Virus record (IMG/VR): IMGVR_UViG_3300044633_000774
Span: 30,655-94,654 of that record
Strand: one strand, 5' to 3'
Length of the DNA stretch: 64,000 nucleotides
Source of the DNA: a virus
Shown: one piece after another, positions 1 through 64,000 of the stretch
Layout: every line of letters starts with the position of its first letter
Numbering within the stretch: position 1 is the first letter of the stretch
Notes under the pieces: generated by a model
What the model saw: only the letters and a program-made list of their open reading frames with translations
Database searches by the model: none
What the model was told of the DNA's origin: nothing
Program-made: the position numbers and the translations under genes

Positions 1-975
1 TTTGAAGCTACTGCCAGGGGATTCTTTTGGCAACCAGAAGAAGTTAGTCTAAGTAAAGATTCAAACGACTTCAAAGATGCGTCAGATGCAGTTAAGCATA
101 TCTTTACCAGTAACCTACTACGTCAAACAGCTCTTGACAGTCTGCAAGGGCGTGCGCCTAATCAGGTGTTTGGACCGGTGGTAAGTTTACCAGAATTAGA
201 GGCTTTAATTAGTAACTGGAGTTTCTTTGAAACTAACATTCACAGTAAAAGCTACAGTCATATTATCCGTAACATCTACAATGTGCCTAAAGATGTATTC
301 AACACTATCCATGATACACAAGAAATTGTTGGCATGGCCAGTAACATTGGCAATTACTACGATGCTCTACATCAAATCAACTGCCGTAAAGAGTTAGGTG
401 AGCAAGTTAGTGAAAAAGAACATATCAAAGCTATCTGGTTAGCTCTACATGCCAGCTACGGTCTAGAAGCATTCCGCTTTATGGTATCGTTTGCTACTAG
501 TTTGGCCATGGTTGAGAACAAGATCTTTATCGGCAACGGTAACATTATCAGCTTGATCCTACAAGATGAGTTACTACACAAAGAATGGACAGCGTTCTTG
601 ATCAACCAAGTGGTCAAAGAAGACCCACGCTTTGCTGATATTAAAGCAGAATGTGAAGATGAAGTATACGCTATGTATATGTCAGTTATCAAAGAAGAGA
701 AAGATTGGGCCGATTATCTATTCAAAATGGGCCCAGTTATTGGTCTAAACGCTAATATTTTGAAGGATTTTGTTGATTATACAGCCGTTGATGCACTAAA
801 ACAAATTGGCATACGTTACAACCAACCTGCGCCTAAAACAACACCTATTCCTTGGTTTAACAAGCACAGCGACACAAGTAAGAAACAAACAGCTCTACAA
901 GAAAGCGAAAGCACTAACTATGTATTGGGAGCAATGTCCGAAGTTCTCAACTACGATGAACTACCAGAATTATAA
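1..975 (+). CDS. nrdB: Ribonucleotide reductase class I beta subunit, 5'-truncated by window edge
   Basis: The frame is open from base 1, so the true start lies to the left; the in-frame GTG at 166 is internal. NrdB carries the di-iron/tyrosyl radical centre that lets NrdA reduce ribonucleotides to deoxyribonucleotides. The visible part reads FEATARGFFWQPEE near the start, then ETNIHSKSYSHIIRN, which contains the iron-ligand E-x-x-H of the family, and later LLHKEWT. About 325 residues are present, close to a full T4-type NrdB lacking only its N-terminus. It is followed after 10 bases by glutaredoxin, its likely electron donor. Family assignment is firm; nrdA is presumably upstream, outside the window. 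Confidence 0.95.
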   Translation, partial: FEATARGFFWQPEEVSLSKDSNDFKDASDAVKHIFTSNLLRQTALDSLQGRAPNQVFGPVVSLPELEALISNWSFFETNIHSKSYSHIIRNIYNVPKDVFNTIHDTQEIVGMASNIGNYYDALHQINCRKELGEQVSEKEHIKAIWLALHASYGLEAFRFMVSFATSLAMVENKIFIGNGNIISLILQDELLHKEWTAFLINQVVKEDPRFADIKAECEDEVYAMYMSVIKEEKDWADYLFKMGPVIGLNANILKDFVDYTAVDALKQIGIRYNQPAPKTTPIPWFNKHSDTSKKQTALQESESTNYVLGAMSEVLNYDELPEL

Positions 976-985
976 GAGAGAAGAA

Positions 986-1243
986 ATGTTAACAGTATAT
1001 AGTAAAAACAATTGTCCGTTTTGCGATCAAGCAAAACACTACTTAAAGACTAATGGGTTTGCCTACGAAGAAATTAAAATCGATGAAGACCCAGAAGCAC
1101 GTGAATGGTTGATCAATGAGGGTCACCGCACAGCCCCACAGATCTACAACAATGGTCGTTTGTTAGTAGAAGGTGGATATCAAGGTTTAGCTAAATTAAA
1201 CGCTGAACAAATTCAAGAACGCATAGGAGCAACAAATGCTTGA
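986..1243 (+). CDS. grx: Glutaredoxin
   Basis: An 85-residue thiol-disulfide oxidoreductase that reduces ribonucleotide reductase and other disulfides. The sequence opens MLTVYSKNNCPFCDQAK, with the dithiol active site CPFC at residues 10-13. It continues with the cis-proline segment HRTAPQIYNNG and the GGYQGL motif, all typical of the glutaredoxin fold. The frame stays open upstream to 806, but the ATG at 986 is preceded by AGAGAGAAGAA and starts exactly where the fold starts, so it is chosen. It sits directly behind nrdB and overlaps the next gene by 8 bases, so the three genes are probably one transcript for nucleotide metabolism. Confidence 0.93.
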   Translation: MLTVYSKNNCPFCDQAKHYLKTNGFAYEEIKIDEDPEAREWLINEGHRTAPQIYNNGRLLVEGGYQGLAKLNAEQIQERIGATNA

Positions 1244-1547
1244 GAAACAAGGTTACGCAAAAGATACAGTAGTAAGTTTTAAATTAGTTAACGGTGACGA
1301 AATTGTTGCTAAAATTATTGAAGAAAATGCAGGTAGTTTCATAGTAAGTAAACCATGTACAGTAATGCCAAGTCAACAAGGAATAGGCCTAATGCAAAGT
1401 CTGTTTACCAGTGACTTAAATAAGAGTATAACTCTCGACAAAGGCCATGTAATGATACACAGCGTGACTATTGATGCTATCAAAAATCATTACATTCAAA
1501 CAACTACTGGAATTGAACCAGTTAGTGCAGGCGGAATTATAATTTAG
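1236..1547 (+). CDS. Small Sm-like (LSM-type) phage protein
   Basis: A 103-residue protein beginning near KDTVVSFKLVNGDEIVAKIIEENAG. The pattern of a strand with L-x-x-G-x-x-x-x-A-x-I followed by a second strand resembles the Sm1 motif of LSM/Hfq-like proteins, and similar short proteins are common in marine T4-like phages. The middle is hydrophobic with little predicted helix and the tail is glycine-rich (SAGGIII). It overlaps grx by 8 bases and is translationally coupled. RNA binding would be the family expectation but is only inferred here; a structural virion role cannot be excluded. Confidence 0.6.
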   Translation: MLEKQGYAKDTVVSFKLVNGDEIVAKIIEENAGSFIVSKPCTVMPSQQGIGLMQSLFTSDLNKSITLDKGHVMIHSVTIDAIKNHYIQTTTGIEPVSAGGIII

Positions 1548-1559
1548 GATTAAGCAGAT

Positions 1560-3104
1560 ATGTCCGAAAAAGACTATAGTTTAGTAACAGCAAAAGCTGG
1601 CAGTGTTGTTGCTGAAAATTTAAAGTTAAGTTTAGCTACTCCTGCTAGTAGTATAACTCCTGCAACACTCACAGCAATGGTTGGCATCGACAAAGGTGAA
1701 GCTCTAACGTTAGCTCCCACAGTCACAGGTGCAATGGATAATTTAAGGTTCCATAGCAATCTAGCAAACAGTACTCAAGCAGGCTGGATAGAAGGAATTA
1801 GTGGATCGGCTGGTAGTGCCAACGCCGCATTAACTAACTTAACTAGTCTACAGTCCAGTATGGGTGTTACAGGATCTCCCGGAAGTAGCAATTTAGGTAA
1901 CTTTGGTGCTATTATTAGTCAGGCACAAGGACACATACAGGATGCTACAGAAATCAAATCTGTAGAAAAGTTTTTAGCAGGTTCCAAATTCTCTGATTTT
2001 GGGTCTGGTGTTACTAACATGAGTTCTATGGCTACTCGTGGACTTGATTCTCAGTTTGGAAGTTTATCAGCGGCTGCAAGTGCTATGACTGCGGCAGGCC
2101 CTTGTTTTGATATGGCTAATCCTAGCAGCATAGGATCAGCTGCTGGATTAGTTGACAAATTAAAAAGTTCTAAACTTGGTAATTTTTCAGGGTTAAATCA
2201 AGCATTGGCAGCAAATGGTGTAGATTTAGACAGCATGGACGATCCGGTATACAGTGCAACTATTACTAAAACATTAAGTTCTATCAGTGATCCAAAAATT
2301 CTTAAAGATGTTACAGGTCAATTGGGAATTAATCCTCCAGGTGGTATTCAAAATTTAAATGATCTAACTGACATTACTAAACTTGCTGGCCCTAGTTCAG
2401 TAGCAGGACTAACTGGCGGACTGTCGGGTATAGCAACTAAATTTAGCGATCTTGGTGCTAGCTTTCCTAGTCCTTCAGCTGCAGCAGGAATGTTAAACAA
2501 TATTGAAATACCCAGTATACCTAAATTGAATTCTGCTGCATCTGATCTATCCTCATTTACAGCTGGGCTAGCACCCGACATAAAAAATCTAACAGGCAGT
2601 GGATTTGGGGTATCGTCTTTAAATGGTGCTGATGGGTTGCCTAGTATCACCGATTTTACTCATGCAGTTAGTGGCGGCCCAGAATTGGCAGCTTTAGCTG
2701 CATCTGGAAATAATATAACACCAGCACAGATTACTGCTTTAGAGAATTCGTTAACTAAGACACAGGTATTGTTGGGCAACGTTGGGATAGACTTATCTAG
2801 TTTACCAGGAACCAACTTAAGTACAAGTCTAACATTTGCTACTGGCCTACACAAGTATGGCGCGGCCTCTATCGGATCTGCCGGATCTGGTGGTGTTGCT
2901 GATATACTAAAAACTATGGCCAATACAGACAGTCATTATGGCGATGCTATTGTAGCAAGTCTAGCAGAAGGTAAAAACAAATCTTTAATGATGGCCAATG
3001 GTATTAAGCCTCCGAATTTTGGTGAAACTCCTTTTAAAAACTTACCAAGTGCTGGATCTATCAACAGTTTAGGCAGTGCCAGTGCTTTACTCGGCGGAAG
3101 TTAA
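1560..3104 (+). CDS. Ala/Ser/Gly-rich low-complexity protein, probably virion-associated
   Basis: A 514-residue protein dominated by Ala, Ser, Gly, Leu and Asn, with many irregular repeats of the type SLGSASAL and SGLGGISG and one Cys (FDMANPSS region). There is no signal peptide or clear membrane segment. Such composition is seen in phage structural or baseplate-associated proteins, but I do not recognise the family. It is 12 bases behind the Sm-like gene and its stop overlaps the ATG of the metallopeptidase (TAATG), so these are co-translated. A packaged or scaffold-like role is a guess from composition and context. Confidence 0.6.
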   Translation: MSEKDYSLVTAKAGSVVAENLKLSLATPASSITPATLTAMVGIDKGEALTLAPTVTGAMDNLRFHSNLANSTQAGWIEGISGSAGSANAALTNLTSLQSSMGVTGSPGSSNLGNFGAIISQAQGHIQDATEIKSVEKFLAGSKFSDFGSGVTNMSSMATRGLDSQFGSLSAAASAMTAAGPCFDMANPSSIGSAAGLVDKLKSSKLGNFSGLNQALAANGVDLDSMDDPVYSATITKTLSSISDPKILKDVTGQLGINPPGGIQNLNDLTDITKLAGPSSVAGLTGGLSGIATKFSDLGASFPSPSAAAGMLNNIEIPSIPKLNSAASDLSSFTAGLAPDIKNLTGSGFGVSSLNGADGLPSITDFTHAVSGGPELAALAASGNNITPAQITALENSLTKTQVLLGNVGIDLSSLPGTNLSTSLTFATGLHKYGAASIGSAGSGGVADILKTMANTDSHYGDAIVASLAEGKNKSLMMANGIKPPNFGETPFKNLPSAGSINSLGSASALLGGS

Positions 3105-3754
3105 TGCTAATAGACCCAATCATTGAGTATAATATAATTACTCATTGGTTAGGACAGCATGCTGGATTAACTACAACTCCTAAAAAATTTACTCGACGTC
3201 TGGGCAAGTTTCTCAATAAACGACATAAAATTAAACTTGACGTTGCCTACAGCACTGTGTTAGCCGCCGGCGACTTTACCATAGCGGCATTATATGATGT
3301 ATGGCGTGATGAGCAAGGTGAGAAGCCTATTAGGTTTTCTTTGTTTATTAATCATTCTTTAGACAGTAAATGGCTGATAACAGCTGCAATAGCTGATAAA
3401 TTGGCATTAGAAATTATCGAAGCAGAGACCCACGAATATCAACATGCTTATCAATATCGCGCAAGAAACTATGGATTAGCTGCACCATATCGAAGTCTTG
3501 AGCAAGACCTCGAACTACATGATGATCAAGAATATTTAGGTCAGATGGATGAAATAGATGCTTTCTCAGTAAACATAGCAGTTAGATTTTATCTTACCAA
3601 ACAGCATACCAGTTTAGATTTAGACAATTACCGTAGAACATTTGGCGCGGACCATTGGATAGTGCGACGTCTGCTTAAAAAGATTACTAAACGTCTTGCT
3701 TATCTTGAGTCTTTAGATAATCACTGTACTTCAATAGAAACAAAGTCTGCATAG
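3104..3754 (+). CDS. Putative zinc metallopeptidase (HExxH)
   Basis: A 216-residue protein with the canonical zinc-binding motif HEYQH at about residues 108-112, within AETHEYQHAYQYR. Downstream, QMDEIDAFSVNIA supplies acidic residues that could give the third metal ligand. No signal peptide is seen, so it would act inside the cell or in the virion. It is coupled (TAATG) to the low-complexity protein upstream, whose processing it might perform; that link is inference from position only. Its last 68 bases overlap a convergent minus-strand gene. Confidence 0.65.
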   Translation: MLIDPIIEYNIITHWLGQHAGLTTTPKKFTRRLGKFLNKRHKIKLDVAYSTVLAAGDFTIAALYDVWRDEQGEKPIRFSLFINHSLDSKWLITAAIADKLALEIIEAETHEYQHAYQYRARNYGLAAPYRSLEQDLELHDDQEYLGQMDEIDAFSVNIAVRFYLTKQHTSLDLDNYRRTFGADHWIVRRLLKKITKRLAYLESLDNHCTSIETKSA

Positions 3755-3953
3755 CATCATCCCAAAAATCCAACCGAATAGTATGAGTCTTTTTCCAATC
3801 ATCATGTGCATAATCTATATGCTCGCGTGCAGTAAATCCCAAAGTATCACGTAGTCTCCAGCTGATTAGTAATGTAGTACGACCATGATCCTCTACGATC
3901 TTCTCTTGAAGTTTATGCCAATTGTCTAAACTTAGTGTGATTGTTTTAGCCAC
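3687..3953 (-). CDS. Small phage protein of the C-terminal 'F-LLK-Y/F/W' family
   Basis: An 88-residue protein with a GTG start that overlaps the upstream nucleotidase stop by 8 bases. Its ending, LDFWDDAMQTLFLLKYSDYL, has the same plan as the endings of other small proteins in this operon: an acidic residue pair, then F(L/V)L(K/R) plus an aromatic (EIENEQWATMFLLKFS, EFETDEQVTLFVLRWA). Function unknown. It is the last gene of a seven-gene minus-strand operon and runs convergently into the metallopeptidase gene. Confidence 0.6.
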   Translation of the reverse strand: MAKTITLSLDNWHKLQEKIVEDHGRTTLLISWRLRDTLGFTAREHIDYAHDDWKKTHTIRLDFWDDAMQTLFLLKYSDYLKTQDKQDV

Positions 3954-4440
3954 GTATTATTTCTTTCAATTTGTTGATAGTGTCGGTTACATCACCTTGA
4001 AACAGTATACCCTGCCCGCCTGCCCGGCACCAATCGTTAATATTGTCATCTCGATCGTCAATAAGAATGTCACCAGTCCTGCAGTGATGATGTTTGTCTT
4101 GACTATATGGTCCAAACCATACAGGAATATTAGGCCAACGTTCTTGTGCCCATAATACTTTATCTGAAAAGCACCAAGGCACATCATTAGCTCTGGGTAT
4201 AGCAGTTAAAAATTTAACATCAGCAGCTAACTCTACACACGCATCAACTAACGGATTGGCCCAAGGGCATATATCTAATTCATAGTAAAATCTTGGATTA
4301 GCGGCTATCTTAGACCAATCTTCTAATGGATACCTTTTGCCACCTGATGTACTGTAGCCTACTACCTTTTTAGCATAAGCATCAAAGTCTGCTACCACTC
4401 CGTCCATATCTAAAAATATTGTATTATTTTGTAAAGACAT
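3946..4440 (-). CDS. 5'(3')-deoxyribonucleotidase-like HAD phosphatase
   Basis: A 164-residue HAD-superfamily hydrolase expected to dephosphorylate deoxynucleoside monophosphates, adjusting the dNTP pool. HAD motif I is FLDMDGVVADFD, with the nucleophile Asp and the acid/base Asp two residues on. The late segment GDILIDDRDDNINDW is motif IV with paired metal-binding aspartates. The ATG at 4440 is chosen because GGGAGGGAG lies just before it; the frame extends to 4461. It overlaps the methyltransferase by 17 bases. The family (NT5C type) is clear from both motifs; substrate is inferred. Confidence 0.8.
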   Translation of the reverse strand: MSLQNNTIFLDMDGVVADFDAYAKKVVGYSTSGGKRYPLEDWSKIAANPRFYYELDICPWANPLVDACVELAADVKFLTAIPRANDVPWCFSDKVLWAQERWPNIPVWFGPYSQDKHHHCRTGDILIDDRDDNINDWCRAGGQGILFQGDVTDTINKLKEIIRG

Positions 4441-5542
4441 ATACTCCCTCCCATTTTTCACGCCCAGCAGTCTTATCGTTGCCTACACCTGGGCGAGTGT
4501 TAAGCATCATCTTAATCGTGCCCGAATGTTTAAAGCCTAACTTCTCGGCAGTAGCGATCCAACGTTCGCATACAAAGTATTCTTTATTACCATATGACTT
4601 GTAGTCTGCAATGTTAGTAGCAAACACACCGTCTGGGTTTAAGCCTTTGTAGATGTTCCGCATAGTGGGCACAACATAGCCCTCAAACCATTCATCTAAT
4701 GTAGTATAACGAACCATGCACTGTGTTGGTTCATCACTGTACTTTTCTAGGTTAAAGTATGGCGGGCTACTAAACGCAAGGTCGACATCAACAGGTTCGT
4801 ATTCTTCACTAACTGCCTGTGTAATTAATCCACGATTACCCACTGCTTGTTCTATTAACTCGCTCAAGTATGTTAAGTGCTTGACTGTTTCTGTGTTAGG
4901 ATCGATACATTGGTAGTTATAACGCATGTTACTGGTTGTTATACCCAGCATGCGTCCGCCATAGCCCGCACTGTAGTCATAGACATTGCCCCATAGCACA
5001 GGGCATAAGTGTTCTACGATAGCACGTGCATTTAAACTCTTAAAGTTCTGTACATTCTCACCTGTGACTAACTCCAAAGCACGACGCAGTGCAGTTGGGC
5101 TAACTAGATTGTTACCTTCTCTGTATTCAAAGCATAAATTGATAGCACGACGTAATTTTGCATCATTTAAGAAGCGATCTTTAAGACTATTACTGCCACG
5201 ACCTTTGGGTTCGGCAGTCATCATATTTGGGAACAAGAATCTATTAATACCCTGTCCTTGATTGTTGCCTAAGTTGATAACATTATTCTTAACACTATTT
5301 GTAACAGTCTCAGACAAATCTTTAATAGCAGCTATTAATCCTTCTTCTGTGTAATAAACAATCGGCGTAATGTTAATGCTACGATAGATGTCAAACACCT
5401 GCTGTACCGTTGCTTCTGGATCTTTAAGATACTGTTCTTTTGTATAGGTGTCTAATCGATCCTGCACTGATTCGTAGCAGGTAAACTGCGGTTGAGTTGC
5501 GTACTGCACTACTCCCCAAGTACGATGTAAATCTGTTATCAT
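4424..5542 (-). CDS. Putative DNA amino-methyltransferase (SPPY type)
   Basis: A 372-residue protein with a SAM-binding motif I region YDYSAGYGGRMLGI at the middle and a catalytic SSPPYFNLEKYS downstream. The order motif I then SPPY is typical of N4-cytosine or N6-adenine DNA methyltransferases of the DPPY group. The N-terminal half is not recognised and may be a target or fold-specific part. The ATG at 5542 gives the 4-base ATGA overlap used by the other genes of this operon; a GTG two codons earlier is possible. No partner restriction enzyme is visible nearby, so self-protection or modification of phage DNA is more likely than restriction-modification. Confidence 0.7.
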   Translation of the reverse strand: MITDLHRTWGVVQYATQPQFTCYESVQDRLDTYTKEQYLKDPEATVQQVFDIYRSINITPIVYYTEEGLIAAIKDLSETVTNSVKNNVINLGNNQGQGINRFLFPNMMTAEPKGRGSNSLKDRFLNDAKLRRAINLCFEYREGNNLVSPTALRRALELVTGENVQNFKSLNARAIVEHLCPVLWGNVYDYSAGYGGRMLGITTSNMRYNYQCIDPNTETVKHLTYLSELIEQAVGNRGLITQAVSEEYEPVDVDLAFSSPPYFNLEKYSDEPTQCMVRYTTLDEWFEGYVVPTMRNIYKGLNPDGVFATNIADYKSYGNKEYFVCERWIATAEKLGFKHSGTIKMMLNTRPGVGNDKTAGREKWEGVYVFTK

Positions 5543-5775
5543 GCCCACCTCAAGACAAACAAAGTTACTTGTTCATCAGTTTCAAATTCCAAAGTCATAC
5601 CCTGTTGGTGTAACCTGCCTCTAGGTAAATTATCATCCATCCACGCATAGATCTCTGGTTCATGTTTTAGCCAATAACTAATATCAGCAATAACAAGATA
5701 GTGCCAAGGCATTTCGTCATCAAATGGACCCGAGGCGATAAACCTACGTCCGTTAGCACCGTCTAGTAAACTCAT
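5539..5775 (-). CDS. Small phage protein, 'F-LLK-Y/F/W' family
   Basis: A 78-residue protein ending MTLEFETDEQVTLFVLRWA, which matches the C-terminal pattern shared by several neighbours (acidic stretch, then FVLRW). It contains MPWHYLVIADISYWLKHEPEIYAWMDD, rich in Trp and Tyr. It overlaps both neighbours by 4 bases (ATGA), so it belongs to one polycistronic mRNA with the methyltransferase and nucleotidase. No function is recognised. Confidence 0.6.
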   Translation of the reverse strand: MSLLDGANGRRFIASGPFDDEMPWHYLVIADISYWLKHEPEIYAWMDDNLPRGRLHQQGMTLEFETDEQVTLFVLRWA

Positions 5776-5999
5776 TTAATAATATACCAATCAATTATCT
5801 CTAATACACGTTTACGATCTTTACACTCCCACAATTCTTGCCATTGCATATAACCAAGGTCACCATCATCTTCCATACTACGACTGATCTTGGGATAGGT
5901 GTTAATAACTGCCTGCCCGAGACGATAGTGTGGATTTTTAATTAAGTCAAATATGAACTCTTGTTCAAATTTCTCAAACTCCTGCATGGTTATTTTCAT
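5772..5999 (-). CDS. Small hypothetical phage protein
   Basis: A 75-residue acidic protein (MKITMQEFEKFEQEFIFDL at its N-terminus) ending in EIIDWYIIK. It lacks the clear FLLK ending of its neighbours and looks unrelated, apart from a hydrophobic end. It is linked to both neighbours by 4-base ATGA overlaps. No recognised domain. Confidence 0.55.
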   Translation of the reverse strand: MKITMQEFEKFEQEFIFDLIKNPHYRLGQAVINTYPKISRSMEDDGDLGYMQWQELWECKDRKRVLEIIDWYIIK

Positions 6000-6199
6000 C
6001 TACTACTAAACTTTAACAAAAACATCGTGGCCCACTGCTCATTTTCTATTTCTATAACTCTATCAGGACTGTAATACCACCATCCATGTCCGCCTGTTTG
6101 ATTATGTAGCACATACCTACGTGGGCCAACGTTATTCTCAAGCCACTGCATACGCTGATCGATCTCAGGATAGGTTAATTGTTTAATGCTAATCTTCAT
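5996..6199 (-). CDS. Small phage protein, 'F-LLK-Y/F/W' family
   Basis: A 67-residue protein with a central GGHGWWYYSPDRVIEIE segment and the ending NEQWATMFLLKFSSR. The acidic-aromatic-FLLKF ending matches the gene at 3687-3953 most closely. 4-base overlaps on both sides tie it into the minus-strand operon. Function unknown; the repeated family suggests a small expanded set of phage early proteins. Confidence 0.6.
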   Translation of the reverse strand: MKISIKQLTYPEIDQRMQWLENNVGPRRYVLHNQTGGHGWWYYSPDRVIEIENEQWATMFLLKFSSR

Positions 6200-6423
6200 T
6201 CGTGCTTCAAATAAAAGTATGTGATATATTCTTCTGCTTCAACGTGTTTACGTTCATCCCAGTGCCAAGTGCTATAGCTCATACGCTTAACACCCTTTCT
6301 ATGGGCTAGTTCTTCTGCCATGTCGTTGACAAAGATATCCCAACGCATATCGTCGGCGTGACTGTCATTATGCACAACACTCATTACTAAGTGCTTGCCT
6401 TCGTGTTCTAATAGGATTTTCAT
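6196..6423 (-). CDS. Small phage protein, first gene of minus-strand operon
   Basis: A 75-residue protein beginning MKILLEHEGKHLVMSVVHND and ending EAEEYITYFYLKHE, a looser version of the family ending seen downstream. The ATG lies only 6 bases behind the -10 box of its promoter, so there is no room for a ribosome-binding site and translation should be leaderless. It leads a seven-gene operon through the methyltransferase and nucleotidase. Function unknown. Confidence 0.6.
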   Translation of the reverse strand: MKILLEHEGKHLVMSVVHNDSHADDMRWDIFVNDMAEELAHRKGVKRMSYSTWHWDERKHVEAEEYITYFYLKHE

Positions 6424-6429
6424 ACTTGT

Positions 6430-6458
6430 ATTATATACTCATATTACTCTAAAGTCAA
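6430..6458 (-). promoter_or_regulatory. Sigma70-type promoter for minus-strand operon, leaderless
   Basis: On the minus strand TTGACT (6458-6453) and TATAAT (6435-6430) are separated by 17 bases. The ATG at 6423 starts 6 bases after the -10 box, which places it at about +1. It is divergent from the + promoter at 6472. Confidence 0.8.
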
Positions 6459-6471
6459 TAGAATATTTTGG

Positions 6472-6500
6472 TTGACTTTTTGGTCTAATGACTGTATAAT
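6472..6500 (+). promoter_or_regulatory. Early promoter of the conserved TTTTGGT / GACTGTATAAT class
   Basis: TTGACT at 6472-6477, 17-base spacer, TATAAT at 6495-6500. TTTTGG precedes the -35 box and TTTTTGGT follows it, as in five or more other promoters in the window. It drives the gene at 6533. Confidence 0.85.
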
Positions 6501-6532
6501 AGCACTTATACACTAAAGCAATGGAGCACACT

Positions 6533-6928
6533 ATGACATATACATTTGATGAAAACCTAGTTAGCGACCTGCACAAAGATGCACGTGGTTCACGCCCAGA
6601 TGAATACTTTTGGGAAGAATGGACCAACATTGATGCCGCAGGCAAACAGTTGATTTGGGAACGTTTATTGGGTGAACTTGATGTTGCAGTCAAAGAAGAA
6701 CAAACCCGTGAACAACAGGCAATCGCTAGTTTTGAAAAACATGTTACTTCTTTAGAGTCAATTAGTAACTCACGTAAACAATCTATTAGATGGATTGTTG
6801 AAGGTTTGGCTCTTACAGACTCAGATAAAATGTACGGTGGTGATTACATCTGCTACAAGTTAGGTCTACCATACAGTTATGCTAAAGAATTTGATGAAGT
6901 ATTGCAGGAATTAGCACTTTTTGGTTGA
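6533..6928 (+). CDS. Hypothetical early phage protein
   Basis: A 131-residue, acidic, mostly helical soluble protein (MTYTFDENLVSDLHKDARGSR at its start) with no domain I recognise. The ATG at 6533 is chosen over 6521 because GGAG sits six bases before it, exactly as in the other early leaders (GGAGCAATAAATG). It is the first gene behind a strong early promoter. Its stop codon overlaps the -35 box of the next promoter. Confidence 0.65.
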   Translation: MTYTFDENLVSDLHKDARGSRPDEYFWEEWTNIDAAGKQLIWERLLGELDVAVKEEQTREQQAIASFEKHVTSLESISNSRKQSIRWIVEGLALTDSDKMYGGDYICYKLGLPYSYAKEFDEVLQELALFG

Positions 6929-6953
6929 CATTTTGGTAAAATGACTGTATAAT
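6925..6953 (+). promoter_or_regulatory. Early promoter, conserved class
   Basis: TTGACA at 6925-6930, 17-base spacer, TATAAT at 6948-6953, embedded in the TTTTGGT direct repeat. The leader ends in ACACAGGAGCAATAA before ATG 6987. Confidence 0.9.
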
Positions 6954-6986
6954 GCTATACATACACTAACAACACAGGAGCAATAA

Positions 6987-7259
6987 ATGAACGCTAAACA
7001 AATTACTACTGCTTTAATTCAAGGTACTTTTACCAGCGAAGAATTAGCCAGCATTATTGATGCTGTTAAGTATGCTCGTTTAAACTTAGGCAAAGCAACT
7101 AAACGTAGCTTGTCTGTTGGTGACAAAGTTCGTTTTGCTAGCTCACGTAGCGGCCAAACAATCACAGGCACAGTGCGCAAACTTGCTATTAAAAATATTG
7201 TTGTAGATACTCCACTAGGTGCGTATCGTGTACCAGCTAGTATGTTGGAGGCAGTATAA
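6987..7259 (+). CDS. Small protein with SH3/KOW-like C-terminal half
   Basis: A 90-residue protein. Residues 1-40 are helical (MNAKQITTALIQGTF, EELASIIDAVKYARL). The rest, LSVGDKVRFASSRSGQTITGTVRKL then YRVPASMLEAV, has the strand pattern of a small SH3/KOW-type barrel that often binds nucleic acid or ribosomes. Similar short proteins recur in marine phages. It starts after a strong GGAG and overlaps the next gene by one base. Function unknown. Confidence 0.65.
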   Translation: MNAKQITTALIQGTFTSEELASIIDAVKYARLNLGKATKRSLSVGDKVRFASSRSGQTITGTVRKLAIKNIVVDTPLGAYRVPASMLEAV

Positions 7260-7462
7260 TGAATATTGATGATATGATTATTACTAATAATATCAGTCAG
7301 GCAATCTTTGATGCTGACATTGCAATTCAAGGTGAGGACTCTGCTATTACCAACTGCATCAATTGGTTGGAAGAGTTCGAGTTTAATAATGTTGAATTAG
7401 AAATGATGTCACAGGCTATTTTAGTAATTTTACGCGAACGCGATAACAATAAGGAGAACTAA
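7259..7462 (+). CDS. Small acidic hypothetical protein
   Basis: A 67-residue acidic, helical protein (NCINWLEEFEFNNVELEMMSQAI in the middle) coupled to the gene before it by a TAATG overlap. It is part of the early cluster driven from 6925. No domain recognised. Confidence 0.55.
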   Translation: MNIDDMIITNNISQAIFDADIAIQGEDSAITNCINWLEEFEFNNVELEMMSQAILVILRERDNNKEN

Positions 7463-7463
7463 T

Positions 7464-7637
7464 ATGGCAGGCAAAGCAACTTCGGTATACCTAACAGTAT
7501 CAGTTAAAGAAACACACAAGACAGCATTCCATAAACAATTCTTTAATATGACTGGGTTAAATCAATACGTTGCTACTGACGAATTTAAAGAAAAGTATCC
7601 TACTACTGAATTTTACATTACCAAAGAAACATATTGA
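7464..7637 (+). CDS. Small hypothetical protein, 57 residues
   Basis: A short open frame reading MAGKATSVYLTVSVKETHKT to a TGA at 7635-7637. AAGGAG precedes the ATG at good spacing and it begins one base after the preceding stop, so it fits the early operon. Its end overlaps the -35 box of the next promoter. No domain recognised. Confidence 0.6.
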   Translation: MAGKATSVYLTVSVKETHKTAFHKQFFNMTGLNQYVATDEFKEKYPTTEFYITKETY

Positions 7638-7662
7638 CTTTTATTAAAAAGGACTGTATACT
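7634..7662 (+). promoter_or_regulatory. Early promoter, TTGACT-17-TATACT
   Basis: TTGACT at 7634-7639 and TATACT at 7657-7662 with the GGACTG extension typical of this class. It overlaps the end of the previous gene. Its position argues that the ATG at 7663 is not used. Confidence 0.75.
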
Positions 7663-7692
7663 ATGTTAAACACTAACACAATGGAACAAGCA

Positions 7693-7902
7693 ATGGTTAA
7701 TACACTTTATTCGATGCAAAATGCTTTTGTAAAACGCAAGTTTGACCCAACTAAGAAAGCAGACTTGGCAGTTTACAAACAGTTTATCACAACTGGTTCG
7801 TGGGGAGATACACCTTGCCCGTTTGAACTTGAATGGCCTGCGCTGAGTATCCCTGGTATGATTGAACGTAAGATTTCAGAATACGCAGTGCGTAATATAT
7901 AA
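7693..7902 (+). CDS. Small hypothetical protein, 69 residues
   Basis: The frame opens at an ATG at 7663, but that codon abuts the -10 box and would lie upstream of the transcription start. Aligning the leader with the other early leaders (CACTAACA, then GGA, then ATG) picks the ATG at 7693, giving MVNTLYSMQNAFVKRKF. The protein contains TGSWGDTPCPFELEWPAL, a Trp/Pro-rich stretch. Function unknown. A strong terminator follows. Confidence 0.6.
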   Translation: MVNTLYSMQNAFVKRKFDPTKKADLAVYKQFITTGSWGDTPCPFELEWPALSIPGMIERKISEYAVRNI

Positions 7903-7930
7903 CTCGAGAAACCCTATTATTAACCTAACC

Positions 7931-7955
7931 AAAGGCTCTTCGGAGCCTTTTATTT
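7931..7955 (+). terminator. Rho-independent terminator
   Basis: AAAGGCTC, TTCG loop, GAGCCTTT, then T-rich sequence. It closes the early cluster before the late virion genes. Confidence 0.85.
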
Positions 7956-7959
7956 TGAC

Positions 7960-7967
7960 TATAAATA
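7960..7967 (+). promoter_or_regulatory. T4-type late promoter TATAAATA
   Basis: Exact octamer TATAAATA just after the terminator and 19 bases before the ATG at 7987, the first gene of the virion block. Confidence 0.8.
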
Positions 7968-7986
7968 TTAGTTTACGAGATATATT

Positions 7987-8265
7987 ATGGCAGCATATTC
8001 ATTGTCAGCAACTTCAGTTAGTCAGCAGAGTCCTAAACTTAAAAAGGGCACAGTGCGAGTCTACGCCAGTGTCAGTATCTACTGGGTCGTAGGTGAAAAT
8101 CCCGTGGCCAATAACAAGAACTGTGCAGTCCTACGTGCAGGTGAAACTTTAGAGCTACGATTGCCAGTCAGATGCAGTTGTATAGCTGTATTAGCAGTCA
8201 ACGAACCTGGTGCAGTCACAGTTGTAGAACACAATGGTGGTGCAAGAAGTAGTTGCAGCCTGTAA
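7987..8265 (+). CDS. Small virion-type protein
   Basis: A 92-residue beta-rich protein (MAAYSLSATSVSQQSPKLKK at its start) with a middle segment CAVLRAGETLELRLPVRCSC and a serine/glycine tail. It opens a late block ahead of the long fibre gene and is directly behind TATAAATA, so a structural role is likely. No specific family recognised. It has four cysteines, unusual for its neighbours. Confidence 0.6.
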   Translation: MAAYSLSATSVSQQSPKLKKGTVRVYASVSIYWVVGENPVANNKNCAVLRAGETLELRLPVRCSCIAVLAVNEPGAVTVVEHNGGARSSCSL

Positions 8266-8295
8266 AGGTAGCTAAATACACTAAAGAGAATAGTT

Positions 8296-8556
8296 ATGTC
8301 AGCAAACGGAATATCTACATTATTAACTAAACAGCTTAAACAAGAAAGCAAGCTCGACATTGCAGAAGCCAAACGTCAAGGCAAAATAGTAGCCATTGAT
8401 GGCACAATTAGTGGGTCGGCCAATACTAGTCAGCCATTTTATCGTACATTAAACACAGCCAATATCAGCATTTTGCCAACAAAATATGTAGGTAATGTTG
8501 TTGTTGATAACATCGTTGATGGCAATGTATTGATCACAGGCCGACCATGGGAATAG
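8296..8556 (+). CDS. Small virion-type protein
   Basis: An 86-residue protein with a helical N-terminus (ISTLLTKQLKQESKLDIAEAKRQGK) and a beta-rich C-terminus ending NVLITGRPWE. GCTAAATA, a variant late octamer, lies 16 bases before the ATG. Position between late structural genes suggests a virion component; function unknown. Confidence 0.6.
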   Translation: MSANGISTLLTKQLKQESKLDIAEAKRQGKIVAIDGTISGSANTSQPFYRTLNTANISILPTKYVGNVVVDNIVDGNVLITGRPWE

Positions 8557-8563
8557 ATAAATA
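8556..8563 (+). promoter_or_regulatory. Late-type octamer GATAAATA, leaderless arrangement
   Basis: GATAAATA overlaps the preceding stop region and ends 6 bases before the ATG at 8570, so a transcript from it would begin at or near the start codon. Confidence 0.5.
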
Positions 8564-8569
8564 CATATT

Positions 8570-8896
8570 ATGAAAACAGCAGAAATATTACGCAATATAC
8601 TTAATTTATTAGATGCAGAAGAGCATGAAGCTCAACAGCAACCAGTGGTAGTAAACATCAATAATGGTGATACTGCACAAGACCAATCTACAGAAACTCC
8701 TGTGGCTGATAATGAATTGGGAGTTATGGTTCCGCCACTACAACAAAAAATTGAGTTGGCTAAAAAAGCACACGGAGTAGATTCAGTTTATGCTCCTGTC
8801 GACGATGAGGAACCAGATGAACTTGATATAATCAAACAAAACGCAGGGTTGTCGACTGCGATTGCAGCAGACGAAGATGAGCCACTAGAAGGCTAA
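8570..8896 (+). CDS. Acidic phage protein, probably virion-associated
   Basis: A 108-residue, strongly acidic, Gln-rich protein (MKTAEILRNILNLLDAEEHE start; DDEEPDELDIIKQNAG later). A short N-terminal helix is followed by a disordered acidic middle. It lies 11 bases before the long fibre gene, which suggests an accessory of fibre or baseplate assembly; this is inference from order only. Confidence 0.6.
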   Translation: MKTAEILRNILNLLDAEEHEAQQQPVVVNINNGDTAQDQSTETPVADNELGVMVPPLQQKIELAKKAHGVDSVYAPVDDEEPDELDIIKQNAGLSTAIAADEDEPLEG

Positions 8897-8907
8897 GGAG
8901 AAATTCC

Positions 8908-11900
8908 GTGGCTTTCACGCAAGATTTATTCACAAGTAGACGCAACCAAGATGATGGTACCACTCGTATCGGAGAAACCGATCGTCTTTGGTACGATAGT
9001 ACTACACAAACAATTAGAATCAGCGATGGCACAACGCCTGGTGGTATTATTATTGCCGGTGAAGGAGTCAGCGGTAATTACAGCAACTCTAATGTAGCTT
9101 CTTACCTAACAGTTAATAACATTGGTCCTTATAGTAATGTTAATGTTGCTAACTATCTAAACACAACGTCAATCACTGGTAATTTAAACCTAGGCAATTT
9201 GTACATCACAGATGAAACCATTGGCGGCAAGATAGCGGATCGTGATATAACTTTACTACCAGCAGGTAGTGGATTTGTATCAGTTCCAAATCTTAAATTG
9301 CCCGTTGGTAGTTTAGTTCAACAATCTGCTAGTATTGAAGTTATCGTAGATAACTTAATATTAGATTATGTGGTTGATTATAGCACTAGCGAAAGTGATA
9401 ATTTAGCAGCGGGTGATTATGGTCTGCCAAATGGTATTTCGGGAACAGGCACAGGATGGTGCGTGTATCAATTTTCAACCAATCCCCTTCCTCAGCTCGA
9501 ATCTGAAGATGTTATATCTGGAGTTAATGTACCTGCCTACAGCAATATATTATATGTTGGCGTAGGTATGTATGCTAATATTATTATTACCGATAAGACC
9601 ATTCCTTTTTCAGTGCCGATGATTCTACCAACTCCCGGTGAAACCATATACACAGTCCGTCCGATAGTTAATGCTAGTATGACAATAGCCACAGCAGTTA
9701 GTACTGATATTTCATTATCGGTTGGAGCAAACGCCAGGGTTATTACTCACGGTACAATTTCTCCGATAGAAAATGACATATATGACTTAGGCACACCAAC
9801 TAAACGTTTTAAACGACTATGGATGGGTGCGGGCTCTATATTTGTACAAGATGAAACATTGGGCATTGATTTACGATTGACAGCAATTGATGGCGACTTT
9901 GTTATTGCTGGCGGAGCAGGATTAGTTGTTGGTCAATTCACTTTACACGATAATACCATTAAAATTACTGATCCTACCAGAGATATTGTCATTGGTATAC
10001 CAACTGCTACAGGCAATATAGTATTCAATAGACCTATTCAAGTAATAAGTGGTGAGACAGGTAATCCATCATTTGGGGTTAACCGTGATGGTATGACCAC
10101 TATTAGTATACCTGATCTCGCAATTGGTAAAACGGCATTGAGTATTACTGCTGATACCAACAGTGAGACCTACGCTGTGCCACAAATAGCAGGTGGTAGT
10201 TTAGTACACGTCACTAATAAACATAATATTCCACCATTGCTTACATTTGATAGTTTTGGAGATTATGCTCCTTTACCAGTCAGTCTTATTGGTCGTAGAT
10301 TCCGTGGCACTATTGCCGCACCAGCAGTCTTGCAAGCAGGTGATAATATATTAACTATAACTGCTGCTGGCTATGCGAATGCTACTACCCCAACAGGATT
10401 ACCTACTACATCAAGTGCTAGAATGTTGTTCGTTGCAGATGAAACATTCAACGCTACTTCTCAAGCAGGGCATATTGAAATATTCAGTCAAAAAATAGGC
10501 GGGACTGGAGTAGAATATAAAGGATTAATGCTAAGTCATGGTGGTCTAGTTATACCTAGTGTCGCACAAGGTGGAACTGGATTGGGTGGTATTACATTTG
10601 CCGATGATTCATTCCAGGATACAGCATGGGTTCCCAGTGACAATGTAAATAAAATCACCACTGGTGTAGGATTCCAAAATCCGGGTAGTTACTATGGTAA
10701 TGTTAGTTTAGATACCTCGGATGTACACACTCTGGCCAGTGACAGCTACAGCCTAACCATTACAGACACTGGCAGCAATAATCTACGCTTACAACTAGCA
10801 CAAGAAATTGCTGCCAACTCAAGTCCAACATTCAGTAACGTTACTGTAAACAATATGAATGTTTTGGGTAATTTAACTTATAATACTAGTGCTACAGTAT
10901 TTGGTAAGATTTTATACCTAGCCAACAACTCAACATCAAGCACAGAAATCAACGGCGGCGGCATTGTTCTTGGCAATGTCTTAGAAAGCTATCGTCGCAG
11001 CTTACTCTATAGTACTACTGGTGTTCATGGCGACTACTGGTACACAGACGCAACCACTGGATTTCAAACTGAACACATAATGACCACAGATGCCTGGATA
11101 ACTGGTAATATTGATATTGCTGGCACAGGACGATTTGGCGGATTCTATACAGGCTACAATTTCCCTGACGCTAGTATACAAGCATTTGACAGTATTAACA
11201 GCTACGCACAGATTGTCCACCAAAACCTAAGCCCTGGAACTGTTGCCAGCACTGATTTCATCGCCACTAGCAACAATGGAAGCGACACAGAATTCTATGT
11301 GGACATGGGCATCAATGGCAGTAACTTTGACAATACTAATCCCATTAACAGTCTAGGCACCAGCACTAACAAGAATGATGCTTACCTGTACATACAAGGA
11401 AATCTCAGCAACACCAGTGCACCTGGTGGTAACCTAACCATTGGTACCAACACTCCGGGGCGCACTGTTAAGTTTATTGCCGGTGGCGGAGCAGCCAATG
11501 ATGTTATAGCTACATTTAGTAATACTAGTTTAACCACATCCGTTCAAATTATATCAACTGTTGCTACTGGTACAGCACCTTTAGTTATTGCCAGCACTAC
11601 CAAAGTTAATAACCTGTACGCCAATCGTGCTAGCTATGCTGATCGTCTAAATCCAGGTGCTACTATTAATGGCACCTTATTTGATGGTGTCACTAACATT
11701 GAGATCGGTGCCAACGCTAGTCTACTAACAGGCACTTACTTGAATTCCACAGTCATAGGCAGTAGTTTAACCACAGTGGGTAATTTAGTAAACTTAAATG
11801 TCACAGGTAATGTCACAGCCAACTATGTTCGTACAACTAGCCACGGTATATTCAATGCCAACGTCTACACTAACTATATTGTAGCCAGTGGTAGATACCT

Positions 11901-12684
11901 GACAGAACTTCCTAGTTATGCTTACAGTAATGCCAATGTCAATAGTTACCTAAGTGTCACAACTGCTAGCCCGGGCACTGAAAGTTTAACATTGTCTAAT
12001 GGAGCATTTACATTTACACCTGCCAACCTTGCTATCTATGCGTGGAGCAGTAATGTTGCCAATGCCAACGTGGCGATGAAAGGCTATGTTGACAGTCAAA
12101 TATCTACAGTTACTAATAACTGGACATCGGCTAACACCATACAATCAAATCAAATCAATGCTATCACTGCCAACATTGCTAACCTACAGGCCAGTAGCAC
12201 GGGTAATATTAGATACTTTGGCAGTTTCTGGGATAATACCACAGTCACACAAAATGCTAACTTGGCCATCATTAACACTGTGCCTATTGCCAACACCTAT
12301 GGCAACCTTGGTGTGACTATTGCCAGTGGTAACCGTATCACATTCTCAGCTAACGGTAGCTATAAACTTGACTACAGCCTACAATTTCAAAACACTGATA
12401 ATAAAACAAACAAAGTGGCAGTATGGTTGCGTAAGAATGGTAGTGATATTGCTCAAAGCGCCAGTTACTTTTCTCTACCGGCACAGGGCTCGGTCAACGG
12501 CTATATCTGTGCGGTGGGTCCATTTATTGATGGCACTATTACCTCAGGTGACTACTATCAATTGATGTGGGTCGGTCTTGATAGCCATATATCACTACAG
12601 GGTATTGCAGCCAAAACTGGATCCGGCACTGTACCACCTGTACCTGCTAGTCCATCAACTATTGTCATGGTTACTAGAGTTTAA
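8908..12684 (+). CDS. Long tail fibre / adhesin, 1258 residues
   Basis: Starts at GTG 8908 after AAGGAGAAA. Residues 10-50 (GTTRIGETDRLWYDSTTQTIRISDGTTPGG) look like the Mtd-type N-terminal domain of phage tail fibres. The long middle is Asn/Thr/Gly/Ser-rich beta repeat, including the fibre signatures YDLGTPTKRFKRLW and VAQGGTGLGGITF. The last 150 residues (RYFGSFWDNTTVTQNANLAI onward) resemble a C1q/TNF-like jelly-roll head, a likely receptor-binding tip. It would trimerise on the tail. It is the largest gene in the window and sits at the end of the late block. Confidence 0.85.
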   Translation: MAFTQDLFTSRRNQDDGTTRIGETDRLWYDSTTQTIRISDGTTPGGIIIAGEGVSGNYSNSNVASYLTVNNIGPYSNVNVANYLNTTSITGNLNLGNLYITDETIGGKIADRDITLLPAGSGFVSVPNLKLPVGSLVQQSASIEVIVDNLILDYVVDYSTSESDNLAAGDYGLPNGISGTGTGWCVYQFSTNPLPQLESEDVISGVNVPAYSNILYVGVGMYANIIITDKTIPFSVPMILPTPGETIYTVRPIVNASMTIATAVSTDISLSVGANARVITHGTISPIENDIYDLGTPTKRFKRLWMGAGSIFVQDETLGIDLRLTAIDGDFVIAGGAGLVVGQFTLHDNTIKITDPTRDIVIGIPTATGNIVFNRPIQVISGETGNPSFGVNRDGMTTISIPDLAIGKTALSITADTNSETYAVPQIAGGSLVHVTNKHNIPPLLTFDSFGDYAPLPVSLIGRRFRGTIAAPAVLQAGDNILTITAAGYANATTPTGLPTTSSARMLFVADETFNATSQAGHIEIFSQKIGGTGVEYKGLMLSHGGLVIPSVAQGGTGLGGITFADDSFQDTAWVPSDNVNKITTGVGFQNPGSYYGNVSLDTSDVHTLASDSYSLTITDTGSNNLRLQLAQEIAANSSPTFSNVTVNNMNVLGNLTYNTSATVFGKILYLANNSTSSTEINGGGIVLGNVLESYRRSLLYSTTGVHGDYWYTDATTGFQTEHIMTTDAWITGNIDIAGTGRFGGFYTGYNFPDASIQAFDSINSYAQIVHQNLSPGTVASTDFIATSNNGSDTEFYVDMGINGSNFDNTNPINSLGTSTNKNDAYLYIQGNLSNTSAPGGNLTIGTNTPGRTVKFIAGGGAANDVIATFSNTSLTTSVQIISTVATGTAPLVIASTTKVNNLYANRASYADRLNPGATINGTLFDGVTNIEIGANASLLTGTYLNSTVIGSSLTTVGNLVNLNVTGNVTANYVRTTSHGIFNANVYTNYIVASGRYLTELPSYAYSNANVNSYLSVTTASPGTESLTLSNGAFTFTPANLAIYAWSSNVANANVAMKGYVDSQISTVTNNWTSANTIQSNQINAITANIANLQASSTGNIRYFGSFWDNTTVTQNANLAIINTVPIANTYGNLGVTIASGNRITFSANGSYKLDYSLQFQNTDNKTNKVAVWLRKNGSDIAQSASYFSLPAQGSVNGYICAVGPFIDGTITSGDYYQLMWVGLDSHISLQGIAAKTGSGTVPPVPASPSTIVMVTRV

Positions 12685-12736
12685 CCAAAACTCTTGACTA
12701 ATATAAACTACCATGTTAAACTATCAGATACAACTC

Positions 12737-12744
12737 AATAAATA
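12737..12744 (+). promoter_or_regulatory. Late-type octamer AATAAATA
   Basis: AATAAATA ends 7 bases before the ATG at 12752. No ribosome-binding site is visible between them. Confidence 0.45.
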
Positions 12745-12751
12745 ATTAACT

Positions 12752-14332
12752 ATGTTATTTGGATTATTCATCTTAGCAGTGGCTTTAAGCATTTCAGCCG
12801 TGGCCGCATACTATTCCATAGCTGGATTAACAGCTATTTTTGCCGCGGCAGTAGTGCCTATTATCATTATGGGTGCTGTACTAGAAGTAGGTAAAATTGC
12901 CGCTACTGTATGGTTACACAAATTTTGGCATCGTGCTAACATACAATTTAAACTTTATCTTGTTCCTGCCATTTTAGTGCTGATGCTGATTACCTCAATG
13001 GGGATCTTCGGATTTTTGAGCAAAGCCCACATGGATCAAAACATTACGGTAGGCGATAGTGCCGCTCAGGTGCAGATCTTAGATGAAAAGATTAAAACAG
13101 AACAGGATAATATCAGCGTAAACAAACGAGCCCTACAACAAATGGCCGCACAAGTGGACCAAATGTTGGGTCGTACCACAGACGACCGAGGTGCTAATCG
13201 TGCTGTGCAGATTCGCAAGAATCAAGCCAAAGAACGTAAAAGCCTACAAGCAGACATCACAGCTGCACAAAAGAATATATCAGCATTACAAGCAGAACGT
13301 GCTCCTCTGGCCGCACAAAATCGTAAGATTGAAGCAGAAGTCGGACCTATCCGTTACATAGCCGCACTTATCTACGGTGATAACCCAGATGCGAACTTAC
13401 TAGAACGTGCTGTCCGTTGGGTAATTATCTTATTAGTGTTTGTATTTGATCCATTGGCACTTATCTTAATCTTAGCCGCAGAGCAGACTATTCAATGGTC
13501 TCGTGAAGATAAAAATAAACCTAAAGAAAAAGAGCAACGTGAGGGGTGGCAACAAGTTTGGCAACCTACCAGTGAAGCATGGCCACCATATGAACCAGAC
13601 TTTCCTGATATAGAAGAAATTAGAAAACAATCGGGAGTAGACCAGAATATGGAAATGTCCGAACATTTGTTTGACACACCGGAAGAGTTTTTTGCTCACG
13701 GTAAAGAAGTAGCCAAAGAATTAGATGCTAAAGAAGATCTCTTACCAGACAACTATGCTAGCACACAAGCATACCTAAAAAGTCCAGTATCGTGGTTTAA
13801 GTTTGCTGGAACTGACGGCTTTGTACCTAAACAAGAAGTTGAAGAAGAATCTTCTGTTGAAGATCCTTTAGATATTCCTGTACTTGAAGGTGAGGAAATG
13901 TGGGCACAAACTGCTATCGATAACAGCCAATACGACCCGCAACCAATTCGCCCTGTGCCTCCTCCTGCAGATGATCCAGAGCCAATAGTATCGGGATATA
14001 ATACTAACGCAGTAACTATTCCGGACTTTGGTATTACAGATCAAGAACCCATGGCCGCACAAGCAGGGTTTGGTACAGCGTTTCCGGATGCACCCCAGCG
14101 CGGAGATATATTTCTGCGTGTGGACTATTTGCCCAGTCGTCTGTATAAATGGAACGATAAAAAGTGGATAGAAGTAGACAAAGAAAAAACTGATCAATTT
14201 GCCTATGATCAGCTATATATCAAACATCTTATTGAAAAGATTGACCTTGGTGAGTATGATATCGAATTACTTACCGATACAGAACAAGAGCAAATTCAAA
14301 GGTATCTAAATGACTCACCAAACAAACAGTAG
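12752..14332 (+). CDS. Membrane protein with coiled coil and disordered acidic tail
   Basis: A 526-residue protein. Residues 1-50 hold two hydrophobic segments (LFGLFILAVALSISAVAAYY; IFAAAVVPIIIMGAVL), with a third near 70-85 (VPAILVLMLITSMGIFGFL). Residues 105-210 form a likely coiled coil (LDEKIKTEQDNISVNKRALQ). A fourth membrane segment lies near 228-248 (VIILLVFVFDPLALILILA). The rest is acidic and Pro-rich, with a short region FLRVDYLPSRLYKWNDKKWIEV near the end. I do not recognise the family. It may be an inner-membrane phage protein acting during infection. It overlaps the next gene by 23 bases. Confidence 0.65.
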   Translation: MLFGLFILAVALSISAVAAYYSIAGLTAIFAAAVVPIIIMGAVLEVGKIAATVWLHKFWHRANIQFKLYLVPAILVLMLITSMGIFGFLSKAHMDQNITVGDSAAQVQILDEKIKTEQDNISVNKRALQQMAAQVDQMLGRTTDDRGANRAVQIRKNQAKERKSLQADITAAQKNISALQAERAPLAAQNRKIEAEVGPIRYIAALIYGDNPDANLLERAVRWVIILLVFVFDPLALILILAAEQTIQWSREDKNKPKEKEQREGWQQVWQPTSEAWPPYEPDFPDIEEIRKQSGVDQNMEMSEHLFDTPEEFFAHGKEVAKELDAKEDLLPDNYASTQAYLKSPVSWFKFAGTDGFVPKQEVEEESSVEDPLDIPVLEGEEMWAQTAIDNSQYDPQPIRPVPPPADDPEPIVSGYNTNAVTIPDFGITDQEPMAAQAGFGTAFPDAPQRGDIFLRVDYLPSRLYKWNDKKWIEVDKEKTDQFAYDQLYIKHLIEKIDLGEYDIELLTDTEQEQIQRYLNDSPNKQ

Positions 14333-14615
14333 ATTTATAACTCACCCTAGCATTGAACCAAAGTCACCAAATAGTCACACAGTCCTAATAATTGATGCAG
14401 ACACTGACGATGTTATTAACATAGGCATGTTTTGTAAAGTTAGTGCTAAAAATTATGATGTTTACTTGTACAAACAAGATATAGATGATTCAAGTTGGTT
14501 AAATGATATTAATGATAATTTAGACTGCACATTGGTTAAGGACACTAATAATCTACAAGTAAATAATTTATTAGATTATTTTCAAAATTTTGATGCAACT
14601 CCACAAGAAGTATAA
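14310..14615 (+). CDS. Small hypothetical protein
   Basis: A 101-residue acidic protein with a core SHTVLIIDADTDDVINIGMFC that has the look of a beta-alpha nucleotide-fold start, and a C-terminal NNLLDYFQNF. It overlaps the membrane-protein gene by 23 bases. TATAAATA for the next gene overlaps its last codon and stop. Function unknown. Confidence 0.55.
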   Translation: MTHQTNSRFITHPSIEPKSPNSHTVLIIDADTDDVINIGMFCKVSAKNYDVYLYKQDIDDSSWLNDINDNLDCTLVKDTNNLQVNNLLDYFQNFDATPQEV

Positions 14616-14618
14616 ATA
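14611..14618 (+). promoter_or_regulatory. T4-type late promoter TATAAATA
   Basis: Exact octamer, 21 bases before the TTG start of the bS21 gene, with TAAGGA in between. Confidence 0.75.
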
Positions 14619-14639
14619 TTTTACCTAAGGAAATTTAAT

Positions 14640-14876
14640 TTGTCACTCGATAATACACAAGTCTATGGATGCACTGTTTACGTTAAAAACGACAACGTAG
14701 AGCAAGCTATTCGTAAATTAAAAAAGAAAGTTCAAGATTCTGGATTGTTACAAGAATTGCGTGATCGCGAATCTTATGAAAAACCAACTGTGGCTAAAAA
14801 ACGCAAAAAAGCAGCTGCAAAACAACGTTGGAAAAAGAAACTATCTAGCCAACACTTACCAGCAAAACTTTATTAA
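14640..14876 (+). CDS. rpsU: Ribosomal protein bS21 homologue
   Basis: A 78-residue basic protein that aligns along its length with bacterial bS21. It has TVYVKNDNVEQAIRKLKKKV at the N-terminus, then the conserved RESYEKPTVAKKRKKAAAK and a basic C-terminal extension. bS21 sits on the small subunit near the anti-Shine-Dalgarno end of 16S rRNA and helps initiation; phage copies are known from pelagic phages and jumbo phages. The TTG start follows TAAGGAAA. A late promoter directly upstream suggests it is made late, possibly to bias ribosomes toward phage late mRNAs (inference). Confidence 0.9.
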   Translation: MSLDNTQVYGCTVYVKNDNVEQAIRKLKKKVQDSGLLQELRDRESYEKPTVAKKRKKAAAKQRWKKKLSSQHLPAKLY

Positions 14877-14901
14877 GAATAATAGGTATTGACTTAGAAC
14901 T

Positions 14902-14909
14902 GATAAATA
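14902..14909 (+). promoter_or_regulatory. Late-type octamer GATAAATA
   Basis: GATAAATA, 22 bases before the HNH endonuclease ATG, with AGGA between. One base off the TATAAATA consensus. Confidence 0.45.
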
Positions 14910-14931
14910 AACTTAGCACCAGGAAAAATAT

Positions 14932-15681
14932 ATGGCTAAGTTTAACTTCGATAGAAAATATACATACATTCAAAATAAAAAATGTATTAATCCCCAATGT
15001 AATAATCACTTCCCAATAAGAATGATAGGCGATAAAAACAGTGAAGATTACAATCTTCCTGTGACAACAGACAGGCGAAAACTCGCCTGTTCTCGTGAAT
15101 GTCACAAATATTGGCAAAAATCAATCTCGTGGGAACAACGAGTAGGTGAAGAATTTGCTGCTGAATTTAGGAAAAAGATGAGTGAGTTATCATCTACTAA
15201 TAATCCTTCGACTTTTCCGGGTGTTGCTGAAAAAATTAGTAAAAGTTTAACGCAATATCTGGCAGAAAATCCCCAAGCCAGGCTTGGCGAAAATAATGGA
15301 TTTTTCGGACACACTCATTCCGAAGAAACCAAACAACATCTCAGAGAAACCAAACAAGGCAAATGGGCATATACACCTGAGCAAAAAGAAAAGCAAACAC
15401 AAAATACACCCAAGAAAGAAAATCATCCAAATTGGCTGGGCGGAATATCCAATGGCGAATACGGTTTAGAATTTAATAAAGAATTAAAATATAAAATTAA
15501 AGAAGCACATAATCTGACTTGTCAACTATGTAATACTGTAACAGAAGAATTAGATATACATCATATAGATTACAATAAAACAAATAATCTATTAGAAAAT
15601 CTTATTCCGTTATGTAAAGCCTGCCACGGTAAAACTAATTATAATAGAGAAAAGTGGCAAAAATTGTTGACAAAAAAATAA
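14932..15681 (+). CDS. HNH homing-type endonuclease with NUMOD3 motifs
   Basis: A 249-residue protein. An N-terminal Cys-rich zinc-ribbon-like part (CINPQCNNHFP ... CSRECHKYW) is followed by NUMOD3-type DNA-binding repeats (NNGFFGHTHSEETKQHLRET; HPNWLGG). The C-terminal HNH nuclease reads CQLCNTVTEELDIHHIDYNK then NLIPLCKACHGKTN, with two CxxC zinc pairs and the catalytic HH. Such free-standing genes insert between phage genes and cleave uninvaded relatives. It separates rpsU from the dnaK operon, and the dnaK promoter overlaps its 3' end. Confidence 0.9.
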   Translation: MAKFNFDRKYTYIQNKKCINPQCNNHFPIRMIGDKNSEDYNLPVTTDRRKLACSRECHKYWQKSISWEQRVGEEFAAEFRKKMSELSSTNNPSTFPGVAEKISKSLTQYLAENPQARLGENNGFFGHTHSEETKQHLRETKQGKWAYTPEQKEKQTQNTPKKENHPNWLGGISNGEYGLEFNKELKYKIKEAHNLTCQLCNTVTEELDIHHIDYNKTNNLLENLIPLCKACHGKTNYNREKWQKLLTKK

Positions 15682-15695
15682 AGAAGTGTTATACT
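15667..15695 (+). promoter_or_regulatory. dnaK promoter TTGACA-17-TATACT
   Basis: TTGACA at 15667-15672 and TATACT at 15690-15695 with a 17-base spacer, partly inside the HNH gene. The same -35/-10 pair and spacing precede groES. No sigma32-type sequence is seen. Confidence 0.8.
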
Positions 15696-15712
15696 TTAAT
15701 GATAAATAGTAA

Positions 15713-15738
15713 TACGAATGCCTATAATAGGGTTCGTA
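15713..15738 (+). promoter_or_regulatory. dnaK leader hairpin with CCTATAATAGGG core
   Basis: Outer arms TACGAA (15713-15718) and TTCGTA (15733-15738) are perfect complements. Between them lies CCTATAATAGGG (15721-15732), which can close CCU/AGG around AUAAU. The groES leader has the same core at the same place but different, also complementary, outer arms. It lies in the predicted 5' untranslated region, about 37 bases before the dnaK ATG. Confidence 0.65.
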
Positions 15739-15774
15739 ATTAATTTATTCTTGCTTAACTTAAAGGAGAAATAT

Positions 15775-17694
15775 ATGACAAGAAAATCACCTGTTCTGGG
15801 CATAGACCTTGGAACTACAAATAGTTGCGTCGCAATTCTTGAAAACAATAAATCACGTGTAATTGAAAATAACGAAGGTGCTCGTACTACACCAAGTATC
15901 GTTGCCTACGGCGATGAAATCATTGTGGGGGCTAGTGCTAAACGCCAAGCAGTTACTAATCCAAAAAACACAATCTACGCCAGCAAACGACTAATTGGTC
16001 GTAAGTTTGACGAGCCAGCAGTACAAAAAGACATTGACCTAATGCCATACAAAATCGTTAAAAACGAAAATGGTGATGCATGGGTCGAAGTCAACGGTGA
16101 CAAACTAGCACCTCCACAAATTTCAGCAGAAGTTCTGCGCAAAATGAAATTAACAGCAGAAGACTATTTGGGTTACAGTGTAACGCAGGCAGTTATTACA
16201 GTACCTGCTTACTTCAATGACAGCCAACGTCAAGCAACTAAAGATGCAGGTCGTATTGCAGGCTTAGAAGTATTGCGTATTATCAACGAACCAACTGCGG
16301 CTGCACTAGCATTTGGTTGCGATAAAGGTGATAAAAAAGACCGTAAGATTGCTGTGTATGACCTAGGTGGTGGTACATTTGATATTAGTATTATTGAAAT
16401 CAGTGACATCGACGGTGAAAAACAATTTGAAGTATTGTCAACTAATGGTGATACATTCTTAGGCGGTGAAGACTTTGACCAACGTATTATGGAATACTTG
16501 GTAGACGAGTTTAAGAAAGAATCTGGCATTGACTTAAAACAAGACATGCTGGCCTTACAACGTCTTAAAGAATCAGCTGAGAAGGCTAAGATTGAATTGT
16601 CAAGTTCAACACAGACAGATGTAAACTTACCATACATTACTGCTGATGCTACTGGTCCTAAACACTTATCAGTTAAACTAACACGTAGCAAGTTTGAAGG
16701 TCTAGTTGAAGATTTAATCAAACGTTCAATTGATCCATGTAAGATTGCTGTTAAAGACTCTGGTATTAGCATTAGTGACATTGACGATGTTATCTTAGTC
16801 GGTGGTCAAACACGTATGCCTAAAGTACAAGAAGCTGTTGAAGCATTCTTTGGTAAGGCTCCACGTAAAGACGTTAACCCAGATGAAGCTGTAGCAGTCG
16901 GTGCGGCTATTCAAGGTGCTGTACTAGGCGGCGATAAAACTGATGTATTGTTACTAGACGTAACTCCACTATCATTGGGTATTGAAACAATGGGTGGTAT
17001 TATGACCAAGCTGATTAAGAAAAATACAACCATTCCTACCAAAGCAAGCCAAACATTCTCTACAGCAGAGGACAATCAACCAGCTGTTACTGTTATGGTA
17101 GCACAAGGTGAGCGTGAGTTTGTCAAAGACAATAAAGTACTTGGCCAGTTCAACTTAGAAGGTATCGAACCGCAACGTCGTGGTCAACCACAAATTGAAA
17201 TTACTCTTGACATTGATGCTAATGGTATCTTAAAAGTAAGTGCTAAAGATAAAGCAACTGGCAAAGAAAACAAGATTACTATCAAAGCTAACTCAGGTTT
17301 AACTGAAGAAGAAATTGATGCAATGGTACAGGATGCAGAAGTTAATGCCGATGCAGATAAAAAATTGCGTGAATTAGTTGATGCACGTAACCAAGCTGAA
17401 GCACAGGTTCACGATGTTAAGAAAACTGTAGAAGAAGCTGGTGACTCGGTAACTGCTGAACAACATACTGCAATCAATGATGCTATTGCCGCTGTAGAAG
17501 AAGCCATTAAAGGTGATGATGCAGAAGCAATTAAATCAGCAATGGTAAAATTAGCAGAACCAGTAGCACCAATCTACCAAGCTAAACAAGCACAAGAGTC
17601 AGCAACAGTTGAGCCGGGTCAGCAGACACCAACGGATGCGCAAGATGGTGTTGTGGATGCTGAATTCACAGAAGTTAACAAGGAGAGTAAATAA
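15775..17694 (+). CDS. dnaK: Chaperone DnaK (Hsp70)
   Basis: A full-length Hsp70 of 639 residues, essentially the E. coli length. The ATPase domain begins [17 protein letters not shown] and includes [24 protein letters not shown] and [11 protein letters not shown]. The substrate-binding domain ([13 protein letters not shown], then [16 protein letters not shown]) and a helical lid follow, with an acidic tail ending DAEFTEV instead of the host-type EEV-x-x-D. The ATG at 15775 after AAGGAGAAAT is chosen; the frame opens at 15718. It is coupled to hsp20. No dnaJ or grpE is in the window, so host cochaperones or none would be used. Confidence 0.97.
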
Positions 17695-18158
17695 TGAAAC
17701 AAGTTTACACAACCCTTGATATCCCTAGCATCTATAAATTTGCTATTGGCTTTGATGATTTGTTTGCACAACTGCAACACTTAGAGCAACGTGGTAAGGA
17801 CAGTGGCTACCCACCGTTTAATCTAATTAAACTAAACGAAAATAACTACGCTATTGAACTAGCAGTAGCTGGTTTTGCTGAAGACGAATTAGATGTAGAA
17901 ATCGAAAACGGTGAATTAGTTATCCGTGGCACTAACCGTGAAGTTAGCTTAGAAGAGGCATTTGAAGAATTACGCGAAAATCCAGTAGAGTACATTCATC
18001 GTGGTATCGCTGCTCGTGATTTTGTCAAACGTATCAAACTTGCTGAAGGAGTAGAAGTCAACTCAGCGCACGTTAAAAATGGCATCCTAACAGTTAAATT
18101 GGTTCAATTTATACCTGAGCCAGTTAGACAAAAGGTTGCAATTTCATTCGAAAAATAG
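17694..18158 (+). CDS. hsp20: Small heat-shock protein, Hsp20/IbpA type
   Basis: A 154-residue alpha-crystallin-domain holdase. The N-terminal FAIGFDDLFAQLQHLEQ matches the IbpA-type start. The domain includes YPPFNLIKLNENNYAIELAVAGF, ELVIRGTNRE, and the closing NGILTVKLVQFIPE. Hsp20s hold unfolding proteins for DnaK, and here it is translationally coupled to dnaK by TAATG, which makes a working pair likely. Hsp20 genes are common in T4-like cyanophages; coupling to dnaK is much less usual. Confidence 0.93.
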   Translation: MKQVYTTLDIPSIYKFAIGFDDLFAQLQHLEQRGKDSGYPPFNLIKLNENNYAIELAVAGFAEDELDVEIENGELVIRGTNREVSLEEAFEELRENPVEYIHRGIAARDFVKRIKLAEGVEVNSAHVKNGILTVKLVQFIPEPVRQKVAISFEK

Positions 18159-18164
18159 TATAAT
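18136..18164 (+). promoter_or_regulatory. Putative promoter TTGCAA-17-TATAAT for clpS
   Basis: TTGCAA at 18136-18141 and TATAAT at 18159-18164, 17-base spacer, overlapping the end of hsp20. Its transcript would begin close to the stable hairpin at 18174. Confidence 0.55.
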
Positions 18165-18173
18165 AACTATAAG

Positions 18174-18191
18174 GGTGGAGGAAACTCCACC
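18174..18191 (+). promoter_or_regulatory. GNRA-capped hairpin at the 5' end of the clpS leader
   Basis: GGTGGAG, GAAA tetraloop, CTCCACC: seven perfect pairs with no T-run after it, so not a typical terminator. It would sit at the very 5' end of the transcript from the promoter at 18136 and could stabilise it; alternatively it may shape hsp20 3' ends. Confidence 0.6.
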
Positions 18192-18221
18192 TATTATCAA
18201 CACAAATAGAGAGAAGCATAT

Positions 18222-18527
18222 ATGGGCAAAGCCGTAACCAGAGTAAAGCCACAGGTAAATATGGGTGTGAAAGAACCTCCTATGTTCAAAGTGCTGTATC
18301 TCAACGATAATGTAACTACTATGGAATTTGTTATTGAAAGCCTTATGGTAGTGTTCAATCATTCTGCCGACACAGCTTCAGAAATAACTAAAAAGATTCA
18401 TGATGAAGGGTCAGCCGCAGTAGCAGTTTTGCCCTACGAAATGGCAGAACAAAAAGGTGTAGAAGTTACACAGTTAGCTCGCACTAATGGATTTCCTTTG
18501 GTGATTAAACTAGAGCCAGATGCATGA
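18222..18527 (+). CDS. clpS: ClpS, N-end rule adaptor of ClpAP
   Basis: A 101-residue protein matching ClpS throughout. It has PPMFKVLYLNDNVTTMEFVIESL, where the D-N-x-T-T-M pocket binds N-degron residues, then HDEGSAAVAVLPYEMAEQK, which holds the region contacting ClpA. ClpS directs proteins with bulky N-terminal residues to ClpAP. A ClpP homologue is encoded 29 kb away in this window, but no ClpA is seen, so the host ATPase would be used. It is followed by an ATGA-overlapping nucleotidyltransferase. Confidence 0.93.
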   Translation: MGKAVTRVKPQVNMGVKEPPMFKVLYLNDNVTTMEFVIESLMVVFNHSADTASEITKKIHDEGSAAVAVLPYEMAEQKGVEVTQLARTNGFPLVIKLEPDA

Positions 18528-19003
18528 TCTTTAACAAAATCAAAGAACTCAAAGCCGATGGTAAAAAAATTGGCATAACCTTTAGTACCTTTGACATGTT
18601 GCACGCCGGGCATATAGCCATGCTAAGTGAAGCTAAAAATCACTGCGATTACCTAATTTGTGGCCTACAAACAGATCCAACTATCGACCGTCCTGATACT
18701 AAGAATAAACCTATTCAAAGTATTGTTGAACGTCAGATCCAATTAGCCGCGTGTCGTTATGTAGATGAAGTTGCAATCTATCAAACAGAACAAGACCTAA
18801 TTGACCTGTTATTAATATTGCCGTTAGATGTACGTATCCTAGGTGTAGAATATGAGCACAGTGAGTTTACCGGAAAAGCAGAATGTTTTGTGCGTGGCAT
18901 TGAACTAGTGTTTAATGGTCGCGATCACAGTTTCTCTAGTTCAAGTTTGCGTAAACGTGTAGCACATGCTGAAACTGTAAAATTATTGAAAGGTGACAAA
19001 TAA
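18524..19003 (+). CDS. Cytidylyltransferase-like nucleotidyltransferase
   Basis: A 159-residue protein of the TagD/RfaE nucleotidyltransferase family. The signature is FSTFDMLHAGHIAML, a variant of GTFDLLHxGH, and HSFSSSSLRKRV is the C-terminal phosphate-binding S-S-(T/S)-x-x-R motif. These enzymes join CTP or ATP to a phosphorylated alcohol or sugar, for example glycerol-3-phosphate. The first Gly of the usual motif is Ser here. It overlaps clpS by 4 bases (ATGA) and the exonuclease by one base. Substrate unknown; similar genes occur in marine phages. Confidence 0.8.
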   Translation: MIFNKIKELKADGKKIGITFSTFDMLHAGHIAMLSEAKNHCDYLICGLQTDPTIDRPDTKNKPIQSIVERQIQLAACRYVDEVAIYQTEQDLIDLLLILPLDVRILGVEYEHSEFTGKAECFVRGIELVFNGRDHSFSSSSLRKRVAHAETVKLLKGDK

Positions 19004-19539
19004 TGTCCGATATAATGATCGATTTGGAAACTTTGTCAACCCGCCCAGATGCTACTATCTGTACATTTGGTGCTTGCAAGTTTAGTCCTTACAATCAAAA
19101 TGACATTGTAGACGGTATCTACTTCCGTATTGACATCGATGAGCAAATCACCTTAGGGCGTCACGTTGATGATAATACTATTGCTTGGTGGGGTAATCAA
19201 GCAGAAGATGTCCGTGAAGAAGCACTTGGTGAAGGTAATCGTATCTCGTTAGAACAGTTTTCAAAAGAATTAAATAGATTTATAGTAGGGGCAGATAATA
19301 TCTGGGCACAGGGTCCTGTGTTTGACATTGTTATTTTAGAGAACCTATATCGTCAGATGGGCTTACCATGTCCGTGGCAGTTTTGGCAGATTCGAGACAG
19401 TCGCACCTTATTAAGTAGTCTAGGTGACCCACGTGAAAAGAACAAAGCAGGCCTACACAATGCATTAGAAGACGCAGTAAGTCAAGCACAGGCAGTACAA
19501 TATGTGTACAAACAAGCAGGCATTACGGAGAAAAGATAA
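19003..19539 (+). CDS. DEDD-family 3'-5' exonuclease
   Basis: A 178-residue exonuclease beginning MSDIMIDLETLSTRPDA, whose D-x-E pair is motif I. WAQGPVFDIVILENLY gives the second Asp region and HNALEDAVSQAQAV the final H-x-x-x-x-D motif, so it is of the DEDDh type. It resembles T4 DexA and Rv2179c-like exoribonucleases. It could degrade host or phage DNA or RNA ends. It is coupled to the nucleotidyltransferase by TAATG and the next gene starts with no gap. Confidence 0.85.
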   Translation: MSDIMIDLETLSTRPDATICTFGACKFSPYNQNDIVDGIYFRIDIDEQITLGRHVDDNTIAWWGNQAEDVREEALGEGNRISLEQFSKELNRFIVGADNIWAQGPVFDIVILENLYRQMGLPCPWQFWQIRDSRTLLSSLGDPREKNKAGLHNALEDAVSQAQAVQYVYKQAGITEKR

Positions 19540-19866
19540 ATGGAAATTATATTCGGTAAAGAAAATGCAGGAAAACTCCGAGAAAAATACACAGTACTAG
19601 ATCTAGAAACAATAGATGTCGAAGGCCAACCATTGGCAGTATTTTGTGTTATACCTGCAGATAAAATAACGCTAACTGACATGCCACAATTAGAATCGTG
19701 GGTTAAATTACATCATGAGTTTATTAACGGATACCAGTCTAAACAGTATAGTTACTGTCGAGATGCTGCTAATTATCTAATAGGTAAATTTGGTGGTGAG
19801 GTAGATACATTTTACGAAGAAATTATCAGACGTATTAACGAAGCAGAAGCAGTAGTATCCGACTAA
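19540..19866 (+). CDS. Hypothetical protein behind exonuclease
   Basis: A 108-residue protein that begins at the base after the exonuclease stop. It includes KYTVLDLETIDVEGQPLAVF near residue 20 and a helical C-terminal half (DAANYLIGKFGGEVDTFYEEI). The Leu-Glu-Thr stretch only superficially resembles an exonuclease motif, and no other catalytic residues follow. Last gene before a terminator; function unknown. Confidence 0.6.
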   Translation: MEIIFGKENAGKLREKYTVLDLETIDVEGQPLAVFCVIPADKITLTDMPQLESWVKLHHEFINGYQSKQYSYCRDAANYLIGKFGGEVDTFYEEIIRRINEAEAVVSD

Positions 19867-19902
19867 AACGGTTAAGTAATAATACACTATAATTTATCAA
19901 TG

Positions 19903-19935
19903 AGCCCCCGTTAAATAATACTAACAGGGGCTTTC
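19903..19935 (+). terminator. Terminator-like hairpin before the curli block
   Basis: AGCCCCCGTT and AACAGGGGCT form a stem with one mismatch around an AT-rich loop, followed by TTTC. It separates the chaperone/nuclease operon from csgF. Confidence 0.6.
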
Positions 19936-19937
19936 AC

Positions 19938-20435
19938 ATGATTAAATCTATGTTCTACAATCTTTTAATGGTCGTCGTGCTAACTGCTGGCGCTAATATT
20001 GCGCAGGCCGCAGAAATGGTACACACCTTTAATAGTCCGGCATTTCACGGACAAGGATTTGGTATACATGCCCTTACGATTAAACAATTAGAGGATCAAG
20101 CAAAAGACAAGCGCGAATCTGCCGCAGAAGCTATTCGAGATAAAGCAGAATCTGCTGCACTTAATACTCCGCAGGCACGCTTTATTGCTAATCTGGAATC
20201 AAGAATTTATAGTCAGTTGGCTAAACAACTAACTGACAGTATGTTTGGAGAAGGTGCTACTTGTACTACAGCGGGTGTAGTATGCGGTAATATTCCAAAC
20301 TTAGGCGGAAATAGTATTCAATGGAGTTTGGGTGCAGGTAATGATAATGGGTTAATTATCATCACTATACAGGACCTAGCTAACGTTAATAATATTACAA
20401 CAATGAAAGTGCCTGCAGGCTCATTTTATTTTTAA
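19938..20435 (+). CDS. csgF: Curli assembly factor CsgF homologue
   Basis: A 165-residue secreted protein with a signal peptide (LLMVVVLTAGANIAQAA). The mature start MVHTFNSPAFHGQGFG matches the CsgF N-terminus, which inserts into the CsgG pore, and the end has an IQDLANVNNITTMKVPAGSF beta segment. CsgF anchors the nucleator at the cell surface during curli secretion. Two cysteines (GATCTTAGVVCG) are not usual in enterobacterial CsgF. It is directly upstream of csgG, as expected. Confidence 0.85.
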   Translation: MIKSMFYNLLMVVVLTAGANIAQAAEMVHTFNSPAFHGQGFGIHALTIKQLEDQAKDKRESAAEAIRDKAESAALNTPQARFIANLESRIYSQLAKQLTDSMFGEGATCTTAGVVCGNIPNLGGNSIQWSLGAGNDNGLIIITIQDLANVNNITTMKVPAGSFYF

Positions 20436-20444
20436 GGAATATAC

Positions 20445-21311
20445 ATGAATAAAACACTTATATCCTTATTAATAACCGCACTGTTAACAGGATGTGCAAC
20501 AAGTAGTGCTATCCGTGAACAAATAACAAGTGAGCAATTTGATAAACCTGAGATAGTACGTGAAACATACTTTACTAAACCAGAGAATAAGGTATTACCT
20601 CCGAGCGGCGGCCCCGTTCCGGTAGCAGTATATAGTTTCTTAGATAAAACCGGACAGCGTAAAAATGTACCCAACGTGGCTAGTTTTAGTACAGCAGTAT
20701 CGCAAGGTGCAGAAGCATACCTAATTGGCGCCCTACAAGATGTAGGCGACCAACGTTGGTTTACTGTGTTAGAACGTGTAGGGTTAGACAATTTGATTAA
20801 AGAACGTCAGATGATTCGTCAGATGCGTGAACAATATCAAGGTCGTGAAGCTAAGGCATTACCACCAATGATGTTTGCTGGTGTTATTGTTGAAGGAAGT
20901 ATAACAGGCTACGATAGTAACCTGCTTACGGGTGGTAGTGGTGTTCGTATACTAGGTATTGGCGCACAAACGCAATACCAAAGTGATACAGTAACGGTTA
21001 CATTAAGAACAGTAAGTGTTAATACAGGTGAAGTATTAACAACTGTAACAGTTACTAAAACAGTATTAAGCTACATGGACAAACTTGGTGTATTAAAGTT
21101 TGTTGAAGAAGGCACAAAAGCCGTCGAAGCTGAAACTGGTATGAGTATCAATGAAAGTATCAATAAAGCAACAAGCCTAGCAGTAAAAGCGGCCGTGATT
21201 GCTACTATTCGAGAAGGGGTTCGTAAAGGGCATTGGTCTTACAAAGAAGAACCTAAGCCTGTAGTACAAACAGATGGTATAACATACCCGCTGTTAGAAA
21301 CAATAAAATAA
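20445..21311 (+). CDS. csgG: Curli secretion channel CsgG
   Basis: A 288-residue outer-membrane lipoprotein. The signal peptide ends in the lipobox LLTGCATS, Cys at residue 17. The CsgG domain follows: VPVAVYSFLDKTGQRK, RWFTVLERVGLDNLIKERQMI, FAGVIVEGSITGYDSN and the pore-forming strands TVTVTLRTVSVNTGEVL. CsgG forms a nonameric pore that exports unfolded curlin. It lies 9 bases after csgF and before curlin-repeat genes. CsgG homologues are known in some marine myophages; the fuller cluster here is notable. No CsgE is present. Confidence 0.95.
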   Translation: MNKTLISLLITALLTGCATSSAIREQITSEQFDKPEIVRETYFTKPENKVLPPSGGPVPVAVYSFLDKTGQRKNVPNVASFSTAVSQGAEAYLIGALQDVGDQRWFTVLERVGLDNLIKERQMIRQMREQYQGREAKALPPMMFAGVIVEGSITGYDSNLLTGGSGVRILGIGAQTQYQSDTVTVTLRTVSVNTGEVLTTVTVTKTVLSYMDKLGVLKFVEEGTKAVEAETGMSINESINKATSLAVKAAVIATIREGVRKGHWSYKEEPKPVVQTDGITYPLLETIK

Positions 21312-21344
21312 TAATAGGATTTTAAAAATCCAAGGAGCACGACG

Positions 21345-22130
21345 ATGAAATATAATTTAAAAGCAACAGTAAGTATGATGTTTTTAGCGTTATCAACATC
21401 ATTGATGGCCGCAGGTCCAACAGGACCTAACCGTGTTTACATTGAACAATTAGGTAGCACCAATATTGTTACAATTGAACAAGTCGGCGGCACAAACGAT
21501 GTTGGTGGTATTGCTGGTAGTGTAGCAGTTGACGCAACAGGTCTAAGTACATTAACAGTAACAGCACCTAGTACAAGTAATTATGCTACAATTAACGGTA
21601 GCAATAACGGTGTTACTATTACACAAACCGGCGATGATAACCAATCACAGTACAACATCAAAGGTGGAAATAATAGCTTTACAAGTACTCTAACTGGTGA
21701 CGGTAATCAAAGCAAACTTACAATCGGTGATACTAACACTAATGGTATGCGTAATACTGTTACTGAAACTGTTACTGGTAGTACTAATATGTTGATTACT
21801 AATATTGTTGGTAGTGATAATGCATTATCAACTACTATTAACGGTGGTAGTAACCAATTGACCACTACTGTAACTACTAGCAACGCTGATATTACCAACA
21901 CTATTAGTGGTAGTAACAACATATTCAATATACAACAAATTGATGCTGCAGGTAGTGCTGGTCATAGTTTAGTTACCTCAACTACAGGTGATTTTAACAG
22001 TATTACTACACAGCAACAAGGTACAAATGATACTACATTTAATATCAGCACAACCGGTAATAATAATACAATTACTGTTCGTTCGAGTAGCGGCGCTATA
22101 GTAAGTCCAGTATCAGCAATAGTGAGATAG
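21345..22130 (+). CDS. Curlin-repeat (CsgA/CsgB-like) amyloid protein
   Basis: A 261-residue secreted protein with a signal peptide (MMFLALSTSLMAAG). The mature part is made of about 20-residue repeats with the curlin pattern, e.g. VYIEQLGSTNIVTIEQVGG, GVTITQTGDDNQSQYNIKG and STLTGDGNQSKLTIGD. Repeats of S/T-x-x-Q-x-G-x-x-N-x-x-x-x-x-Q build stacked beta-strand amyloid. It is the expected cargo of the CsgG channel upstream. Q-rich strands are stronger in the first half; the second is Thr/Asn-rich. Whether it is major subunit or nucleator cannot be told. Confidence 0.85.
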   Translation: MKYNLKATVSMMFLALSTSLMAAGPTGPNRVYIEQLGSTNIVTIEQVGGTNDVGGIAGSVAVDATGLSTLTVTAPSTSNYATINGSNNGVTITQTGDDNQSQYNIKGGNNSFTSTLTGDGNQSKLTIGDTNTNGMRNTVTETVTGSTNMLITNIVGSDNALSTTINGGSNQLTTTVTTSNADITNTISGSNNIFNIQQIDAAGSAGHSLVTSTTGDFNSITTQQQGTNDTTFNISTTGNNNTITVRSSSGAIVSPVSAIVR

Positions 22131-22133
22131 TCA

Positions 22134-23222
22134 ATGAAACTATTGCTTGCAATAGCATGCTTAGTAGCAGTTACTAACGCATGGGCGGGCATTGGGACAG
22201 TAAGCGATACTAAAGGTACCGCTTGCTCAATAGAGCGTGCTAAACAGACCCTGCCTGGTAATAAAGGTGCCGCCATAGAAAGTATGGATACCTATGTTAC
22301 AGGCGGCTGTGTTAGCAACATTACATTTAAAGATGACACCAAAGTAAAAATAACAGAAAACAGTCGACTAATGATAGACGACTTTGTTTTTGATCCTAAA
22401 AAATCCGATGCAGGCAAGCTAGCTCTTAAAGTAGGTATGGGCACAGTACGTTATGCCAGTGGACAAATTGCTAAAAATAATCCACAACGAGTAGACATTA
22501 AAACCCCCACAGCATCAATTGCTGTTCGAGGTACAGACTTTAACATGACTGTAGACGAAGCAGGGCAGAGTCTAGTAATTCTTGTACCTAGCTGTAAAGA
22601 AGGCGAAAAGATCAAAGAATACGAGCTAGAAGAAAACTTATGTAAAGTAGGCAAGATTGAAGTCAGTACACTTGCTGGCATAGTTACCCTAGACAAAGCA
22701 TTTGAAGGTACCTATGTAACCAGTGCTAACATGATGCCTAGTCCTCCGGTTATTATTAATACAGTTGAAGGTAAGATTGGCAACAGTCTTATTATTGCTC
22801 GCCCGCCAGAAATTATTCGAGCTAGTAAAGACGCGGCAAAAAGTAAACGCGAACTAGAACAAGAAGAATTGGAAGCTATACAGGTCAGTCAAATGTCACA
22901 GCGTATGGACAACGAACCCGACGCTAAGGCTGTGGTACTACCTTACAGTTTCGATAGCGGCAAAACCGGTTGTAATCCAACAACTAATATCTGTGTGAGA
23001 TGGGAACGACCCGACGGTGATACTATTCAAGCACGTGGTCGAGGCGTTGCGTTCCGCCAAAGCGAAGATCACTATGCTGAAGTTAAAACACAGGGCTACG
23101 AAAGTAATACTTCGATTGAAATTACACATGATGACAACATAGCTTCGGCTATAATTGGTTCGGGTGATCCGGGTGGTAATGTAGTGCGTATTAAACAGAA
23201 TTCTGGAGTGTTACGCAGATGA
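22134..23222 (+). CDS. Secreted FecR-domain protein
   Basis: A 362-residue protein with a signal peptide (LLLAIACLVAVTNAWAG). Residues 50-150 form a FecR domain: NITFKDDTKVKITENSRLMI, then IKTPTASIAVRGTDFNMTV, which is the hallmark T-P-x-a-x-x-v-R-G-T motif. FecR domains outside iron signalling occur in secreted proteins near curli or adhesin genes. The remainder is charged and helical, then beta-rich. It overlaps the next gene by 4 bases and lies 3 bases after the curlin gene, so it is part of the curli operon. Likely a periplasmic or surface assembly partner (inference). Confidence 0.8.
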   Translation: MKLLLAIACLVAVTNAWAGIGTVSDTKGTACSIERAKQTLPGNKGAAIESMDTYVTGGCVSNITFKDDTKVKITENSRLMIDDFVFDPKKSDAGKLALKVGMGTVRYASGQIAKNNPQRVDIKTPTASIAVRGTDFNMTVDEAGQSLVILVPSCKEGEKIKEYELEENLCKVGKIEVSTLAGIVTLDKAFEGTYVTSANMMPSPPVIINTVEGKIGNSLIIARPPEIIRASKDAAKSKRELEQEELEAIQVSQMSQRMDNEPDAKAVVLPYSFDSGKTGCNPTTNICVRWERPDGDTIQARGRGVAFRQSEDHYAEVKTQGYESNTSIEITHDDNIASAIIGSGDPGGNVVRIKQNSGVLRR

Positions 23223-24574
23223 GATTAATTGCACTTGTTATGTTATTCATATGTAATAATGCTCTGGCCCAGTTGGGGTTTGAGTCTGGCAATTTAACTG
23301 GCTGGACCGCAAGCGGCGGTGATGTTACAGTATTGGGCACTACCAGTGTCAGTCCCGGTGGCGGAAAGAATTGGACAGTGAATCCTTATGGTACAAAGAT
23401 GGGTCGTCTTCAACCCACAGGCAGTGTGCAGTTCAATACGGCCACTACTCAGTTAGGATTAACTTCAGTAGAAAATACAGCCATAAGAAACTACTTAACA
23501 TTTCAAAGTCAAAATGGAGGTGGTGGTAATGCTACTCCTACTAATGCTTCTTGGATCAAACGAGAAATATCTCTACAAGCAGGAACCACATATACATTTG
23601 GTTGGAATTATTTAAGTACGGACTATACACCCTTTAATGACGGCAGTATGATGACTCTGACACATGCTACCAATGGTGGTATTACTCCTAACTTAAACAA
23701 CAGTCAACAACGCTATGCTCTACTGGGATTTACTAATCCTGGTACAGGTAACTATGCTACAGGTTCTTATGGTTCAACTGGGTGGCAACAGGCTCGCTTT
23801 ACAGTGCCAGAAACTGGTACGTACATATTAGGATTTGCCTCATTTAATCTTGGTGATACAGCACTAAGCCCGATGTTGTTTATAGATGAAATTCAGGGCA
23901 CTACTGCATTGAATGGGCAGACATTTGGTGCTGTGGCTCCTAATGCCGGGTCTACTGCTCCACCTGCAGAACCAGTTGCTCCTAGTTTATGTTGTGGCGG
24001 TAGTTCAGCCGCCTTTTCTATAGACGTTGAAAAATCAGCTTCTATGCAGGCCTTTATCAATAGGACAACACAGGACAGTCAGGTGTACATTGAACAGATA
24101 GGCAACAACAATACCATTGTGGTAAATCAAACCGGCACAAGAAATAACTATGTTGACTACTACGGAAATGGTAGTTCAAATACAGTTGATATAACCCAAT
24201 CTGGTACAGCGTCAACTGTTGCAAACTATACCGATTTAAATATTCTCGGTAACAATAATAACGTTGATGTTATCCAGCAGAGTACAGGCGGCGCCAAGGG
24301 TGTATACGCGACAGTTAACAATAATGCTAATACAGTCTCGGTCTTGCAGAAAGACGCAGGCAATCACCACTTAGATTTGACAGTAAGTGGCGGTAATAAG
24401 ACAGTAGACATAACTCAACAGGGCAGTGCTGCACACATGGCTGACATTACTCTAAGTGGAGCAGGTGCTAGAAGTTTAAACTTAAATCAGCAAGGTACAG
24501 TGCAACAGTTTTACAGTATTAATAGTAGTTGCGCTAGTGCCTGTCAGGCAATAACTGTAATACAAGGGCAATAA
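23219..24574 (+). CDS. Surface protein fused to C-terminal curlin repeats
   Basis: A 451-residue secreted protein (signal ALVMLFICNNALAQ). Residues 18-240 form a beta-sandwich-like module starting FESGNLTGWTASGG, a pattern seen in carbohydrate-binding or exosortase-type surface proteins. The tail from about 280 consists of curlin repeats (VYIEQIGNNNTIVVNQTG; NTVDITQSGTASTV; KTVDITQQGSAAHM). It could cap, nucleate or decorate the amyloid made by the 21345 gene. It has an unusual LCCGG pair of cysteines. Fusion of a sandwich domain to curlin repeats is not standard for CsgB. Confidence 0.75.
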   Translation: MRLIALVMLFICNNALAQLGFESGNLTGWTASGGDVTVLGTTSVSPGGGKNWTVNPYGTKMGRLQPTGSVQFNTATTQLGLTSVENTAIRNYLTFQSQNGGGGNATPTNASWIKREISLQAGTTYTFGWNYLSTDYTPFNDGSMMTLTHATNGGITPNLNNSQQRYALLGFTNPGTGNYATGSYGSTGWQQARFTVPETGTYILGFASFNLGDTALSPMLFIDEIQGTTALNGQTFGAVAPNAGSTAPPAEPVAPSLCCGGSSAAFSIDVEKSASMQAFINRTTQDSQVYIEQIGNNNTIVVNQTGTRNNYVDYYGNGSSNTVDITQSGTASTVANYTDLNILGNNNNVDVIQQSTGGAKGVYATVNNNANTVSVLQKDAGNHHLDLTVSGGNKTVDITQQGSAAHMADITLSGAGARSLNLNQQGTVQQFYSINSSCASACQAITVIQGQ

Positions 24575-24649
24575 CAGCAGAATCGATACTGTAACGGTAT
24601 TAATAACTGTTGTATTTTTACAACAATGTTATCAAAAAACAACAAAAGG

Positions 24650-24678
24650 TTGACACATCATTATAAATACTATACACT
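24650..24678 (+). promoter_or_regulatory. Porin promoter region: TTGACA box plus TATAAATA
   Basis: TTGACA at 24650-24655 with TACACT 17 bases on. The exact late octamer TATAAATA lies inside at 24662-24669. The porin could therefore be read both early and late. An upstream stretch of poly-A/T follows the curli operon. Confidence 0.6.
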
Positions 24679-24699
24679 GATAGTATAACATATTAGTGT
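24674..24699 (+). promoter_or_regulatory. Porin leader hairpin
   Basis: ACACTGATA (24674-24682) pairs with TATTAGTGT (24691-24699) with one G-U, loop of 8, placed between the promoter and AAGGAGAAG. It may stabilise or regulate the porin mRNA. Confidence 0.45.
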
Positions 24700-24725
24700 T
24701 ATCCAATAAAAGGAGAAGTATCGTA

Positions 24726-25937
24726 ATGAAGAAATTATTATTAGCAACATTATTAGCAAGTATGTATTCAACTGCTCACGCTGGCATTCAAATTCCAGCT
24801 GGTGATTGGACACTAGACATCGGTGGCGTTGTAAACGCTTACTACACAAACACACGCGGCACAGGCAGTGCAGTAGTTGGTGGTCTAGGTGGACCTAATG
24901 CTACAGGTCAACGTAACGAATCAAATATCACAACTGGTTTATTACCAAACGTATTATCAGTTTCTGGTAAGTCACGTCAAAATGATCTAGACATCGGTTT
25001 TACAATTGCTATCAATCCGGGTGCTTCTACAACACAAGCCGGTATTCAAACAGCTAACCAAGAAAATCGTCAAGCATTCTTAACCATCGGTGATAAATCA
25101 TGGGGTAGTGTAAAACTAGGTAAAGATTTAGGTATCTACGCTTCTGATGCAATCCTTAACGACATGACATTGCTGGGTGTTGGTGCAGGCGCTGGTGCAC
25201 TAGCTGGTAACACAACAACGTTAGGTCGTATTGGGACTGGTTATATGTACGCTGACTGGAAATCACAAGTTGCCTACACATCACCAAACTTCGACGGCTT
25301 CCAATTCACTGCTGGTGTAACACAAGCATGGAATGCTCAAACAGCTGACTTAAATGCAGTAACAGCAGGTGTACAAGCTGCTTCAGCTACTTCAACAGGA
25401 CGTGGCGGCGCTCAACCAGCATTCGAAGGTAAAGTATCTTACTCACTAGCAGGCCCTATTGCTGCTAAAGTTTGGTCAAGTGCTATTTCACAAAAAGTTG
25501 AAGGCCTATCTGGTGCTAACGCCGACAGCCGTGCTTATGCATGGGACGTTGGTACAAACTTGTCTGCTGGTCCATACGGGTTAACTGCTTACTACTTTGA
25601 TGGTAAAGGTATTGGCCGTTCACTACAATTACTAGACGGCTTTGATGCTACAGGTAAACGTCGTGATTCAAATGGCGGCTACGTGCAAGGTACATACACA
25701 TTGCCTACTGCTACCAAACTTGGTCTAAGTTATGGTCAAAGTAAATTAGATCGTAACAGTGGCGAAACAGCTACAGCTTTAGTTTCGAAAAACGAAATGT
25801 GGACTGTTGGTGCTTATCACCCACTCACAAAACACGTGAACTTAGTTGCTGAATACTCAGACGTTAAATCAGAAGCACAAAACGGTGCAGAAGGTAAATC
25901 ACGTTCAGTATCAGCAGGTGCTATCTTATTCTTCTAA
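24726..25937 (+). CDS. Gram-negative general porin (Porin_4-like)
   Basis: A 403-residue outer-membrane beta-barrel. It has a signal peptide (LLLATLLASMYSTAHAG) and mature start IQIPAGDWTLDIGGVVNAYY. Strands such as AYTSPNFDGFQFTAGVTQAWN and KVSYSLAGPIAAKVWSSAI follow, and it ends SVSAGAILFF with the C-terminal Phe needed for BAM insertion. It resembles betaproteobacterial porins. The ATG at 24726 after AAGGAGAAG is chosen over 24696. It has its own promoter and terminator, so it is monocistronic. A complete porin in a phage is rare. Confidence 0.9.
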   Translation: MKKLLLATLLASMYSTAHAGIQIPAGDWTLDIGGVVNAYYTNTRGTGSAVVGGLGGPNATGQRNESNITTGLLPNVLSVSGKSRQNDLDIGFTIAINPGASTTQAGIQTANQENRQAFLTIGDKSWGSVKLGKDLGIYASDAILNDMTLLGVGAGAGALAGNTTTLGRIGTGYMYADWKSQVAYTSPNFDGFQFTAGVTQAWNAQTADLNAVTAGVQAASATSTGRGGAQPAFEGKVSYSLAGPIAAKVWSSAISQKVEGLSGANADSRAYAWDVGTNLSAGPYGLTAYYFDGKGIGRSLQLLDGFDATGKRRDSNGGYVQGTYTLPTATKLGLSYGQSKLDRNSGETATALVSKNEMWTVGAYHPLTKHVNLVAEYSDVKSEAQNGAEGKSRSVSAGAILFF

Positions 25938-25961
25938 GATTTACTTCTTAGTCTAATAATT

Positions 25962-25988
25962 AAAAAGCCCCTTAACTGGGGCTTTTTT
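25962..25988 (+). terminator. Rho-independent terminator after porin
   Basis: AAAAAGCCCC, loop TTAACT, GGGGCTTTTTT. Confidence 0.9.
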
Positions 25989-26059
25989 AATCTATATGTA
26001 ATCTAAATTGTAATCTTTTATTTTAACAATTAGTGTAAATAGTACACAAGGAGGACATC

Positions 26060-26221
26060 ATGATGAAACAGAGTAAATTACTCACTAAGTTATATCGTGC
26101 TTGTCTCGACCATGATACAGAAACCATTGTTAAACTTAAGAAAAAAGAGTTTACGAAGATACTGAAACACAAGGCCGAAGGTAAGCCGTTCAATGGTAAG
26201 TGGTCAGTGGTTAGGATCTAA
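26060..26221 (+). CDS. Small basic protein, 53 residues
   Basis: Opens MMKQSKLLTKLYRACLDHDT and ends GKWSVVRI, with a lysine-rich middle (KLKKKEFTKILKHKAEGK). CAAGGAGGAC precedes the ATG at ideal spacing, and a terminator follows, so a real monocistronic small gene is likely. GTAAATA, a weak late-type site, lies upstream. Function unknown; the charge suggests nucleic-acid or protein binding. Confidence 0.6.
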   Translation: MMKQSKLLTKLYRACLDHDTETIVKLKKKEFTKILKHKAEGKPFNGKWSVVRI

Positions 26222-26236
26222 CTACTTCAAAACAAT

Positions 26237-26258
26237 AAACCCGCTGAGGCGGGTTTTA
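26237..26258 (+). terminator. Rho-independent terminator
   Basis: AAACCCGC, loop TGAG, GCGGGTTTT, just after the 53-residue gene. Confidence 0.85.
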
Positions 26259-26346
26259 TTTTGGCTATGTGTATTAAAAATTTAATCTATTTGTAACATT
26301 ACTGTAATCTTTGTGTGTTTAAATAATATATATAAGGGGAATATTA

Positions 26347-27774
26347 ATGACCATACAACAAGTTAAATCAATAATGTATTATGTAGTAATAGCATTTGCA
26401 CTATCAATGGCAGGATTAAAACAAGCTCACGCAGACAGTACCACAGACATTGTTAATGCACTGGTTATGAAAGGTGTACTTACAGAAGAAGAAGGCGCAC
26501 TGCTAAACAAAGGCCATACTGGTGAAATAGGCGCAGTTAAAAAAGAAAAAGATACCACTGTACATGCGGCTAGTAAAATGAACATTCGTGGCTATTTACA
26601 AGTGCGCAATACTACTATGCTTAGTGGTGACGAAGGAGTCAACCTTTGGTCAGATCGATCTGTAGGTAATAAAAACTCTCTTGCTGATCAAGACAAAAAC
26701 TTTCTTATCCGTCGAGCACGTGTGATCATTTCTGGTTCAGCTGGTGAGCGTTTGGATTATTATATTCAACCTGACTTTGCTAGTACAGCAGGTACCACAG
26801 GTAACGTAGCGCAACTGCGTGATGCTTATGGTGATGTTAACTTGACCAAAGACAAAGTACACCGCGTTCGTGTTGGACAAAGTAAAGTACCATATGGCTT
26901 TGAAAACTTACAATCTTCACAAAATCGTCTAGCACTTGATCGCGCTGACGCATTTAATAGTGCAGTACGTGACGAGCGTGATTTGGGTGCGTTTTATTAC
27001 TACACACCGGACAACGTTCAAAAGCTCTTTAAAGAAATTCAAGACGGCGGTTTAAAACATTCGGGTAACTACGGTATGGTTGCCTTGGGTGTTTATAATG
27101 GTCAAGGTGCTAACCAACAAGATCGTAATGACAACTACCACGTTGTGGCACGTGCTACTTACCCATGGAAAACCGAAAGCGGTCAAATCTACGAAGCTGG
27201 TGTACAAGGTTACTCGGGCAAGTATGTAAGAACAGGTAGTGCATATAGAAAAAATATGGGCAACAATGTTTACGCAACTAAAACACCAACATTAGAAGCA
27301 GGCAACACAACTGGTTTTAAAGATCAACGTGTGGGTGTAAGTTTTATGATGTACCCACAGCCATTAGGTCTACAAGGTGAGTGGAACTGGGGTAAAACTC
27401 CTGGCTTAGATACTACTGCTAGCACTGATGGTATTATCAAAGAAACTAACTTAAACGGTGGCTACATTCAAACTATGTATAAGATTGACAACTTCAAAGT
27501 GTTAGATACTAATGGTACTTTAATTCCATTTGTTAGATGGCAATACTTTGATGGTGCGTCAAAAGCAGAAACTAACTCACCGATGAACAAGGTTAACGAT
27601 TGGGAGATAGGAGCTGAATGGCAAATTGCTCCAGAAGTTGAACTTGTGGCTTACTATCATATGATGAACCGTAGCAATTTAGTAACAGGAGCAACTGCTA
27701 CTACAATAGCAAAACAAGACTATGCTAACTTTAAAGCAGATGCCCTACGTGTGCAATTGCAGTACAACTTCTAA
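26347..27774 (+). CDS. Phosphate-selective porin O/P-like protein
   Basis: A 475-residue outer-membrane protein. A signal peptide (VVIAFALSMAGLKQAHA) and a short helical region (VNALVMKGVLTEEEGALLNK) are followed by the barrel: FLIRRARVIISGSAGERLDYY, VHRVRVGQSKVPYGFENLQS and a final ALRVQLQYNF. The ARV..G..D.YQ.DF and G..K.P...E motifs are those of the OprO/OprP family, which takes up phosphate or polyphosphate. Phosphate selectivity is not proven from sequence. Directly followed by a small membrane peptide gene. Confidence 0.88.
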   Translation: MTIQQVKSIMYYVVIAFALSMAGLKQAHADSTTDIVNALVMKGVLTEEEGALLNKGHTGEIGAVKKEKDTTVHAASKMNIRGYLQVRNTTMLSGDEGVNLWSDRSVGNKNSLADQDKNFLIRRARVIISGSAGERLDYYIQPDFASTAGTTGNVAQLRDAYGDVNLTKDKVHRVRVGQSKVPYGFENLQSSQNRLALDRADAFNSAVRDERDLGAFYYYTPDNVQKLFKEIQDGGLKHSGNYGMVALGVYNGQGANQQDRNDNYHVVARATYPWKTESGQIYEAGVQGYSGKYVRTGSAYRKNMGNNVYATKTPTLEAGNTTGFKDQRVGVSFMMYPQPLGLQGEWNWGKTPGLDTTASTDGIIKETNLNGGYIQTMYKIDNFKVLDTNGTLIPFVRWQYFDGASKAETNSPMNKVNDWEIGAEWQIAPEVELVAYYHMMNRSNLVTGATATTIAKQDYANFKADALRVQLQYNF

Positions 27775-27785
27775 TAGGAAAAACT

Positions 27786-27875
27786 ATGTTTGAGATTTTT
27801 ATAGAAGCTGTAAAAGAAATTAGTGGTATATTAGCGATCATGGCGGCCATTGGCATATGGTCACTGTTCCCTTAA
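27786..27875 (+). CDS. 29-residue membrane peptide
   Basis: Reads MFEIFIEAVKEISGILAIMA and ends IGIWSLFP, a single hydrophobic helix with an acidic N-terminal face. AGGAAAAACT precedes the ATG and it overlaps the next gene by 19 bases, which suggests translational coupling. Too short for a family assignment; may assist membrane targeting of the neighbours. Confidence 0.45.
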   Translation: MFEIFIEAVKEISGILAIMAAIGIWSLFP

Positions 27876-28624
27876 TTAGATACAAAACAATTTGTATATC
27901 TGACTTTCACCTTGGCACTAAAGATGCTAAAGCTGAATTGCTGAATAACTTTCTCAAACATCACACCTGTGATAATCTATTCCTAATAGGTGACATCATT
28001 GATGGGTGGAAGATACAACAGAACAAGTGGGCATGGAAACAATCGCACACTAATGTTATTCGACGAATACTAGGCTACAGTAAACGAGGATGTAATGTAA
28101 CCTATGTGACCGGTAACCATGACGAATTCCTCCGTCCTCTGGTACAACATCATTTTAGTCTAGGCCGTATACGTATTGTTAATCAAGCAGAGTATCGCAG
28201 TGTAGATGGAGAATTGTTTCTAATTACACACGGCGATATGTTTGATGGTATTACTAGGTTAGCACCATGGATTGGATTTTTAGGTGATAAGGCCTACGAT
28301 GTAGCTTTATGGTTTAACAACTATTTTAACTACTGCAGAAGTAAGTTGGGATTTGGCTATTGGAGTCTTAGTAAGTATCTCAAACATAAAGTTAAGAAAG
28401 CAATAGACTTTGTATTTAAATTTGAAACTAATCTAACTGACTATGCGGCCAAACGTGGATACGATGGTGTAATCTGCGGACATATACATACTCCGGAAAT
28501 CAAACACATGCCCAACGGTATGATCTATATGAACGATGGTGACTGGGTAGAAAGTTGTAGTGCGCTTGTTGAACACGACGATGGGCGTTGGGCTATAGTC
28601 TACTGGAATCACATAATCCAATGA
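27857..28624 (+). CDS. LpxH-like metallophosphoesterase
   Basis: A 255-residue calcineurin-like phosphoesterase. Metal-binding motifs appear in order: ISDFHLG, LIGDIIDGWK, VTGNHDEF, ITHGDMFDG and CGHIHTP. This arrangement matches the UDP-2,3-diacylglucosamine hydrolase branch used in lipid A synthesis, and a long insert with FGYWSLSKYLKHKVKKA would contact lipid. It could adjust LPS, in line with the porins beside it, but substrate is not certain. It overlaps the 29-residue gene and, by 4 bases, the next small gene. Confidence 0.8.
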   Translation: MVTVPLIRYKTICISDFHLGTKDAKAELLNNFLKHHTCDNLFLIGDIIDGWKIQQNKWAWKQSHTNVIRRILGYSKRGCNVTYVTGNHDEFLRPLVQHHFSLGRIRIVNQAEYRSVDGELFLITHGDMFDGITRLAPWIGFLGDKAYDVALWFNNYFNYCRSKLGFGYWSLSKYLKHKVKKAIDFVFKFETNLTDYAAKRGYDGVICGHIHTPEIKHMPNGMIYMNDGDWVESCSALVEHDDGRWAIVYWNHIIQ

Positions 28625-28794
28625 GTTGGATACTATTGATACTAGTGGTAAACATAACTGACCCAAAAGATATACCGGGCAAGGTTACACTTGAATTTGC
28701 CAATGAAACGCAATGTGAAGATGCTAAACAATCATTGACCTATTGGTTAAAATTTGATACATTTAAAGTACACGCACAGTGTTTGAAAAAATAA
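28621..28794 (+). CDS. Small exported or periplasmic protein
   Basis: A 57-residue protein starting MSWILLILVVNITDPKDIPG with an ATGA overlap to the phosphoesterase; the frame extends upstream but the overlap favours 28621. A short hydrophobic N-terminus is followed by a soluble part with two cysteines (ETQCEDAK, HAQCLKK) that could form a disulfide outside the cytoplasm. Function unknown. Confidence 0.55.
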   Translation: MSWILLILVVNITDPKDIPGKVTLEFANETQCEDAKQSLTYWLKFDTFKVHAQCLKK

Positions 28795-28941
28795 CAGATA
28801 TAGCAATCTAAACTAATCGCAAGAAAATTATCGGTCTTTAATGATTTTACGTATGTTATTTAGGCCATATTGGTGTTATTATATGTATAAGTACTAGTAA
28901 CAACACAACGTTGTTTTAGACTTTTATCTAGGAGAATTATT

Positions 28942-29013
28942 ATGTGGACTACACCAGCAGCAACAGAAATGCGTTTCGGTTTTGAAGTGACTCTTTATGT
29001 AATGAATCGTTAA
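28942..29013 (+). CDS. pqqA: PqqA, precursor peptide of pyrroloquinoline quinone
   Basis: A 23-residue peptide, the exact usual length of PqqA. It begins MWTTPAATEMRFGFEVTL and ends YVMNR, collinear with known PqqA (M-W-x-x-P-A ... R-x-G-x-E-V-T-x-Y ... N-R). Glu15 and Tyr19, which PqqE cross-links to make PQQ, are in place. TAGGAGAAT precedes the ATG and a terminator follows, so it is an independent unit. PQQ is the cofactor of methanol and other alcohol dehydrogenases in the periplasm. No pqqBCDE is nearby, so host enzymes must process it. The short length limits certainty, but the match covers every key position. Confidence 0.9.
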   Translation: MWTTPAATEMRFGFEVTLYVMNR

Positions 29014-29031
29014 GATTTAACACATGATAAT

Positions 29032-29056
29032 AAAAGCTCTTTTATAGAGCTTTTTT
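29032..29056 (+). terminator. Terminator after pqqA, likely bidirectional
   Basis: AAAAGCTCT, loop TTTAT, AGAGCTTTTTT. It also lies at the 3' end of the convergent HNH gene. Confidence 0.85.
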
Positions 29057-29509
29057 ATTGGCTCTAGTTTCTGCTAATGTCTTTCTTATTTTTTCTCGTG
29101 TTTCTTCAGATACCGCATGCCCTTTTCGACTAGCCGCCCAATTAGCTATATGTTCTTCAGATTTTACTTTTCCCTTCATTGATGCACTTTGCTTAATAGC
29201 TGCACGTTCTAATGTACCATCAGCGCGATGTCTTTCGACTCGTTTCCTTGCGGCTGCTTTAATATTTTCAATCTGTTCTGGTGTACGCTTTCTACCTTTA
29301 TTAGCCATACCTTGTTTCATCCTTAATATTTCTTCTTGCCCAATACGTCCGGACAATGCTTGCCACGCACAATAGTCTTGCCAATTGCCGTGTTGCTCGT
29401 ATAATAAGCGATGCGCTTCTGCGTGAGCTTCTACAGTAAGTTCTATTAGGTTACTAGGATCGTCAGTGCCGCCTAGGTATTGAGGTAAGATGTGATGTAT
29501 ATGTTTCAT
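29042..29509 (-). CDS. HNH homing-type endonuclease
   Basis: About 155 residues from the ATG at 29509 (MKHIHHILPQYLGGTDDPSN), the usual start of this family; the frame extends to a TTG at 29548. The HNH core is HIHHILPQYLGG with DPSNLIELTVEAHAEAH, followed by NUMOD3-type helices (KGRKRTPEQIENIKAAARKR; KGKVKSEEHIANWAASRKG). It is a selfish nuclease inserted, against the direction of its neighbours, between pqqA and ahpC. The late-type octamer 5 bases before the ATG suggests leaderless translation. Confidence 0.8.
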   Translation of the reverse strand: MKHIHHILPQYLGGTDDPSNLIELTVEAHAEAHRLLYEQHGNWQDYCAWQALSGRIGQEEILRMKQGMANKGRKRTPEQIENIKAAARKRVERHRADGTLERAAIKQSASMKGKVKSEEHIANWAASRKGHAVSEETREKIRKTLAETRANKKAL

Positions 29510-29514
29510 ACAGT

Positions 29515-29522
29515 TATTTATC
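29515..29522 (-). promoter_or_regulatory. Late-type octamer GATAAATA, leaderless arrangement
   Basis: On the minus strand GATAAATA ends 5 bases before the ATG at 29509. Confidence 0.5.
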
Positions 29523-29606
29523 ATTGTTACTTCATAACCTATAAACAAAACTTATTGCGGTCATTAAAAAATACAATTAAAAAAACCTATTAATCGGGCT
29601 TTTTTT

Positions 29607-29628
29607 ATTAAAAATTTTAATATATAAT
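29607..29628 (+). promoter_or_regulatory. ahpC promoter with palindromic spacer
   Basis: TATAAT at 29623-29628 with no good -35. The would-be spacer is a 15-base palindrome, ATTAAAA-A-TTTTAAT (29607-29621), which may be an operator for a regulator. Just upstream (29569-29606) is an imperfect terminator-like stem with a T-run. Confidence 0.45.
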
Positions 29629-29662
29629 ATATGTACATTAACAATTTAATAAGGAGAAGTAA

Positions 29663-30229
29663 ATGAGTTTAATCGGTAAAGAAGTACAAGCGTTCAAAGC
29701 ACAAGCATATCGTCAAGGTCAGTTTGTAGAAGTAACAGAGCAAGATTTAAAAGGCCATTGGTCAGTGGTGTTTTTCTATCCAGCAGACTTTACATTTGTC
29801 TGCCCAACAGAGCTAGCAGACTTGCAAGACGTATACGCTAGTGACTTTAAAGCATTAGGTGTAGAAGTATACAGCGTAAGCACAGACACACACTTTGTAC
29901 ACAAAGCATGGGCAGATGCTACAGACACAATCCGTAACATCACATATACAATGATTGGTGATCCTAATCATCAGCTAAGTGAACAGTTTGGTGTGCTTAT
30001 TCCTTTAGAAGGCCTGGCTGACCGTGGTACATTTGTTATTGACCCAGATGGCGTAGTACAGATTATTGAGATTAATCCAGGTGGTGTTGGTCGTGATGCA
30101 AAAGAACTATTACGTAAAGTTAAAGCGGCAAAATACACACGTGAACATCCGGGTGAAGTATGCCCGGCTAAATGGCAAGAAGGTAGTGCTACACTAGCAC
30201 CAAGTTTGGACCTAGTTGGTAAACTATAA
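29663..30229 (+). CDS. ahpC: AhpC-type 2-Cys peroxiredoxin
   Basis: A 188-residue peroxiredoxin, the standard AhpC length. The peroxidatic cysteine is in [19 protein letters not shown] and the resolving cysteine in [11 protein letters not shown]. It reduces hydrogen peroxide and organic peroxides. No AhpF is present, so a host reductase or the phage glutaredoxin would have to recycle it. It is monocistronic with its own promoter and a strong terminator. It lies between pqqA and a cytochrome gene, in keeping with a role in respiratory oxidative stress (inference). Confidence 0.94.
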
Positions 30230-30233
30230 AAAC

Positions 30234-30259
30234 AAAAAGCCCCAATTAAGGGGCTTTTT
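30234..30259 (+). terminator. Bidirectional terminator between ahpC and cytochrome c
   Basis: AAAAAGCCCC, loop AATTAA, GGGGCTTTTT; symmetric A/T flanks serve both convergent genes. Confidence 0.9.
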
Positions 30260-30260
30260 A

Positions 30261-30557
30261 TTACTGCGCTAACACCCATTTAACAAGTGTTTTAATATCT
30301 TCGTCTTTAACCTGTGGACTGTGTGCTGGCATAGGCATGGGACCCCATACTCCGCTACCACCCTTCTTAACCTTGTCTACTAATTTTGCTTCGACGTCTT
30401 GACCTTTGTATTTCTTAGCAACATCTTGATATGATGGTCCTATGATTTTACGATCAACTGCGTGACATGCCAGACAACCACTTTTTTGTGCTAGTGCTTG
30501 ATTAGCATTTGCTGTAATACAACTACCTAATAATAATACTGTTAAGATTAATTTCAT
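30261..30557 (-). CDS. Class I cytochrome c (c551/c8 type)
   Basis: A 98-residue periplasmic electron carrier. The signal peptide (MKLILTVLLLGSCITANANQ) is followed by the haem-binding CLACHAVDRKIIGPSY and the methionine ligand region GVWGPMPMPAHSPQV. The WGPMPMP pattern and end DIKTLVKWVLAQ are typical of small c551/c8 cytochromes. In methylotrophs such cytochromes carry electrons from methanol dehydrogenase toward the oxidase, which fits pqqA 1.3 kb away. Convergent with ahpC. A host-derived gene is likely. Confidence 0.92.
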   Translation of the reverse strand: MKLILTVLLLGSCITANANQALAQKSGCLACHAVDRKIIGPSYQDVAKKYKGQDVEAKLVDKVKKGGSGVWGPMPMPAHSPQVKDEDIKTLVKWVLAQ

Positions 30558-30695
30558 ATAAACCTTTCATAAAAGTTGGACTTGCATAGTATTTAACACT
30601 TAAAATATATTTGATTAAATTTCTCTTGACTTCATGAAACAGTCATGCCTACTGCTTATAAATTTTTCTTATTGTCGCCATTTAAAAATACAATT

Positions 30696-30719
30696 AAAAA
30701 GCCAACTAAGTGGGCTTTC
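30696..30719 (+). terminator. Terminator-like hairpin upstream of omega gene
   Basis: AAAAAGCC, AACTAAGT loop region, GGGCTTTCT. It lies in the 225-base gap between the divergent cytochrome and omega genes, where I otherwise see only the omega promoter. Confidence 0.5.
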
Positions 30720-30721
30720 TC

Positions 30722-30750
30722 TTGACTTTTATTTCTAACGACTGTATAAT
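30722..30750 (+). promoter_or_regulatory. Early promoter for omega homologue
   Basis: TTGACT at 30722-30727, 17-base spacer, TATAAT at 30745-30750, with CGACTG before the -10 as in the other early promoters, but without the TTTTGGT repeat. Confidence 0.8.
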
Positions 30751-30782
30751 AGTTGTACTATTAAACAATATAAGGAACAGCA

Positions 30783-31034
30783 ATGAGTTACATCGATAAA
30801 TTAGGCACAGAAATTGACGTAGATCGGGCATTGGTTAATGTAGGGGGTAATAGATTTGAAATGATTTTAATTGCCGCTACACGAGCACGTGAGATTGAGT
30901 CTACTAGACGTATTGCACAGAATGCTGATTCAAACCTAAAATACCGTAATCGTACTGTTAGTGCTGCACTGCAAGAACTTGAAGAGGGTAAGATTGGCCG
31001 AGAATATTTAGATCGATTACGTCAAAGCAGATAA
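30783..31034 (+). CDS. rpoZ: RNA polymerase omega subunit homologue
   Basis: An 83-residue protein that aligns with bacterial omega. The segment VNVGGNRFEMILIAATRAREI corresponds to IGNRFDLVLVAARRARQ of E. coli, and NRTVSAALQELEEGKIG to TTVIALREIEEG. Omega wraps the beta-prime C-terminus, helps assembly and forms part of a ppGpp site. A phage copy could replace the host subunit and alter promoter choice. It has its own early promoter and its stop overlaps a late octamer serving the next gene. Assignment rests on two conserved blocks and matching length. Confidence 0.85.
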   Translation: MSYIDKLGTEIDVDRALVNVGGNRFEMILIAATRAREIESTRRIAQNADSNLKYRNRTVSAALQELEEGKIGREYLDRLRQSR

Positions 31035-31040
31035 TAAATA
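31033..31040 (+). promoter_or_regulatory. Late-type octamer AATAAATA, leaderless arrangement
   Basis: AATAAATA overlaps the omega stop codon and ends 5 bases before the cyclase ATG at 31046. No ribosome-binding site is visible for that ATG. Confidence 0.5.
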
Positions 31041-31045
31041 ATCTT

Positions 31046-33058
31046 ATGCTTAAAAAAATCTTACTCTCACCTTGGACTGCGGTCCTAACCCTAGCACTGA
31101 TTGTCGGTATTACTATTACTGGTCCTACGTTTGTAGAAAGCGTTAAATTACGATATTTTGATCAGCTTATTACCAGTCAACCCCCGGTAGAAAATAATAT
31201 CTACACTGTAAACATAGATGAAGCCACTCTAGACAAGTTTGGACAGTGGCCATTCAAACGTGATGTTTACGCAGACCTGATCAGCGACCTGTATAGTCAT
31301 AATGCTGGTCTGGTTGTTTGGACTGTTATGATGCCAGAGACTGATCGACAAGGTGGTGATGCTTACCTTGCTGAAGCATTAACAGACTTTCCTGTTATCT
31401 TAACCAACATGCCCGGCCAAGCAACTAAGAATATTCCACGTAAGCCAGGTAGTGCTGTTATTGGCTCAGAGTACATTGACACTATTGTACAATATCCAGG
31501 CATCATTGCTAACATTCCTAGTTTAGAGCAGAATGCTGTTGGTGTTGGTATTGCTAACACATTTCCAGAAATAGACGGGGTTAACCGTAGACTGCCATTG
31601 TTTGTGGGCTACGACAATAATGTATATCCTAGTATACCATTAGAAGTTCTGCGAGTCTTAGTCAACACTAATACTTTCCAAGTTAAGTTAAATGCGCAAG
31701 GTGTAGAGAAGATGCGTATTCCTGGCTTTAATCCTATCAGTACAGACAGTCAAGGACGTATCTGGGTAGACTGGAGTCAGACTAATCGTCAAGTATCGGC
31801 AGTTGATTTGCCCGACGATTTTGGTGGCAATATTGTTATTGTGGGCACTACAGCCGCAGGTACTAATAATCCTGTAGCAACAAGTAAAGGTAACGTGTGG
31901 CCTCAAGATATGCAGGCCGCTGTAATTGGCACATTAGCCAACAATGTAAACATTGAACGTCCCGATTGGGCACCTGGTGCTGAACTGTTGGCACTTATCG
32001 CTATCAGTTTGATCATCTTGTTCTTAAGCCGTTGGGTCTATGTAGGACTTGGTGTAGGTATTGTATTAACTGCTAGTTTAATTCCTGCTAGTATGTACCT
32101 GTTCTCGCACTACAAATTTTTAATTGATGCTATTGTACCAACGGCAGGCATAGTTCTAGTTATGCTACATGCTTACGGCGTTAAGTTTGTATCAGAGTTC
32201 CTACAGAAACAACAGATCAAGAAACAATTTGGTAGTTATGTTAACCCTACTATTGTTGAACGCTTGCAAAAGAATCCAGACTTAATTAAGTTAGGTGGTG
32301 AACGTCGAGAGTTATCAATTGTTATGACTGACCTACGTGGCTTTACTACACTCGGTGAAAGTTTTGGAGATGATGTAGAAGGTCTCACACAGATCATGAA
32401 CGACTACATGACAGCACTGAGTATTCCTGTACTTAAGAACGACGGTACTCTGATTAAGTTCATTGGTGATGCGTCACTACACGTACACGGTGCTCCATTA
32501 GATGATGCTAATCACGCCAAGACTGCTGTACAGACAGCACTTGAAATGATCAAAGCCATTGAGGACTTTAACGTAGAACTTGTAGCCAGTGGTCGTCCGC
32601 CAGTTGGTATGGGTGCGGGTGTCAACACTGGTGAAACCTTAATTGGTAACATTGGTGCTAAGAGCAAGTTTGGCTATGACGTATTAGGTGACAGTGTAAG
32701 TACAGCGGCTCGACTAGAAGGACAGACTAAATCATATGGTGTCCTACTAATCATTGGTCCTAAAACTGCTGAGTATTGTAAAGATGCATTTCCTGTAGTA
32801 TGGCTAGATAACATTGCTGTTAAAGGTAAAACAATTGGTCTTGACATTTATACAGTTGGTCGTACTAATCTGTATATGCACGAAGAGTATCGCAAAGAAT
32901 ATACTCGAGGTTCGTGGGGCAAGGCTATTGTATGGGCTAAAAAATTAGTCAACAACGATGATGTTGATATTAAACATTATTATGAACTAATGATTGAGCG
33001 TATGGAACAGGGTGTTCCTGCAAATTTTGATGGAACATATCATGCTACGAGCAAGTAG
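31046..33058 (+). CDS. CHASE2-domain class III adenylate/guanylate cyclase
   Basis: A 670-residue membrane signalling enzyme. An N-terminal membrane helix (VLTLALIVGITITGPTFV) is followed by an extracytoplasmic CHASE2 domain (NIYTVNIDEATLDKFGQWPF). Three more helices at about 315-380 precede the cyclase domain. There MTDLRGFTTLGESFGDD gives the first metal Asp, FIGDASLHVHGAP the second, and GMGAGVNTGETLIGNIG and LGDSVSTAARLEG the rest of the active site. The substrate-selecting residues cannot be judged safely, so ATP or GTP is open. Such sensors are bacterial; a phage copy would change host cyclic-nucleotide signalling. Its end overlaps the next gene. Confidence 0.92.
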   Translation: MLKKILLSPWTAVLTLALIVGITITGPTFVESVKLRYFDQLITSQPPVENNIYTVNIDEATLDKFGQWPFKRDVYADLISDLYSHNAGLVVWTVMMPETDRQGGDAYLAEALTDFPVILTNMPGQATKNIPRKPGSAVIGSEYIDTIVQYPGIIANIPSLEQNAVGVGIANTFPEIDGVNRRLPLFVGYDNNVYPSIPLEVLRVLVNTNTFQVKLNAQGVEKMRIPGFNPISTDSQGRIWVDWSQTNRQVSAVDLPDDFGGNIVIVGTTAAGTNNPVATSKGNVWPQDMQAAVIGTLANNVNIERPDWAPGAELLALIAISLIILFLSRWVYVGLGVGIVLTASLIPASMYLFSHYKFLIDAIVPTAGIVLVMLHAYGVKFVSEFLQKQQIKKQFGSYVNPTIVERLQKNPDLIKLGGERRELSIVMTDLRGFTTLGESFGDDVEGLTQIMNDYMTALSIPVLKNDGTLIKFIGDASLHVHGAPLDDANHAKTAVQTALEMIKAIEDFNVELVASGRPPVGMGAGVNTGETLIGNIGAKSKFGYDVLGDSVSTAARLEGQTKSYGVLLIIGPKTAEYCKDAFPVVWLDNIAVKGKTIGLDIYTVGRTNLYMHEEYRKEYTRGSWGKAIVWAKKLVNNDDVDIKHYYELMIERMEQGVPANFDGTYHATSK

Positions 33059-33833
33059 TTTCATCATACTGCTACTATTCTGCACCGCAGTAGTAGCAAA
33101 GCCTATTACTGCTAAAAGTTTTTTAGTAGCAGATAACACAGGCGAAGTTATACTAGAAAAGAATGCTGATCGTGTACAGCCTATTGCCAGCATTACTAAA
33201 CTAATGACAGTGATGGTGGTGTTAGATGCCAACCAAAACTTAGATGAAATGATCACACTTGATCGTAGAATGGTTAATAAGTATCACACTCGGTTACCGC
33301 GCAGCGTTAAACAGCTGACTCGTGGTGAATTAATTGATCTTGCTATTGTCAAGAGTGATAACTTTGCCGCATATACATTAGGCGCAAATTATCCGGGTGG
33401 TCTAGCTCGTTGTATAGCTGAAATGAATCATATTGCGTTTGTATTAGGCATGACAAGTACCACATTTGCCGACCCTACAGGATTAGACGCAGGCAATGTG
33501 AGTAATGCCCGTGATTTAGGTAAATTAGTCCTAGCCGCAAACGAATATACAGAGATTACCGAAGCTAGTGGTAAACCTAATGTAAGTATCAAAGTTAAAC
33601 GTCGTTGGTGGCAATTTGGCAACACCAATCCAATGGTTAGAAATAGTAATGATGTAAGAGTAAGTAAAACAGGTTATATAAATGAAAGTGGCGGTTGTGT
33701 GGTTATGCTACTTGATACTGAGTTAGGACAACGTGTGATTGTGTTGCTTGGTAGTAAAAATACTCGTACACGTTTTCCAGAAGCACAAAAAATCGCTGTA
33801 ACAGTTAGCAACAGCGATATTAATGTTGATTAG
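33042..33833 (+). CDS. PBP7/DacA-like D,D-peptidase (peptidase S11)
   Basis: About 263 residues with a signal peptide (MLRASSFIILLLFCTAVVA). All three penicillin-binding motifs are present: IASITKLMTV (S-x-x-K), VKSDNFAAY (S-x-N) and VSKTGYINE (K-T-G). It cleaves peptide side chains or cross-links of peptidoglycan in the periplasm. The ATG at 33042 gives the signal peptide a normal length and has GGAA before it; the frame extends to 32994. It overlaps the cyclase by 17 bases. It faces the minus-strand lysis-type cassette and may serve wall remodelling or release. Confidence 0.9.
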   Translation: MLRASSFIILLLFCTAVVAKPITAKSFLVADNTGEVILEKNADRVQPIASITKLMTVMVVLDANQNLDEMITLDRRMVNKYHTRLPRSVKQLTRGELIDLAIVKSDNFAAYTLGANYPGGLARCIAEMNHIAFVLGMTSTTFADPTGLDAGNVSNARDLGKLVLAANEYTEITEASGKPNVSIKVKRRWWQFGNTNPMVRNSNDVRVSKTGYINESGGCVVMLLDTELGQRVIVLLGSKNTRTRFPEAQKIAVTVSNSDINVD

Positions 33834-34153
33834 TCACTGCCACCACTTGCAGTTTTATCGTCTTCATTCTTTAAATGTGCTTTATTAATTTCTTTCTCGG
33901 CTTCTACACGTTCAAATTCAATTGTCTTACCACGTAGATGTAACACAGTGTTTACTTTTTGATTCAAACGTATTAAATCGTTGTCTAACATACGTATGCG
34001 ATCAATCAAGGCAATAAGCACAGTATTTGCGTCTGAAATGACTGGTTTTACCTCTTTTGTGGCCCATTCGAATACGAATTTGATGATGAATCCCATGCCC
34101 ACTGCCATAACAATGGGAAAGCCATATTTGTTTACTAAATCTACTACATCCAT
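33830..34153 (-). CDS. Holin-like small membrane/coiled-coil protein
   Basis: A 107-residue protein with one N-terminal membrane helix (YGFPIVMAVGMGFIIKFVFEW) followed by a coiled coil (ALIDRIRMLDNDLIRLNQKV) and a charged tail. The plan matches BhlA/UviB-like putative holins. It is a paralogue of the protein at 35626-35907, which has the same GFPI start and coiled coil. It is the last gene of the minus-strand cassette, overlapping the DUF4337-like gene by 10 bases and the peptidase gene by 4. Holin activity is unproven. Confidence 0.65.
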   Translation of the reverse strand: MDVVDLVNKYGFPIVMAVGMGFIIKFVFEWATKEVKPVISDANTVLIALIDRIRMLDNDLIRLNQKVNTVLHLRGKTIEFERVEAEKEINKAHLKNEDDKTASGGSD

Positions 34154-34701
34154 AATAAAATCCCTTGTAACATTAAGAATATGCCTGCACCTGCCATAAA
34201 AAAGCTACCCCAGAACAAAGCCATACTAACACTTAAGATACTTGCTGACAATAATACAATGCTTAGTTGATATGCTGTTGAAGCATAACCTACCCAAGGT
34301 AATTGTTGTTTATAATGATCACGATCTGCTTCTAATGCCTTGGCCTGTTTGAATAGTGCTGGTTTGCCTTCTTCACCTAGTTCATAACTTGCAGCTTTAT
34401 CAGTAAACTTTTTAGCTTTAGCAGGATCTGTAATTTGTTGTGCGGCTAGCTCATACTGTGTTTGCTTAATACTTTTAGCTTGATAAAAAGCCCAGATGTC
34501 GTTGGCCTGTATAGTGTTGTTCATTACCTTGCTATTAAGACTGCCTTGTAGCCACATGTTGAATGCTAACAATGCCGCAAAGATATTAATTACTAGACCA
34601 GCTTTACTTTTAATAAGTTTTTCTGTAGCTGAAACGTCCTCTTCAACTACGTCTTTCTTCTGACGTGTTACCATTTTAATTACTGTATCATGTAAAGCCA
34701 T
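34144..34701 (-). CDS. DUF4337-like membrane protein
   Basis: A 185-residue membrane protein. One helix near 40-60 (LVINIFAALLAFNMWL) is followed by ANDIWAFYQAKSIKQTQYEL, the hallmark W-x-x-Y-Q-A-K-x-x-K of the DUF4337 family, and two C-terminal helices (AYQLSIVLLSASILSVSMALF; FFMAGAGIFLMLQGILLW). The family function is unknown. The ATG at 34701 forms a TAATG overlap with the lipase stop; a TTG at 34725 is less likely. In a phage cassette it may take part in membrane disruption. Confidence 0.75.
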   Translation of the reverse strand: MALHDTVIKMVTRQKKDVVEEDVSATEKLIKSKAGLVINIFAALLAFNMWLQGSLNSKVMNNTIQANDIWAFYQAKSIKQTQYELAAQQITDPAKAKKFTDKAASYELGEEGKPALFKQAKALEADRDHYKQQLPWVGYASTAYQLSIVLLSASILSVSMALFWGSFFMAGAGIFLMLQGILLWM

Positions 34702-35477
34702 TATCCATTGTCCCCATTTTTCCAACGCTCTAAGATTTCGGCATAGCGTGTAATGCTGTGATTGGTAAAGAAGTTGATTTCTCGACGTTTAAGTCCTACT
34801 AAGAATCCACGCCACACGTCTTTAGTTACCTGCCACGCTGTTGGAGCACGTAAGTGACCATAGTGATTCATATAATACATACCACCAAAGTGTTTGTATG
34901 GCCAAGGTGGAACACGTGCTACGATATCGGCATTGTTAACAAAGCGGAAATGTAGTACACCTGTTGCTTCAATTTTGTTAATATAATTTTTAGTGCCAAC
35001 TTTTGGACTACCAAAGGTAAACAAAGCCTGTGGACTAGGGCAATCTTCTGAATACTGTAGACGATAAGCAACTAATGTGGCCATTGCGGCTCCTAGACTG
35101 TGCCCTGTACACCATACTGTACGTGTCTTACCGTGATCATCGGCAAGATCTTTTAGTTCGGGCCAAATGTTATCTACACTTTCTTTAAATCCACGATGGA
35201 TCCATTTTACACCTGAGTTGCTTTTTACTGGACGGGCTTTTAAGTCACTGGCAATATCAGCAAACTCTGTAGGCTGTGTGCCACGGCAGGCAATAACTAA
35301 GTCAGTTTTGTTTTCTAACCAATATGCTTGACTACCTTTAACATCTATTAGGGTTGATTTAAACCCAAGTTCTTTAAATGCCGCTCGACCTTCCTTTTCA
35401 TCTAAGTAAGCAAGTTCACTAATCTTAGCAAACAACCAAGCCTGCTCAGTAAACGGGCGCATGTTTATTGCAGACAT
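34701..35477 (-). CDS. Class 3 lipase (alpha/beta hydrolase)
   Basis: A 258-residue Lipase_3 family protein. The nucleophile elbow is VWCTGHSLGAAMATL with catalytic Ser in G-H-S-L-G. DLVIACRGTQPTEFADIASD gives the oxyanion region, NADIVARVPP the Asp and YMNHYGHLR the His region. It would hydrolyse membrane or storage lipids. No signal peptide is present, so it acts in the cytoplasm or needs the neighbouring holin-like proteins to reach the envelope. It overlaps the upstream 53-residue gene by 13 bases. Lipases are uncommon in phage genomes. Confidence 0.88.
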   Translation of the reverse strand: MSAINMRPFTEQAWLFAKISELAYLDEKEGRAAFKELGFKSTLIDVKGSQAYWLENKTDLVIACRGTQPTEFADIASDLKARPVKSNSGVKWIHRGFKESVDNIWPELKDLADDHGKTRTVWCTGHSLGAAMATLVAYRLQYSEDCPSPQALFTFGSPKVGTKNYINKIEATGVLHFRFVNNADIVARVPPWPYKHFGGMYYMNHYGHLRAPTAWQVTKDVWRGFLVGLKRREINFFTNHSITRYAEILERWKNGDNG

Positions 35478-35626
35478 AATACTACTCCTATTATTAATCC
35501 AACAAATACTCCAAAAGCAAATGCTTTAATTATATCAGTGTCATTCCAGATAGATTGTTTCTTAAGCCATTCTTGTGTGTGCTTTGGTTGTTGCTCCAAC
35601 CATTCCTGATGAGGTAGTTTAAACAT
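35465..35626 (-). CDS. 53-residue single-pass membrane protein
   Basis: Reads MFKLPHQEWLEQQPKHTQEW at the N-terminus and ends with the membrane helix FAFGVFVGLIIGVVLCLQ. Its ATG overlaps the stop of the holin-like gene (TAATG) and its end overlaps the lipase start, so it is a genuine link in the operon. Size and topology are those of small phage lysis proteins; function not established. Confidence 0.65.
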   Translation of the reverse strand: MFKLPHQEWLEQQPKHTQEWLKKQSIWNDTDIIKAFAFGVFVGLIIGVVLCLQ

Positions 35627-35907
35627 TAATCTCTCCGAGCATCTGTTTTTCCGTCGGCTCTGGCTATTCTTTCAAGGTCGGGGCGTAGTCCTAGTGCTGA
35701 ACTAACTTGTGTGTCTATTCTGATAATTTCATGATTCATTGTTTTAACGCGATTGTCTAATGCTGTGATGATACCGGCCATGCCTTTGATACTACCTAGT
35801 ACACCTTGTAGTAGTAATTTGATTGTTAGGTAAACAAAATAGCCGCCTGCTAATGCTACTGCGATAGGAAACCCTAGGTCTCCGATGATTTTGAATATGT
35901 CGCCCAC
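35626..35907 (-). CDS. Holin-like small membrane/coiled-coil protein
   Basis: A 93-residue protein with an N-terminal membrane helix (LGFPIAVALAGGYFVYLTIKLLL), then a coiled coil (ITALDNRVKTMNHEIIRIDT) and a charged tail. It is a paralogue of the 33830-34153 protein. It is first in the five-gene minus-strand cassette and has AAGGAG and a late promoter upstream. Similar proteins are annotated as BhlA/UviB-type holins, so a role in late membrane permeabilisation is plausible. Confidence 0.65.
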   Translation of the reverse strand: MGDIFKIIGDLGFPIAVALAGGYFVYLTIKLLLQGVLGSIKGMAGIITALDNRVKTMNHEIIRIDTQVSSALGLRPDLERIARADGKTDARRD

Positions 35908-35934
35908 AGTCTACTCCTTGAATTATTATACAAG

Positions 35935-35942
35935 TATTTATA
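35935..35942 (-). promoter_or_regulatory. T4-type late promoter TATAAATA for lysis-type cassette
   Basis: On the minus strand exact TATAAATA at 35942-35935, followed by CAAGGAGTAG and the ATG at 35907. Confidence 0.8.
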
Positions 35943-35956
35943 GGAGTTTAAATAAA

Positions 35957-37084
35957 TTAGTTAGTCAACACGTGATGAATATCTTCGTAGGCTACAGTGC
36001 TGTCATCGTAGTCTATTTCTTTGAACAAAGCCTTACAATTATCTAACAATTCTCTAGTTATAATATGCTTAAATTCACCGTAGAAATGATGAAAATTGTA
36101 CTCTACGATTGGCGCTATAGCCTCTATAACCTGTTGTTTTTCTTCTGCTGTTAATGCACAATACCAGGCTAACTGTTTGACTACTGCTTCTGTACGTTGG
36201 TCTGGATCTTGTATAAGATCATAACTTTCGTCAATGATACTGTCAAAGGTCTTGAATCCGTAGCTTTTCAAGTAGGCTAAATTGCCCGGTGCGGCCAGTA
36301 ACATGAACGGCTGTTTCATTGCAATAGGTTTGAATATCTTTTCTGTTAGGTGTAGTTTGTCATAGTAAAACACAGTTTCTGTAACTATATGCCAAAAACT
36401 GTTGTCAGCACAGCGAGGAATATCTGCACTGGCTCCCCCTAATACATTTTCTTTATCAATGATAAAAGGTGTGCTAGGCAGGTGTAGTTTAATGTGTTCG
36501 ACAGCCTTAGCTGATAGTTTAGTGTAAGGATTAGTAATTTCTTCTTGCCAACTGGCCTGTTCTGTAGTTAGGCCAAAGCTGACTTGGCCGTGTTCTAATA
36601 GCATTTCTGCGGCTAATTGGCTAACAAAGTAGCAACGATAGCTACGATCATTTGATACCAATCGATTAAATGTTATATAATCATATGTATATTTTTTAAC
36701 GATCTGCTTGTTATAGTTTAGAGCATAGAACCCACGATACCAATCTAATGCTGCGAAACCGTGCCAAAAGTAATACAATTTTGGTAACGAACGGCTAATA
36801 CATAAGTTATCAACTAACGAGGATTTTTCACTTGTTGCTAGAATATCCAGTCCCCTGGGGTTTGCAATGTTAAGCAAGGCAGTCGCAAACGGTTCTATCA
36901 CAGGTTCTTGATCATACAAAAATATTTTTTTGAAGTCAACAGAGTAGTTAAATACATGTATATCAAATTCATTGTAATCCTTTACATCACCGGATGGATA
37001 CACACCGTTTGGTAAGGTATAAAGAGCTAATTTTTTAAAAATAGTTCTATTTAAAAATTCGTAAGCATGATTAATTTGGAGCAT
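35957..37084 (-). CDS. Glycosyltransferase-like protein
   Basis: A 375-residue protein with a C-terminal LTEKIFKPIAMKQPFMLLAAPG and GFKTFDSIIDESYDL. This E-K-x-x-K-P-(I) plus P-F-(I/M) pattern recalls the donor-binding end of GT10-like fucosyltransferases and related phage proteins. A paralogue lies at 43158-44240. The N-terminal half is not recognised. Its ATG is two bases from the ATG of the divergent sugar dehydrogenase, so their promoters lie inside each other's coding sequence. Activity and substrate are inferred only. Confidence 0.55.
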   Translation of the reverse strand: MLQINHAYEFLNRTIFKKLALYTLPNGVYPSGDVKDYNEFDIHVFNYSVDFKKIFLYDQEPVIEPFATALLNIANPRGLDILATSEKSSLVDNLCISRSLPKLYYFWHGFAALDWYRGFYALNYNKQIVKKYTYDYITFNRLVSNDRSYRCYFVSQLAAEMLLEHGQVSFGLTTEQASWQEEITNPYTKLSAKAVEHIKLHLPSTPFIIDKENVLGGASADIPRCADNSFWHIVTETVFYYDKLHLTEKIFKPIAMKQPFMLLAAPGNLAYLKSYGFKTFDSIIDESYDLIQDPDQRTEAVVKQLAWYCALTAEEKQQVIEAIAPIVEYNFHHFYGEFKHIITRELLDNCKALFKEIDYDDSTVAYEDIHHVLTN

Positions 37085-37086
37085 TA

Positions 37087-38328
37087 ATGTCGTCTCAATT
37101 AAAAAAAGTAGGATTCATCGGAATCGGTAAACTCGGGCTAGCCTGCGCAGAAGTAATGTCTACTCACTATGACGTTACTGGCTATGATATTTACCCACGA
37201 GTCAGTGATAAGATCACAATATCTGATACGCTAGAATCAGCAGTTCGAAACAAAGATATTGTGTTTGTAGCAGTACAAACACCGCACGACCCAATTTATG
37301 ATGGGTCACAACCAATTACACATTTGCCTAATAAAGATTTCGATTACACTATCGTACGTCAAGTGCTGGCAGATATCAACCAATATGCTACACCGGATCA
37401 GCTTGTGGTGTTAATTAGTACAGTGCTTCCTGGCACAACACGTCGTGACCTACGCCAACATATTACCAATGCACGTTTTATCTACAATCCATATCTTATC
37501 GCCATGGGCAGTGTTGAATGGGATATGGTCAACCCAGAAATGATTATTGTCGGCACTGAAGATGGTAGTCTAACTGGTGATGCACAGTTATTGCGTGACT
37601 TCTACGCACCCCTTATGGAAAACGATCCGCGCTACGCTATTGGCACTTGGGACGAAGCAGAAGCTATCAAAATTTTCTACAATACATTTATCAGTACCAA
37701 AGTCGGACTGGTAAACATGATACAAGATGTTGCAGTAAAAAGTGGTAACATTAATGTTGATGTTGTTACAGATGCACTATCAAATGCAACTATGCGTATT
37801 GTCAGTAAAAAGTACCTAACAGCAGGCATGGGTGATGCAGGACCTTGCCATCCACGTGACAACATTGCCCTGCGTTGGCTAGCTGAGAATTTAGATTTGG
37901 GCTACGACATATTTGACACAGTCATGCACGCTCGTGAAAAGCAAGCAGAGAATCTTGCTGTGTACCTTAAAAATCTGAGTAATGAACATAGTCTGCCGAT
38001 TGTTATACACGGAAAAGCCTACAAGCCCGACGTGGATTATCTAGATGGTAGTTACAGTTTGCTAATCGGACATTACCTTAAAGAATTAGGTGCAGAGTTC
38101 AGCTACAGCGATCCGTTAACAGGAGATTTAATTTATGATGGTACTGATGCAGTAGTATTGCTAGCACATAACAGACAAATTACTTATGGATACACAGGTG
38201 AGCAGACAGTGCAACAATTATATTTTGTGCCGGGCCCGCAGAGTGTGATCTTAGATCCTTGGCGTAAATTTGAAAACTCTAACTATAAAGTTATACATTA
38301 CGGAAACACCCGATTACATGATAATTAA
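37087..38328 (+). CDS. UDP-glucose/GDP-mannose dehydrogenase-family enzyme
   Basis: A 413-residue nucleotide-sugar dehydrogenase. The Rossmann start VGFIGIGKLGLACAEVMSTHY binds NAD. NTFISTKVGLVNMIQDVAVKSG is the central helix and GMGDAGPCHPRDNIALRWL holds the catalytic Cys (family G-G-P-C-x-P-K-D). A C-terminal domain begins VIHGKAYKPDVDYLDGS. It would oxidise a UDP-sugar to a uronic acid for surface glycan or DNA decoration. It starts a four-gene run with an oxygenase and amidinotransferase. Several motif residues differ from Ugd, so the substrate may be different. Confidence 0.82.
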   Translation: MSSQLKKVGFIGIGKLGLACAEVMSTHYDVTGYDIYPRVSDKITISDTLESAVRNKDIVFVAVQTPHDPIYDGSQPITHLPNKDFDYTIVRQVLADINQYATPDQLVVLISTVLPGTTRRDLRQHITNARFIYNPYLIAMGSVEWDMVNPEMIIVGTEDGSLTGDAQLLRDFYAPLMENDPRYAIGTWDEAEAIKIFYNTFISTKVGLVNMIQDVAVKSGNINVDVVTDALSNATMRIVSKKYLTAGMGDAGPCHPRDNIALRWLAENLDLGYDIFDTVMHAREKQAENLAVYLKNLSNEHSLPIVIHGKAYKPDVDYLDGSYSLLIGHYLKELGAEFSYSDPLTGDLIYDGTDAVVLLAHNRQITYGYTGEQTVQQLYFVPGPQSVILDPWRKFENSNYKVIHYGNTRLHDN

Positions 38329-38812
38329 TCCGTTTTGGGACGATGAATATAAACAGCTAGACTACGTTCAAGAACCATTTAACAATACTGACGATACTCG
38401 ACAGTGGCTAGCCCAGGGATACAGTCCTAAGTTTACTGGTGCTATGTGCGATATGCGTAAACAGCAACCCAGTTGGAATCACAAGTTTGTAGAACATTTT
38501 ATCACGTTAGGATGGAAAGACATCGGCACCAGCTACTATCGTATGGACACTGGCACTGTATTGCCCACTCATCAAGACACCTACAAAAGATATGTTGAAG
38601 TATACAATCTGCAGGAGCAAGAGCATGCAATTCGTAGAGCCGTTGTATTTTTAGAACCCTGGGCTAGTGGACACTACTTAGAATTAGATGGTAACCCTGT
38701 AGTAGAGTGGCCTCGAGGATTTTGTGTTATCTGGCCTTATGATACACCACACATGGCAGCCAATTTAGGATTAACGCCAAGATATACACTACAAGTTACA
38801 GGACACGTATGA
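38318..38812 (+). CDS. 2-oxoglutarate/Fe(II)-dependent oxygenase-like protein
   Basis: A 164-residue protein starting MIINPFWDDEYKQLDYVQEP at an ATG that overlaps the end of the dehydrogenase by 11 bases. The iron-binding facial triad is visible as H-x-D in LPTHQDTYKRY and the distal His in YDTPHMAANLG, with Arg in TPRYTLQV for 2-oxoglutarate. It resembles aspartyl/asparaginyl hydroxylases or phage prolyl hydroxylases. Target unknown. It overlaps the amidinotransferase by 4 bases. Confidence 0.72.
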   Translation: MIINPFWDDEYKQLDYVQEPFNNTDDTRQWLAQGYSPKFTGAMCDMRKQQPSWNHKFVEHFITLGWKDIGTSYYRMDTGTVLPTHQDTYKRYVEVYNLQEQEHAIRRAVVFLEPWASGHYLELDGNPVVEWPRGFCVIWPYDTPHMAANLGLTPRYTLQVTGHV

Positions 38813-39723
38813 AAATAAACAGTAATAACGAATGGGGCAAATTAAAAAGCGTAGTAGTTGGTTCAGCTACTAATGCTAACTGGCCCTCAAATGATCCAGT
38901 GTTTGCCAAAGAGGGAGAAAAAACTCTATGGAAGGAAACTCCTGTACCTAGTGGTGCAGTCCCCCAACATATCATAGATGAAGCCAACGAGGATCTACAG
39001 GATCTAGCTGATGTATTAACTAAACTAGGTATAACTGTATATCGCCCGCATGACTTAGATTTTGTAGCTCGCAAAGGTATGTATAACTATTGCCCTCGTG
39101 ATAGATTACTAATAGCAGGTGACCGTGTCATTGATCCTGCAATGATGTATCCTTGTAGAGATCAAGAAATTGAAGCATTAGATTTTGTCTTAGACTATGC
39201 TGGCAGTGTACATCATATGCCACGCGGGCAGGGCATGGTTATGGATGCGGCTAATGTGTCACGATTAGGCCGCACTTGGCTGTACTTGTTAAGCGACAGT
39301 GGTAATCAACCAGCGGCCGATTGGCTACAACAGCAACTACCAGACATTACTATTGAGACCTGCAATTTCTACAGCGGAGTACACATTGACAGCACTATTA
39401 CTCCTTTACGAGAAGGCTTTGTGGCATTAAATGCCAGCAGAGTAACACCTCAAAATTGCCCACGTGCATTTGATGGTTGGACTAAGCTATGGGTTGCTGA
39501 TGTAGAAGCTCAAGACTTTTATCAATATCCTTACGCTAGCAAATGGATTGGAATGAATATGTTAAGTGTAGATCCTAATACAGTTATTGTTGATCGACAA
39601 CAGTATAAACTCATTGAAGATTTAGAGCGTGCAGGATTTACTACCATACCCTTACAGATGCGCCATGCTAGAACACTTGGCGGTGGATTCCACTGTGTTA
39701 CCTTAGACTTAATTAGAGAATAA
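38809..39723 (+). CDS. Amidinotransferase-family enzyme
   Basis: A 304-residue member of the arginine/glycine amidinotransferase fold. The active-site Cys is in RTLGGGFHCVTLDL near the C-terminus, His in FYSGVHIDSTITPL, and NYCPRDRLLIAGD is the P-R-D segment. Such enzymes move an amidino group from arginine to an amine, or hydrolyse arginine. With the sugar dehydrogenase and oxygenase beside it, a modified amino-sugar or a guanidino compound is a possible product (inference). It is coupled by ATGA to the oxygenase. Confidence 0.82.
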   Translation: MKINSNNEWGKLKSVVVGSATNANWPSNDPVFAKEGEKTLWKETPVPSGAVPQHIIDEANEDLQDLADVLTKLGITVYRPHDLDFVARKGMYNYCPRDRLLIAGDRVIDPAMMYPCRDQEIEALDFVLDYAGSVHHMPRGQGMVMDAANVSRLGRTWLYLLSDSGNQPAADWLQQQLPDITIETCNFYSGVHIDSTITPLREGFVALNASRVTPQNCPRAFDGWTKLWVADVEAQDFYQYPYASKWIGMNMLSVDPNTVIVDRQQYKLIEDLERAGFTTIPLQMRHARTLGGGFHCVTLDLIRE

Positions 39724-39754
39724 CAGCTAAATATCTGTAACACATGGAAATAAT

Positions 39755-40486
39755 ATGCCTTACAGTTATGAAACTTATACAAATATATCAGTTAATGCGT
39801 TAGATTTCAATCCAAAGCGACAAGATATTATAGCGAAAAAGCAAGAAATTATTAGCTCTATATCTCAACACTATAACATCGATTCCAACAGTATTCTATT
39901 TGTGGGCTTTAGTGGATTAATCCTAGGCGTTACGAACAAACAAATATTTGTTACAGAAGTGAACGAAGAAACTAAAGAATATCTTAATAAACAAGGTATC
40001 AAATATACTTTGATAAATTTTGCAGACTTGGCACAATACAAAAAACAATTTAGTTGGGTAGTTGCTGGTGATGAATATTTTACCTTTGCTAAAACTGAAG
40101 ATGAACAGCGTCAATCTATAGAATTATTAGCAAGTTTAGCTAAAGATCTTATTGTTACAACCTTACGCGATTATAAGAATCAAGATTTCAAAGATCGAGA
40201 ATTCAGTCAACCGTTGGTAGTACACAATCACAATGAACATAAGATATTCTTAGAATATCATAACTATGATTATAATGACAGAAATGCATGGACTACCATA
40301 GTCTACGAACTGCAGGGAAATGTTAGTAAAATGTACGGCCCGTTTAATCGTCGCGCTATGTTTTTTAAACAAATGGCTAAATTTAGCATAGACGCAGGTG
40401 CTAAGAATTTTTTAGTACACAAGAATTTAATGTATAAAAGTCTCATTAGAAAAAATTATGAGCATGTAATATCAATTAGTTTTTAA
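39755..40486 (+). CDS. Hypothetical protein, Rossmann-like N-terminus
   Basis: A 243-residue protein. ISQHYNIDSNSILFVGFSGLIL then IFVTEVNEETKEYLNKQGIKY has the strand-helix-strand rhythm of a class I methyltransferase fold, and SWVVAGDEYFTF could be strand 4, but the glycine-rich SAM motif is degenerate. The C-terminal half (VVHNHNEHKIFLEYHNYDYND) is of unknown fold. A weak late-type site (CTAAATAT) lies upstream. It is probably expressed with the virion protein behind it. Function unknown. Confidence 0.6.
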   Translation: MPYSYETYTNISVNALDFNPKRQDIIAKKQEIISSISQHYNIDSNSILFVGFSGLILGVTNKQIFVTEVNEETKEYLNKQGIKYTLINFADLAQYKKQFSWVVAGDEYFTFAKTEDEQRQSIELLASLAKDLIVTTLRDYKNQDFKDREFSQPLVVHNHNEHKIFLEYHNYDYNDRNAWTTIVYELQGNVSKMYGPFNRRAMFFKQMAKFSIDAGAKNFLVHKNLMYKSLIRKNYEHVISISF

Positions 40487-40504
40487 TTTACACTCGAGAA
40501 TAAT

Positions 40505-41554
40505 ATGGATATCAATCAACAACTGCAGCCAATCGTGGCTGCATTATTGGAATCGCTCAAAGCAGATTTAGAACAAAGTTTACAGCGCCAATTAAGTCAA
40601 CTTGAAATTAAACCTCTTATTGATAAGATAGTTGAATCTAAGGTAAATAGCCTAATCCAACTGCAGTCATTTCCAGAACGCAGCATTCTGCATTCTAGCA
40701 TAAATTTTAGCGGGCTAAAACTTACTGGAGATCAAGTTAGTGGCGGCATAATTGAAAAGTTTGGCAGCACCGGCATAGAAGATCTTGCCACAAGTGTCCA
40801 AATGACCATTATGGATCATGCTACTGCATTTGAAGGGGCACTTTGGGCACCTGAAGCCACTATCAAAGGAAAATTAGTTGTTGAAGGGGATTTAATAATC
40901 AACGGTGATATTCCCTCTGATTCACCTGCTTTTAAAAAATTAGTTATAACTACAGAAAAAACTGTACGCGATAATCTTAATACAGAATTCTTCCAAGGAT
41001 TTACAGATACTGTCTTCAGCCGCATACAAACAGAAGGACTTGATCTAGATAAAATTACGCAAGGCGGCAAAGAAGTAGTCAAGGGCAATCAACTTGGCTA
41101 TCATATCGTTGATACTAATATTCAAAAATTAGGCGTTGTTCGTGATTTTCAATCCTCCGGCGAAAATCTACTCAGTGAAACATTGTATGTAACCAAAGGA
41201 CGTGTGGGAGTTAACACTTTAGACCCTAGTGCTGCGCTGGCAGTTTGGGATGAAGAAGTTGAAATTGTTGCTAACAAGAGAGGACGGGATCGTGGATATA
41301 TAGGATTACCTCGTAGGCAAGAACTGGTAATTGGAGTAAACAGCAAAGATAATATTGTGTGTGATGTCGACGGTGGTGTTAGAGTTAATAGTATAACCGT
41401 TGGCGAAACGTTGATGAGTTCAGTTAAGAAAGTTCCTAATATCGAAGGAGTCCGTGGTCAAATAGCATGGAATGAGTTTCCCGACGTTGGATCACCTATA
41501 GGATGGGTTTGCCTAGGCGGACATCGCTGGGCCAAGTTTGGTATTATAGAATAA
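40505..41554 (+). CDS. Virion structural protein with N-terminal coiled coil
   Basis: A 349-residue protein. The first 50 residues (LLESLKADLEQSLQRQLSQLE) form a likely coiled coil, and the middle is beta-rich with VVEGDLIINGDIPSDS-type strands. Residues 230-270 read LYVTKGRVGVNTLDPSAALAVW, a fibre-type motif, and the end is GWVCLGGHRWAKFGIIE. The layout suits a short fibre or spike that trimerises by its coiled coil. It lies 18 bases after the 39755 gene. Confidence 0.65.
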   Translation: MDINQQLQPIVAALLESLKADLEQSLQRQLSQLEIKPLIDKIVESKVNSLIQLQSFPERSILHSSINFSGLKLTGDQVSGGIIEKFGSTGIEDLATSVQMTIMDHATAFEGALWAPEATIKGKLVVEGDLIINGDIPSDSPAFKKLVITTEKTVRDNLNTEFFQGFTDTVFSRIQTEGLDLDKITQGGKEVVKGNQLGYHIVDTNIQKLGVVRDFQSSGENLLSETLYVTKGRVGVNTLDPSAALAVWDEEVEIVANKRGRDRGYIGLPRRQELVIGVNSKDNIVCDVDGGVRVNSITVGETLMSSVKKVPNIEGVRGQIAWNEFPDVGSPIGWVCLGGHRWAKFGIIE

Positions 41555-41558
41555 TCAC

Positions 41559-41587
41559 TTGACAAAATAATAGTTTGGTAGTATAAT
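41559..41587 (+). promoter_or_regulatory. Promoter TTGACA-17-TATAAT for UV endonuclease, leaderless
   Basis: TTGACA at 41559-41564, TATAAT at 41582-41587. The ATG at 41594 starts 6 bases after the -10 box, at about +1. Confidence 0.8.
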
Positions 41588-41593
41588 AGCTTT

Positions 41594-42631
41594 ATGAATA
41601 CTACAAAACGCATTGGCTTTGCCTGCAAGTGGATCGATAGCCCAGATCAGGTTCTTGGTATTAAACCCACAGATGATGCTAAACAGTATAACACTGGCAG
41701 TACAACAGTAGCATGGCTTAACCGCCAAACTAAGGAAGTTGCCGAAGAAAAACTATGGGACCTAATGGTAGGTAACATAGAATCAACACGTAAGTTAATA
41801 GAACGAATTGGAACATTAAATGGCAACCTTAGGATGGTTCGTATCAGCTCTGATATATTACCAGTATACACTCAGTCTGATTGGAGTTATTTTTGGCGCA
41901 AGCCTGATGTCATTAGTTATTGCGAGCAGGCCCTGGGTAAGGTGGGTGAGCTTGCTCGTAGGCTTGATGTGCGCTTATCTTTTCACCCTGGTCAATTCAC
42001 AGTACTTGCAAGTGATAATGACGACATTGTTCACAGAAGTATAGAAGAATTTGAGTACCATGCGGACATGATCCGTTGGATGGGCTATGGTCAACGATTC
42101 CAAGACTTTAAATGCAACGTACACATCGCAGGTCGACGTGGCGCACAGGGCATACGCGATGTATACCCCCGACTAAGTGTCGAAGCACGAAATACCTTAA
42201 CTATCGAAAATGAGGAAATGAAGCATGGCCTGGACGACTGTCTTGTTCTTAGCGATCATGGTATTCCTATTGTGCTCGATGTCCATCACCATTTTGTTCG
42301 TGAGGGGGAATATATCAACGCTACGGACTCGCGTATCCAACGCATTCTGGATGCTTGGCGTGGCGTCCGTCCTGTTGTACATTATAGCATTAGTCGTGAA
42401 GATTATCTCGTTGATCATGATGTTGAGGTAAAACCTGATTATAATTTATTATTAGAACAGGGCTACAAGAAAAGCAAACTGCGAGCACACAGTGACTTCT
42501 ATTGGAACACTGCAGTTAACGACTGGGCATTGGAACATCTAGCATGGGCAGATATCATGTGCGAGAGCAAGGGTAAAAATCTAGCAAGTTTTAGTTTACA
42601 TCAACGTGCAATTGATTTAGGAATATTATGA
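41594..42631 (+). CDS. uvsE: UV damage endonuclease (UvsE/UVDE)
   Basis: A 345-residue TIM-barrel endonuclease that nicks 5' of UV photoproducts. Family segments include RIGFACKWID at the start, LRMVRISSDILPVY, LSFHPGQFTVLASD, FKCNVHIAGRRGAQGIRDV, LTIENEEM and VLDVHHHFVRE, which supply the metal-binding His, Glu and Asp residues. Length is normal. It fits a phage living in sunlit water. The mRNA should be leaderless. Coupled to the next gene by ATGA. Confidence 0.92.
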   Translation: MNTTKRIGFACKWIDSPDQVLGIKPTDDAKQYNTGSTTVAWLNRQTKEVAEEKLWDLMVGNIESTRKLIERIGTLNGNLRMVRISSDILPVYTQSDWSYFWRKPDVISYCEQALGKVGELARRLDVRLSFHPGQFTVLASDNDDIVHRSIEEFEYHADMIRWMGYGQRFQDFKCNVHIAGRRGAQGIRDVYPRLSVEARNTLTIENEEMKHGLDDCLVLSDHGIPIVLDVHHHFVREGEYINATDSRIQRILDAWRGVRPVVHYSISREDYLVDHDVEVKPDYNLLLEQGYKKSKLRAHSDFYWNTAVNDWALEHLAWADIMCESKGKNLASFSLHQRAIDLGIL

Positions 42632-42858
42632 TGGGTACAGGGTACACTGATTATTGGGGAAGTATGTGGGACAGCAATTGGCAATGGGTAACAAAGTTTG
42701 CTTGGTTGCCTGCTAAGATGGATAGTGGTGTAAGCGTTTGGTGGAAGAAATATTATCACGGCGTTAGATTTATCCACGGACCAGCTGGAGAAGATCCAGT
42801 GGTATTAAATCAATATATGACTGATGAAGAGTTCATTTGGTACAAATTAACATCGTAA
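42628..42858 (+). CDS. Trp/Tyr-rich small protein
   Basis: A 76-residue protein with an unusual density of aromatic residues (MGTGYTDYWGSMWDSNWQW; WWKKYYHGVRF) coupled by ATGA to the UV endonuclease. No domain recognised. It could be an accessory to the endonuclease, but only position supports that. A bidirectional terminator follows. Confidence 0.6.
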   Translation: MMGTGYTDYWGSMWDSNWQWVTKFAWLPAKMDSGVSVWWKKYYHGVRFIHGPAGEDPVVLNQYMTDEEFIWYKLTS

Positions 42859-42882
42859 AAAAAGCACCGCAAGGTGCTTTTT
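42857..42882 (+). terminator. Bidirectional terminator
   Basis: AAAAAAGCACC, GCAA loop, GGTGCTTTTT; separates convergent genes. Confidence 0.9.
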
Positions 42883-42894
42883 GTTGAGCTAATA

Positions 42895-43134
42895 CTATTT
42901 CTTTTTAGGTGCTGGCGTTTGTGATTTTACTTTGGCAACCTGTGCTGGTTTAACTGTATTGTTACTACCTTTAGTTTTACCTTCGGTGACTAATGCTGGT
43001 TTAACTTTGTTGCCACGATATGGGCGACGTTTTTTATTAGCCGGCTTAGGTGACGTAGCTTCCCTAACTGTTTCTTTTGGCGTGTAGGCATCTGCAGATC
43101 CAAAGCCAAATAAGTTTTTGATAAATTTAATCAT
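42895..43134 (-). CDS. Lys/Pro-rich basic protein
   Basis: A 79-residue, highly basic, probably disordered protein. After MIKFIKNLFGFGSADAYTP it consists of Lys, Arg, Pro, Ala and Thr (SPKPANKKRRPYRGNK; KSQTPAPKKK). AAGGAG precedes the ATG and TTAAATAC lies further up. Composition suggests nucleic-acid binding or packaging with DNA, but nothing more specific is visible. Confidence 0.6.
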   Translation of the reverse strand: MIKFIKNLFGFGSADAYTPKETVREATSPKPANKKRRPYRGNKVKPALVTEGKTKGSNNTVKPAQVAKVKSQTPAPKKK

Positions 43135-43157
43135 TGATAAATCTCCTTGTACTGTAT

Positions 43158-44240
43158 TTAAGGCCGGTTGTTGCTGGTGATAAAATTTCTAAGAGAGTCT
43201 CCTAACATGCCCATCCAATCGGTTTCTAATATCACTCGTCTGTTATGTTCTGTAATAGGTTTAACTTTGGCCAATATATCAGCCTGCGGTTGTTTGAATA
43301 GATACTTCATTTGTTCTATGGCCATAGCCCAACGTTGATTGCCGTCTGGTTCCAGATCATAACTTTCGTCGATGATCCCATCAAACGTTTGAAATCCTAG
43401 ACTGCGCAAGTTACGTAGATAATATTGCCCACCTAGCATAATAAACAAACGTTCTGCTAGTATAGGCTTACATGTTTTTTCAGTAAAAAATGTATAATGA
43501 TTTTCTAAATTAGTTTCAGCAATTACAGTATAAGCAGTTTCATTATAAATTTGAATAGGTACAACCTGACTTAGGCTCATAGGCTGACCATAATAGTTCA
43601 CTGTAGTAACAGTCCAATTAAACTCTTCGTTGGGCGCAACTAATCCGGGCTCGTCAAGTATGAACCCATCATCTCCGTGTGCCTTAATCGATTTAGTCCA
43701 ATGGTCTAATAAATAGGTCATTGTTACTTGACTATCTAAATTATTATTTTTTATATAATGATATACTCTATCTCTATGTGGTTTTGGCTGACCTAATAGT
43801 ATATCAAAATATTTAGGTTTTGGTTCATATGGGGTCAATCGATCTAGAACATTACTGGTCTTATAAAACGTGCTAGTAGTAGCAAACCAGCCCATCCACG
43901 GATATGTCACTATTCCTTCAACTGATCCGCAAACAATATATCGCATCTGTGGTTGCTGAAATCTATTCATAAAATCAACAATAGGAGTATGTACTTCTAA
44001 CACTAAGACTGTTATCGTTATACAGTGATCTAATAATTCTAATATTACTCTATCTATAGCATTTTCAGCGTCAGAATAGTAAGGAAAACATGCATGAAAT
44101 ACTGCATGTTTCTTTTCAGCAACAGATACTAGTTTAAATTCTTCCAGATCTCTATAAACTATAATCTGACTATGATTAAGTGTATTAACGTGCCACTCGG
44201 CAACATCAGTATCAGCATATACGTGTATTGAATTATTCAT
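43158..44240 (-). CDS. Glycosyltransferase-like protein, paralogue of 35957-37084
   Basis: A 360-residue protein from the ATG at 44240 (MNNSIHVYADTDVAEWHVN); the frame extends to 44303 but this start lies just behind a late octamer. The C-terminal half contains FFTEKTCKPILAERLFIMLGG and LGFQTFDGIIDESYDLEPDG, the same pattern as the 35957 gene and recalling GT10-like transferases. The middle PKPKYFDILLGQPKPHRDRV is also of glycosyltransferase type. Substrate unknown; two copies suggest work on two surface glycans. Confidence 0.55.
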   Translation of the reverse strand: MNNSIHVYADTDVAEWHVNTLNHSQIIVYRDLEEFKLVSVAEKKHAVFHACFPYYSDAENAIDRVILELLDHCITITVLVLEVHTPIVDFMNRFQQPQMRYIVCGSVEGIVTYPWMGWFATTSTFYKTSNVLDRLTPYEPKPKYFDILLGQPKPHRDRVYHYIKNNNLDSQVTMTYLLDHWTKSIKAHGDDGFILDEPGLVAPNEEFNWTVTTVNYYGQPMSLSQVVPIQIYNETAYTVIAETNLENHYTFFTEKTCKPILAERLFIMLGGQYYLRNLRSLGFQTFDGIIDESYDLEPDGNQRWAMAIEQMKYLFKQPQADILAKVKPITEHNRRVILETDWMGMLGDSLRNFITSNNRP

Positions 44241-44245
44241 AACAG

Positions 44246-44253
44246 TATTTATT
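44246..44253 (-). promoter_or_regulatory. Late-type octamer AATAAATA, leaderless arrangement
   Basis: On the minus strand AATAAATA ends 5 bases before the ATG at 44240. Divergent from the early promoter at 44266. Confidence 0.5.
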
Positions 44254-44265
44254 AAAAAATTTTGG

Positions 44266-44294
44266 TTGACATTTTGGTTAAATGACTGTATAAT
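44266..44294 (+). promoter_or_regulatory. Early promoter, conserved class
   Basis: TTGACA at 44266-44271, TATAAT at 44289-44294, 17-base spacer, TTTTGGT repeat on both sides of the -35 box. Leader ends CACGGAGCAAAAT before ATG 44327. Confidence 0.9.
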
Positions 44295-44326
44295 GTTACA
44301 CATAAACTAACAACACGGAGCAAAAT

Positions 44327-44608
44327 ATGACAACTACAATTAAAACACAAGCTGATTTAGATTGGGAAATACAAGCATACGGTATGACGGAAGGTTCTGT
44401 TAAACACCTTGTGGCTACACAGGCTTTTCCAGGTACAGAGTTGATGTTTGCTGCTGGTATGTTAAGTGATGCACAACAGATCATGGACCCAGAGTTTAAT
44501 AAAGATGGATGGGTAAGTCCAGAAACTGCTAACCGTGCTCGTCAATATATGAACGTTGCCAAGTACATTATGTTTAACATGATGAAAGACGAAAGGAAGG
44601 CCGCTTAA
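44327..44608 (+). CDS. Hypothetical early protein
   Basis: A 93-residue helical protein (MTTTIKTQADLDWEIQAYGM start; ARQYMNVAKYIMFNMMKDER near the end). First gene of a four-gene early operon with a one-base TAATG coupling to the next. No family recognised. Confidence 0.6.
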   Translation: MTTTIKTQADLDWEIQAYGMTEGSVKHLVATQAFPGTELMFAAGMLSDAQQIMDPEFNKDGWVSPETANRARQYMNVAKYIMFNMMKDERKAA

Positions 44609-45036
44609 TGGGCTTAGACATGTATGCTTACGTTGCCGCCAGAGAAGGGCAACAAAAAGAGTTTTGGGCCGACGGCGACTTTGATCCAGAAACTGGTGAC
44701 TACGTTAACGCCAAAGTAACCAAACCAATTGAAATTGCCTATTGGCGCAAACACCCCAACTTGCATGGTTGGATGGAAGAACTTTGGCAGAGCAAGGGGT
44801 GCCCGCGCGATAACAACGACGACGAAACGTTCAATGGTATCGAGCTTGAACTGACCTGGGAAGATATTGACATGTTAGAAGAGGACATTGAGCATGGTGC
44901 TCTACCAGGTACCAGTGGGTTCTTCTTTGGTGATCCTGCAGATGATTACTATCGTGAAGATGACTTGAAGTTTATTCGAGAAGCACGTAGTCAGTTGTTC
45001 TTAGGCTTACGTGTATTTTATAATAGTTCTTGGTAA
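44608..45036 (+). CDS. MGLDMY-type phage protein
   Basis: A 142-residue acidic protein that starts MGLDMYAYVAAREGQ, an N-terminus found in many phage proteins of unknown function. Features include IEIAYWRKHPNLHGWMEEL and SGFFFGDPADDYY, rich in Trp, Asp and Tyr. It is coupled to the genes on both sides in an early operon. The family is widespread in phages, which hints at a conserved early role, but none is known to me. Confidence 0.7.
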   Translation: MGLDMYAYVAAREGQQKEFWADGDFDPETGDYVNAKVTKPIEIAYWRKHPNLHGWMEELWQSKGCPRDNNDDETFNGIELELTWEDIDMLEEDIEHGALPGTSGFFFGDPADDYYREDDLKFIREARSQLFLGLRVFYNSSW

Positions 45037-45046
45037 GGAGAATAGC

Positions 45047-45229
45047 ATGGATAAAATGATTAAACAAATTAAAGGTATTGGTGAAGTTGGTATCGATACA
45101 AATGCAAGTCCGGGTGCAGGCCCCTACTATGTTAAACACTATCGCACGTGCTATGATGTCTGTGGGTTTGACTCAGTAGAGGAAGCATTAATGGAATTGG
45201 AATTTGTTGAAGACGGGGCATTGGCCTAA
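45047..45229 (+). CDS. Small hypothetical early protein
   Basis: A 60-residue protein (MDKMIKQIKGIGEVGIDTNA start, ending MELEFVEDGALA). The ATG at 45047 follows AAGGAGAATAGC; the in-frame ATG at 45011 lies inside the previous gene. It has two cysteines (RTCYDVCGF). One-base overlap with the next gene. Function unknown. Confidence 0.6.
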   Translation: MDKMIKQIKGIGEVGIDTNASPGAGPYYVKHYRTCYDVCGFDSVEEALMELEFVEDGALA

Positions 45230-45462
45230 TGGAAAATGACAGCATTAATAAGTGGCTAGAATGGATTGGTACTGCTATTCTAATTCTAGGCACTGCCGTC
45301 AATAGCCTAGGCTACTACCCACAAGGTCCGATCCTACTATGTTTTGGTGGTCTATGCTGGTTAATAGTCAGCATACGTTGGGGCAAAGCTAGCTTGATTG
45401 TGGTTAATGGTATTATGATGGCCACAGCACTTGCTGGCCTACTTTGGAAATATTTTGGTTGA
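45229..45462 (+). CDS. Small integral membrane protein
   Basis: A 77-residue protein with about three hydrophobic helices (WIGTAILILGTAVNSLGYY; PILLCFGGLCWLIVSI; LIVVNGIMMATALAGLLW). It resembles small YgjV/inner-membrane-like phage proteins but has no diagnostic motif. It is last in the early operon; the next promoter's -35 box overlaps its stop. Confidence 0.6.
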   Translation: MENDSINKWLEWIGTAILILGTAVNSLGYYPQGPILLCFGGLCWLIVSIRWGKASLIVVNGIMMATALAGLLWKYFG

Positions 45463-45487
45463 CATTTTGGTAAAATGACTGTATAAT
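45459..45487 (+). promoter_or_regulatory. Early promoter, conserved class
   Basis: TTGACA at 45459-45464, TATAAT at 45482-45487, same TTTTGGT repeat. Leader is shorter, ending AAGGAAGAACAA before ATG 45520. Confidence 0.9.
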
Positions 45488-45519
45488 GCTATACATAAAC
45501 TGTTAATAAGGAAGAACAA

Positions 45520-45804
45520 ATGGCATACGTAGTCTACAACAAAGAAACAACTAAAACAATACGAGCTAAAGCATACGGTAAAGAATACTATGCTACAGAA
45601 GCCGCCGCTAAAGCGTTCTTAACACGTATGGCCAAAATGGGCTATCGTAAAGAAGATTTTGCTGTAGCAGAAATTAGTGACTTCCGTGCCAATATTGAAA
45701 AGTATGAAAATGTTACTAATTTGATGTCGGGTAAACCTGTTCGTCAAAGTGTTAACACTCCTTACTACTGTTCAGTAGCATCAGAAACTTATTGGTCATC
45801 ATAA
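45520..45804 (+). CDS. Hypothetical early protein
   Basis: A 94-residue basic protein. AYGKEYYATEAAAKAFLTRM and KMGYRKEDFAVAEISDFRAN suggest a small alpha/beta domain. It is monocistronic behind a strong early promoter. Its last 6 bases overlap the convergent GIY-YIG gene. Function unknown. Confidence 0.6.
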   Translation: MAYVVYNKETTKTIRAKAYGKEYYATEAAAKAFLTRMAKMGYRKEDFAVAEISDFRANIEKYENVTNLMSGKPVRQSVNTPYYCSVASETYWSS

Positions 45805-46416
45805 GTTATTAGGATCTATCATAATAAATGTTCCATCGGGCAAATATTTACGTTTTTTTCCTGTTTTTGAAAGGGCCATTTTAGCATTTCTTTCTGTGGA
45901 ATATGGATTGATTTCACCAGAATCTATTTTCCGTTGACGAGTCAGCAACATGTTGTCTACAGCAGTTAGTGGCATTTTCCATCCTGCTTGTTTACGATGT
46001 TTTCTGTCTGTTAACGATGCCTCGCTAATTTTTTTGCGATGGTCATCACTGAATTTTCTTCCTTTAGTTTTTTTAGAAATTAATTGTTTAGTTTTATCAG
46101 TGTGAGATATTGGGGAACGAAATTTGTTACCACCGTTATGTCTATTAATCCATGTAGGGTTTTGTGATGCGTTGAGTCTACGTAAAACTTTATGTTCCCA
46201 AATCAATGCGTCATGCGACGAGTTAAATGTTTTGCGTATCTTTACATCAAACGAATCTTTGCCGTATTCTGTAATTAATTGTTTTACTCTGATTGAAGAA
46301 GAAAAATATTTAGTCCACAGATCAGATGGATTACAACCATTAGCATGTTTAATGCCATAATATTTTAGACCTGTTAGTCTATGATAGAGATAATAACTGA
46401 ACGGAATAGTTGACAT
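45799..46416 (-). CDS. GIY-YIG homing-type endonuclease with NUMOD motifs
   Basis: A 205-residue protein. FSYYLYHRLTGLKYYGIKHA is a variant GIY-YIG core (Y-x-Y ... Y-Y-G), followed by RVKQLITEYGKDSFDVKIRK and a glutamate region (ALIWEHKVLRRLN), matching seg-type nucleases. The C-terminal NUMOD3-type helices (TKGRKFSDDHRKKISEAS) bind DNA. It is inserted against the direction of the early genes, with its own late promoter. A selfish mobile gene. Confidence 0.85.
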   Translation of the reverse strand: MSTIPFSYYLYHRLTGLKYYGIKHANGCNPSDLWTKYFSSSIRVKQLITEYGKDSFDVKIRKTFNSSHDALIWEHKVLRRLNASQNPTWINRHNGGNKFRSPISHTDKTKQLISKKTKGRKFSDDHRKKISEASLTDRKHRKQAGWKMPLTAVDNMLLTRQRKIDSGEINPYSTERNAKMALSKTGKKRKYLPDGTFIMIDPNNL

Positions 46417-46435
46417 TTTGACTCCTTTGTAGTAT

Positions 46436-46443
46436 TATTTATA
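46436..46443 (-). promoter_or_regulatory. T4-type late promoter TATAAATA
   Basis: On the minus strand TATAAATA at 46443-46436, followed by AAAGGAGTC and the GIY-YIG ATG at 46416. Confidence 0.8.
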
Positions 46444-46487
46444 CAAATTTTATACAACTGAACATATTGGAGTATGTAAGATTTTGG

Positions 46488-46516
46488 TTGACATTTTGGT
46501 TAAATGAATGTATAAT
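46488..46516 (+). promoter_or_regulatory. Early promoter, conserved class
   Basis: TTGACA at 46488-46493, TATAAT at 46511-46516, with the TTTTGGT repeat. Leader ACACAGGAGCAATAA is identical to that at 6972-6986. Confidence 0.9.
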
Positions 46517-46549
46517 GTTACACATACACTAACAACACAGGAGCAATAA

Positions 46550-46870
46550 ATGAACTTTCAAGCTATTCACAACGAAGCACAAACAGCAGCAACTAACGCT
46601 CAAAACGCTTTTCTTAAAACACACGGCGAAATGGCCTACTGTGGTTTTGCTTGGGTTAACGTGTACGTAGACCGTACTAACTCAACAGAAGCTAAAGGCT
46701 TACTTGGTGTTGGTTTTAAGAAAGACTATCGTCCTAAATGTTTGAACTTGTGGAGCCCAGGTAACTACCATGGTCAAAGTATGGATGTGTTAGAAGAAGG
46801 TGCACGTGCTTATGCGGACGTATTAACTAAATATGGCTTCCGTGCTTATGCTGGTTCACGTGCCGACTAA
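46550..46870 (+). CDS. Hypothetical early phage protein
   Basis: A 106-residue protein starting MNFQAIHNEAQTAATNAQNA. CGFAWVNVYVDRTNSTEAKG and VGFKKDYRPKCLNLWSPGNY look like a small alpha/beta fold, and the type recurs in phages. It is first of an early operon leading through the zinc-finger gene and a 40-residue gene to clpP. Function unknown. Confidence 0.65.
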   Translation: MNFQAIHNEAQTAATNAQNAFLKTHGEMAYCGFAWVNVYVDRTNSTEAKGLLGVGFKKDYRPKCLNLWSPGNYHGQSMDVLEEGARAYADVLTKYGFRAYAGSRAD

Positions 46871-46885
46871 TTAGAAGGAAAGTAA

Positions 46886-47137
46886 ATGAAAGAACTAGAC
46901 TTGCAAGACGATTTCTCGTATAATAATGAAGAAGAAGCAGAAATGGGACAACTTCATGCTATTCATAATAACATGAATGCTATTGCTAATGTTCGACGTC
47001 AATTGGCTAAACAAGCCGCAGAACCCAGTGCAGAAGAGTGTGAAGAATGCGGTGATGAGATTCCGCTAGCACGACGTCTTGCAATTCCAGGTGTGCGTCT
47101 TTGTGTTTTTTGTAAAGAGCGTCAGGAACGTCATTAA
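46886..47137 (+). CDS. DksA/TraR-like zinc-finger protein
   Basis: An 83-residue protein with an acidic N-terminus, a helix (NAIANVRRQLAKQAAEPSAE) and a C-terminal four-cysteine finger: CEECGDEIPLARRLAIPGVR then LCVFC. The spacing and the IP-x-x-R-L segment are those of DksA/TraR proteins, which enter the RNA polymerase secondary channel and adjust promoter choice. TraR-type phage proteins act without ppGpp. With the phage omega homologue, it suggests control of host polymerase. GAAGGAAAG precedes the ATG. Confidence 0.85.
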   Translation: MKELDLQDDFSYNNEEEAEMGQLHAIHNNMNAIANVRRQLAKQAAEPSAEECEECGDEIPLARRLAIPGVRLCVFCKERQERH

Positions 47138-47150
47138 ATAAAGGAGCAAT

Positions 47151-47273
47151 ATGTTATTAAGTGATTATAAAAAATTAATGTCACTATCACCAAAATCGTT
47201 TTGGGCACGGATGCGTCCAAGAGATACCAATGGTAGATTTATTTCAACAAAAGGAATTACATGTCAACTTTAG
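47151..47273 (+). CDS. 40-residue basic protein overlapping clpP
   Basis: Reads [20 protein letters not shown] and then [14 protein letters not shown] before a stop 13 bases inside clpP. AAAGGAGCA precedes the ATG at proper spacing. The R-P-R-D-x-x-G-R-F stretch resembles short basic motifs in other phage proteins. Its overlap could couple clpP translation. Function unknown. Confidence 0.5.
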
Positions 47274-47881
47274 TCCCAATGGTAGTAGAACGTACAAGTC
47301 AAGGCGAACGTAGCTACGACATTTATTCACGCTTACTTAAAGATCGTATCATCATGTTGGATACTGATGTTAACGAGCATACTGCTAGTTTAATTGTAGC
47401 GCAGATGCTGTTCTTAGAAAGCGAAAGCCCAGAGAAAGACATTTTGTTTTACATCAATAGCCCGGGTGGTAGCGTAACTGCTGGCTTAGCAATTTATGAT
47501 ACAATGCAGTTTATTAAATGTGATGTATCAACTATTGTACTTGGACAAGCATGTTCAATGGGTAGTTTCTTAGCTCAAGCAGGAGCCGCAGGCAAGCGTA
47601 TTGTATTGCCAGAAGCACGTACAATGATTCACCGTGTTAGTTCGGGTACTCCGGGCACACGTGGTTCAGTACACGTACAAGATCTACAGTTTGAAGATGC
47701 TAAACGTAGCTTTGAAGAGTCAGTGCGCATTAACAAACGCTTAACAGAACTATATGCACGTCATAACACGGCTGGCAAAACATATGATGAACTTTACGAA
47801 GCAATGAAGTTTGATACGTTCTTAAGTGCCGACGAAGCAGTAGCATATGGTCTAGCAGATGAGGTTATTACTAAACGCTAA
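47261..47881 (+). CDS. clpP: ClpP protease proteolytic subunit
   Basis: A 206-residue serine protease, normal length for ClpP. It starts with [20 protein letters not shown], the processing and axial-loop region. The catalytic Ser is in [13 protein letters not shown] and His in [12 protein letters not shown], with Asp further on in the handle region. ClpP forms a 14-mer barrel fed by ClpA or ClpX. It could mix with or replace host ClpP; the phage also has clpS. No ATPase is visible here. Start ATG overlaps the 40-residue gene. Confidence 0.96.
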
Positions 47882-47887
47882 TTTTGG

Positions 47888-47916
47888 TTGACAAAATGGT
47901 TAAATGATTGTATAAT
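47888..47916 (+). promoter_or_regulatory. Early promoter, conserved class (variant)
   Basis: TTGACA at 47888-47893, TATAAT at 47911-47916, 17-base spacer. The TTTTGGT upstream repeat is intact, the downstream one reads AAATGGT. Drives the gene at 47952. Confidence 0.85.
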
Positions 47917-47951
47917 AGGTTTGTAAGTTAATTAAACAACAGGAGATAAAA

Positions 47952-48146
47952 ATGCCAAGATTTGAAGTTACATATAAAGTTCTTACTAATAATATTAATG
48001 AAGGTGGTGCTTGGATGAGTTCGGGTCCTAGTAACTATACCACTGTGGTAGATGCTCCTTATCAAGGTGCGGCCGAACAATTGGTTAAAAACATGAATGG
48101 TGGTGCAAATCACTGCCATGTTCAACGTGCAGTTCAAATTAACTAA
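47952..48146 (+). CDS. Small hypothetical early protein
   Basis: A 64-residue protein (MPRFEVTYKVLTNNINEGGA start; NMNGGANHCHVQRAVQIN end) after AACAGGAGATAAAA. It looks like a small beta-alpha-beta domain. First of a run of five small genes. No family recognised. Confidence 0.6.
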   Translation: MPRFEVTYKVLTNNINEGGAWMSSGPSNYTTVVDAPYQGAAEQLVKNMNGGANHCHVQRAVQIN

Positions 48147-48156
48147 GGAAAAGTAA

Positions 48157-48345
48157 ATGGCAAAATTAACTAAGTTAGCAAAGGTAAATGACAGTTTTAC
48201 TGTTTATCGTTATGACAACGGTTGGATGGTAGAAGTCAGTGGTAACGACAAAAAAGAAGATTGGAAAACTGCTAAAGTCATGTGTAATACTGAAGATGAG
48301 TTAGTGGCCCTAATCAAAGAATATAACACGATGGACCTTAATTAA
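48157..48345 (+). CDS. Small hypothetical early protein
   Basis: A 62-residue basic/acidic mixed protein (MAKLTKLAKVNDSFTVYRYD), containing DNGWMVEVSGND, with AAGGAAAAG before the ATG. Reads like a small beta domain. Function unknown. Confidence 0.6.
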   Translation: MAKLTKLAKVNDSFTVYRYDNGWMVEVSGNDKKEDWKTAKVMCNTEDELVALIKEYNTMDLN

Positions 48346-48356
48346 TAGGAGTAATT

Positions 48357-48668
48357 ATGTTTAAAGTAACAGGTGTTTCAACTCAAGATGGTCTTACTAA
48401 AGTACGTTTTGCTAATGACTTTGTAAGCCGTGTTAAGATGTTAATTAAAGCTGGGCATACCGATATTGAGCTTATGGAACTTCCAGAAGCAATGTCTAAG
48501 GCCGATGCTGTGACCTATCTTAAAACAACTGAGTTAATGCAGAATCCTAAATTTGCAGAAGCTATTACTCTAGCAGATGAGAAATACAATCTTAACTATG
48601 CTGTTAAGTTAACCAAACCAAACTTAAGTTTGGCAGCTATTAAAGCCCGTGCTGGCATCACTAGTTAA
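48357..48668 (+). CDS. Hypothetical early protein
   Basis: A 103-residue protein: MFKVTGVSTQDGLTKVRFAN suggests a beta start, then helices (KADAVTYLKTTELMQNPKFA). TAGGAG precedes the ATG. No recognised domain; probably co-transcribed from 47888. Confidence 0.6.
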   Translation: MFKVTGVSTQDGLTKVRFANDFVSRVKMLIKAGHTDIELMELPEAMSKADAVTYLKTTELMQNPKFAEAITLADEKYNLNYAVKLTKPNLSLAAIKARAGITS

Positions 48669-48700
48669 TACTAAATAGTTTTATAATCCGGGAGATTGAC

Positions 48701-48766
48701 ATGGCTAAATTCAGAGCGCATCACCCAAGAAGTATTCGTGCTACTGCACGTAGAAAGAGTAAATGA
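48701..48766 (+). CDS. 21-residue Arg/Lys-rich peptide
   Basis: Begins MAKFRAHHPRSIRATARR and ends KSK, with CGGGAGATTGAC before the ATG. Its stop overlaps the next ATG (ATGA), typical of real coupled genes in this phage. The charge suggests RNA or DNA binding. Short length keeps confidence low. Confidence 0.45.
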   Translation: MAKFRAHHPRSIRATARRKSK

Positions 48767-48834
48767 AATCTAAACAGACCAAATTTTGGTTATGGCATAA
48801 GCTAGAGTGTACCTGTCCTATTTGTGCTAAGTAA
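48763..48834 (+). CDS. 23-residue peptide with CTCPIC motif
   Basis: Begins MKSKQTKFWLWHKLECTC and ends PICAK, coupled to the previous peptide by ATGA. The C-x-C-x-x-C arrangement with a nearby His could bind a metal. Function unknown and coding status tentative. Confidence 0.4.
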   Translation: MKSKQTKFWLWHKLECTCPICAK

Positions 48835-48895
48835 TCTAGTATGCTGAGTAGCATATACTGATGTATGTTAGCTAACACATGATTTTCGGCCTCGT

Positions 48896-48921
48896 CTGTG
48901 TATAATTAATAGTATACACAG
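48896..48921 (+). promoter_or_regulatory. Perfect 9-bp inverted repeat over a -10 box and next to a ribosome-binding site
   Basis: CTGTGTATA (48896-48904), 8-base gap, TATACACAG (48913-48921), directly followed by AGGAGAAG. TATAAT lies across the left arm and gap (48901-48906). It could be an operator or an mRNA hairpin for the gene at 48935. Confidence 0.6.
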
Positions 48922-48934
48922 AGGAGAAGTTGAA

Positions 48935-49177
48935 ATGTTAGCACGTAGTTTAGTATTCGTAGCACTATTAGCAGTAGGTGTAGCACAGGCAGATGAACAG
49001 AGCAATGTTGTTAATCAACAGCAACTAGCCAAACGTTCATATGCGGCACCTGTTAAAGATAAAGAAGTTCTCGAAGGTGCTAGTGTAACAGAAGAAGTGG
49101 CGGTTGACAAAAAACATCAAATGTTGCGTTTACACATGTTGGGTAAACTTCCTTACATGGAAAAGGCAACTGATTAA
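48935..49177 (+). CDS. Small secreted protein
   Basis: An 80-residue protein with a clear signal peptide (MLARSLVFVALLAVGVAQAD), the mature part charged and helical (NQQQLAKRSYAAPVKDKEV; KKHQMLRLHMLGKLPYM). Probably periplasmic. It is controlled by the inverted repeat just upstream and ends shortly before the tmRNA, which may share its transcript. No family recognised. Confidence 0.65.
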   Translation: MLARSLVFVALLAVGVAQADEQSNVVNQQQLAKRSYAAPVKDKEVLEGASVTEEVAVDKKHQMLRLHMLGKLPYMEKATD

Positions 49178-49189
49178 AGAAATTGTTGT

Positions 49190-49560
49190 ATAACTCTTAA
49201 AGTAAGGCATGTTGGACGGCGGTTCGATTCCGCCCAGGTCCACCAGTAAGTACATTAATGCCACTTAATCAATATATGCGGAGTCATTCTAGATGACGAC
49301 CTTCCGCGGGTTACCGTAGCGCAAACGGGTTAATGTACTTACTAATGGGCCTGACCAGGTTTCGACAGCGTGAGATAGGATAAAGGGCAACACGTGGGGT
49401 CACGTTAAATGCAAAAATCGTAAATGCAGAAAAAGCAAATACAAATGGTGTAGCAAAAGTATCTATGGGTCGTGGCTTCCGCTTCGGTTCACGTACTGAT
49501 GCTGCTGTTTTAGCTTAGTCTAAAACAACCGGGGTAGGACTTACCTGGCAACAGAAATAA
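49190..49560 (+). ncRNA. ssrA: Permuted two-piece tmRNA
   Basis: The acceptor piece comes first: T-stem GGCGG, loop TTCGATT, CCGCC, then CAGGTCC-A-CCA ending at 49245. The coding piece begins at 49347 with GGGCCTG, which pairs with CAGGTCC over seven pairs including the G3-U70 alanine identity pair. GACCAGGTTTCGACAGC is the D-loop-like part. A tag frame from GCA AAT at 49435 to TAG at 49516 would encode 27 residues beginning ANTNGVA and ending DAAVLA, a protease-type tail. AGCGTG in the coding piece can pair with GCATGTT of the acceptor piece as helix P2. tmRNA rescues stalled ribosomes. Exact ends and tag resume codon are estimates. Confidence 0.9.
49246..49342 (+). other. Intervening segment of the permuted tmRNA
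   Basis: The spacer between acceptor and coding pieces is closed by a perfect 13-base inverted repeat, GTAAGTACATTAA (49246-49258) and TTAATGTACTTAC (49330-49342). Inside are GTCAT/ATGAC and GCGG/CCGC stems. It would be removed during maturation. Confidence 0.8.
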
Positions 49561-49562
49561 CC

Positions 49563-49585
49563 AAACCCGCTTCGGCGGGTTTTTT
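49563..49585 (+). terminator. Terminator after tmRNA
   Basis: AAACCCGC, TTCG loop, GCGGGTTTTTT. Confidence 0.92.
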
Positions 49586-49600
49586 ACGACCAAAAAGAGG

Positions 49601-49628
49601 TTGACAATTATGCAAAATCGTGTATAAT
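49601..49628 (+). promoter_or_regulatory. Promoter TTGACA-16-TATAAT
   Basis: TTGACA at 49601-49606, TATAAT at 49623-49628. It drives the ParB-like and HNH pair after a leader of about 85 bases. It lacks the TTTTGGT repeat. Confidence 0.8.
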
Positions 49629-49718
49629 TGTATTTGTGTTTGTGATATCAAACACTTTATTTTTAATTGCAGTAATACGCATTGTTGATCAAGCGTACTT
49701 TTATATAAAGGAAATTAT

Positions 49719-50921
49719 ATGTACCATCCAAAAATCTCAGCACAATTCGGTGCGGACTTATTCAAAGTACTTGGCCCAAAAGCAAACCGTGTGCCATGGA
49801 ACTCGTTGACCTTAACAGAACAAAAAGCTCGTCTAGCACGTATTCCGGAGTATGTTAATACTCGGTCGCTAGGAAAGCGTCCTACTCTTGTAGAAGTAGT
49901 AATCTTTTCACTTAATAAGTTAGTACTGATGGGTACCGACAATCCATTACTGGGCATTGATTTGCCGGAGTACAACAGCCTAGCAGATGCGGCTAAAAAA
50001 CTTGAAACAAAACCACTTAACTATGATCCAACTAGTTTGCATGATATTGTAATTCTAGTTAAAAATGCTGAAAAACAACGTGACGTATTCTTGCGTCATA
50101 TCTTTGGTGATATTATCTTCCGTTTTAATCCAGGGCTGGTATTACCTGGCGTTGGTCGGTTAGACAGTAACGGCCGTTTGTTTGTTAACGATGCTCAACA
50201 CCGTATTTTGGCTTGTATTATATTAGGTATTGAGCAAGTGCCTATCAGCTATATTGAAAGTGATGATGAGTTTTGGGACGTAGCACAGTACGCAGCTATT
50301 AACATTCACAGCTTGGTTGCTAGTGAGTTTGACCGCTATCGTATCCGTGTGCAACGTGAGCAAGCTGCACGTGATGCAGGCATGCCTAGTGAAGCAGAAG
50401 ATGCAATTAGTTATGAACTTAGCGAATTGTTTGCTAATTTAGGAGTAACTGTTACTGAAAAAACAGACAAGAGTACGGGTAGCTTTGCACTAGTACTTAC
50501 TGGCATCGGTAACATGATTAATTATCGTATCAGGTATGGCCAAGATCATTTTACACGTGCTACAACATTAAATGCGCAGTTATTTCCAACTAGCAAGTTC
50601 CAAACTGCTAATACTTGGGGTATTAGTGAATTTCTTAAATACCAACGAATTGTTGAAACAGATGATGTCGTTGATTATGCGTTAATGAATGCATTACGTA
50701 AACGTTGGCAGAAAAATAACATGGGTAACCAGTTACACAAAAATATCAAAGATGCTTACAAACATCAAACTTGGAGTGATTATAATAACAGCCGTGTTCC
50801 AGAGGAAATGATTATTGCGCACGGCATTTGGCAAGTTTGTAAGAAATATGCTCCAGAAATTAATTGGACAGAACCAACTTGGCCAACTGGATTTAAACAG
50901 TTTAAACTAGCATTGGTCTAA
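49719..50921 (+). CDS. ParB/DGQHR-like domain protein
   Basis: A 400-residue protein. The core LVLPGVGRLDSNGRLFVNDAQHRILACIILGIEQVPISYI matches the ParB/sulfiredoxin or DGQHR-type fold (here N-D-A-Q-H-R), seen in DndB-like and phage ParB-like proteins. A charged region EFDRYRIRVQREQAARDAG and a helical C-terminus follow. It has its own promoter and, one base after its stop, an HNH nuclease gene. Known DGQHR proteins often belong to DNA modification or defence clusters; the role here is inferred. AAAGGAAATTAT precedes the ATG. Confidence 0.65.
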   Translation: MYHPKISAQFGADLFKVLGPKANRVPWNSLTLTEQKARLARIPEYVNTRSLGKRPTLVEVVIFSLNKLVLMGTDNPLLGIDLPEYNSLADAAKKLETKPLNYDPTSLHDIVILVKNAEKQRDVFLRHIFGDIIFRFNPGLVLPGVGRLDSNGRLFVNDAQHRILACIILGIEQVPISYIESDDEFWDVAQYAAINIHSLVASEFDRYRIRVQREQAARDAGMPSEAEDAISYELSELFANLGVTVTEKTDKSTGSFALVLTGIGNMINYRIRYGQDHFTRATTLNAQLFPTSKFQTANTWGISEFLKYQRIVETDDVVDYALMNALRKRWQKNNMGNQLHKNIKDAYKHQTWSDYNNSRVPEEMIIAHGIWQVCKKYAPEINWTEPTWPTGFKQFKLALV

Positions 50922-50922
50922 T

Positions 50923-51426
50923 ATGAAACAGCACGATATAATCAATGAGAGCATTGTAAATCGCGAGCCTTGTACAAGTTTTGACGACAGTACGTATTAT
51001 ACAATCGATCTGTTTAATGAATTTTGCGAGACTCGTGATTTGAAACGTGTAGTGATATTTGGATACTATAAATCTAAGTATCGCTGGACAGATGCCGAAA
51101 CAGAACTTATGTACCAAAAGGCACCAGATACTTGGACCAGTGGTACAGGAATTATTCGATTGTATGATTGGGGTCGCGGCGACAACAAAGTAGAAACCGG
51201 TTGCGAATGGGAATGGCATGAGCCGCAATTGGATCATATTGTTCCTAAATCTAGAGCCAAGGCACTTGGTTGGACTGATGCTCAAATTAACCATCCAGAC
51301 AATTTTCAGGTGTTGCCTGCTTACTTAAATCGTATCTTAAGCAACTTAACCGATGAACACGCTGACGAAATATTACCGTTGATTGTTGGACAGTTTTCTA
51401 ATTATAAATTAATCAAAAACAGTTGA
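50923..51426 (+). CDS. HNH endonuclease, non-homing type
   Basis: A 167-residue protein with the HNH core EPQLDHIVPKSRAKALGW and HPDNFQVLPAYLNRILSN (D-H, then N). Unlike the two homing nucleases in the window it lacks NUMOD or zinc-finger DNA-binding repeats, and it is tightly linked (one base) to the ParB-like gene, so they probably work as a pair. The N-terminal half (YTIDLFNEFCETRDLKRVVI) is unrecognised. The groES promoter overlaps its stop. Confidence 0.75.
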   Translation: MKQHDIINESIVNREPCTSFDDSTYYTIDLFNEFCETRDLKRVVIFGYYKSKYRWTDAETELMYQKAPDTWTSGTGIIRLYDWGRGDNKVETGCEWEWHEPQLDHIVPKSRAKALGWTDAQINHPDNFQVLPAYLNRILSNLTDEHADEILPLIVGQFSNYKLIKNS

Positions 51427-51451
51427 CATAAATATTTTTCTAGTATATACT
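51423..51451 (+). promoter_or_regulatory. groES promoter TTGACA-17-TATACT
   Basis: TTGACA at 51423-51428 and TATACT at 51446-51451, the same hexamers and spacer as at dnaK. It overlaps the end of the HNH gene. Confidence 0.82.
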
Positions 51452-51456
51452 AGTTG

Positions 51457-51485
51457 TTTCGTGCCTATAATAGGGCGGAACGAAA
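51457..51485 (+). promoter_or_regulatory. groES leader hairpin with CCTATAATAGGG core
   Basis: TTTCGT (51457-51462) and ACGAAA (51480-51485) pair perfectly around CCTATAATAGGG (51464-51475). The core is identical to the dnaK leader; the outer arms differ but still pair. Downstream both leaders have TTGCTTAA and AAAGGAG. Confidence 0.68.
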
Positions 51486-51514
51486 ATTTTATTTGCTTAA
51501 TAAAGGAGTAAGAA

Positions 51515-53430
<1,916 letters not shown>

Positions 53431-53454
53431 TTAACTGACTAGTTAATTGTTCTT

Positions 53455-53483
53455 AAAATAGCACCTTCGGGTGCTATTTTTTT
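53455..53483 (+). terminator. Rho-independent terminator after groEL
   Basis: AAAATAGCACC, TTCG, GGTGCTATTTT and further T. Confidence 0.92.
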
Positions 53484-53507
53484 GACCTCTATTACTTTGT
53501 TGATTTG

Positions 53508-53515
53508 TATAAATA
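53508..53515 (+). promoter_or_regulatory. T4-type late promoter TATAAATA
   Basis: Exact octamer 38 bases before the first fibre gene at 53554. Confidence 0.85.
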
Positions 53516-53553
53516 ACTATAAAGCAAATAGCACATTTGGGAGATATGGAACA

Positions 53554-55014
53554 ATGGCTAACAAAAACTTCGTGGTCCACAACGGACTCACGGTCGGTGC
53601 CCTAACAATCGATGCCGCAACAGGCGATATCAATACATCCGGTAACGTAAACATCTCAGGTAGTGTTGGCGTTAGTCAGATTACAAAAAACGACAGCAGT
53701 ATTTCTATCAACGACACTGGCAGTGGGTCAACAGTTTATATTGTTGTGGATGGCACGACTGAACATACAGTTGACGCAGATGGTGTTAGTTTAGCCGCAG
53801 GTAATAGATACGCCATTAACGGTACATCAGTTCTAAATGCAACCACACTTGGTGCAGCAGTGGTAAATTCAAGTTTAACCACAGTTGGTAACTTAACATC
53901 ATTGAGTGTTGCAGGTGCTGCTACAGTCTTTGGCAACCTAACAGTACAAGGTCTAACTACTCTCAACGGTGGGACACTAACCCTTGGTGATACTGATACT
54001 GATAATGTTGTATTTGGTGCTGATATTAATAGTAGTATTATTCCAAACACGGATGCAACTTATCATTTAGGCAGCTCGGGACAGAAATGGGCCAATGTGT
54101 TTGCTACTAATCTAACAGGCACAATTCAAACAGCAAGTCAAACAAATATTACCACAGTTGGTAACTTAACATCATTAAGTGTTGCTGGTGATGCAACAGT
54201 ACAAGGTAATTTAACTGTACATGGTTTAAGCACACTCAACGGTGGCACACTAACACTTGGTGATAGTAATACAGATAATGTTGTATTTGGTGCAGATGTA
54301 AACAGCAATGTTATTCCGAATACAGATTCAACTTATCAGTTAGGTAGCGCCGATCAGAAATGGGCTGAAGTCTATGCAACTAATTTAACTGGTAATATAC
54401 AAACTGCAAGTCAAACAGCAATTACCGCCGTGGGCACATTAACAGCACTTGCAGTTACAGGAAATGTTACTGTTGGTAGTGGTAGTGCCGCTGGCGTAGT
54501 TACATCTAAAGGTAGTTATGATTTAACGTTAACTACCAATGACACAGGTGCAAATGCTCCAAAAATTACATTAGTACAAAGTGATGATGGTAACATTGAA
54601 CTTAACCCAAGCGGAATAGGCGTTGTTACTGCACTATCACATCTTTATGTAGGTGATGGTAGTACAGCAGCTAATATTTCAAGTTTTGGTGCATACAATT
54701 TAGTATTATCTACTAATAGAGATTTAGGTCGTGCAACTATTACATTGTCAGCAAGCACAGACGGTAATATAGATTTTAATTTAAATGGCACCGGTACTAT
54801 AAATGCACCAGAGATTACATTTGGTGGCGGTGGCACACAAACAAAAGCTGCTATTGTAGCTGGTTCGGATTCATACATACAATATAATAACGGAAACGAT
54901 TTTGGTGGTAGCGCAAATTTAACTTTTAACGACACTACAAACCAAATTACAGTAGGTGGAGCAATAGTAGCAACAACGGATGACGCAACCGCTTTAGCGA
55001 TCGCATTAGGATAA
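53554..55014 (+). CDS. Tail-fibre-like protein with tandem modules
   Basis: A 486-residue beta-rich protein starting MANKNFVVHNGLTVGALTID at an ATG with GGAACA before it; the frame opens at 53482. Two consecutive copies of a module of about 85 residues are visible, each with LTTVGNLTSLSVAG-type, LNGGTLTLGD and YHLGSSGQKWANVFATNLTG segments. The LGSxxxxW motif recurs in the other fibres here. It should form an elongated trimer. First of six fibre-type genes in a late operon. Confidence 0.8.
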   Translation: MANKNFVVHNGLTVGALTIDAATGDINTSGNVNISGSVGVSQITKNDSSISINDTGSGSTVYIVVDGTTEHTVDADGVSLAAGNRYAINGTSVLNATTLGAAVVNSSLTTVGNLTSLSVAGAATVFGNLTVQGLTTLNGGTLTLGDTDTDNVVFGADINSSIIPNTDATYHLGSSGQKWANVFATNLTGTIQTASQTNITTVGNLTSLSVAGDATVQGNLTVHGLSTLNGGTLTLGDSNTDNVVFGADVNSNVIPNTDSTYQLGSADQKWAEVYATNLTGNIQTASQTAITAVGTLTALAVTGNVTVGSGSAAGVVTSKGSYDLTLTTNDTGANAPKITLVQSDDGNIELNPSGIGVVTALSHLYVGDGSTAANISSFGAYNLVLSTNRDLGRATITLSASTDGNIDFNLNGTGTINAPEITFGGGGTQTKAAIVAGSDSYIQYNNGNDFGGSANLTFNDTTNQITVGGAIVATTDDATALAIALG

Positions 55015-55018
55015 TTAT

Positions 55019-55351
55019 ATGGCAAATACATTTTATAGAAAATTAAGTAGAAACGTAGGTACATCATTAACGGCAATTGGCGGCTACACTGTTGCAGCAG
55101 ATACCACTGCGGTAATAGTTGGGCTAACTGTTTGTAATACATCGGGTGCTACGGTAGCAGTTGATATTACAGTAAATGACGGAACAAACGAACATTACGT
55201 TGTTAAAGCTGCTCCGATATCCGCGGGTGGTGCGTTAGTGCCGATTGGCGGCGAACAAAAAATTATTTTAGCTGAAGGTGATTCAGTTAAAATTAAAAGT
55301 GATTCGGCATCATCACTTGACGCAGTTTTGAGCATCATGGAGATAACATAA
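55019..55351 (+). CDS. Small fibre-associated structural protein
   Basis: A 110-residue beta-rich protein (MANTFYRKLSRNVGTSLTAI start; VKIKSDSASSLDAVLSIMEI end). AVIVGLTVCNTSGATVAVDI is a strand pair seen in small phage head or tail decoration proteins. It lies 4 bases after one fibre gene and 1 base before the next, so it is likely a fibre or collar component. Confidence 0.65.
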   Translation: MANTFYRKLSRNVGTSLTAIGGYTVAADTTAVIVGLTVCNTSGATVAVDITVNDGTNEHYVVKAAPISAGGALVPIGGEQKIILAEGDSVKIKSDSASSLDAVLSIMEIT

Positions 55352-55352
55352 T

Positions 55353-57284
55353 ATGGCTTATATTGGTTTACAACCTCAGCAATCTACGGTTGCTACCAGT
55401 ACCCAACAACTTAGCGGGAATGCCTCTGACCTTGAATTTACGTTAAATCGTGCAGTTAGTAAAGCCGCAGATATACTAGTATTTGTTGGCAGTACTGTGC
55501 AGGTTCCAGAAGTTGATTACACAGCGCAGAATAAAACTTTATTATTTGTTTCTGCTCCAGCTAGTGGCACAAACAATATTAATATTAGTTATAAAGCTGG
55601 TGCATTAACTACAATTAATCTTACGTCAAATTCTTTCCCTGTAGGTACTACAGTTGATCCGTCAATTCGTGCAGCTGATGCACCATCAACAGGTATATAC
55701 TGGCCGAGTACAACTACACTAGGACTTACTGTATCGGGCAATACTAGATTAAAAGTAACAGACAGCCCAACGTCAACATCAACTACAACTGGTGCAATAG
55801 TAGTCACCGGCGGCGCAGGTATTAGTCAGGCATTGCATGTTGGTGGTACTATACATGCAACAGGTACAACTCAATCAACCAATACTACTACCGGAGCATT
55901 AATAGTTGGTGGCGGTGTTGGTGTTACAAAAGATATATTTGTTGGTGGCAGTTTAGATGTAGCTGGTGCGTTTACAGTAGCTGGTGCATTTAATACTACA
56001 TCATCTGATAGTTTAATTATTGATACTCCGTTTGTGTTCTTGGCCAATAACAACTTAGGTGATAGCTTAGATACTGGATTCACAAGTACATACAATGATG
56101 GTACACAACGATACACAGGTTTGTTCCGTGATATTACAGATGGTGACTATAAATTATTTGATAATTTAACTGTACAACCAACTACGGTTATTGATACTGG
56201 CAATGTTAGTTTTAACTATGCCAATCTAATAGTTGGTAATATTACTGCTGATAATATTTTTGGTACAATTGCTGGTGGTACTAGTATTACTACAGTTGGT
56301 AACTTAGCTAACCTAAGTGTACAAACTACGATATCTAGCTATGGCATTAATTTTGTATACAGTACAATTACGTCAACGTCGACTACCACAGGTGCATTGC
56401 AGGTTAAAGGTGGCGTGGGTGTTGTAGGTAATGTATATGCAGGTAATATCTTCACAACAAACTTAACAGGTACATTACAAACAGCTGCACAAACTAACAT
56501 TACAAGTGTTGGCACATTAACAGGTGGTGCATTAGGCACAGGATTTACCGCAGTAGGCACAGCACAAGGCGGCACTGGTTTAACATCATTTACAAATGGT
56601 GGCGCAGTATACGCAACAAGTACAAGTGCATTGACCACAGGCACATTACCGGTTGCAAGTGGTGGTACTGGTATTACTAGCTTTGGTACAGGTATAGCAA
56701 CGTTCTTAGGAACTCCATCAAGTGCTAACTTATTAGCTGCTGTAACAGATGAAACTGGTACAGGTGCGTTAGTATTTGGTACAAGCCCAACATTTACTAC
56801 TCAAATTACTACTCCAGCAATCGTTAAAAGCGGCACAACTGGTGTAGGTAATATTGGTGCAGTTGGGTCGACATTTAACACTGTGCATGCTCGAGCAACA
56901 TCAGCACAATACGCTGACTTGGCAGAAAATTATCAAGCAGATGCAGCCTATGCTCCGGGTACAGTATTACACTTTGGTGGAGAGTTTGAAGTTTTACAAT
57001 GTGACACAGACATGTGCTCACGTGTTGCAGGAGTAGTATCTACTGCACCAGCGCACTTAATGAACACTGGATTAGTGGGTGATAATGTAGTGGCACTAGC
57101 ATTAACAGGTCGTGTTCCATGCCTAGTACAAGGTACTGTGCGCAAAGGTGACATGATGGTAAGTGCAGGCAATGGCCGAGCAAGAGCAGAAGCCAATCCA
57201 CATGTTGGATCAGTAATTGGTAAAGCATTAGAAAACTTTGATGGCCCGGAAGGCGTAATTGAAGTAGTTGTTGGTAGAGTTTAG
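55353..57284 (+). CDS. Tail fibre protein, MAYIG N-terminal type
   Basis: A 643-residue protein beginning MAYIGLQPQQSTVATSTQQL, a virion-anchoring N-terminus shared with the 57293 gene. The shaft has GGxGI and AQGGTGLTSFTNGG repeats. The last 150 residues (HARATSAQYADLAENYQADA then VLHFGGEFEVLQCDTDMCS) form a conserved fibre C-terminal domain found in many phages, here with cysteines. It may be a self-assembly or autoprocessing domain, but cleavage is not shown. Confidence 0.8.
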   Translation: MAYIGLQPQQSTVATSTQQLSGNASDLEFTLNRAVSKAADILVFVGSTVQVPEVDYTAQNKTLLFVSAPASGTNNINISYKAGALTTINLTSNSFPVGTTVDPSIRAADAPSTGIYWPSTTTLGLTVSGNTRLKVTDSPTSTSTTTGAIVVTGGAGISQALHVGGTIHATGTTQSTNTTTGALIVGGGVGVTKDIFVGGSLDVAGAFTVAGAFNTTSSDSLIIDTPFVFLANNNLGDSLDTGFTSTYNDGTQRYTGLFRDITDGDYKLFDNLTVQPTTVIDTGNVSFNYANLIVGNITADNIFGTIAGGTSITTVGNLANLSVQTTISSYGINFVYSTITSTSTTTGALQVKGGVGVVGNVYAGNIFTTNLTGTLQTAAQTNITSVGTLTGGALGTGFTAVGTAQGGTGLTSFTNGGAVYATSTSALTTGTLPVASGGTGITSFGTGIATFLGTPSSANLLAAVTDETGTGALVFGTSPTFTTQITTPAIVKSGTTGVGNIGAVGSTFNTVHARATSAQYADLAENYQADAAYAPGTVLHFGGEFEVLQCDTDMCSRVAGVVSTAPAHLMNTGLVGDNVVALALTGRVPCLVQGTVRKGDMMVSAGNGRARAEANPHVGSVIGKALENFDGPEGVIEVVVGRV

Positions 57285-57292
57285 GAGAATAT

Positions 57293-57697
57293 ATGGCTTA
57301 CATAGGTCAAACACCACAGGTAGGAAATTTTGTTAAGTTAGATAATATTTCTTCTCAATTTAATGGAAATTTATCAACATTTAACACTACTGTATCCGGA
57401 CAAGCATACACAGTTAGTAATCCCAATGCTACTATTGCAGTGGCAGTAGGCAACGTATTAATTCCTGGGGTAGATTATTATTTCAATAATGCCACCATCG
57501 TATTTAATACAGCACCAACGAGTGCATGGTTAAATACATGGCACGTGATAGTATATGGTGATGTATTAGATTCTGGAATACCAAGTGACGGAACTATCAC
57601 AAATGCTAAATTAACAGATTCAACATTACAGTACGATAAATTATCAGCAACATTAAAAGCTAGATTGTTAGCAAATTCTATTATTTTCGGGACATAA
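57293..57697 (+). CDS. Short MAYIG-type fibre protein
   Basis: A 134-residue protein with the same start type as the 55353 gene (MAYIGQTPQVGNFVKLDNIS) and the strand pattern VGNVLIPGVDYYFNNATIVF, equal to VGSTVQVPEVDYTAQNKTLLF of the longer protein. It looks like the anchoring domain alone, followed by a short helical tail (YDKLSATLKARLLANS). It may be a connector for the next fibre or a truncated duplicate. Confidence 0.7.
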   Translation: MAYIGQTPQVGNFVKLDNISSQFNGNLSTFNTTVSGQAYTVSNPNATIAVAVGNVLIPGVDYYFNNATIVFNTAPTSAWLNTWHVIVYGDVLDSGIPSDGTITNAKLTDSTLQYDKLSATLKARLLANSIIFGT

Positions 57698-57699
57698 AA

Positions 57700-60600
57700 A
57701 TGGCAAGACAACAAATTAAAAATTACGTATTTACACCAGGTGGCGCAGGAGTTGGAAAAGTTAAAATATCAGGCAATTATGATATTTCAGATATTTTAAC
57801 AATATTAAATGCTACAGATCAAACTTTTATATATAACTTTGCTGATCCATTATTAGGCGGCGTAGTAACATGGTCAGCGGCATATGATGCAGATTTCCCG
57901 CAAGGGCAAGATGGTGTCACTACCCTAATATTTACAACCAGTACCGCCACGATGAGTGCAGCTGATAGTCTAGGTGTATACGTCGAAGCAGAAAGTCAAA
58001 CAATACGACCATGGCCATTTGGTACTGATGCTATTGAACGGATGCGGGTATCAAACCCAAAATCATTAATCGATGCTGACTTTGAGTATGGGTTACAAAA
58101 TACTAAATGGCAATCGATATTTTTAAATAACGATATTCCAAGTTTATATGAATTACCGGGTAGTGAACTTACTTCTAATACCGCAGGGTATGTAACATTT
58201 ATTGGACAAACTCCAATTACAAGTACTGGTACAACAAGTATTACGTTAATGAATCAAACCGGTGTTGCGTCACCAAACTGGACACAAAATGATTACATGT
58301 TAATTGTTAATCCATATGTAGCAGGCGCAAACGTTCAAACATATACTACAGCTAACGTAATTAATAGTAATCAACGTAGTCTAACAGTAGCTAATACTGC
58401 TGGATTTGCTGTAAACGATCAACTATTATTAGCATATCTGGGTCTCGCTGATACAACAACAGTAACAACTACAATTTCGTCTGGTGCTACAACTACATTG
58501 GTAGTTGGATCCGGTACAGCTATTGCCACAGGTGCGACTATTATGGTTCAAACCGATACTACTGACCTATGGGAATTGATGACTGTAACTGCTGGCGGTA
58601 CATCAACAAATTTAACAGTTACCCGTCGACGTTTAAATACAAACTCCGGTAATGTTAACATTACAAGTGGTCAAAGTGTACGTTTAATAAGCAATGTTGA
58701 AGTTGGTATTATTACAAGTATCGAAAGTAATGTTAACATGTCAATAAATCGTAGTTGGATGAATACTGTAGGTGCTGATAATTTATTATCAGGATCAGTA
58801 ATCCAAAAACTTAACTTTGATGCATTAACAGGATCTGGATCAAACGTTGAAATTGTTAAAGCTACTACAATCGGAACAGCAGTAGCCAATGCCGCCACAA
58901 TTAGTCGTGGTACTGTAGGAACTACTGCTATTTCGGCAGCTCCAGTAGGAAGTATTGCTATACGAATGACTGGTTTATATCAAGCTGGTAGCACATACGT
59001 TCCACAAATTGGAATGAATGTTAATGCACACGGTGGTGTTAGTCATTCATTTATAAGTACAACAAATCATAGTAATGCTAACACGGAAGGGATGTATCAA
59101 CTTCAGACAGCTGAGACTAATCATATGTTCTATTATCCACGTAGAACAACTAATTTAAATATCGGTTATCAATTGAATCGTTACGATACACAAATTCGTA
59201 AGGCGGCATTATTTACTGGTGCTGCAATTCCATTATCAACTATTGTTAGTGATGAAGCAACACCGAGTACAATTACAGTCACAACACCATATGCGCACGG
59301 TATGAGTCCAGGTACACCAATCAACGTTGATTTATTATCTGGTACTAACGTAGCATGGGGTGATGGCTCATTTACAATCTTAAGTATCCCTACTCCAACT
59401 ACATTTACATATCAAGGAAAATCCGGAGCTGCTGTGTCTGGTAGTTTAACTGCTAAAATCTATATTAAAGCAAGTGCTTTCTTTATTCATAGACCGTTTG
59501 ATGGCGGTGTAAATATTGGTTCAGGTACTCCACATCATGGCGCAATGGCTGCAAGACAAAGTAAAAAATACTTCCGTTATCAATCTGGCAAGGGATTATT
59601 TTGGAGCTCAGGTACACTATTATCAACTAACTTTGATGTAGCCAACATATCAGCCGATGGTACAACTGCATTAAGTAGTACTATTACTATTACTACAGAA
59701 AATGAACATTATTTACAAATCGGTGCTAATATTAAATTAAACAATATTGCAACAAGTGGATATGATAATTATTATCGTGTAACTAGTATCACAAGTGATT
59801 CTTCATTTACTGTTACTGCTCAAGAAACGTTAGGATCAGCAACTCCAAAAATGGATGTACAACCAAAAGTTAATTTAGCTAGCTGGCACGGGGCTACTGT
59901 ACGTGCTGGTATATATGATGATCAAAATGGTGCATATTGGGAATACACTGGTACTAATTTAAATGTAGTATTACGTTCAGCCACATTACAACTTTGCGGA
60001 TTTGTTACTACAGAAGTTGGCAGTAATTTAATTGTTGGTGATGGCACATGTCGTTTTGCAGAACAATTAACCAAATATAGTCGCGTAGTTATTCGTGGCA
60101 TGGGTCATATTGTTACAAGCATCACAGATAACAATACTATGACAGTTAGTCCACCGTGGCGTGGCGCATCTAATCAAATTCGTGTTAAAATGGCATTAGT
60201 AAATGAATTCCGTATTCCACAATCTCAGTTTAATTTAGATAAAATTGATGGTACTGGTCCGAGTGGTTTCCAACTCGATATAACAAAGATGCAGATGTTA
60301 ATGATTCAATATGCGTGGTACGGTGCTGGTTTTGTTGAGTATGGTTTACGTGGGCCGAATGGTGCATTTATCATGGTTCATCGTATTAAAAACAATAACG
60401 TGAATGACGAAGCATATATGCGTTCCGGTAATTTACCGGTACGTTATGCAGCAAATAATGAAAGCGCAACAGATAAATTAATTGCTACAATTTCTGCAGG
60501 TGATACATCAATGGATTTAGTTGATGCAACACAATTTCCGCCAGCATCAGTGGCATATCCAGTATACGTAGTAGTTGATAATGAAGTTATTAAATATTCA

Positions 60601-61368
60601 TCAATTGATTATAGTTTAAATCGATTAGGCAATTTAACTCGCGCATCGGCATTTACACTATGGCAAGATGGTAGTAGTAAATCATTTACTATGGGTACTG
60701 CTGAAAGTCATACTGAGGGTACTGGGGTAACTGTATTAAGTTGTACCTCAGCACCAACGTTAAACCACTGGGGTTCTGCAGTAATTATGGATGGTGGATT
60801 TGATGAAGATCGAGGCTATTCATTTACTTACAGTGCGCAGAACTATACATTCCCAGCAACAACTAACGGAGTTAAAACAGCATTCTTGATGCGTTTAACA
60901 CCTAGTGTAAGTAATACAATTATTGGTGACTTAGGTACACGTGACTTAATTAATCGTGCGCAATTAGAGTTAAATGATATGGTTGTTAACTACACTGGTA
61001 CTAACGCACGTTTCTTAATTGAAGGTATTCTAAATCCAACTAATATTACTGCTACTGCAACAACATGGATTAACTTAAATACTGCGGCAAATGGATTTCA
61101 ACCAAGTTTCACTCAATTTTCAACTAGTCCGTCGTACATAAGTGGTACGTATGCCTCGGGTGGTGAACGTTTGTTTGCTATTCCGGTTAACCAAACGAAC
61201 TCTGGGGTGCTGGATTTAAGTCGTGTTAAACAATTAGTTACTTCGGCAATTCCAGGTAATGGTGTTTATCCAGATGGTCCAGAGATATTGGCTATTAACA
61301 TTACATCAATTACTGCTACTGCAGCCAGCGGAGAAATTCAAATTTCGTTTACAGAATCACAAGCGTAA
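57700..61368 (+). CDS. Very long virion fibre/baseplate protein, 1222 residues
   Basis: Begins MARQQIKNYVFTPGGAGVGK, a phage structural start. The body is Thr/Ser/Asn-rich beta structure with sections such as HRPFDGGVNIGSGTPHHGAM and RQSKKYFRYQSGKGLFWSSG. These resemble proteins of T4-like marine phages annotated as virion structural. It is 2 bases behind the short MAYIG gene and ends before a hairpin. Its exact place in the virion is not known to me. Confidence 0.75.
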   Translation: MARQQIKNYVFTPGGAGVGKVKISGNYDISDILTILNATDQTFIYNFADPLLGGVVTWSAAYDADFPQGQDGVTTLIFTTSTATMSAADSLGVYVEAESQTIRPWPFGTDAIERMRVSNPKSLIDADFEYGLQNTKWQSIFLNNDIPSLYELPGSELTSNTAGYVTFIGQTPITSTGTTSITLMNQTGVASPNWTQNDYMLIVNPYVAGANVQTYTTANVINSNQRSLTVANTAGFAVNDQLLLAYLGLADTTTVTTTISSGATTTLVVGSGTAIATGATIMVQTDTTDLWELMTVTAGGTSTNLTVTRRRLNTNSGNVNITSGQSVRLISNVEVGIITSIESNVNMSINRSWMNTVGADNLLSGSVIQKLNFDALTGSGSNVEIVKATTIGTAVANAATISRGTVGTTAISAAPVGSIAIRMTGLYQAGSTYVPQIGMNVNAHGGVSHSFISTTNHSNANTEGMYQLQTAETNHMFYYPRRTTNLNIGYQLNRYDTQIRKAALFTGAAIPLSTIVSDEATPSTITVTTPYAHGMSPGTPINVDLLSGTNVAWGDGSFTILSIPTPTTFTYQGKSGAAVSGSLTAKIYIKASAFFIHRPFDGGVNIGSGTPHHGAMAARQSKKYFRYQSGKGLFWSSGTLLSTNFDVANISADGTTALSSTITITTENEHYLQIGANIKLNNIATSGYDNYYRVTSITSDSSFTVTAQETLGSATPKMDVQPKVNLASWHGATVRAGIYDDQNGAYWEYTGTNLNVVLRSATLQLCGFVTTEVGSNLIVGDGTCRFAEQLTKYSRVVIRGMGHIVTSITDNNTMTVSPPWRGASNQIRVKMALVNEFRIPQSQFNLDKIDGTGPSGFQLDITKMQMLMIQYAWYGAGFVEYGLRGPNGAFIMVHRIKNNNVNDEAYMRSGNLPVRYAANNESATDKLIATISAGDTSMDLVDATQFPPASVAYPVYVVVDNEVIKYSSIDYSLNRLGNLTRASAFTLWQDGSSKSFTMGTAESHTEGTGVTVLSCTSAPTLNHWGSAVIMDGGFDEDRGYSFTYSAQNYTFPATTNGVKTAFLMRLTPSVSNTIIGDLGTRDLINRAQLELNDMVVNYTGTNARFLIEGILNPTNITATATTWINLNTAANGFQPSFTQFSTSPSYISGTYASGGERLFAIPVNQTNSGVLDLSRVKQLVTSAIPGNGVYPDGPEILAINITSITATAASGEIQISFTESQA

Positions 61369-61387
61369 TAGTAATATTGTTATAGAC

Positions 61388-61409
61388 AATAGGACCTTCG
61401 GGTCCTATT
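61388..61409 (+). terminator. Hairpin after long fibre gene
   Basis: AATAGGACC, TTCG, GGTCCTATT: nine perfect pairs, but followed by CTCG, not a T-run. It may end or protect the transcript. Confidence 0.65.
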
Positions 61410-61413
61410 CTCG

Positions 61414-61421
61414 TATAAATA
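61414..61421 (+). promoter_or_regulatory. T4-type late promoter TATAAATA
   Basis: Exact octamer 26 bases before the ATG at 61448, immediately after the hairpin. Confidence 0.85.
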
Positions 61422-61447
61422 CTACAATAAGATAAAGAGCATATACA

Positions 61448-62413
61448 ATGGCATTAACCAGACCGCGCTTAGATCAAATTAACACAGTCGTTACCACGAT
61501 TTCAGATCCCATCACCGTGTTGAATAAAAACAGCACTGAGGCAAATATTGATATTGGTTTTGTAATGAATCGTACCAATGGTACAGTGGCTAATATAGCA
61601 CTATTTTGGGATGAAAGTGCTAATACTTTTGCTACAGCATTTACTACGAATTCGGGTAGAACTGATGCTAATATTACAATTAGTGAATATGCTAATATTA
61701 AAGCAGGTACAATATTTGGTAACATTGGCGGCGGAAGTACATTAAGTAATGTCTATGTTACTGGCAGTCTGCTACCTGCAGCAAATGTCACGTTTGATCT
61801 AGGCAGCCCAACCCAACGTTGGCGTGAGGGGTGGTTTAGCGGTAGTACAATCCACATCGGTAGTGAATCTATCAGTGTAGACACCAATGGTAAATGGATG
61901 TTTACCAGTGATGGAACCACTGTAGAGTTAGGTAAAAATAATGATTTCAATCCGCCCAATGCAAACGTTTCTGGTGCAGTTACCGCAGGTAGTATTAATG
62001 TCACTGGGTTTGTGTCACAGGGAACAGGAACGTATGTAACACGTCAATATGTCCTACACGGCACAACAACTAATGCTACAGAAACAGAGATACTAACAGT
62101 AGGTGCAGGTACAAGAATGCCTGTAAATACAAATACCACGGTACTGTATGATATACATATCGTAGCAAGAAGAACTGATGCCACCGGTGAATCTGCCGCA
62201 TGGGAATTAGAAGGCTGTGCGGATAATTTTTCAGGTACAGTAGCTGACGTTGGCGATGTGTACGAAATTGTTGTAGCACAAGATGATGCAACGTGGGATG
62301 TTGATGCTAGAGCAGACGACACAAATAATAGTATAAACTTGTATGTTACAGGTGCAGCAAATAAAACAATCCGCTGGACCGCAGTGGTTAAAACAATTGA
62401 GGTAGCAGAATAA
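61448..62413 (+). CDS. Tail fibre-like protein
   Basis: A 321-residue protein starting MALTRPRLDQINTVVTTISD. It contains NVTFDLGSPTQRWREGWFSG, the same LGSPTxRW motif as in the 8908 fibre, and a C-terminal jelly-roll-like region (RQYVLHGTTTNATETEILTV onward). Likely a short fibre. Its stop overlaps the ATG of the next fibre gene (TAATG). Confidence 0.75.
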   Translation: MALTRPRLDQINTVVTTISDPITVLNKNSTEANIDIGFVMNRTNGTVANIALFWDESANTFATAFTTNSGRTDANITISEYANIKAGTIFGNIGGGSTLSNVYVTGSLLPAANVTFDLGSPTQRWREGWFSGSTIHIGSESISVDTNGKWMFTSDGTTVELGKNNDFNPPNANVSGAVTAGSINVTGFVSQGTGTYVTRQYVLHGTTTNATETEILTVGAGTRMPVNTNTTVLYDIHIVARRTDATGESAAWELEGCADNFSGTVADVGDVYEIVVAQDDATWDVDARADDTNNSINLYVTGAANKTIRWTAVVKTIEVAE

Positions 62414-64000
62414 TGTCGTCACGTATACGTTCATTTAAATTTGACAATGTATCAAAGAAAATATCTATTGCAGGGCAGGTAGTATCCGATGGATCAACTA
62501 GTACCCCTACAGTATCTGGTAATTTGTCAGCAAATACGCAGGGTAATATTACTTCTGTGGGTACATTAAGCTCGCTGGTTGTAACTGGTAATATATCAGC
62601 AGCAAATTACAATTATGCCAATGGTGTTAGTATATTAGCAGGGGTTATAGCTAATGCAGGAGCATTAAGTGGGCAAATAGTAACTGCCAACACTGCATTA
62701 AAAGGTTATATTGACGGACAAATTACTAATCTAGTTAACGGTGCTCCCGCAACCTTAGATACATTAAATGAAATTGCTAATGCTCTCGGTAGTGATGCCA
62801 ATTTAAGTGTTACATTAACATCATTAATTTCTAATGTCCAATCAAACGTCACCACAGCCAACACAGCAATGAAAGGGTATGTTGATGCAATTAATTCTAC
62901 CCTAACTTCTAACCTAGGTACAGTAAGCGGATCATTAGCTACATTAACATCAAATGCGGCTGTTCAATCAGGAGATATTGCTACATTATTTGCTAATGCA
63001 GGTGTGCAAGCAGGGTCACTAACAACACTCACATCAAATGCCGCTGTACAAGCAGGTGACATAGCCACATTGTTTGCTAATGCCGGAGCACAGTCTGCAT
63101 CAATAGCATCGCTGAATACAACTAAGGCAAATCTGAGTGGTGCAACATTCTCCGGACCAGTTACGACTACAGAATTATTTGTTACATCCCCGGGTGGTGA
63201 CGAGGGTGGACAACTTAACCTAGCTCCGTCAGCGACCAATACTACTTTAGCTGGCAATGTTGTTATTGATGTATTCCAAAATAGATTAAGAATTTTCGAA
63301 GGAGGCGGAACAGCTCGCGGCGGATATTTTGATCTATCAGGATTAAGTGCAGGTGTAGGTACTAACTTAGCTGCTGGCGGCGGCACTCCAGGGGGAGCAG
63401 ATTCACAAATACAATTTAACAATTCTTCTGCGTTTGGCGGTGCAGCGAGTTTACGTTATTTCTCAGGTAATGGTGTAGTTTTAGCCAACGCCGAAGTTGC
63501 TAGTACAAGCACTGCTACGGGCACTATGCAGATAGTTGGTGGCATAGGTGTAGCTGGTAATATATTTGCAGGTGCACTATATTCAGATGCGCATAATTAC
63601 GCTAACGGCGTTTCTATAATCACCACACTGTCAACAGCATTTACCACAGCTAATACTAATTTAAAAGGTTATACTGATGGGCAGATTACTACAGTAAACT
63701 CAAGTATTACAACTGCTAATACCAATCTCAAAGGCTATACTGATAATTTAGTTACCACAGCTAATACTAACATGAAAGGGTATGTTGACGGACAAATAAG
63801 TACCACGACCACTGCTAACACCAACATGAAAGGTTATGTTGACGAACAGATATCAACTACTTCGAGTGCAATCACAACTGCTAATACCAATCTCAAAGGC
63901 TATACTGATAATTTAGTTACCACAGCTAATACTAACATGAAAGGGTATGTTGACGGACAAATAAGTACCACGACCACTGCTAACACCAACATGAAAGGTT
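62413..64000 (+). CDS. Long tail fibre with repeated helical/beta modules, 3'-truncated by window edge
   Basis: Open from ATG 62413 to the window end without a stop (at least 529 residues). It starts MSSRIRSFKFDNVSKKISIA. Repeats of the type TTANTNMKGYVDGQIS occur from about residue 95 and become a dense array at the right edge; DLNEIANALG-type and GGxPGGADSQIQFNNSSAFGG segments lie between. Such N-T-x-x-KGYVDxQI repeats are common in phage fibres. The last repeats are almost identical at DNA level. Confidence 0.8.
   Translation, partial: MSSRIRSFKFDNVSKKISIAGQVVSDGSTSTPTVSGNLSANTQGNITSVGTLSSLVVTGNISAANYNYANGVSILAGVIANAGALSGQIVTANTALKGYIDGQITNLVNGAPATLDTLNEIANALGSDANLSVTLTSLISNVQSNVTTANTAMKGYVDAINSTLTSNLGTVSGSLATLTSNAAVQSGDIATLFANAGVQAGSLTTLTSNAAVQAGDIATLFANAGAQSASIASLNTTKANLSGATFSGPVTTTELFVTSPGGDEGGQLNLAPSATNTTLAGNVVIDVFQNRLRIFEGGGTARGGYFDLSGLSAGVGTNLAAGGGTPGGADSQIQFNNSSAFGGAASLRYFSGNGVVLANAEVASTSTATGTMQIVGGIGVAGNIFAGALYSDAHNYANGVSIITTLSTAFTTANTNLKGYTDGQITTVNSSITTANTNLKGYTDNLVTTANTNMKGYVDGQISTTTTANTNMKGYVDEQISTTSSAITTANTNLKGYTDNLVTTANTNMKGYVDGQISTTTTANTNMKG
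63709..64000 (+). repeat. 165-bp direct repeat within fibre gene
   Basis: The 127 bases at 63709-63835 recur exactly at 63874-64000 (period 165 bases, 55 codons). The second copy is cut by the window edge, so more copies may follow. The period keeps the reading frame. Confidence 0.92.

Follow-up and report, generated by a model that had tools for sequence, protein, structure and literature searches.

A curli-type gene cluster in a phage, with an exchangeable and probably sugar-binding head on its second curlin protein

The closest described counterpart of the locus analyzed here is the curli module of pelagiphage podo- and myoviruses, which comprises CsgF, CsgG, one or two CsgA/B proteins, FecR and an adenylate cyclase (PMC9599517) and whose genes carry annotations in the GenBank entries of HTVC008M and Melnitz. 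What curli genes do in phages has been a puzzle from 2020 on, the fibre genes having been considered missing at that time (PMC7029224). Superinfection defence and "sibling capture" have been proposed for them (PMC9599517), the capture idea having appeared earlier (PMC7029224), and for CsgG an uptake role is also in print, as is a lysis role of the pinholin/secretin type (PMC9004378). Cultured Melnitz infections are reported to show no clumping (PMC9004378). An alphaproteobacterial link of phage curli has been published as well.

In the window, i.e. the whole 64-kb stretch of DNA that was analyzed, the ORF list confirms the five genes of the initial annotation (csgF, csgG, a curlin-repeat gene, FecR and a beta-sandwich curlin) exactly at the positions given there (Table 1). 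The gaps between them are 9, 33 and 3 bp, the last pair (FecR and second curlin) overlaps by 4 bp, and all five proteins start with a signal-peptide or lipoprotein-like sequence, as judged by eye. The gene order is the csgF-csgG-CsgA/B-FecR-CsgA/B order of PMC9599517. A sixth gene, for a CHASE2-sensor cyclase that is a usual member of the module, was overlooked in the initial annotation; it provides the adenylate cyclase of the pelagiphage module despite lying 6.5 kb downstream, a displacement that distinguishes the window from that module. The cluster is thus not novel as such, since the order csgF-csgG-curlin-FecR-curlin-cyclase was already published for pelagiphages and is shared, together with the lack of CsgE, by HTVC008M and Melnitz, and the statement that only CsgG was known from marine phages is incorrect.

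Table 1 Features of the curli-type module in the window
Feature	Position	Strand	Remarks
csgF homologue	19938..20435	+	165 aa; signal-peptide-like start and CsgF domain
csgG homologue, outer-membrane pore	20445..21311	+	288 aa; lipobox-like LTGC
First curlin-repeat protein, likely fibre subunit	21345..22130	+	261 aa
Secreted FecR-domain protein	22134..23222	+	362 aa; Pfam FecR E 1.2e-10
C-terminal curlin-like beta unit of the FecR protein (predicted)	23043..23198	+	residues 304-355; AF2 strands
Second curlin protein, exchangeable head and curlin stalk	23219..24574	+	451 aa
N-terminal head, CBM-like beta-sandwich (modelled)	23270..23953	+	residues 18-245
Curlin stalk	24074..24565	+	residues 286-449; strand-pair solenoid
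CHASE2-sensor adenylate/guanylate cyclase, displaced module member	31046..33058	+	6.5 kb downstream

By PHROGs, the IMG/VR record is a phage, encoding a primase, DNA helicases, a DNA polymerase family protein, a ribonucleotide reductase, and tail and virion structural proteins. Contamination of this viral record with bacterial DNA is ruled out by the phage genes for replication and structure on either side of the cluster and is also countered by 83 relatives in viral contigs, of which 80 were retained. As a phage hallmark phrog_2 was uninformative, since it matches 11 of the 14 control genomes; it has no match in G000. Matches to permuted and betaproteobacterial tmRNA models overlap and prove no host, and promoter-like sites (22 vs. 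18.9 expected) and terminator-like sites (7 vs. 4.6 expected) gave nothing usable.

Both secretion components of the curli (type VIII) system are clearly represented. CsgF was recognized by Pfam (PF10614, E 6.2e-10) and PHROGs (phrog_35372, E 4.9e-32), its PDB match by phmmer being due to chance only, and CsgG by Pfam (PF03783, E 8.2e-49); a profile of 41 phage CsgG sequences, the window included, aligns to residues 2-262 of the E. coli CsgG chain, the pore domain included (E 6.3e-77). CsgE, noted as missing at the outset, is indeed absent from all 12 phage records searched (G000 being outside this set), and the same holds for a GerE/CsgD-type regulator in 12 of 12 records, G000 included; in both sets 10 come from metagenomes and may be incomplete. 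According to PMC7029224, CsgE is not essential for the phenotype. Its absence makes the efficiency of export uncertain.

The two candidate cargo proteins carry curlin repeats, the second according to Pfam and a solenoid model and the first according to a curlin-unit HMM only, and both are predicted to be secreted. The first lies under the Pfam curlin repeat cut-off (E 0.023, 15.1 bits), and its homologues all reach at least 6 bits (56/56) with the curlin-unit HMM, which was trained solely on stalks of the second curlin protein and its relatives; these tests, and those of the FecR C-termini below, use related sequences. The second is barely above the Pfam cut-off of 20.7 bits (Curlin_rpt, E 3.3e-4, 21.0 bits); its stalk is modelled by AlphaFold as a regular strand-pair solenoid (block pLDDT 83-97 from residue 291) with invariant Gln/Gly columns.

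Among phage loci, all 81 that could be tested have csgF upstream of csgG, and where enough flank is available FecR occurs in 63/63, the second curlin in 53/56 and the first curlin in 62/63 (63/63 if an overlapping curlin ORF in L021 is counted), all of these counts overstating independence because they include near-copies (L063-L065 are > 99.98% identical). Comparison of the window with L003, L005 and L006, among the six loci for which dN/dS values exist, gave 0.06-0.19, indicating purifying selection. The claim that pore, anchor and cargo occur together in a phage is therefore backed by both selection and conserved gene order.

The second curlin protein retains its stalk while the N-terminal head varies, being of PA14, F5/8-C, CBM-like jelly-roll or other type, or lacking altogether; F5/8-C was matched in 18 and PA14 in 6 of 45 non-redundant proteins. 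The head is CBM-like in the window, PA14 in HTVC008M and not recognized in Melnitz, which encodes two curlin proteins above the Pfam cut-off, the second of them without a recognized head. Several loci carry headless curlins only. The window-type head is common to L009, L017, L019 and L047, whereas L003, which shares 90-93% identity with the window in csgF, csgG, the first curlin gene (curA), fecR and the next porin, has a PA14 head. On a CsgG tree of 45 tips, 24 head changes were counted (minimum 10) against a mean of 31.4 for shuffled head labels, none of 200 shuffles giving as few as 24, with the provisos that head classes were assigned by hand, that the SQW and L60 heads are remote relatives and that the bootstrap of the tree is unsettled. 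Head classes are thus partly inherited, and exchange is not free. In bacterial assemblies, none of 10 large curlin ORFs (one of them, L090, on a phage-like contig) had a Pfam head, and nine head seeds from phages gave no match in 80 csgG loci.

The head is probably sugar-binding. In the window it is a moderate-confidence AF2 model with strands at residues 109-226 (block pLDDT 38-86), and Foldseek matches include CBM61, CBM16 and CBM4 (E 4.5e-3 and weaker), alongside proteases, toxins, adhesin domains and other jelly-roll proteins of similar fold. In all six PA14 heads the calcium/sugar site has retained DDG, and a D-cis-D motif is described for the PA14 sugar site (PMC6650083).

The FecR protein appears to be something other than an iron regulator. 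A FecR domain was found by Pfam in 44 of 44 homologues, and the model matches PupR/anti-sigma FecR domains over 135 residues with Z 15.3, in keeping with the periplasmic FecR fold. Pfam finds PF04773 only; an N-terminal cytoplasmic anti-sigma domain followed by a membrane helix is not seen, and in the model a single signal-peptide-like helix (residues 2-15) is directly followed by the FecR strands; a role as ferric-citrate anti-sigma factor is unlikely given the lack of an anti-sigma domain. A further alignment, of residues 17-113 with 5ix9 (a "cell surface anchoring domain"), has Z 6.8, and a Z below 8 may reflect just a common arrangement. The accessible part of PMC8277102 does not mention a retention module.

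Most FecR proteins appear to end in a curlin-like strand, as judged from a purpose-built HMM, a strand motif and the AF2 model (pLDDT 85-90 up to residue 350, 74 for 351-360). The curlin-unit HMM gave at least 6 bits in 28 of 54 FecR C-termini vs. 0.28% of shuffles (5.8 bits in the window's own), and the terminal strand follows the pattern hydrophobic-x-hydrophobic-x-Gln in 51 of 54 vs. 8.9% in shuffles, one of the three exceptions, L078, possibly being cut by its contig end. Scores are low in the marine L070 (-1.0 bits) and L077 (-1.9 bits) and in the bacterial L089 (-2.9 bits), which lacks the terminal motif. Pfam gave no support for the unit, and no curlin-like match to it is among the fold-search matches listed, in which parts outside residues 16-236 are barely covered. 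With such a strand at its end, the FecR protein may be a component of the fibre.

The cyclase combines a CHASE2 sensor (E 1.2e-37) with a Guanylate_cyc domain (E 1.4e-17; both Pfam) and matches phrog_35576 (E 3.3e-210). Of 43 phage loci that could be tested, 37 have a homologue downstream of csgG, a count that leaves aside L003, L005, L009, L041 and L061, whose match is an ORF of 106-109 aa upstream of csgF; in 25 loci the homologue is separated from the last curlin or FecR gene by at most 400 bp. Of 40 bacterial CHASE2 loci, one per genome and chosen from the 52 CHASE2-bearing genomes out of 115 in the class to which the Hyphomonas genome belongs, 20 have a FecR gene in the stretch (about 4-5 kb on each side), nine of them at most 300 bp away; the second-round FecR model used here was trained on matches in these same loci, 18 of which had been found in the first round. 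The pelagiphage module has a histidine kinase directly upstream (PMC9599517); in the window none was recognized by eye among the ORFs upstream of the cluster, where the Pfam scan covered 19540-19863. FecR-CHASE2 pairs are described in Burkholderiales and Pseudomonas, and CHASE2 ligands were called unknown in 2016 (PMC5192318). By genomic association, FecR and CHASE2 may be coupled in the phage module.

Apart from CsgE, the module would thus supply nearly everything for curli-type (type VIII) secretion and fibre formation. CsgG and CsgF, by homology, would form an outer-membrane pore during infection, through which both curlin-repeat proteins would pass and assemble on the infected cell; a fibre at its surface is plausible. 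The second curlin would enter the fibre through its conserved stalk and display its head, which has been exchanged among phage lineages and probably binds glycans. At the fibre base, the FecR protein may nucleate or anchor the fibre through its curlin-like strand and tell the CHASE2-cyclase about the state of the fibre. The likeliest benefit would be that infected cells adhere specifically to other cells or to particles, and we lean, with modest confidence, towards a lectin-headed amyloid fibre displayed for adhesion or cell capture. The lack of clumping reported for Melnitz, despite its two curlin proteins, counts against this reading, although no head is recognized on its second curlin. A fuller version, in which heads that tip or decorate the fibre and are exchanged as cassettes like receptor-binding proteins catch fresh hosts or particles while the FecR base signals to the cyclase, is more tentative.

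Other readings of the same genes are less probable. It is possible, if rather unlikely, that the CsgG-CsgF pore was repurposed for controlled outer-membrane permeability, lysis timing (PMC9004378) or nutrient uptake, with the fibre genes being secondary; the missing CsgE, a periplasmic gate factor, and two porins that adjoin the module (Pfam) would fit this, as would the uptake and lysis roles already in print. However, curlin cargo is present in all sufficiently covered loci and is under purifying selection, and the head-swapping second curlin would be left without a role; conserved cargo and swappable heads likewise speak against pores for release, suggested in the initial annotation and akin to the lysis idea of PMC9004378, as the main role. 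A similarly small chance attaches to a fibre that merely coats the infected cell and blocks other phages, as suggested for pelagiphages (PMC9599517), without specific adhesion. Headless loci agree with such a coat, which would, on the other hand, hardly need exchange of PA14, F5/8-C and jelly-roll heads. That exchange resembles the behaviour of phage receptor-binding proteins and could suggest that the curlins are decorative or tail fibres of the virion, with CsgG and CsgF as passengers, but we consider this very improbable in view of the secretion-type starts of all five proteins and of a related module, without the headed protein, in bacterial contigs.

If the adhesive fibre is correct, its exchangeable head hints at a sticky, target-specific tool, and the constant stalk with exchanged, probably sugar-binding heads yields a prediction at the level of a single protein, namely that heads bind particular glycans or cells and those of different phages differ in binding. 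Infection that makes cells sticky would alter encounter rates and aggregation in water. A role of the FecR protein in the fibre, instead of in iron regulation, is suggested as well, together with a link to the CHASE2 cyclase.

Against our literature search, the new elements are head swapping on a constant curlin stalk, the putative curlin-like terminal strand in most FecR proteins, and the CHASE2 sensor on the cyclase with the frequent FecR/CHASE2 neighbourhood in bacteria; the main text of PMC9599517, as far as available, does not mention PA14, lectin, carbohydrate or discoidin. With bacterial curli (E. coli, Alphaproteobacteria) the phage module has the CsgG pore, CsgF and curlin repeats in common, but it lacks CsgE and a CsgD-type regulator and has FecR, the CHASE2-cyclase and the headed second curlin in addition. 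Closer are the Caulobacterales-type loci L087, L088 and L089, which have the order csgF-csgG-curlin-FecR-cyclase as in phages and whose CsgG groups with phage CsgG (SH-aLRT 99, in a quick tree of 55 selected CsgG rows); they differ in lying on bacterial contigs, with the curlin genes before FecR and no second curlin between FecR and cyclase. In the biofilm-regulating operon of Burkholderia a secreted FecR-domain protein likewise adjoins a CHASE2 sensor, but there it is LysM-FecR next to a CHASE2 histidine kinase, and no curli genes are named in the part of the source available (PMC5192318). RTX adhesins with distal PA14 heads similarly present a sugar-binding head on a long surface stalk (PMC6650083), the stalk consisting of type 1 secreted RTX repeats, whereas in the phage it is made of curlin repeats encoded beside CsgG.

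The five curli genes of the window, which covers positions 30655-94654 of a 94,654-bp IMG/VR virus record, are ORFs on the plus strand with close spacing, exactly at the coordinates claimed in the initial annotation (see table). Pfam identifies CsgF, CsgG and FecR as well as curlin repeats, which in the first curlin protein fall below the cut-off, and four members of the module match PHROGs phage families. The surrounding genes are those of a phage: ribonucleotide reductase, primase, DNA helicases, a DNA polymerase family protein, and tail and virion structural proteins. Envelope-related genes flank the module, and a homologue of the carboxypeptidase-like protein was found close to the cyclase in phage loci L007, L008, L010, L011, L028, L029, L055 and L057. 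The 108-aa ORF directly 5' of csgF is without a Pfam family; its homologues in L002, L003, L005, L009, L041 and L061 match a phage cyclase model (E ~1e-8 to 1e-10).

Curli module and other features of the window
Feature	Position	Strand	Remarks
csgF	19938-20435	+	phrog_35372
csgG	20445-21311	+	phrog_20175
First curlin gene	21345-22130	+	
FecR gene	22134-23222	+	phrog_37870
Second curlin gene	23219-24574	+	
Adenylate/guanylate cyclase gene	31046-33058		phrog_35576
108-aa ORF	19540-19866		
Envelope-related genes	24696-28624, 31046-33833		Gram-negative porin, porin O/P, LpxH-like phosphoesterase
D-Ala-D-Ala carboxypeptidase-like protein	within 31046-33833		3' of cyclase; named by eye
tmRNA gene	49140-49491		Rfam: permuted tmRNA and Betaproteobacteria tmRNA
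Apparent DnaK, small heat-shock protein, ClpS, ClpP, GroES, GroEL set	15718-18527, 47261-47881, 51515-53430		by eye, from translations

Among the fetched phage csgG loci (L002-L083), counting only those with long enough flank, csgF is present in 81 of 81, the FecR gene in 63 of 63, a first curlin gene in 62 of 63 by scripted count (the exception, L021, has an overlapping curlin ORF), a second curlin gene in 53 of 56 (the exceptions L063-L065 are near-copies) and the cyclase gene 3' of csgG in 37 of 43. The genes are under purifying selection, with dN/dS between the window and L003, L005 and L006 of 0.059-0.094 for csgF, 0.080-0.135 for csgG, 0.087-0.099 for the first curlin, 0.092-0.104 for FecR and 0.133-0.194 for the stalk of the second curlin. 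CsgE was found in none of 12 phage records other than the window's own (G000), and a GerE/CsgD-type regulator in none of a different set of 12 that includes it.

A profile of 41 phage CsgG sequences aligns to residues 2-262 of the E. coli CsgG chain with short gaps only. Absence of the pore strands, named in the initial annotation as an argument against its reading, is not seen in this alignment. At the constriction positions of E. coli CsgG the phenylalanine is retained and the tyrosine and asparagine are changed, as judged by eye. Many related phage CsgGs (L007, L012, L016, L028, L034 and others) carry C-terminal extensions, reaching ~400-440 aa vs. 288 in the window.

The second curlin protein ends in a stalk (residues 286-449) predicted to be a regular strand-pair solenoid (block pLDDT 83-97 from residue 291), and its N-terminal part, the head (residues 18-245), differs in kind between homologues. 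Pfam matches (E 0.01 or better) among 45 non-redundant homologues include F5/8 type C in 18, PA14 in 6 and curlin repeats in 26. Seed searches also placed the window's head in L009, L017, L019 and L047 and detected different head families in other loci; L013, L021, L068, L070, L073 and L077 gave no head. In each of the 6 PA14 heads the calcium-binding D-cis-D motif (described in PMC6650083) is conserved at the sequence level, as DDG. The window head (block pLDDT 38-86) has the carbohydrate-binding modules CBM61, CBM16 and CBM4 among its structural neighbours, with weak E values (4.5e-3 and up); these stand among proteases, toxins and adhesin domains with a comparable fold, and glucanase matches of poor rmsd rank above them.

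Mapping the 11 head classes onto a tree of CsgG from 45 phages takes 24 changes, compared with a minimum of 10 and a mean of 31.4 for shuffled head labels (0 of 200 as low as 24), which means that inheritance of heads has been partial and exchange frequent. This is plainest in L003, L005 and L006, which carry a PA14 head although their csgF, csgG, first curlin and FecR genes are 87-93% identical to those of the window, set beside L009, which shares the window's head at 72% and is only 70-75% identical in the same four genes. The porin gene 3' of the head protein in L003 is 93% identical to that of the window. No such head was seen among 10 large curlin ORFs taken from bacterial assemblies, those of L089 (Hyphomonas) and the phage-like L090 lacking any Pfam match, and the head seeds match none of the 80 csgG loci that came from such assemblies. 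Searches of the open-access literature gave no paper describing the heads, and PA14, lectin, carbohydrate and discoidin have zero occurrences in the main text of PMC9599517. The exchangeable head is a variant feature of the curli module that we did not find in print.

The FecR domain is PupR-like (Z 15.3, 135 residues), and no anti-sigma domain was found in the structure model of the protein. Residues 17-113 also resemble 5ix9, labelled a 'cell surface anchoring domain' (Z 6.8, 73 aligned residues), a likeness that may be only one of common arrangement. The last 60 residues form strands, with pLDDT 85-90 up to residue 350 and 74 beyond. A curlin-unit HMM trained on second-curlin stalks reaches its threshold of at least 6 bits in 28 of 54 FecR C-termini; shuffled sequences do so in 0.28% of cases and the FecR domains in none of 54. 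The window's C-terminus scores 5.8 bits, some marine ones are negative, and those of Caulobacteraceae and Hyphomonas (L089) score 7.5 and 6.5, and -2.9, respectively. A terminal hydrophobic-x-hydrophobic-x-Gln strand occurs in 51 of 54 C-termini (8.9% of shuffles), being absent in L057, L078 and L089. From these strands, scores and motif we infer that the FecR protein is attached to the fibre.

The order csgF-csgG-curlin-FecR-cyclase is also present in L087 and L088 (Caulobacteraceae MAGs) and L089 (a 705-kb contig), whose CsgGs group with phage CsgGs, separate from 24 other bacterial CsgGs (SH-aLRT 99). Gene order and grouping, in a tree of CsgG only, suggest that the module moved as one piece from alphaproteobacteria to phages or the reverse. 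Short contigs in Rhodobacteraceae, Pirellulales, Pelagibacter and Flavobacteriales MAGs (L090, L092, L095, L105) have CsgGs inside phage groups and are therefore probably phage contigs binned among bacteria. A CHASE2 sensor is present in the cyclase of the window and likewise in those of the cultured pelagiphages Melnitz and HTVC008M and of L087. Among 40 CHASE2 loci sampled from the class to which the Hyphomonas genome belongs, a FecR gene lies within the fetched stretch in 20 and at 300 bp or less in 9, 6 of them same-strand; in comparison, bacterial assemblies gave 80 csgG loci of which 4 have FecR, next to a CHASE2-cyclase in three cases and on a phage-like contig in the other. A FecR-CHASE2 pair has been described within a biofilm operon (PMC5192318).

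The data establish the genes and their order, the homologies, the selection and the exchange of heads. Beyond these we infer that cargo is exported through CsgG and assembled into a fibre that would bind glycans, with FecR at its base signalling to the cyclase, and that the benefit would be adhesion or capture of cells. Against such a mechanism, Melnitz cultures showed no clumping, according to the Melnitz paper.

A scan of IMG/VR with CsgG gave 83 relatives, 80 of which were kept, with identities from 100% to ~40% and contigs of up to 353 kb; in the annotated phage collection 7 records match, every one at <60% identity. A 1,499-bp unverified entry named "Salmonella phage S.Kent 1-2-1" (L084, OR851715.1) encodes a CsgG 42% identical to that of the window, and is perhaps another organism's contig. 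Published accounts include csgF and csgG with fibre genes only guessed at (PMC7029224) and a T4-like environmental genome with three curli genes (PMC7198788). The Melnitz paper describes that phage as lacking csgA and csgB; two csgG neighbours in its genome (L082, 10812-13606) exceed the Pfam curlin cut-off. The novelty that the initial annotation implied for a csg cluster in a phage does not hold, since PMC9599517 describes the same module in pelagiphages (CsgF, CsgG, CsgA/B, FecR, often a second CsgA/B, and adenylate cyclase; podo- and myoviruses) and GenBank has the same gene order in Melnitz and HTVC008M, the FecR and second curlin genes of the latter still unnamed. The curli module in the window is real, functional-looking and of this published kind.
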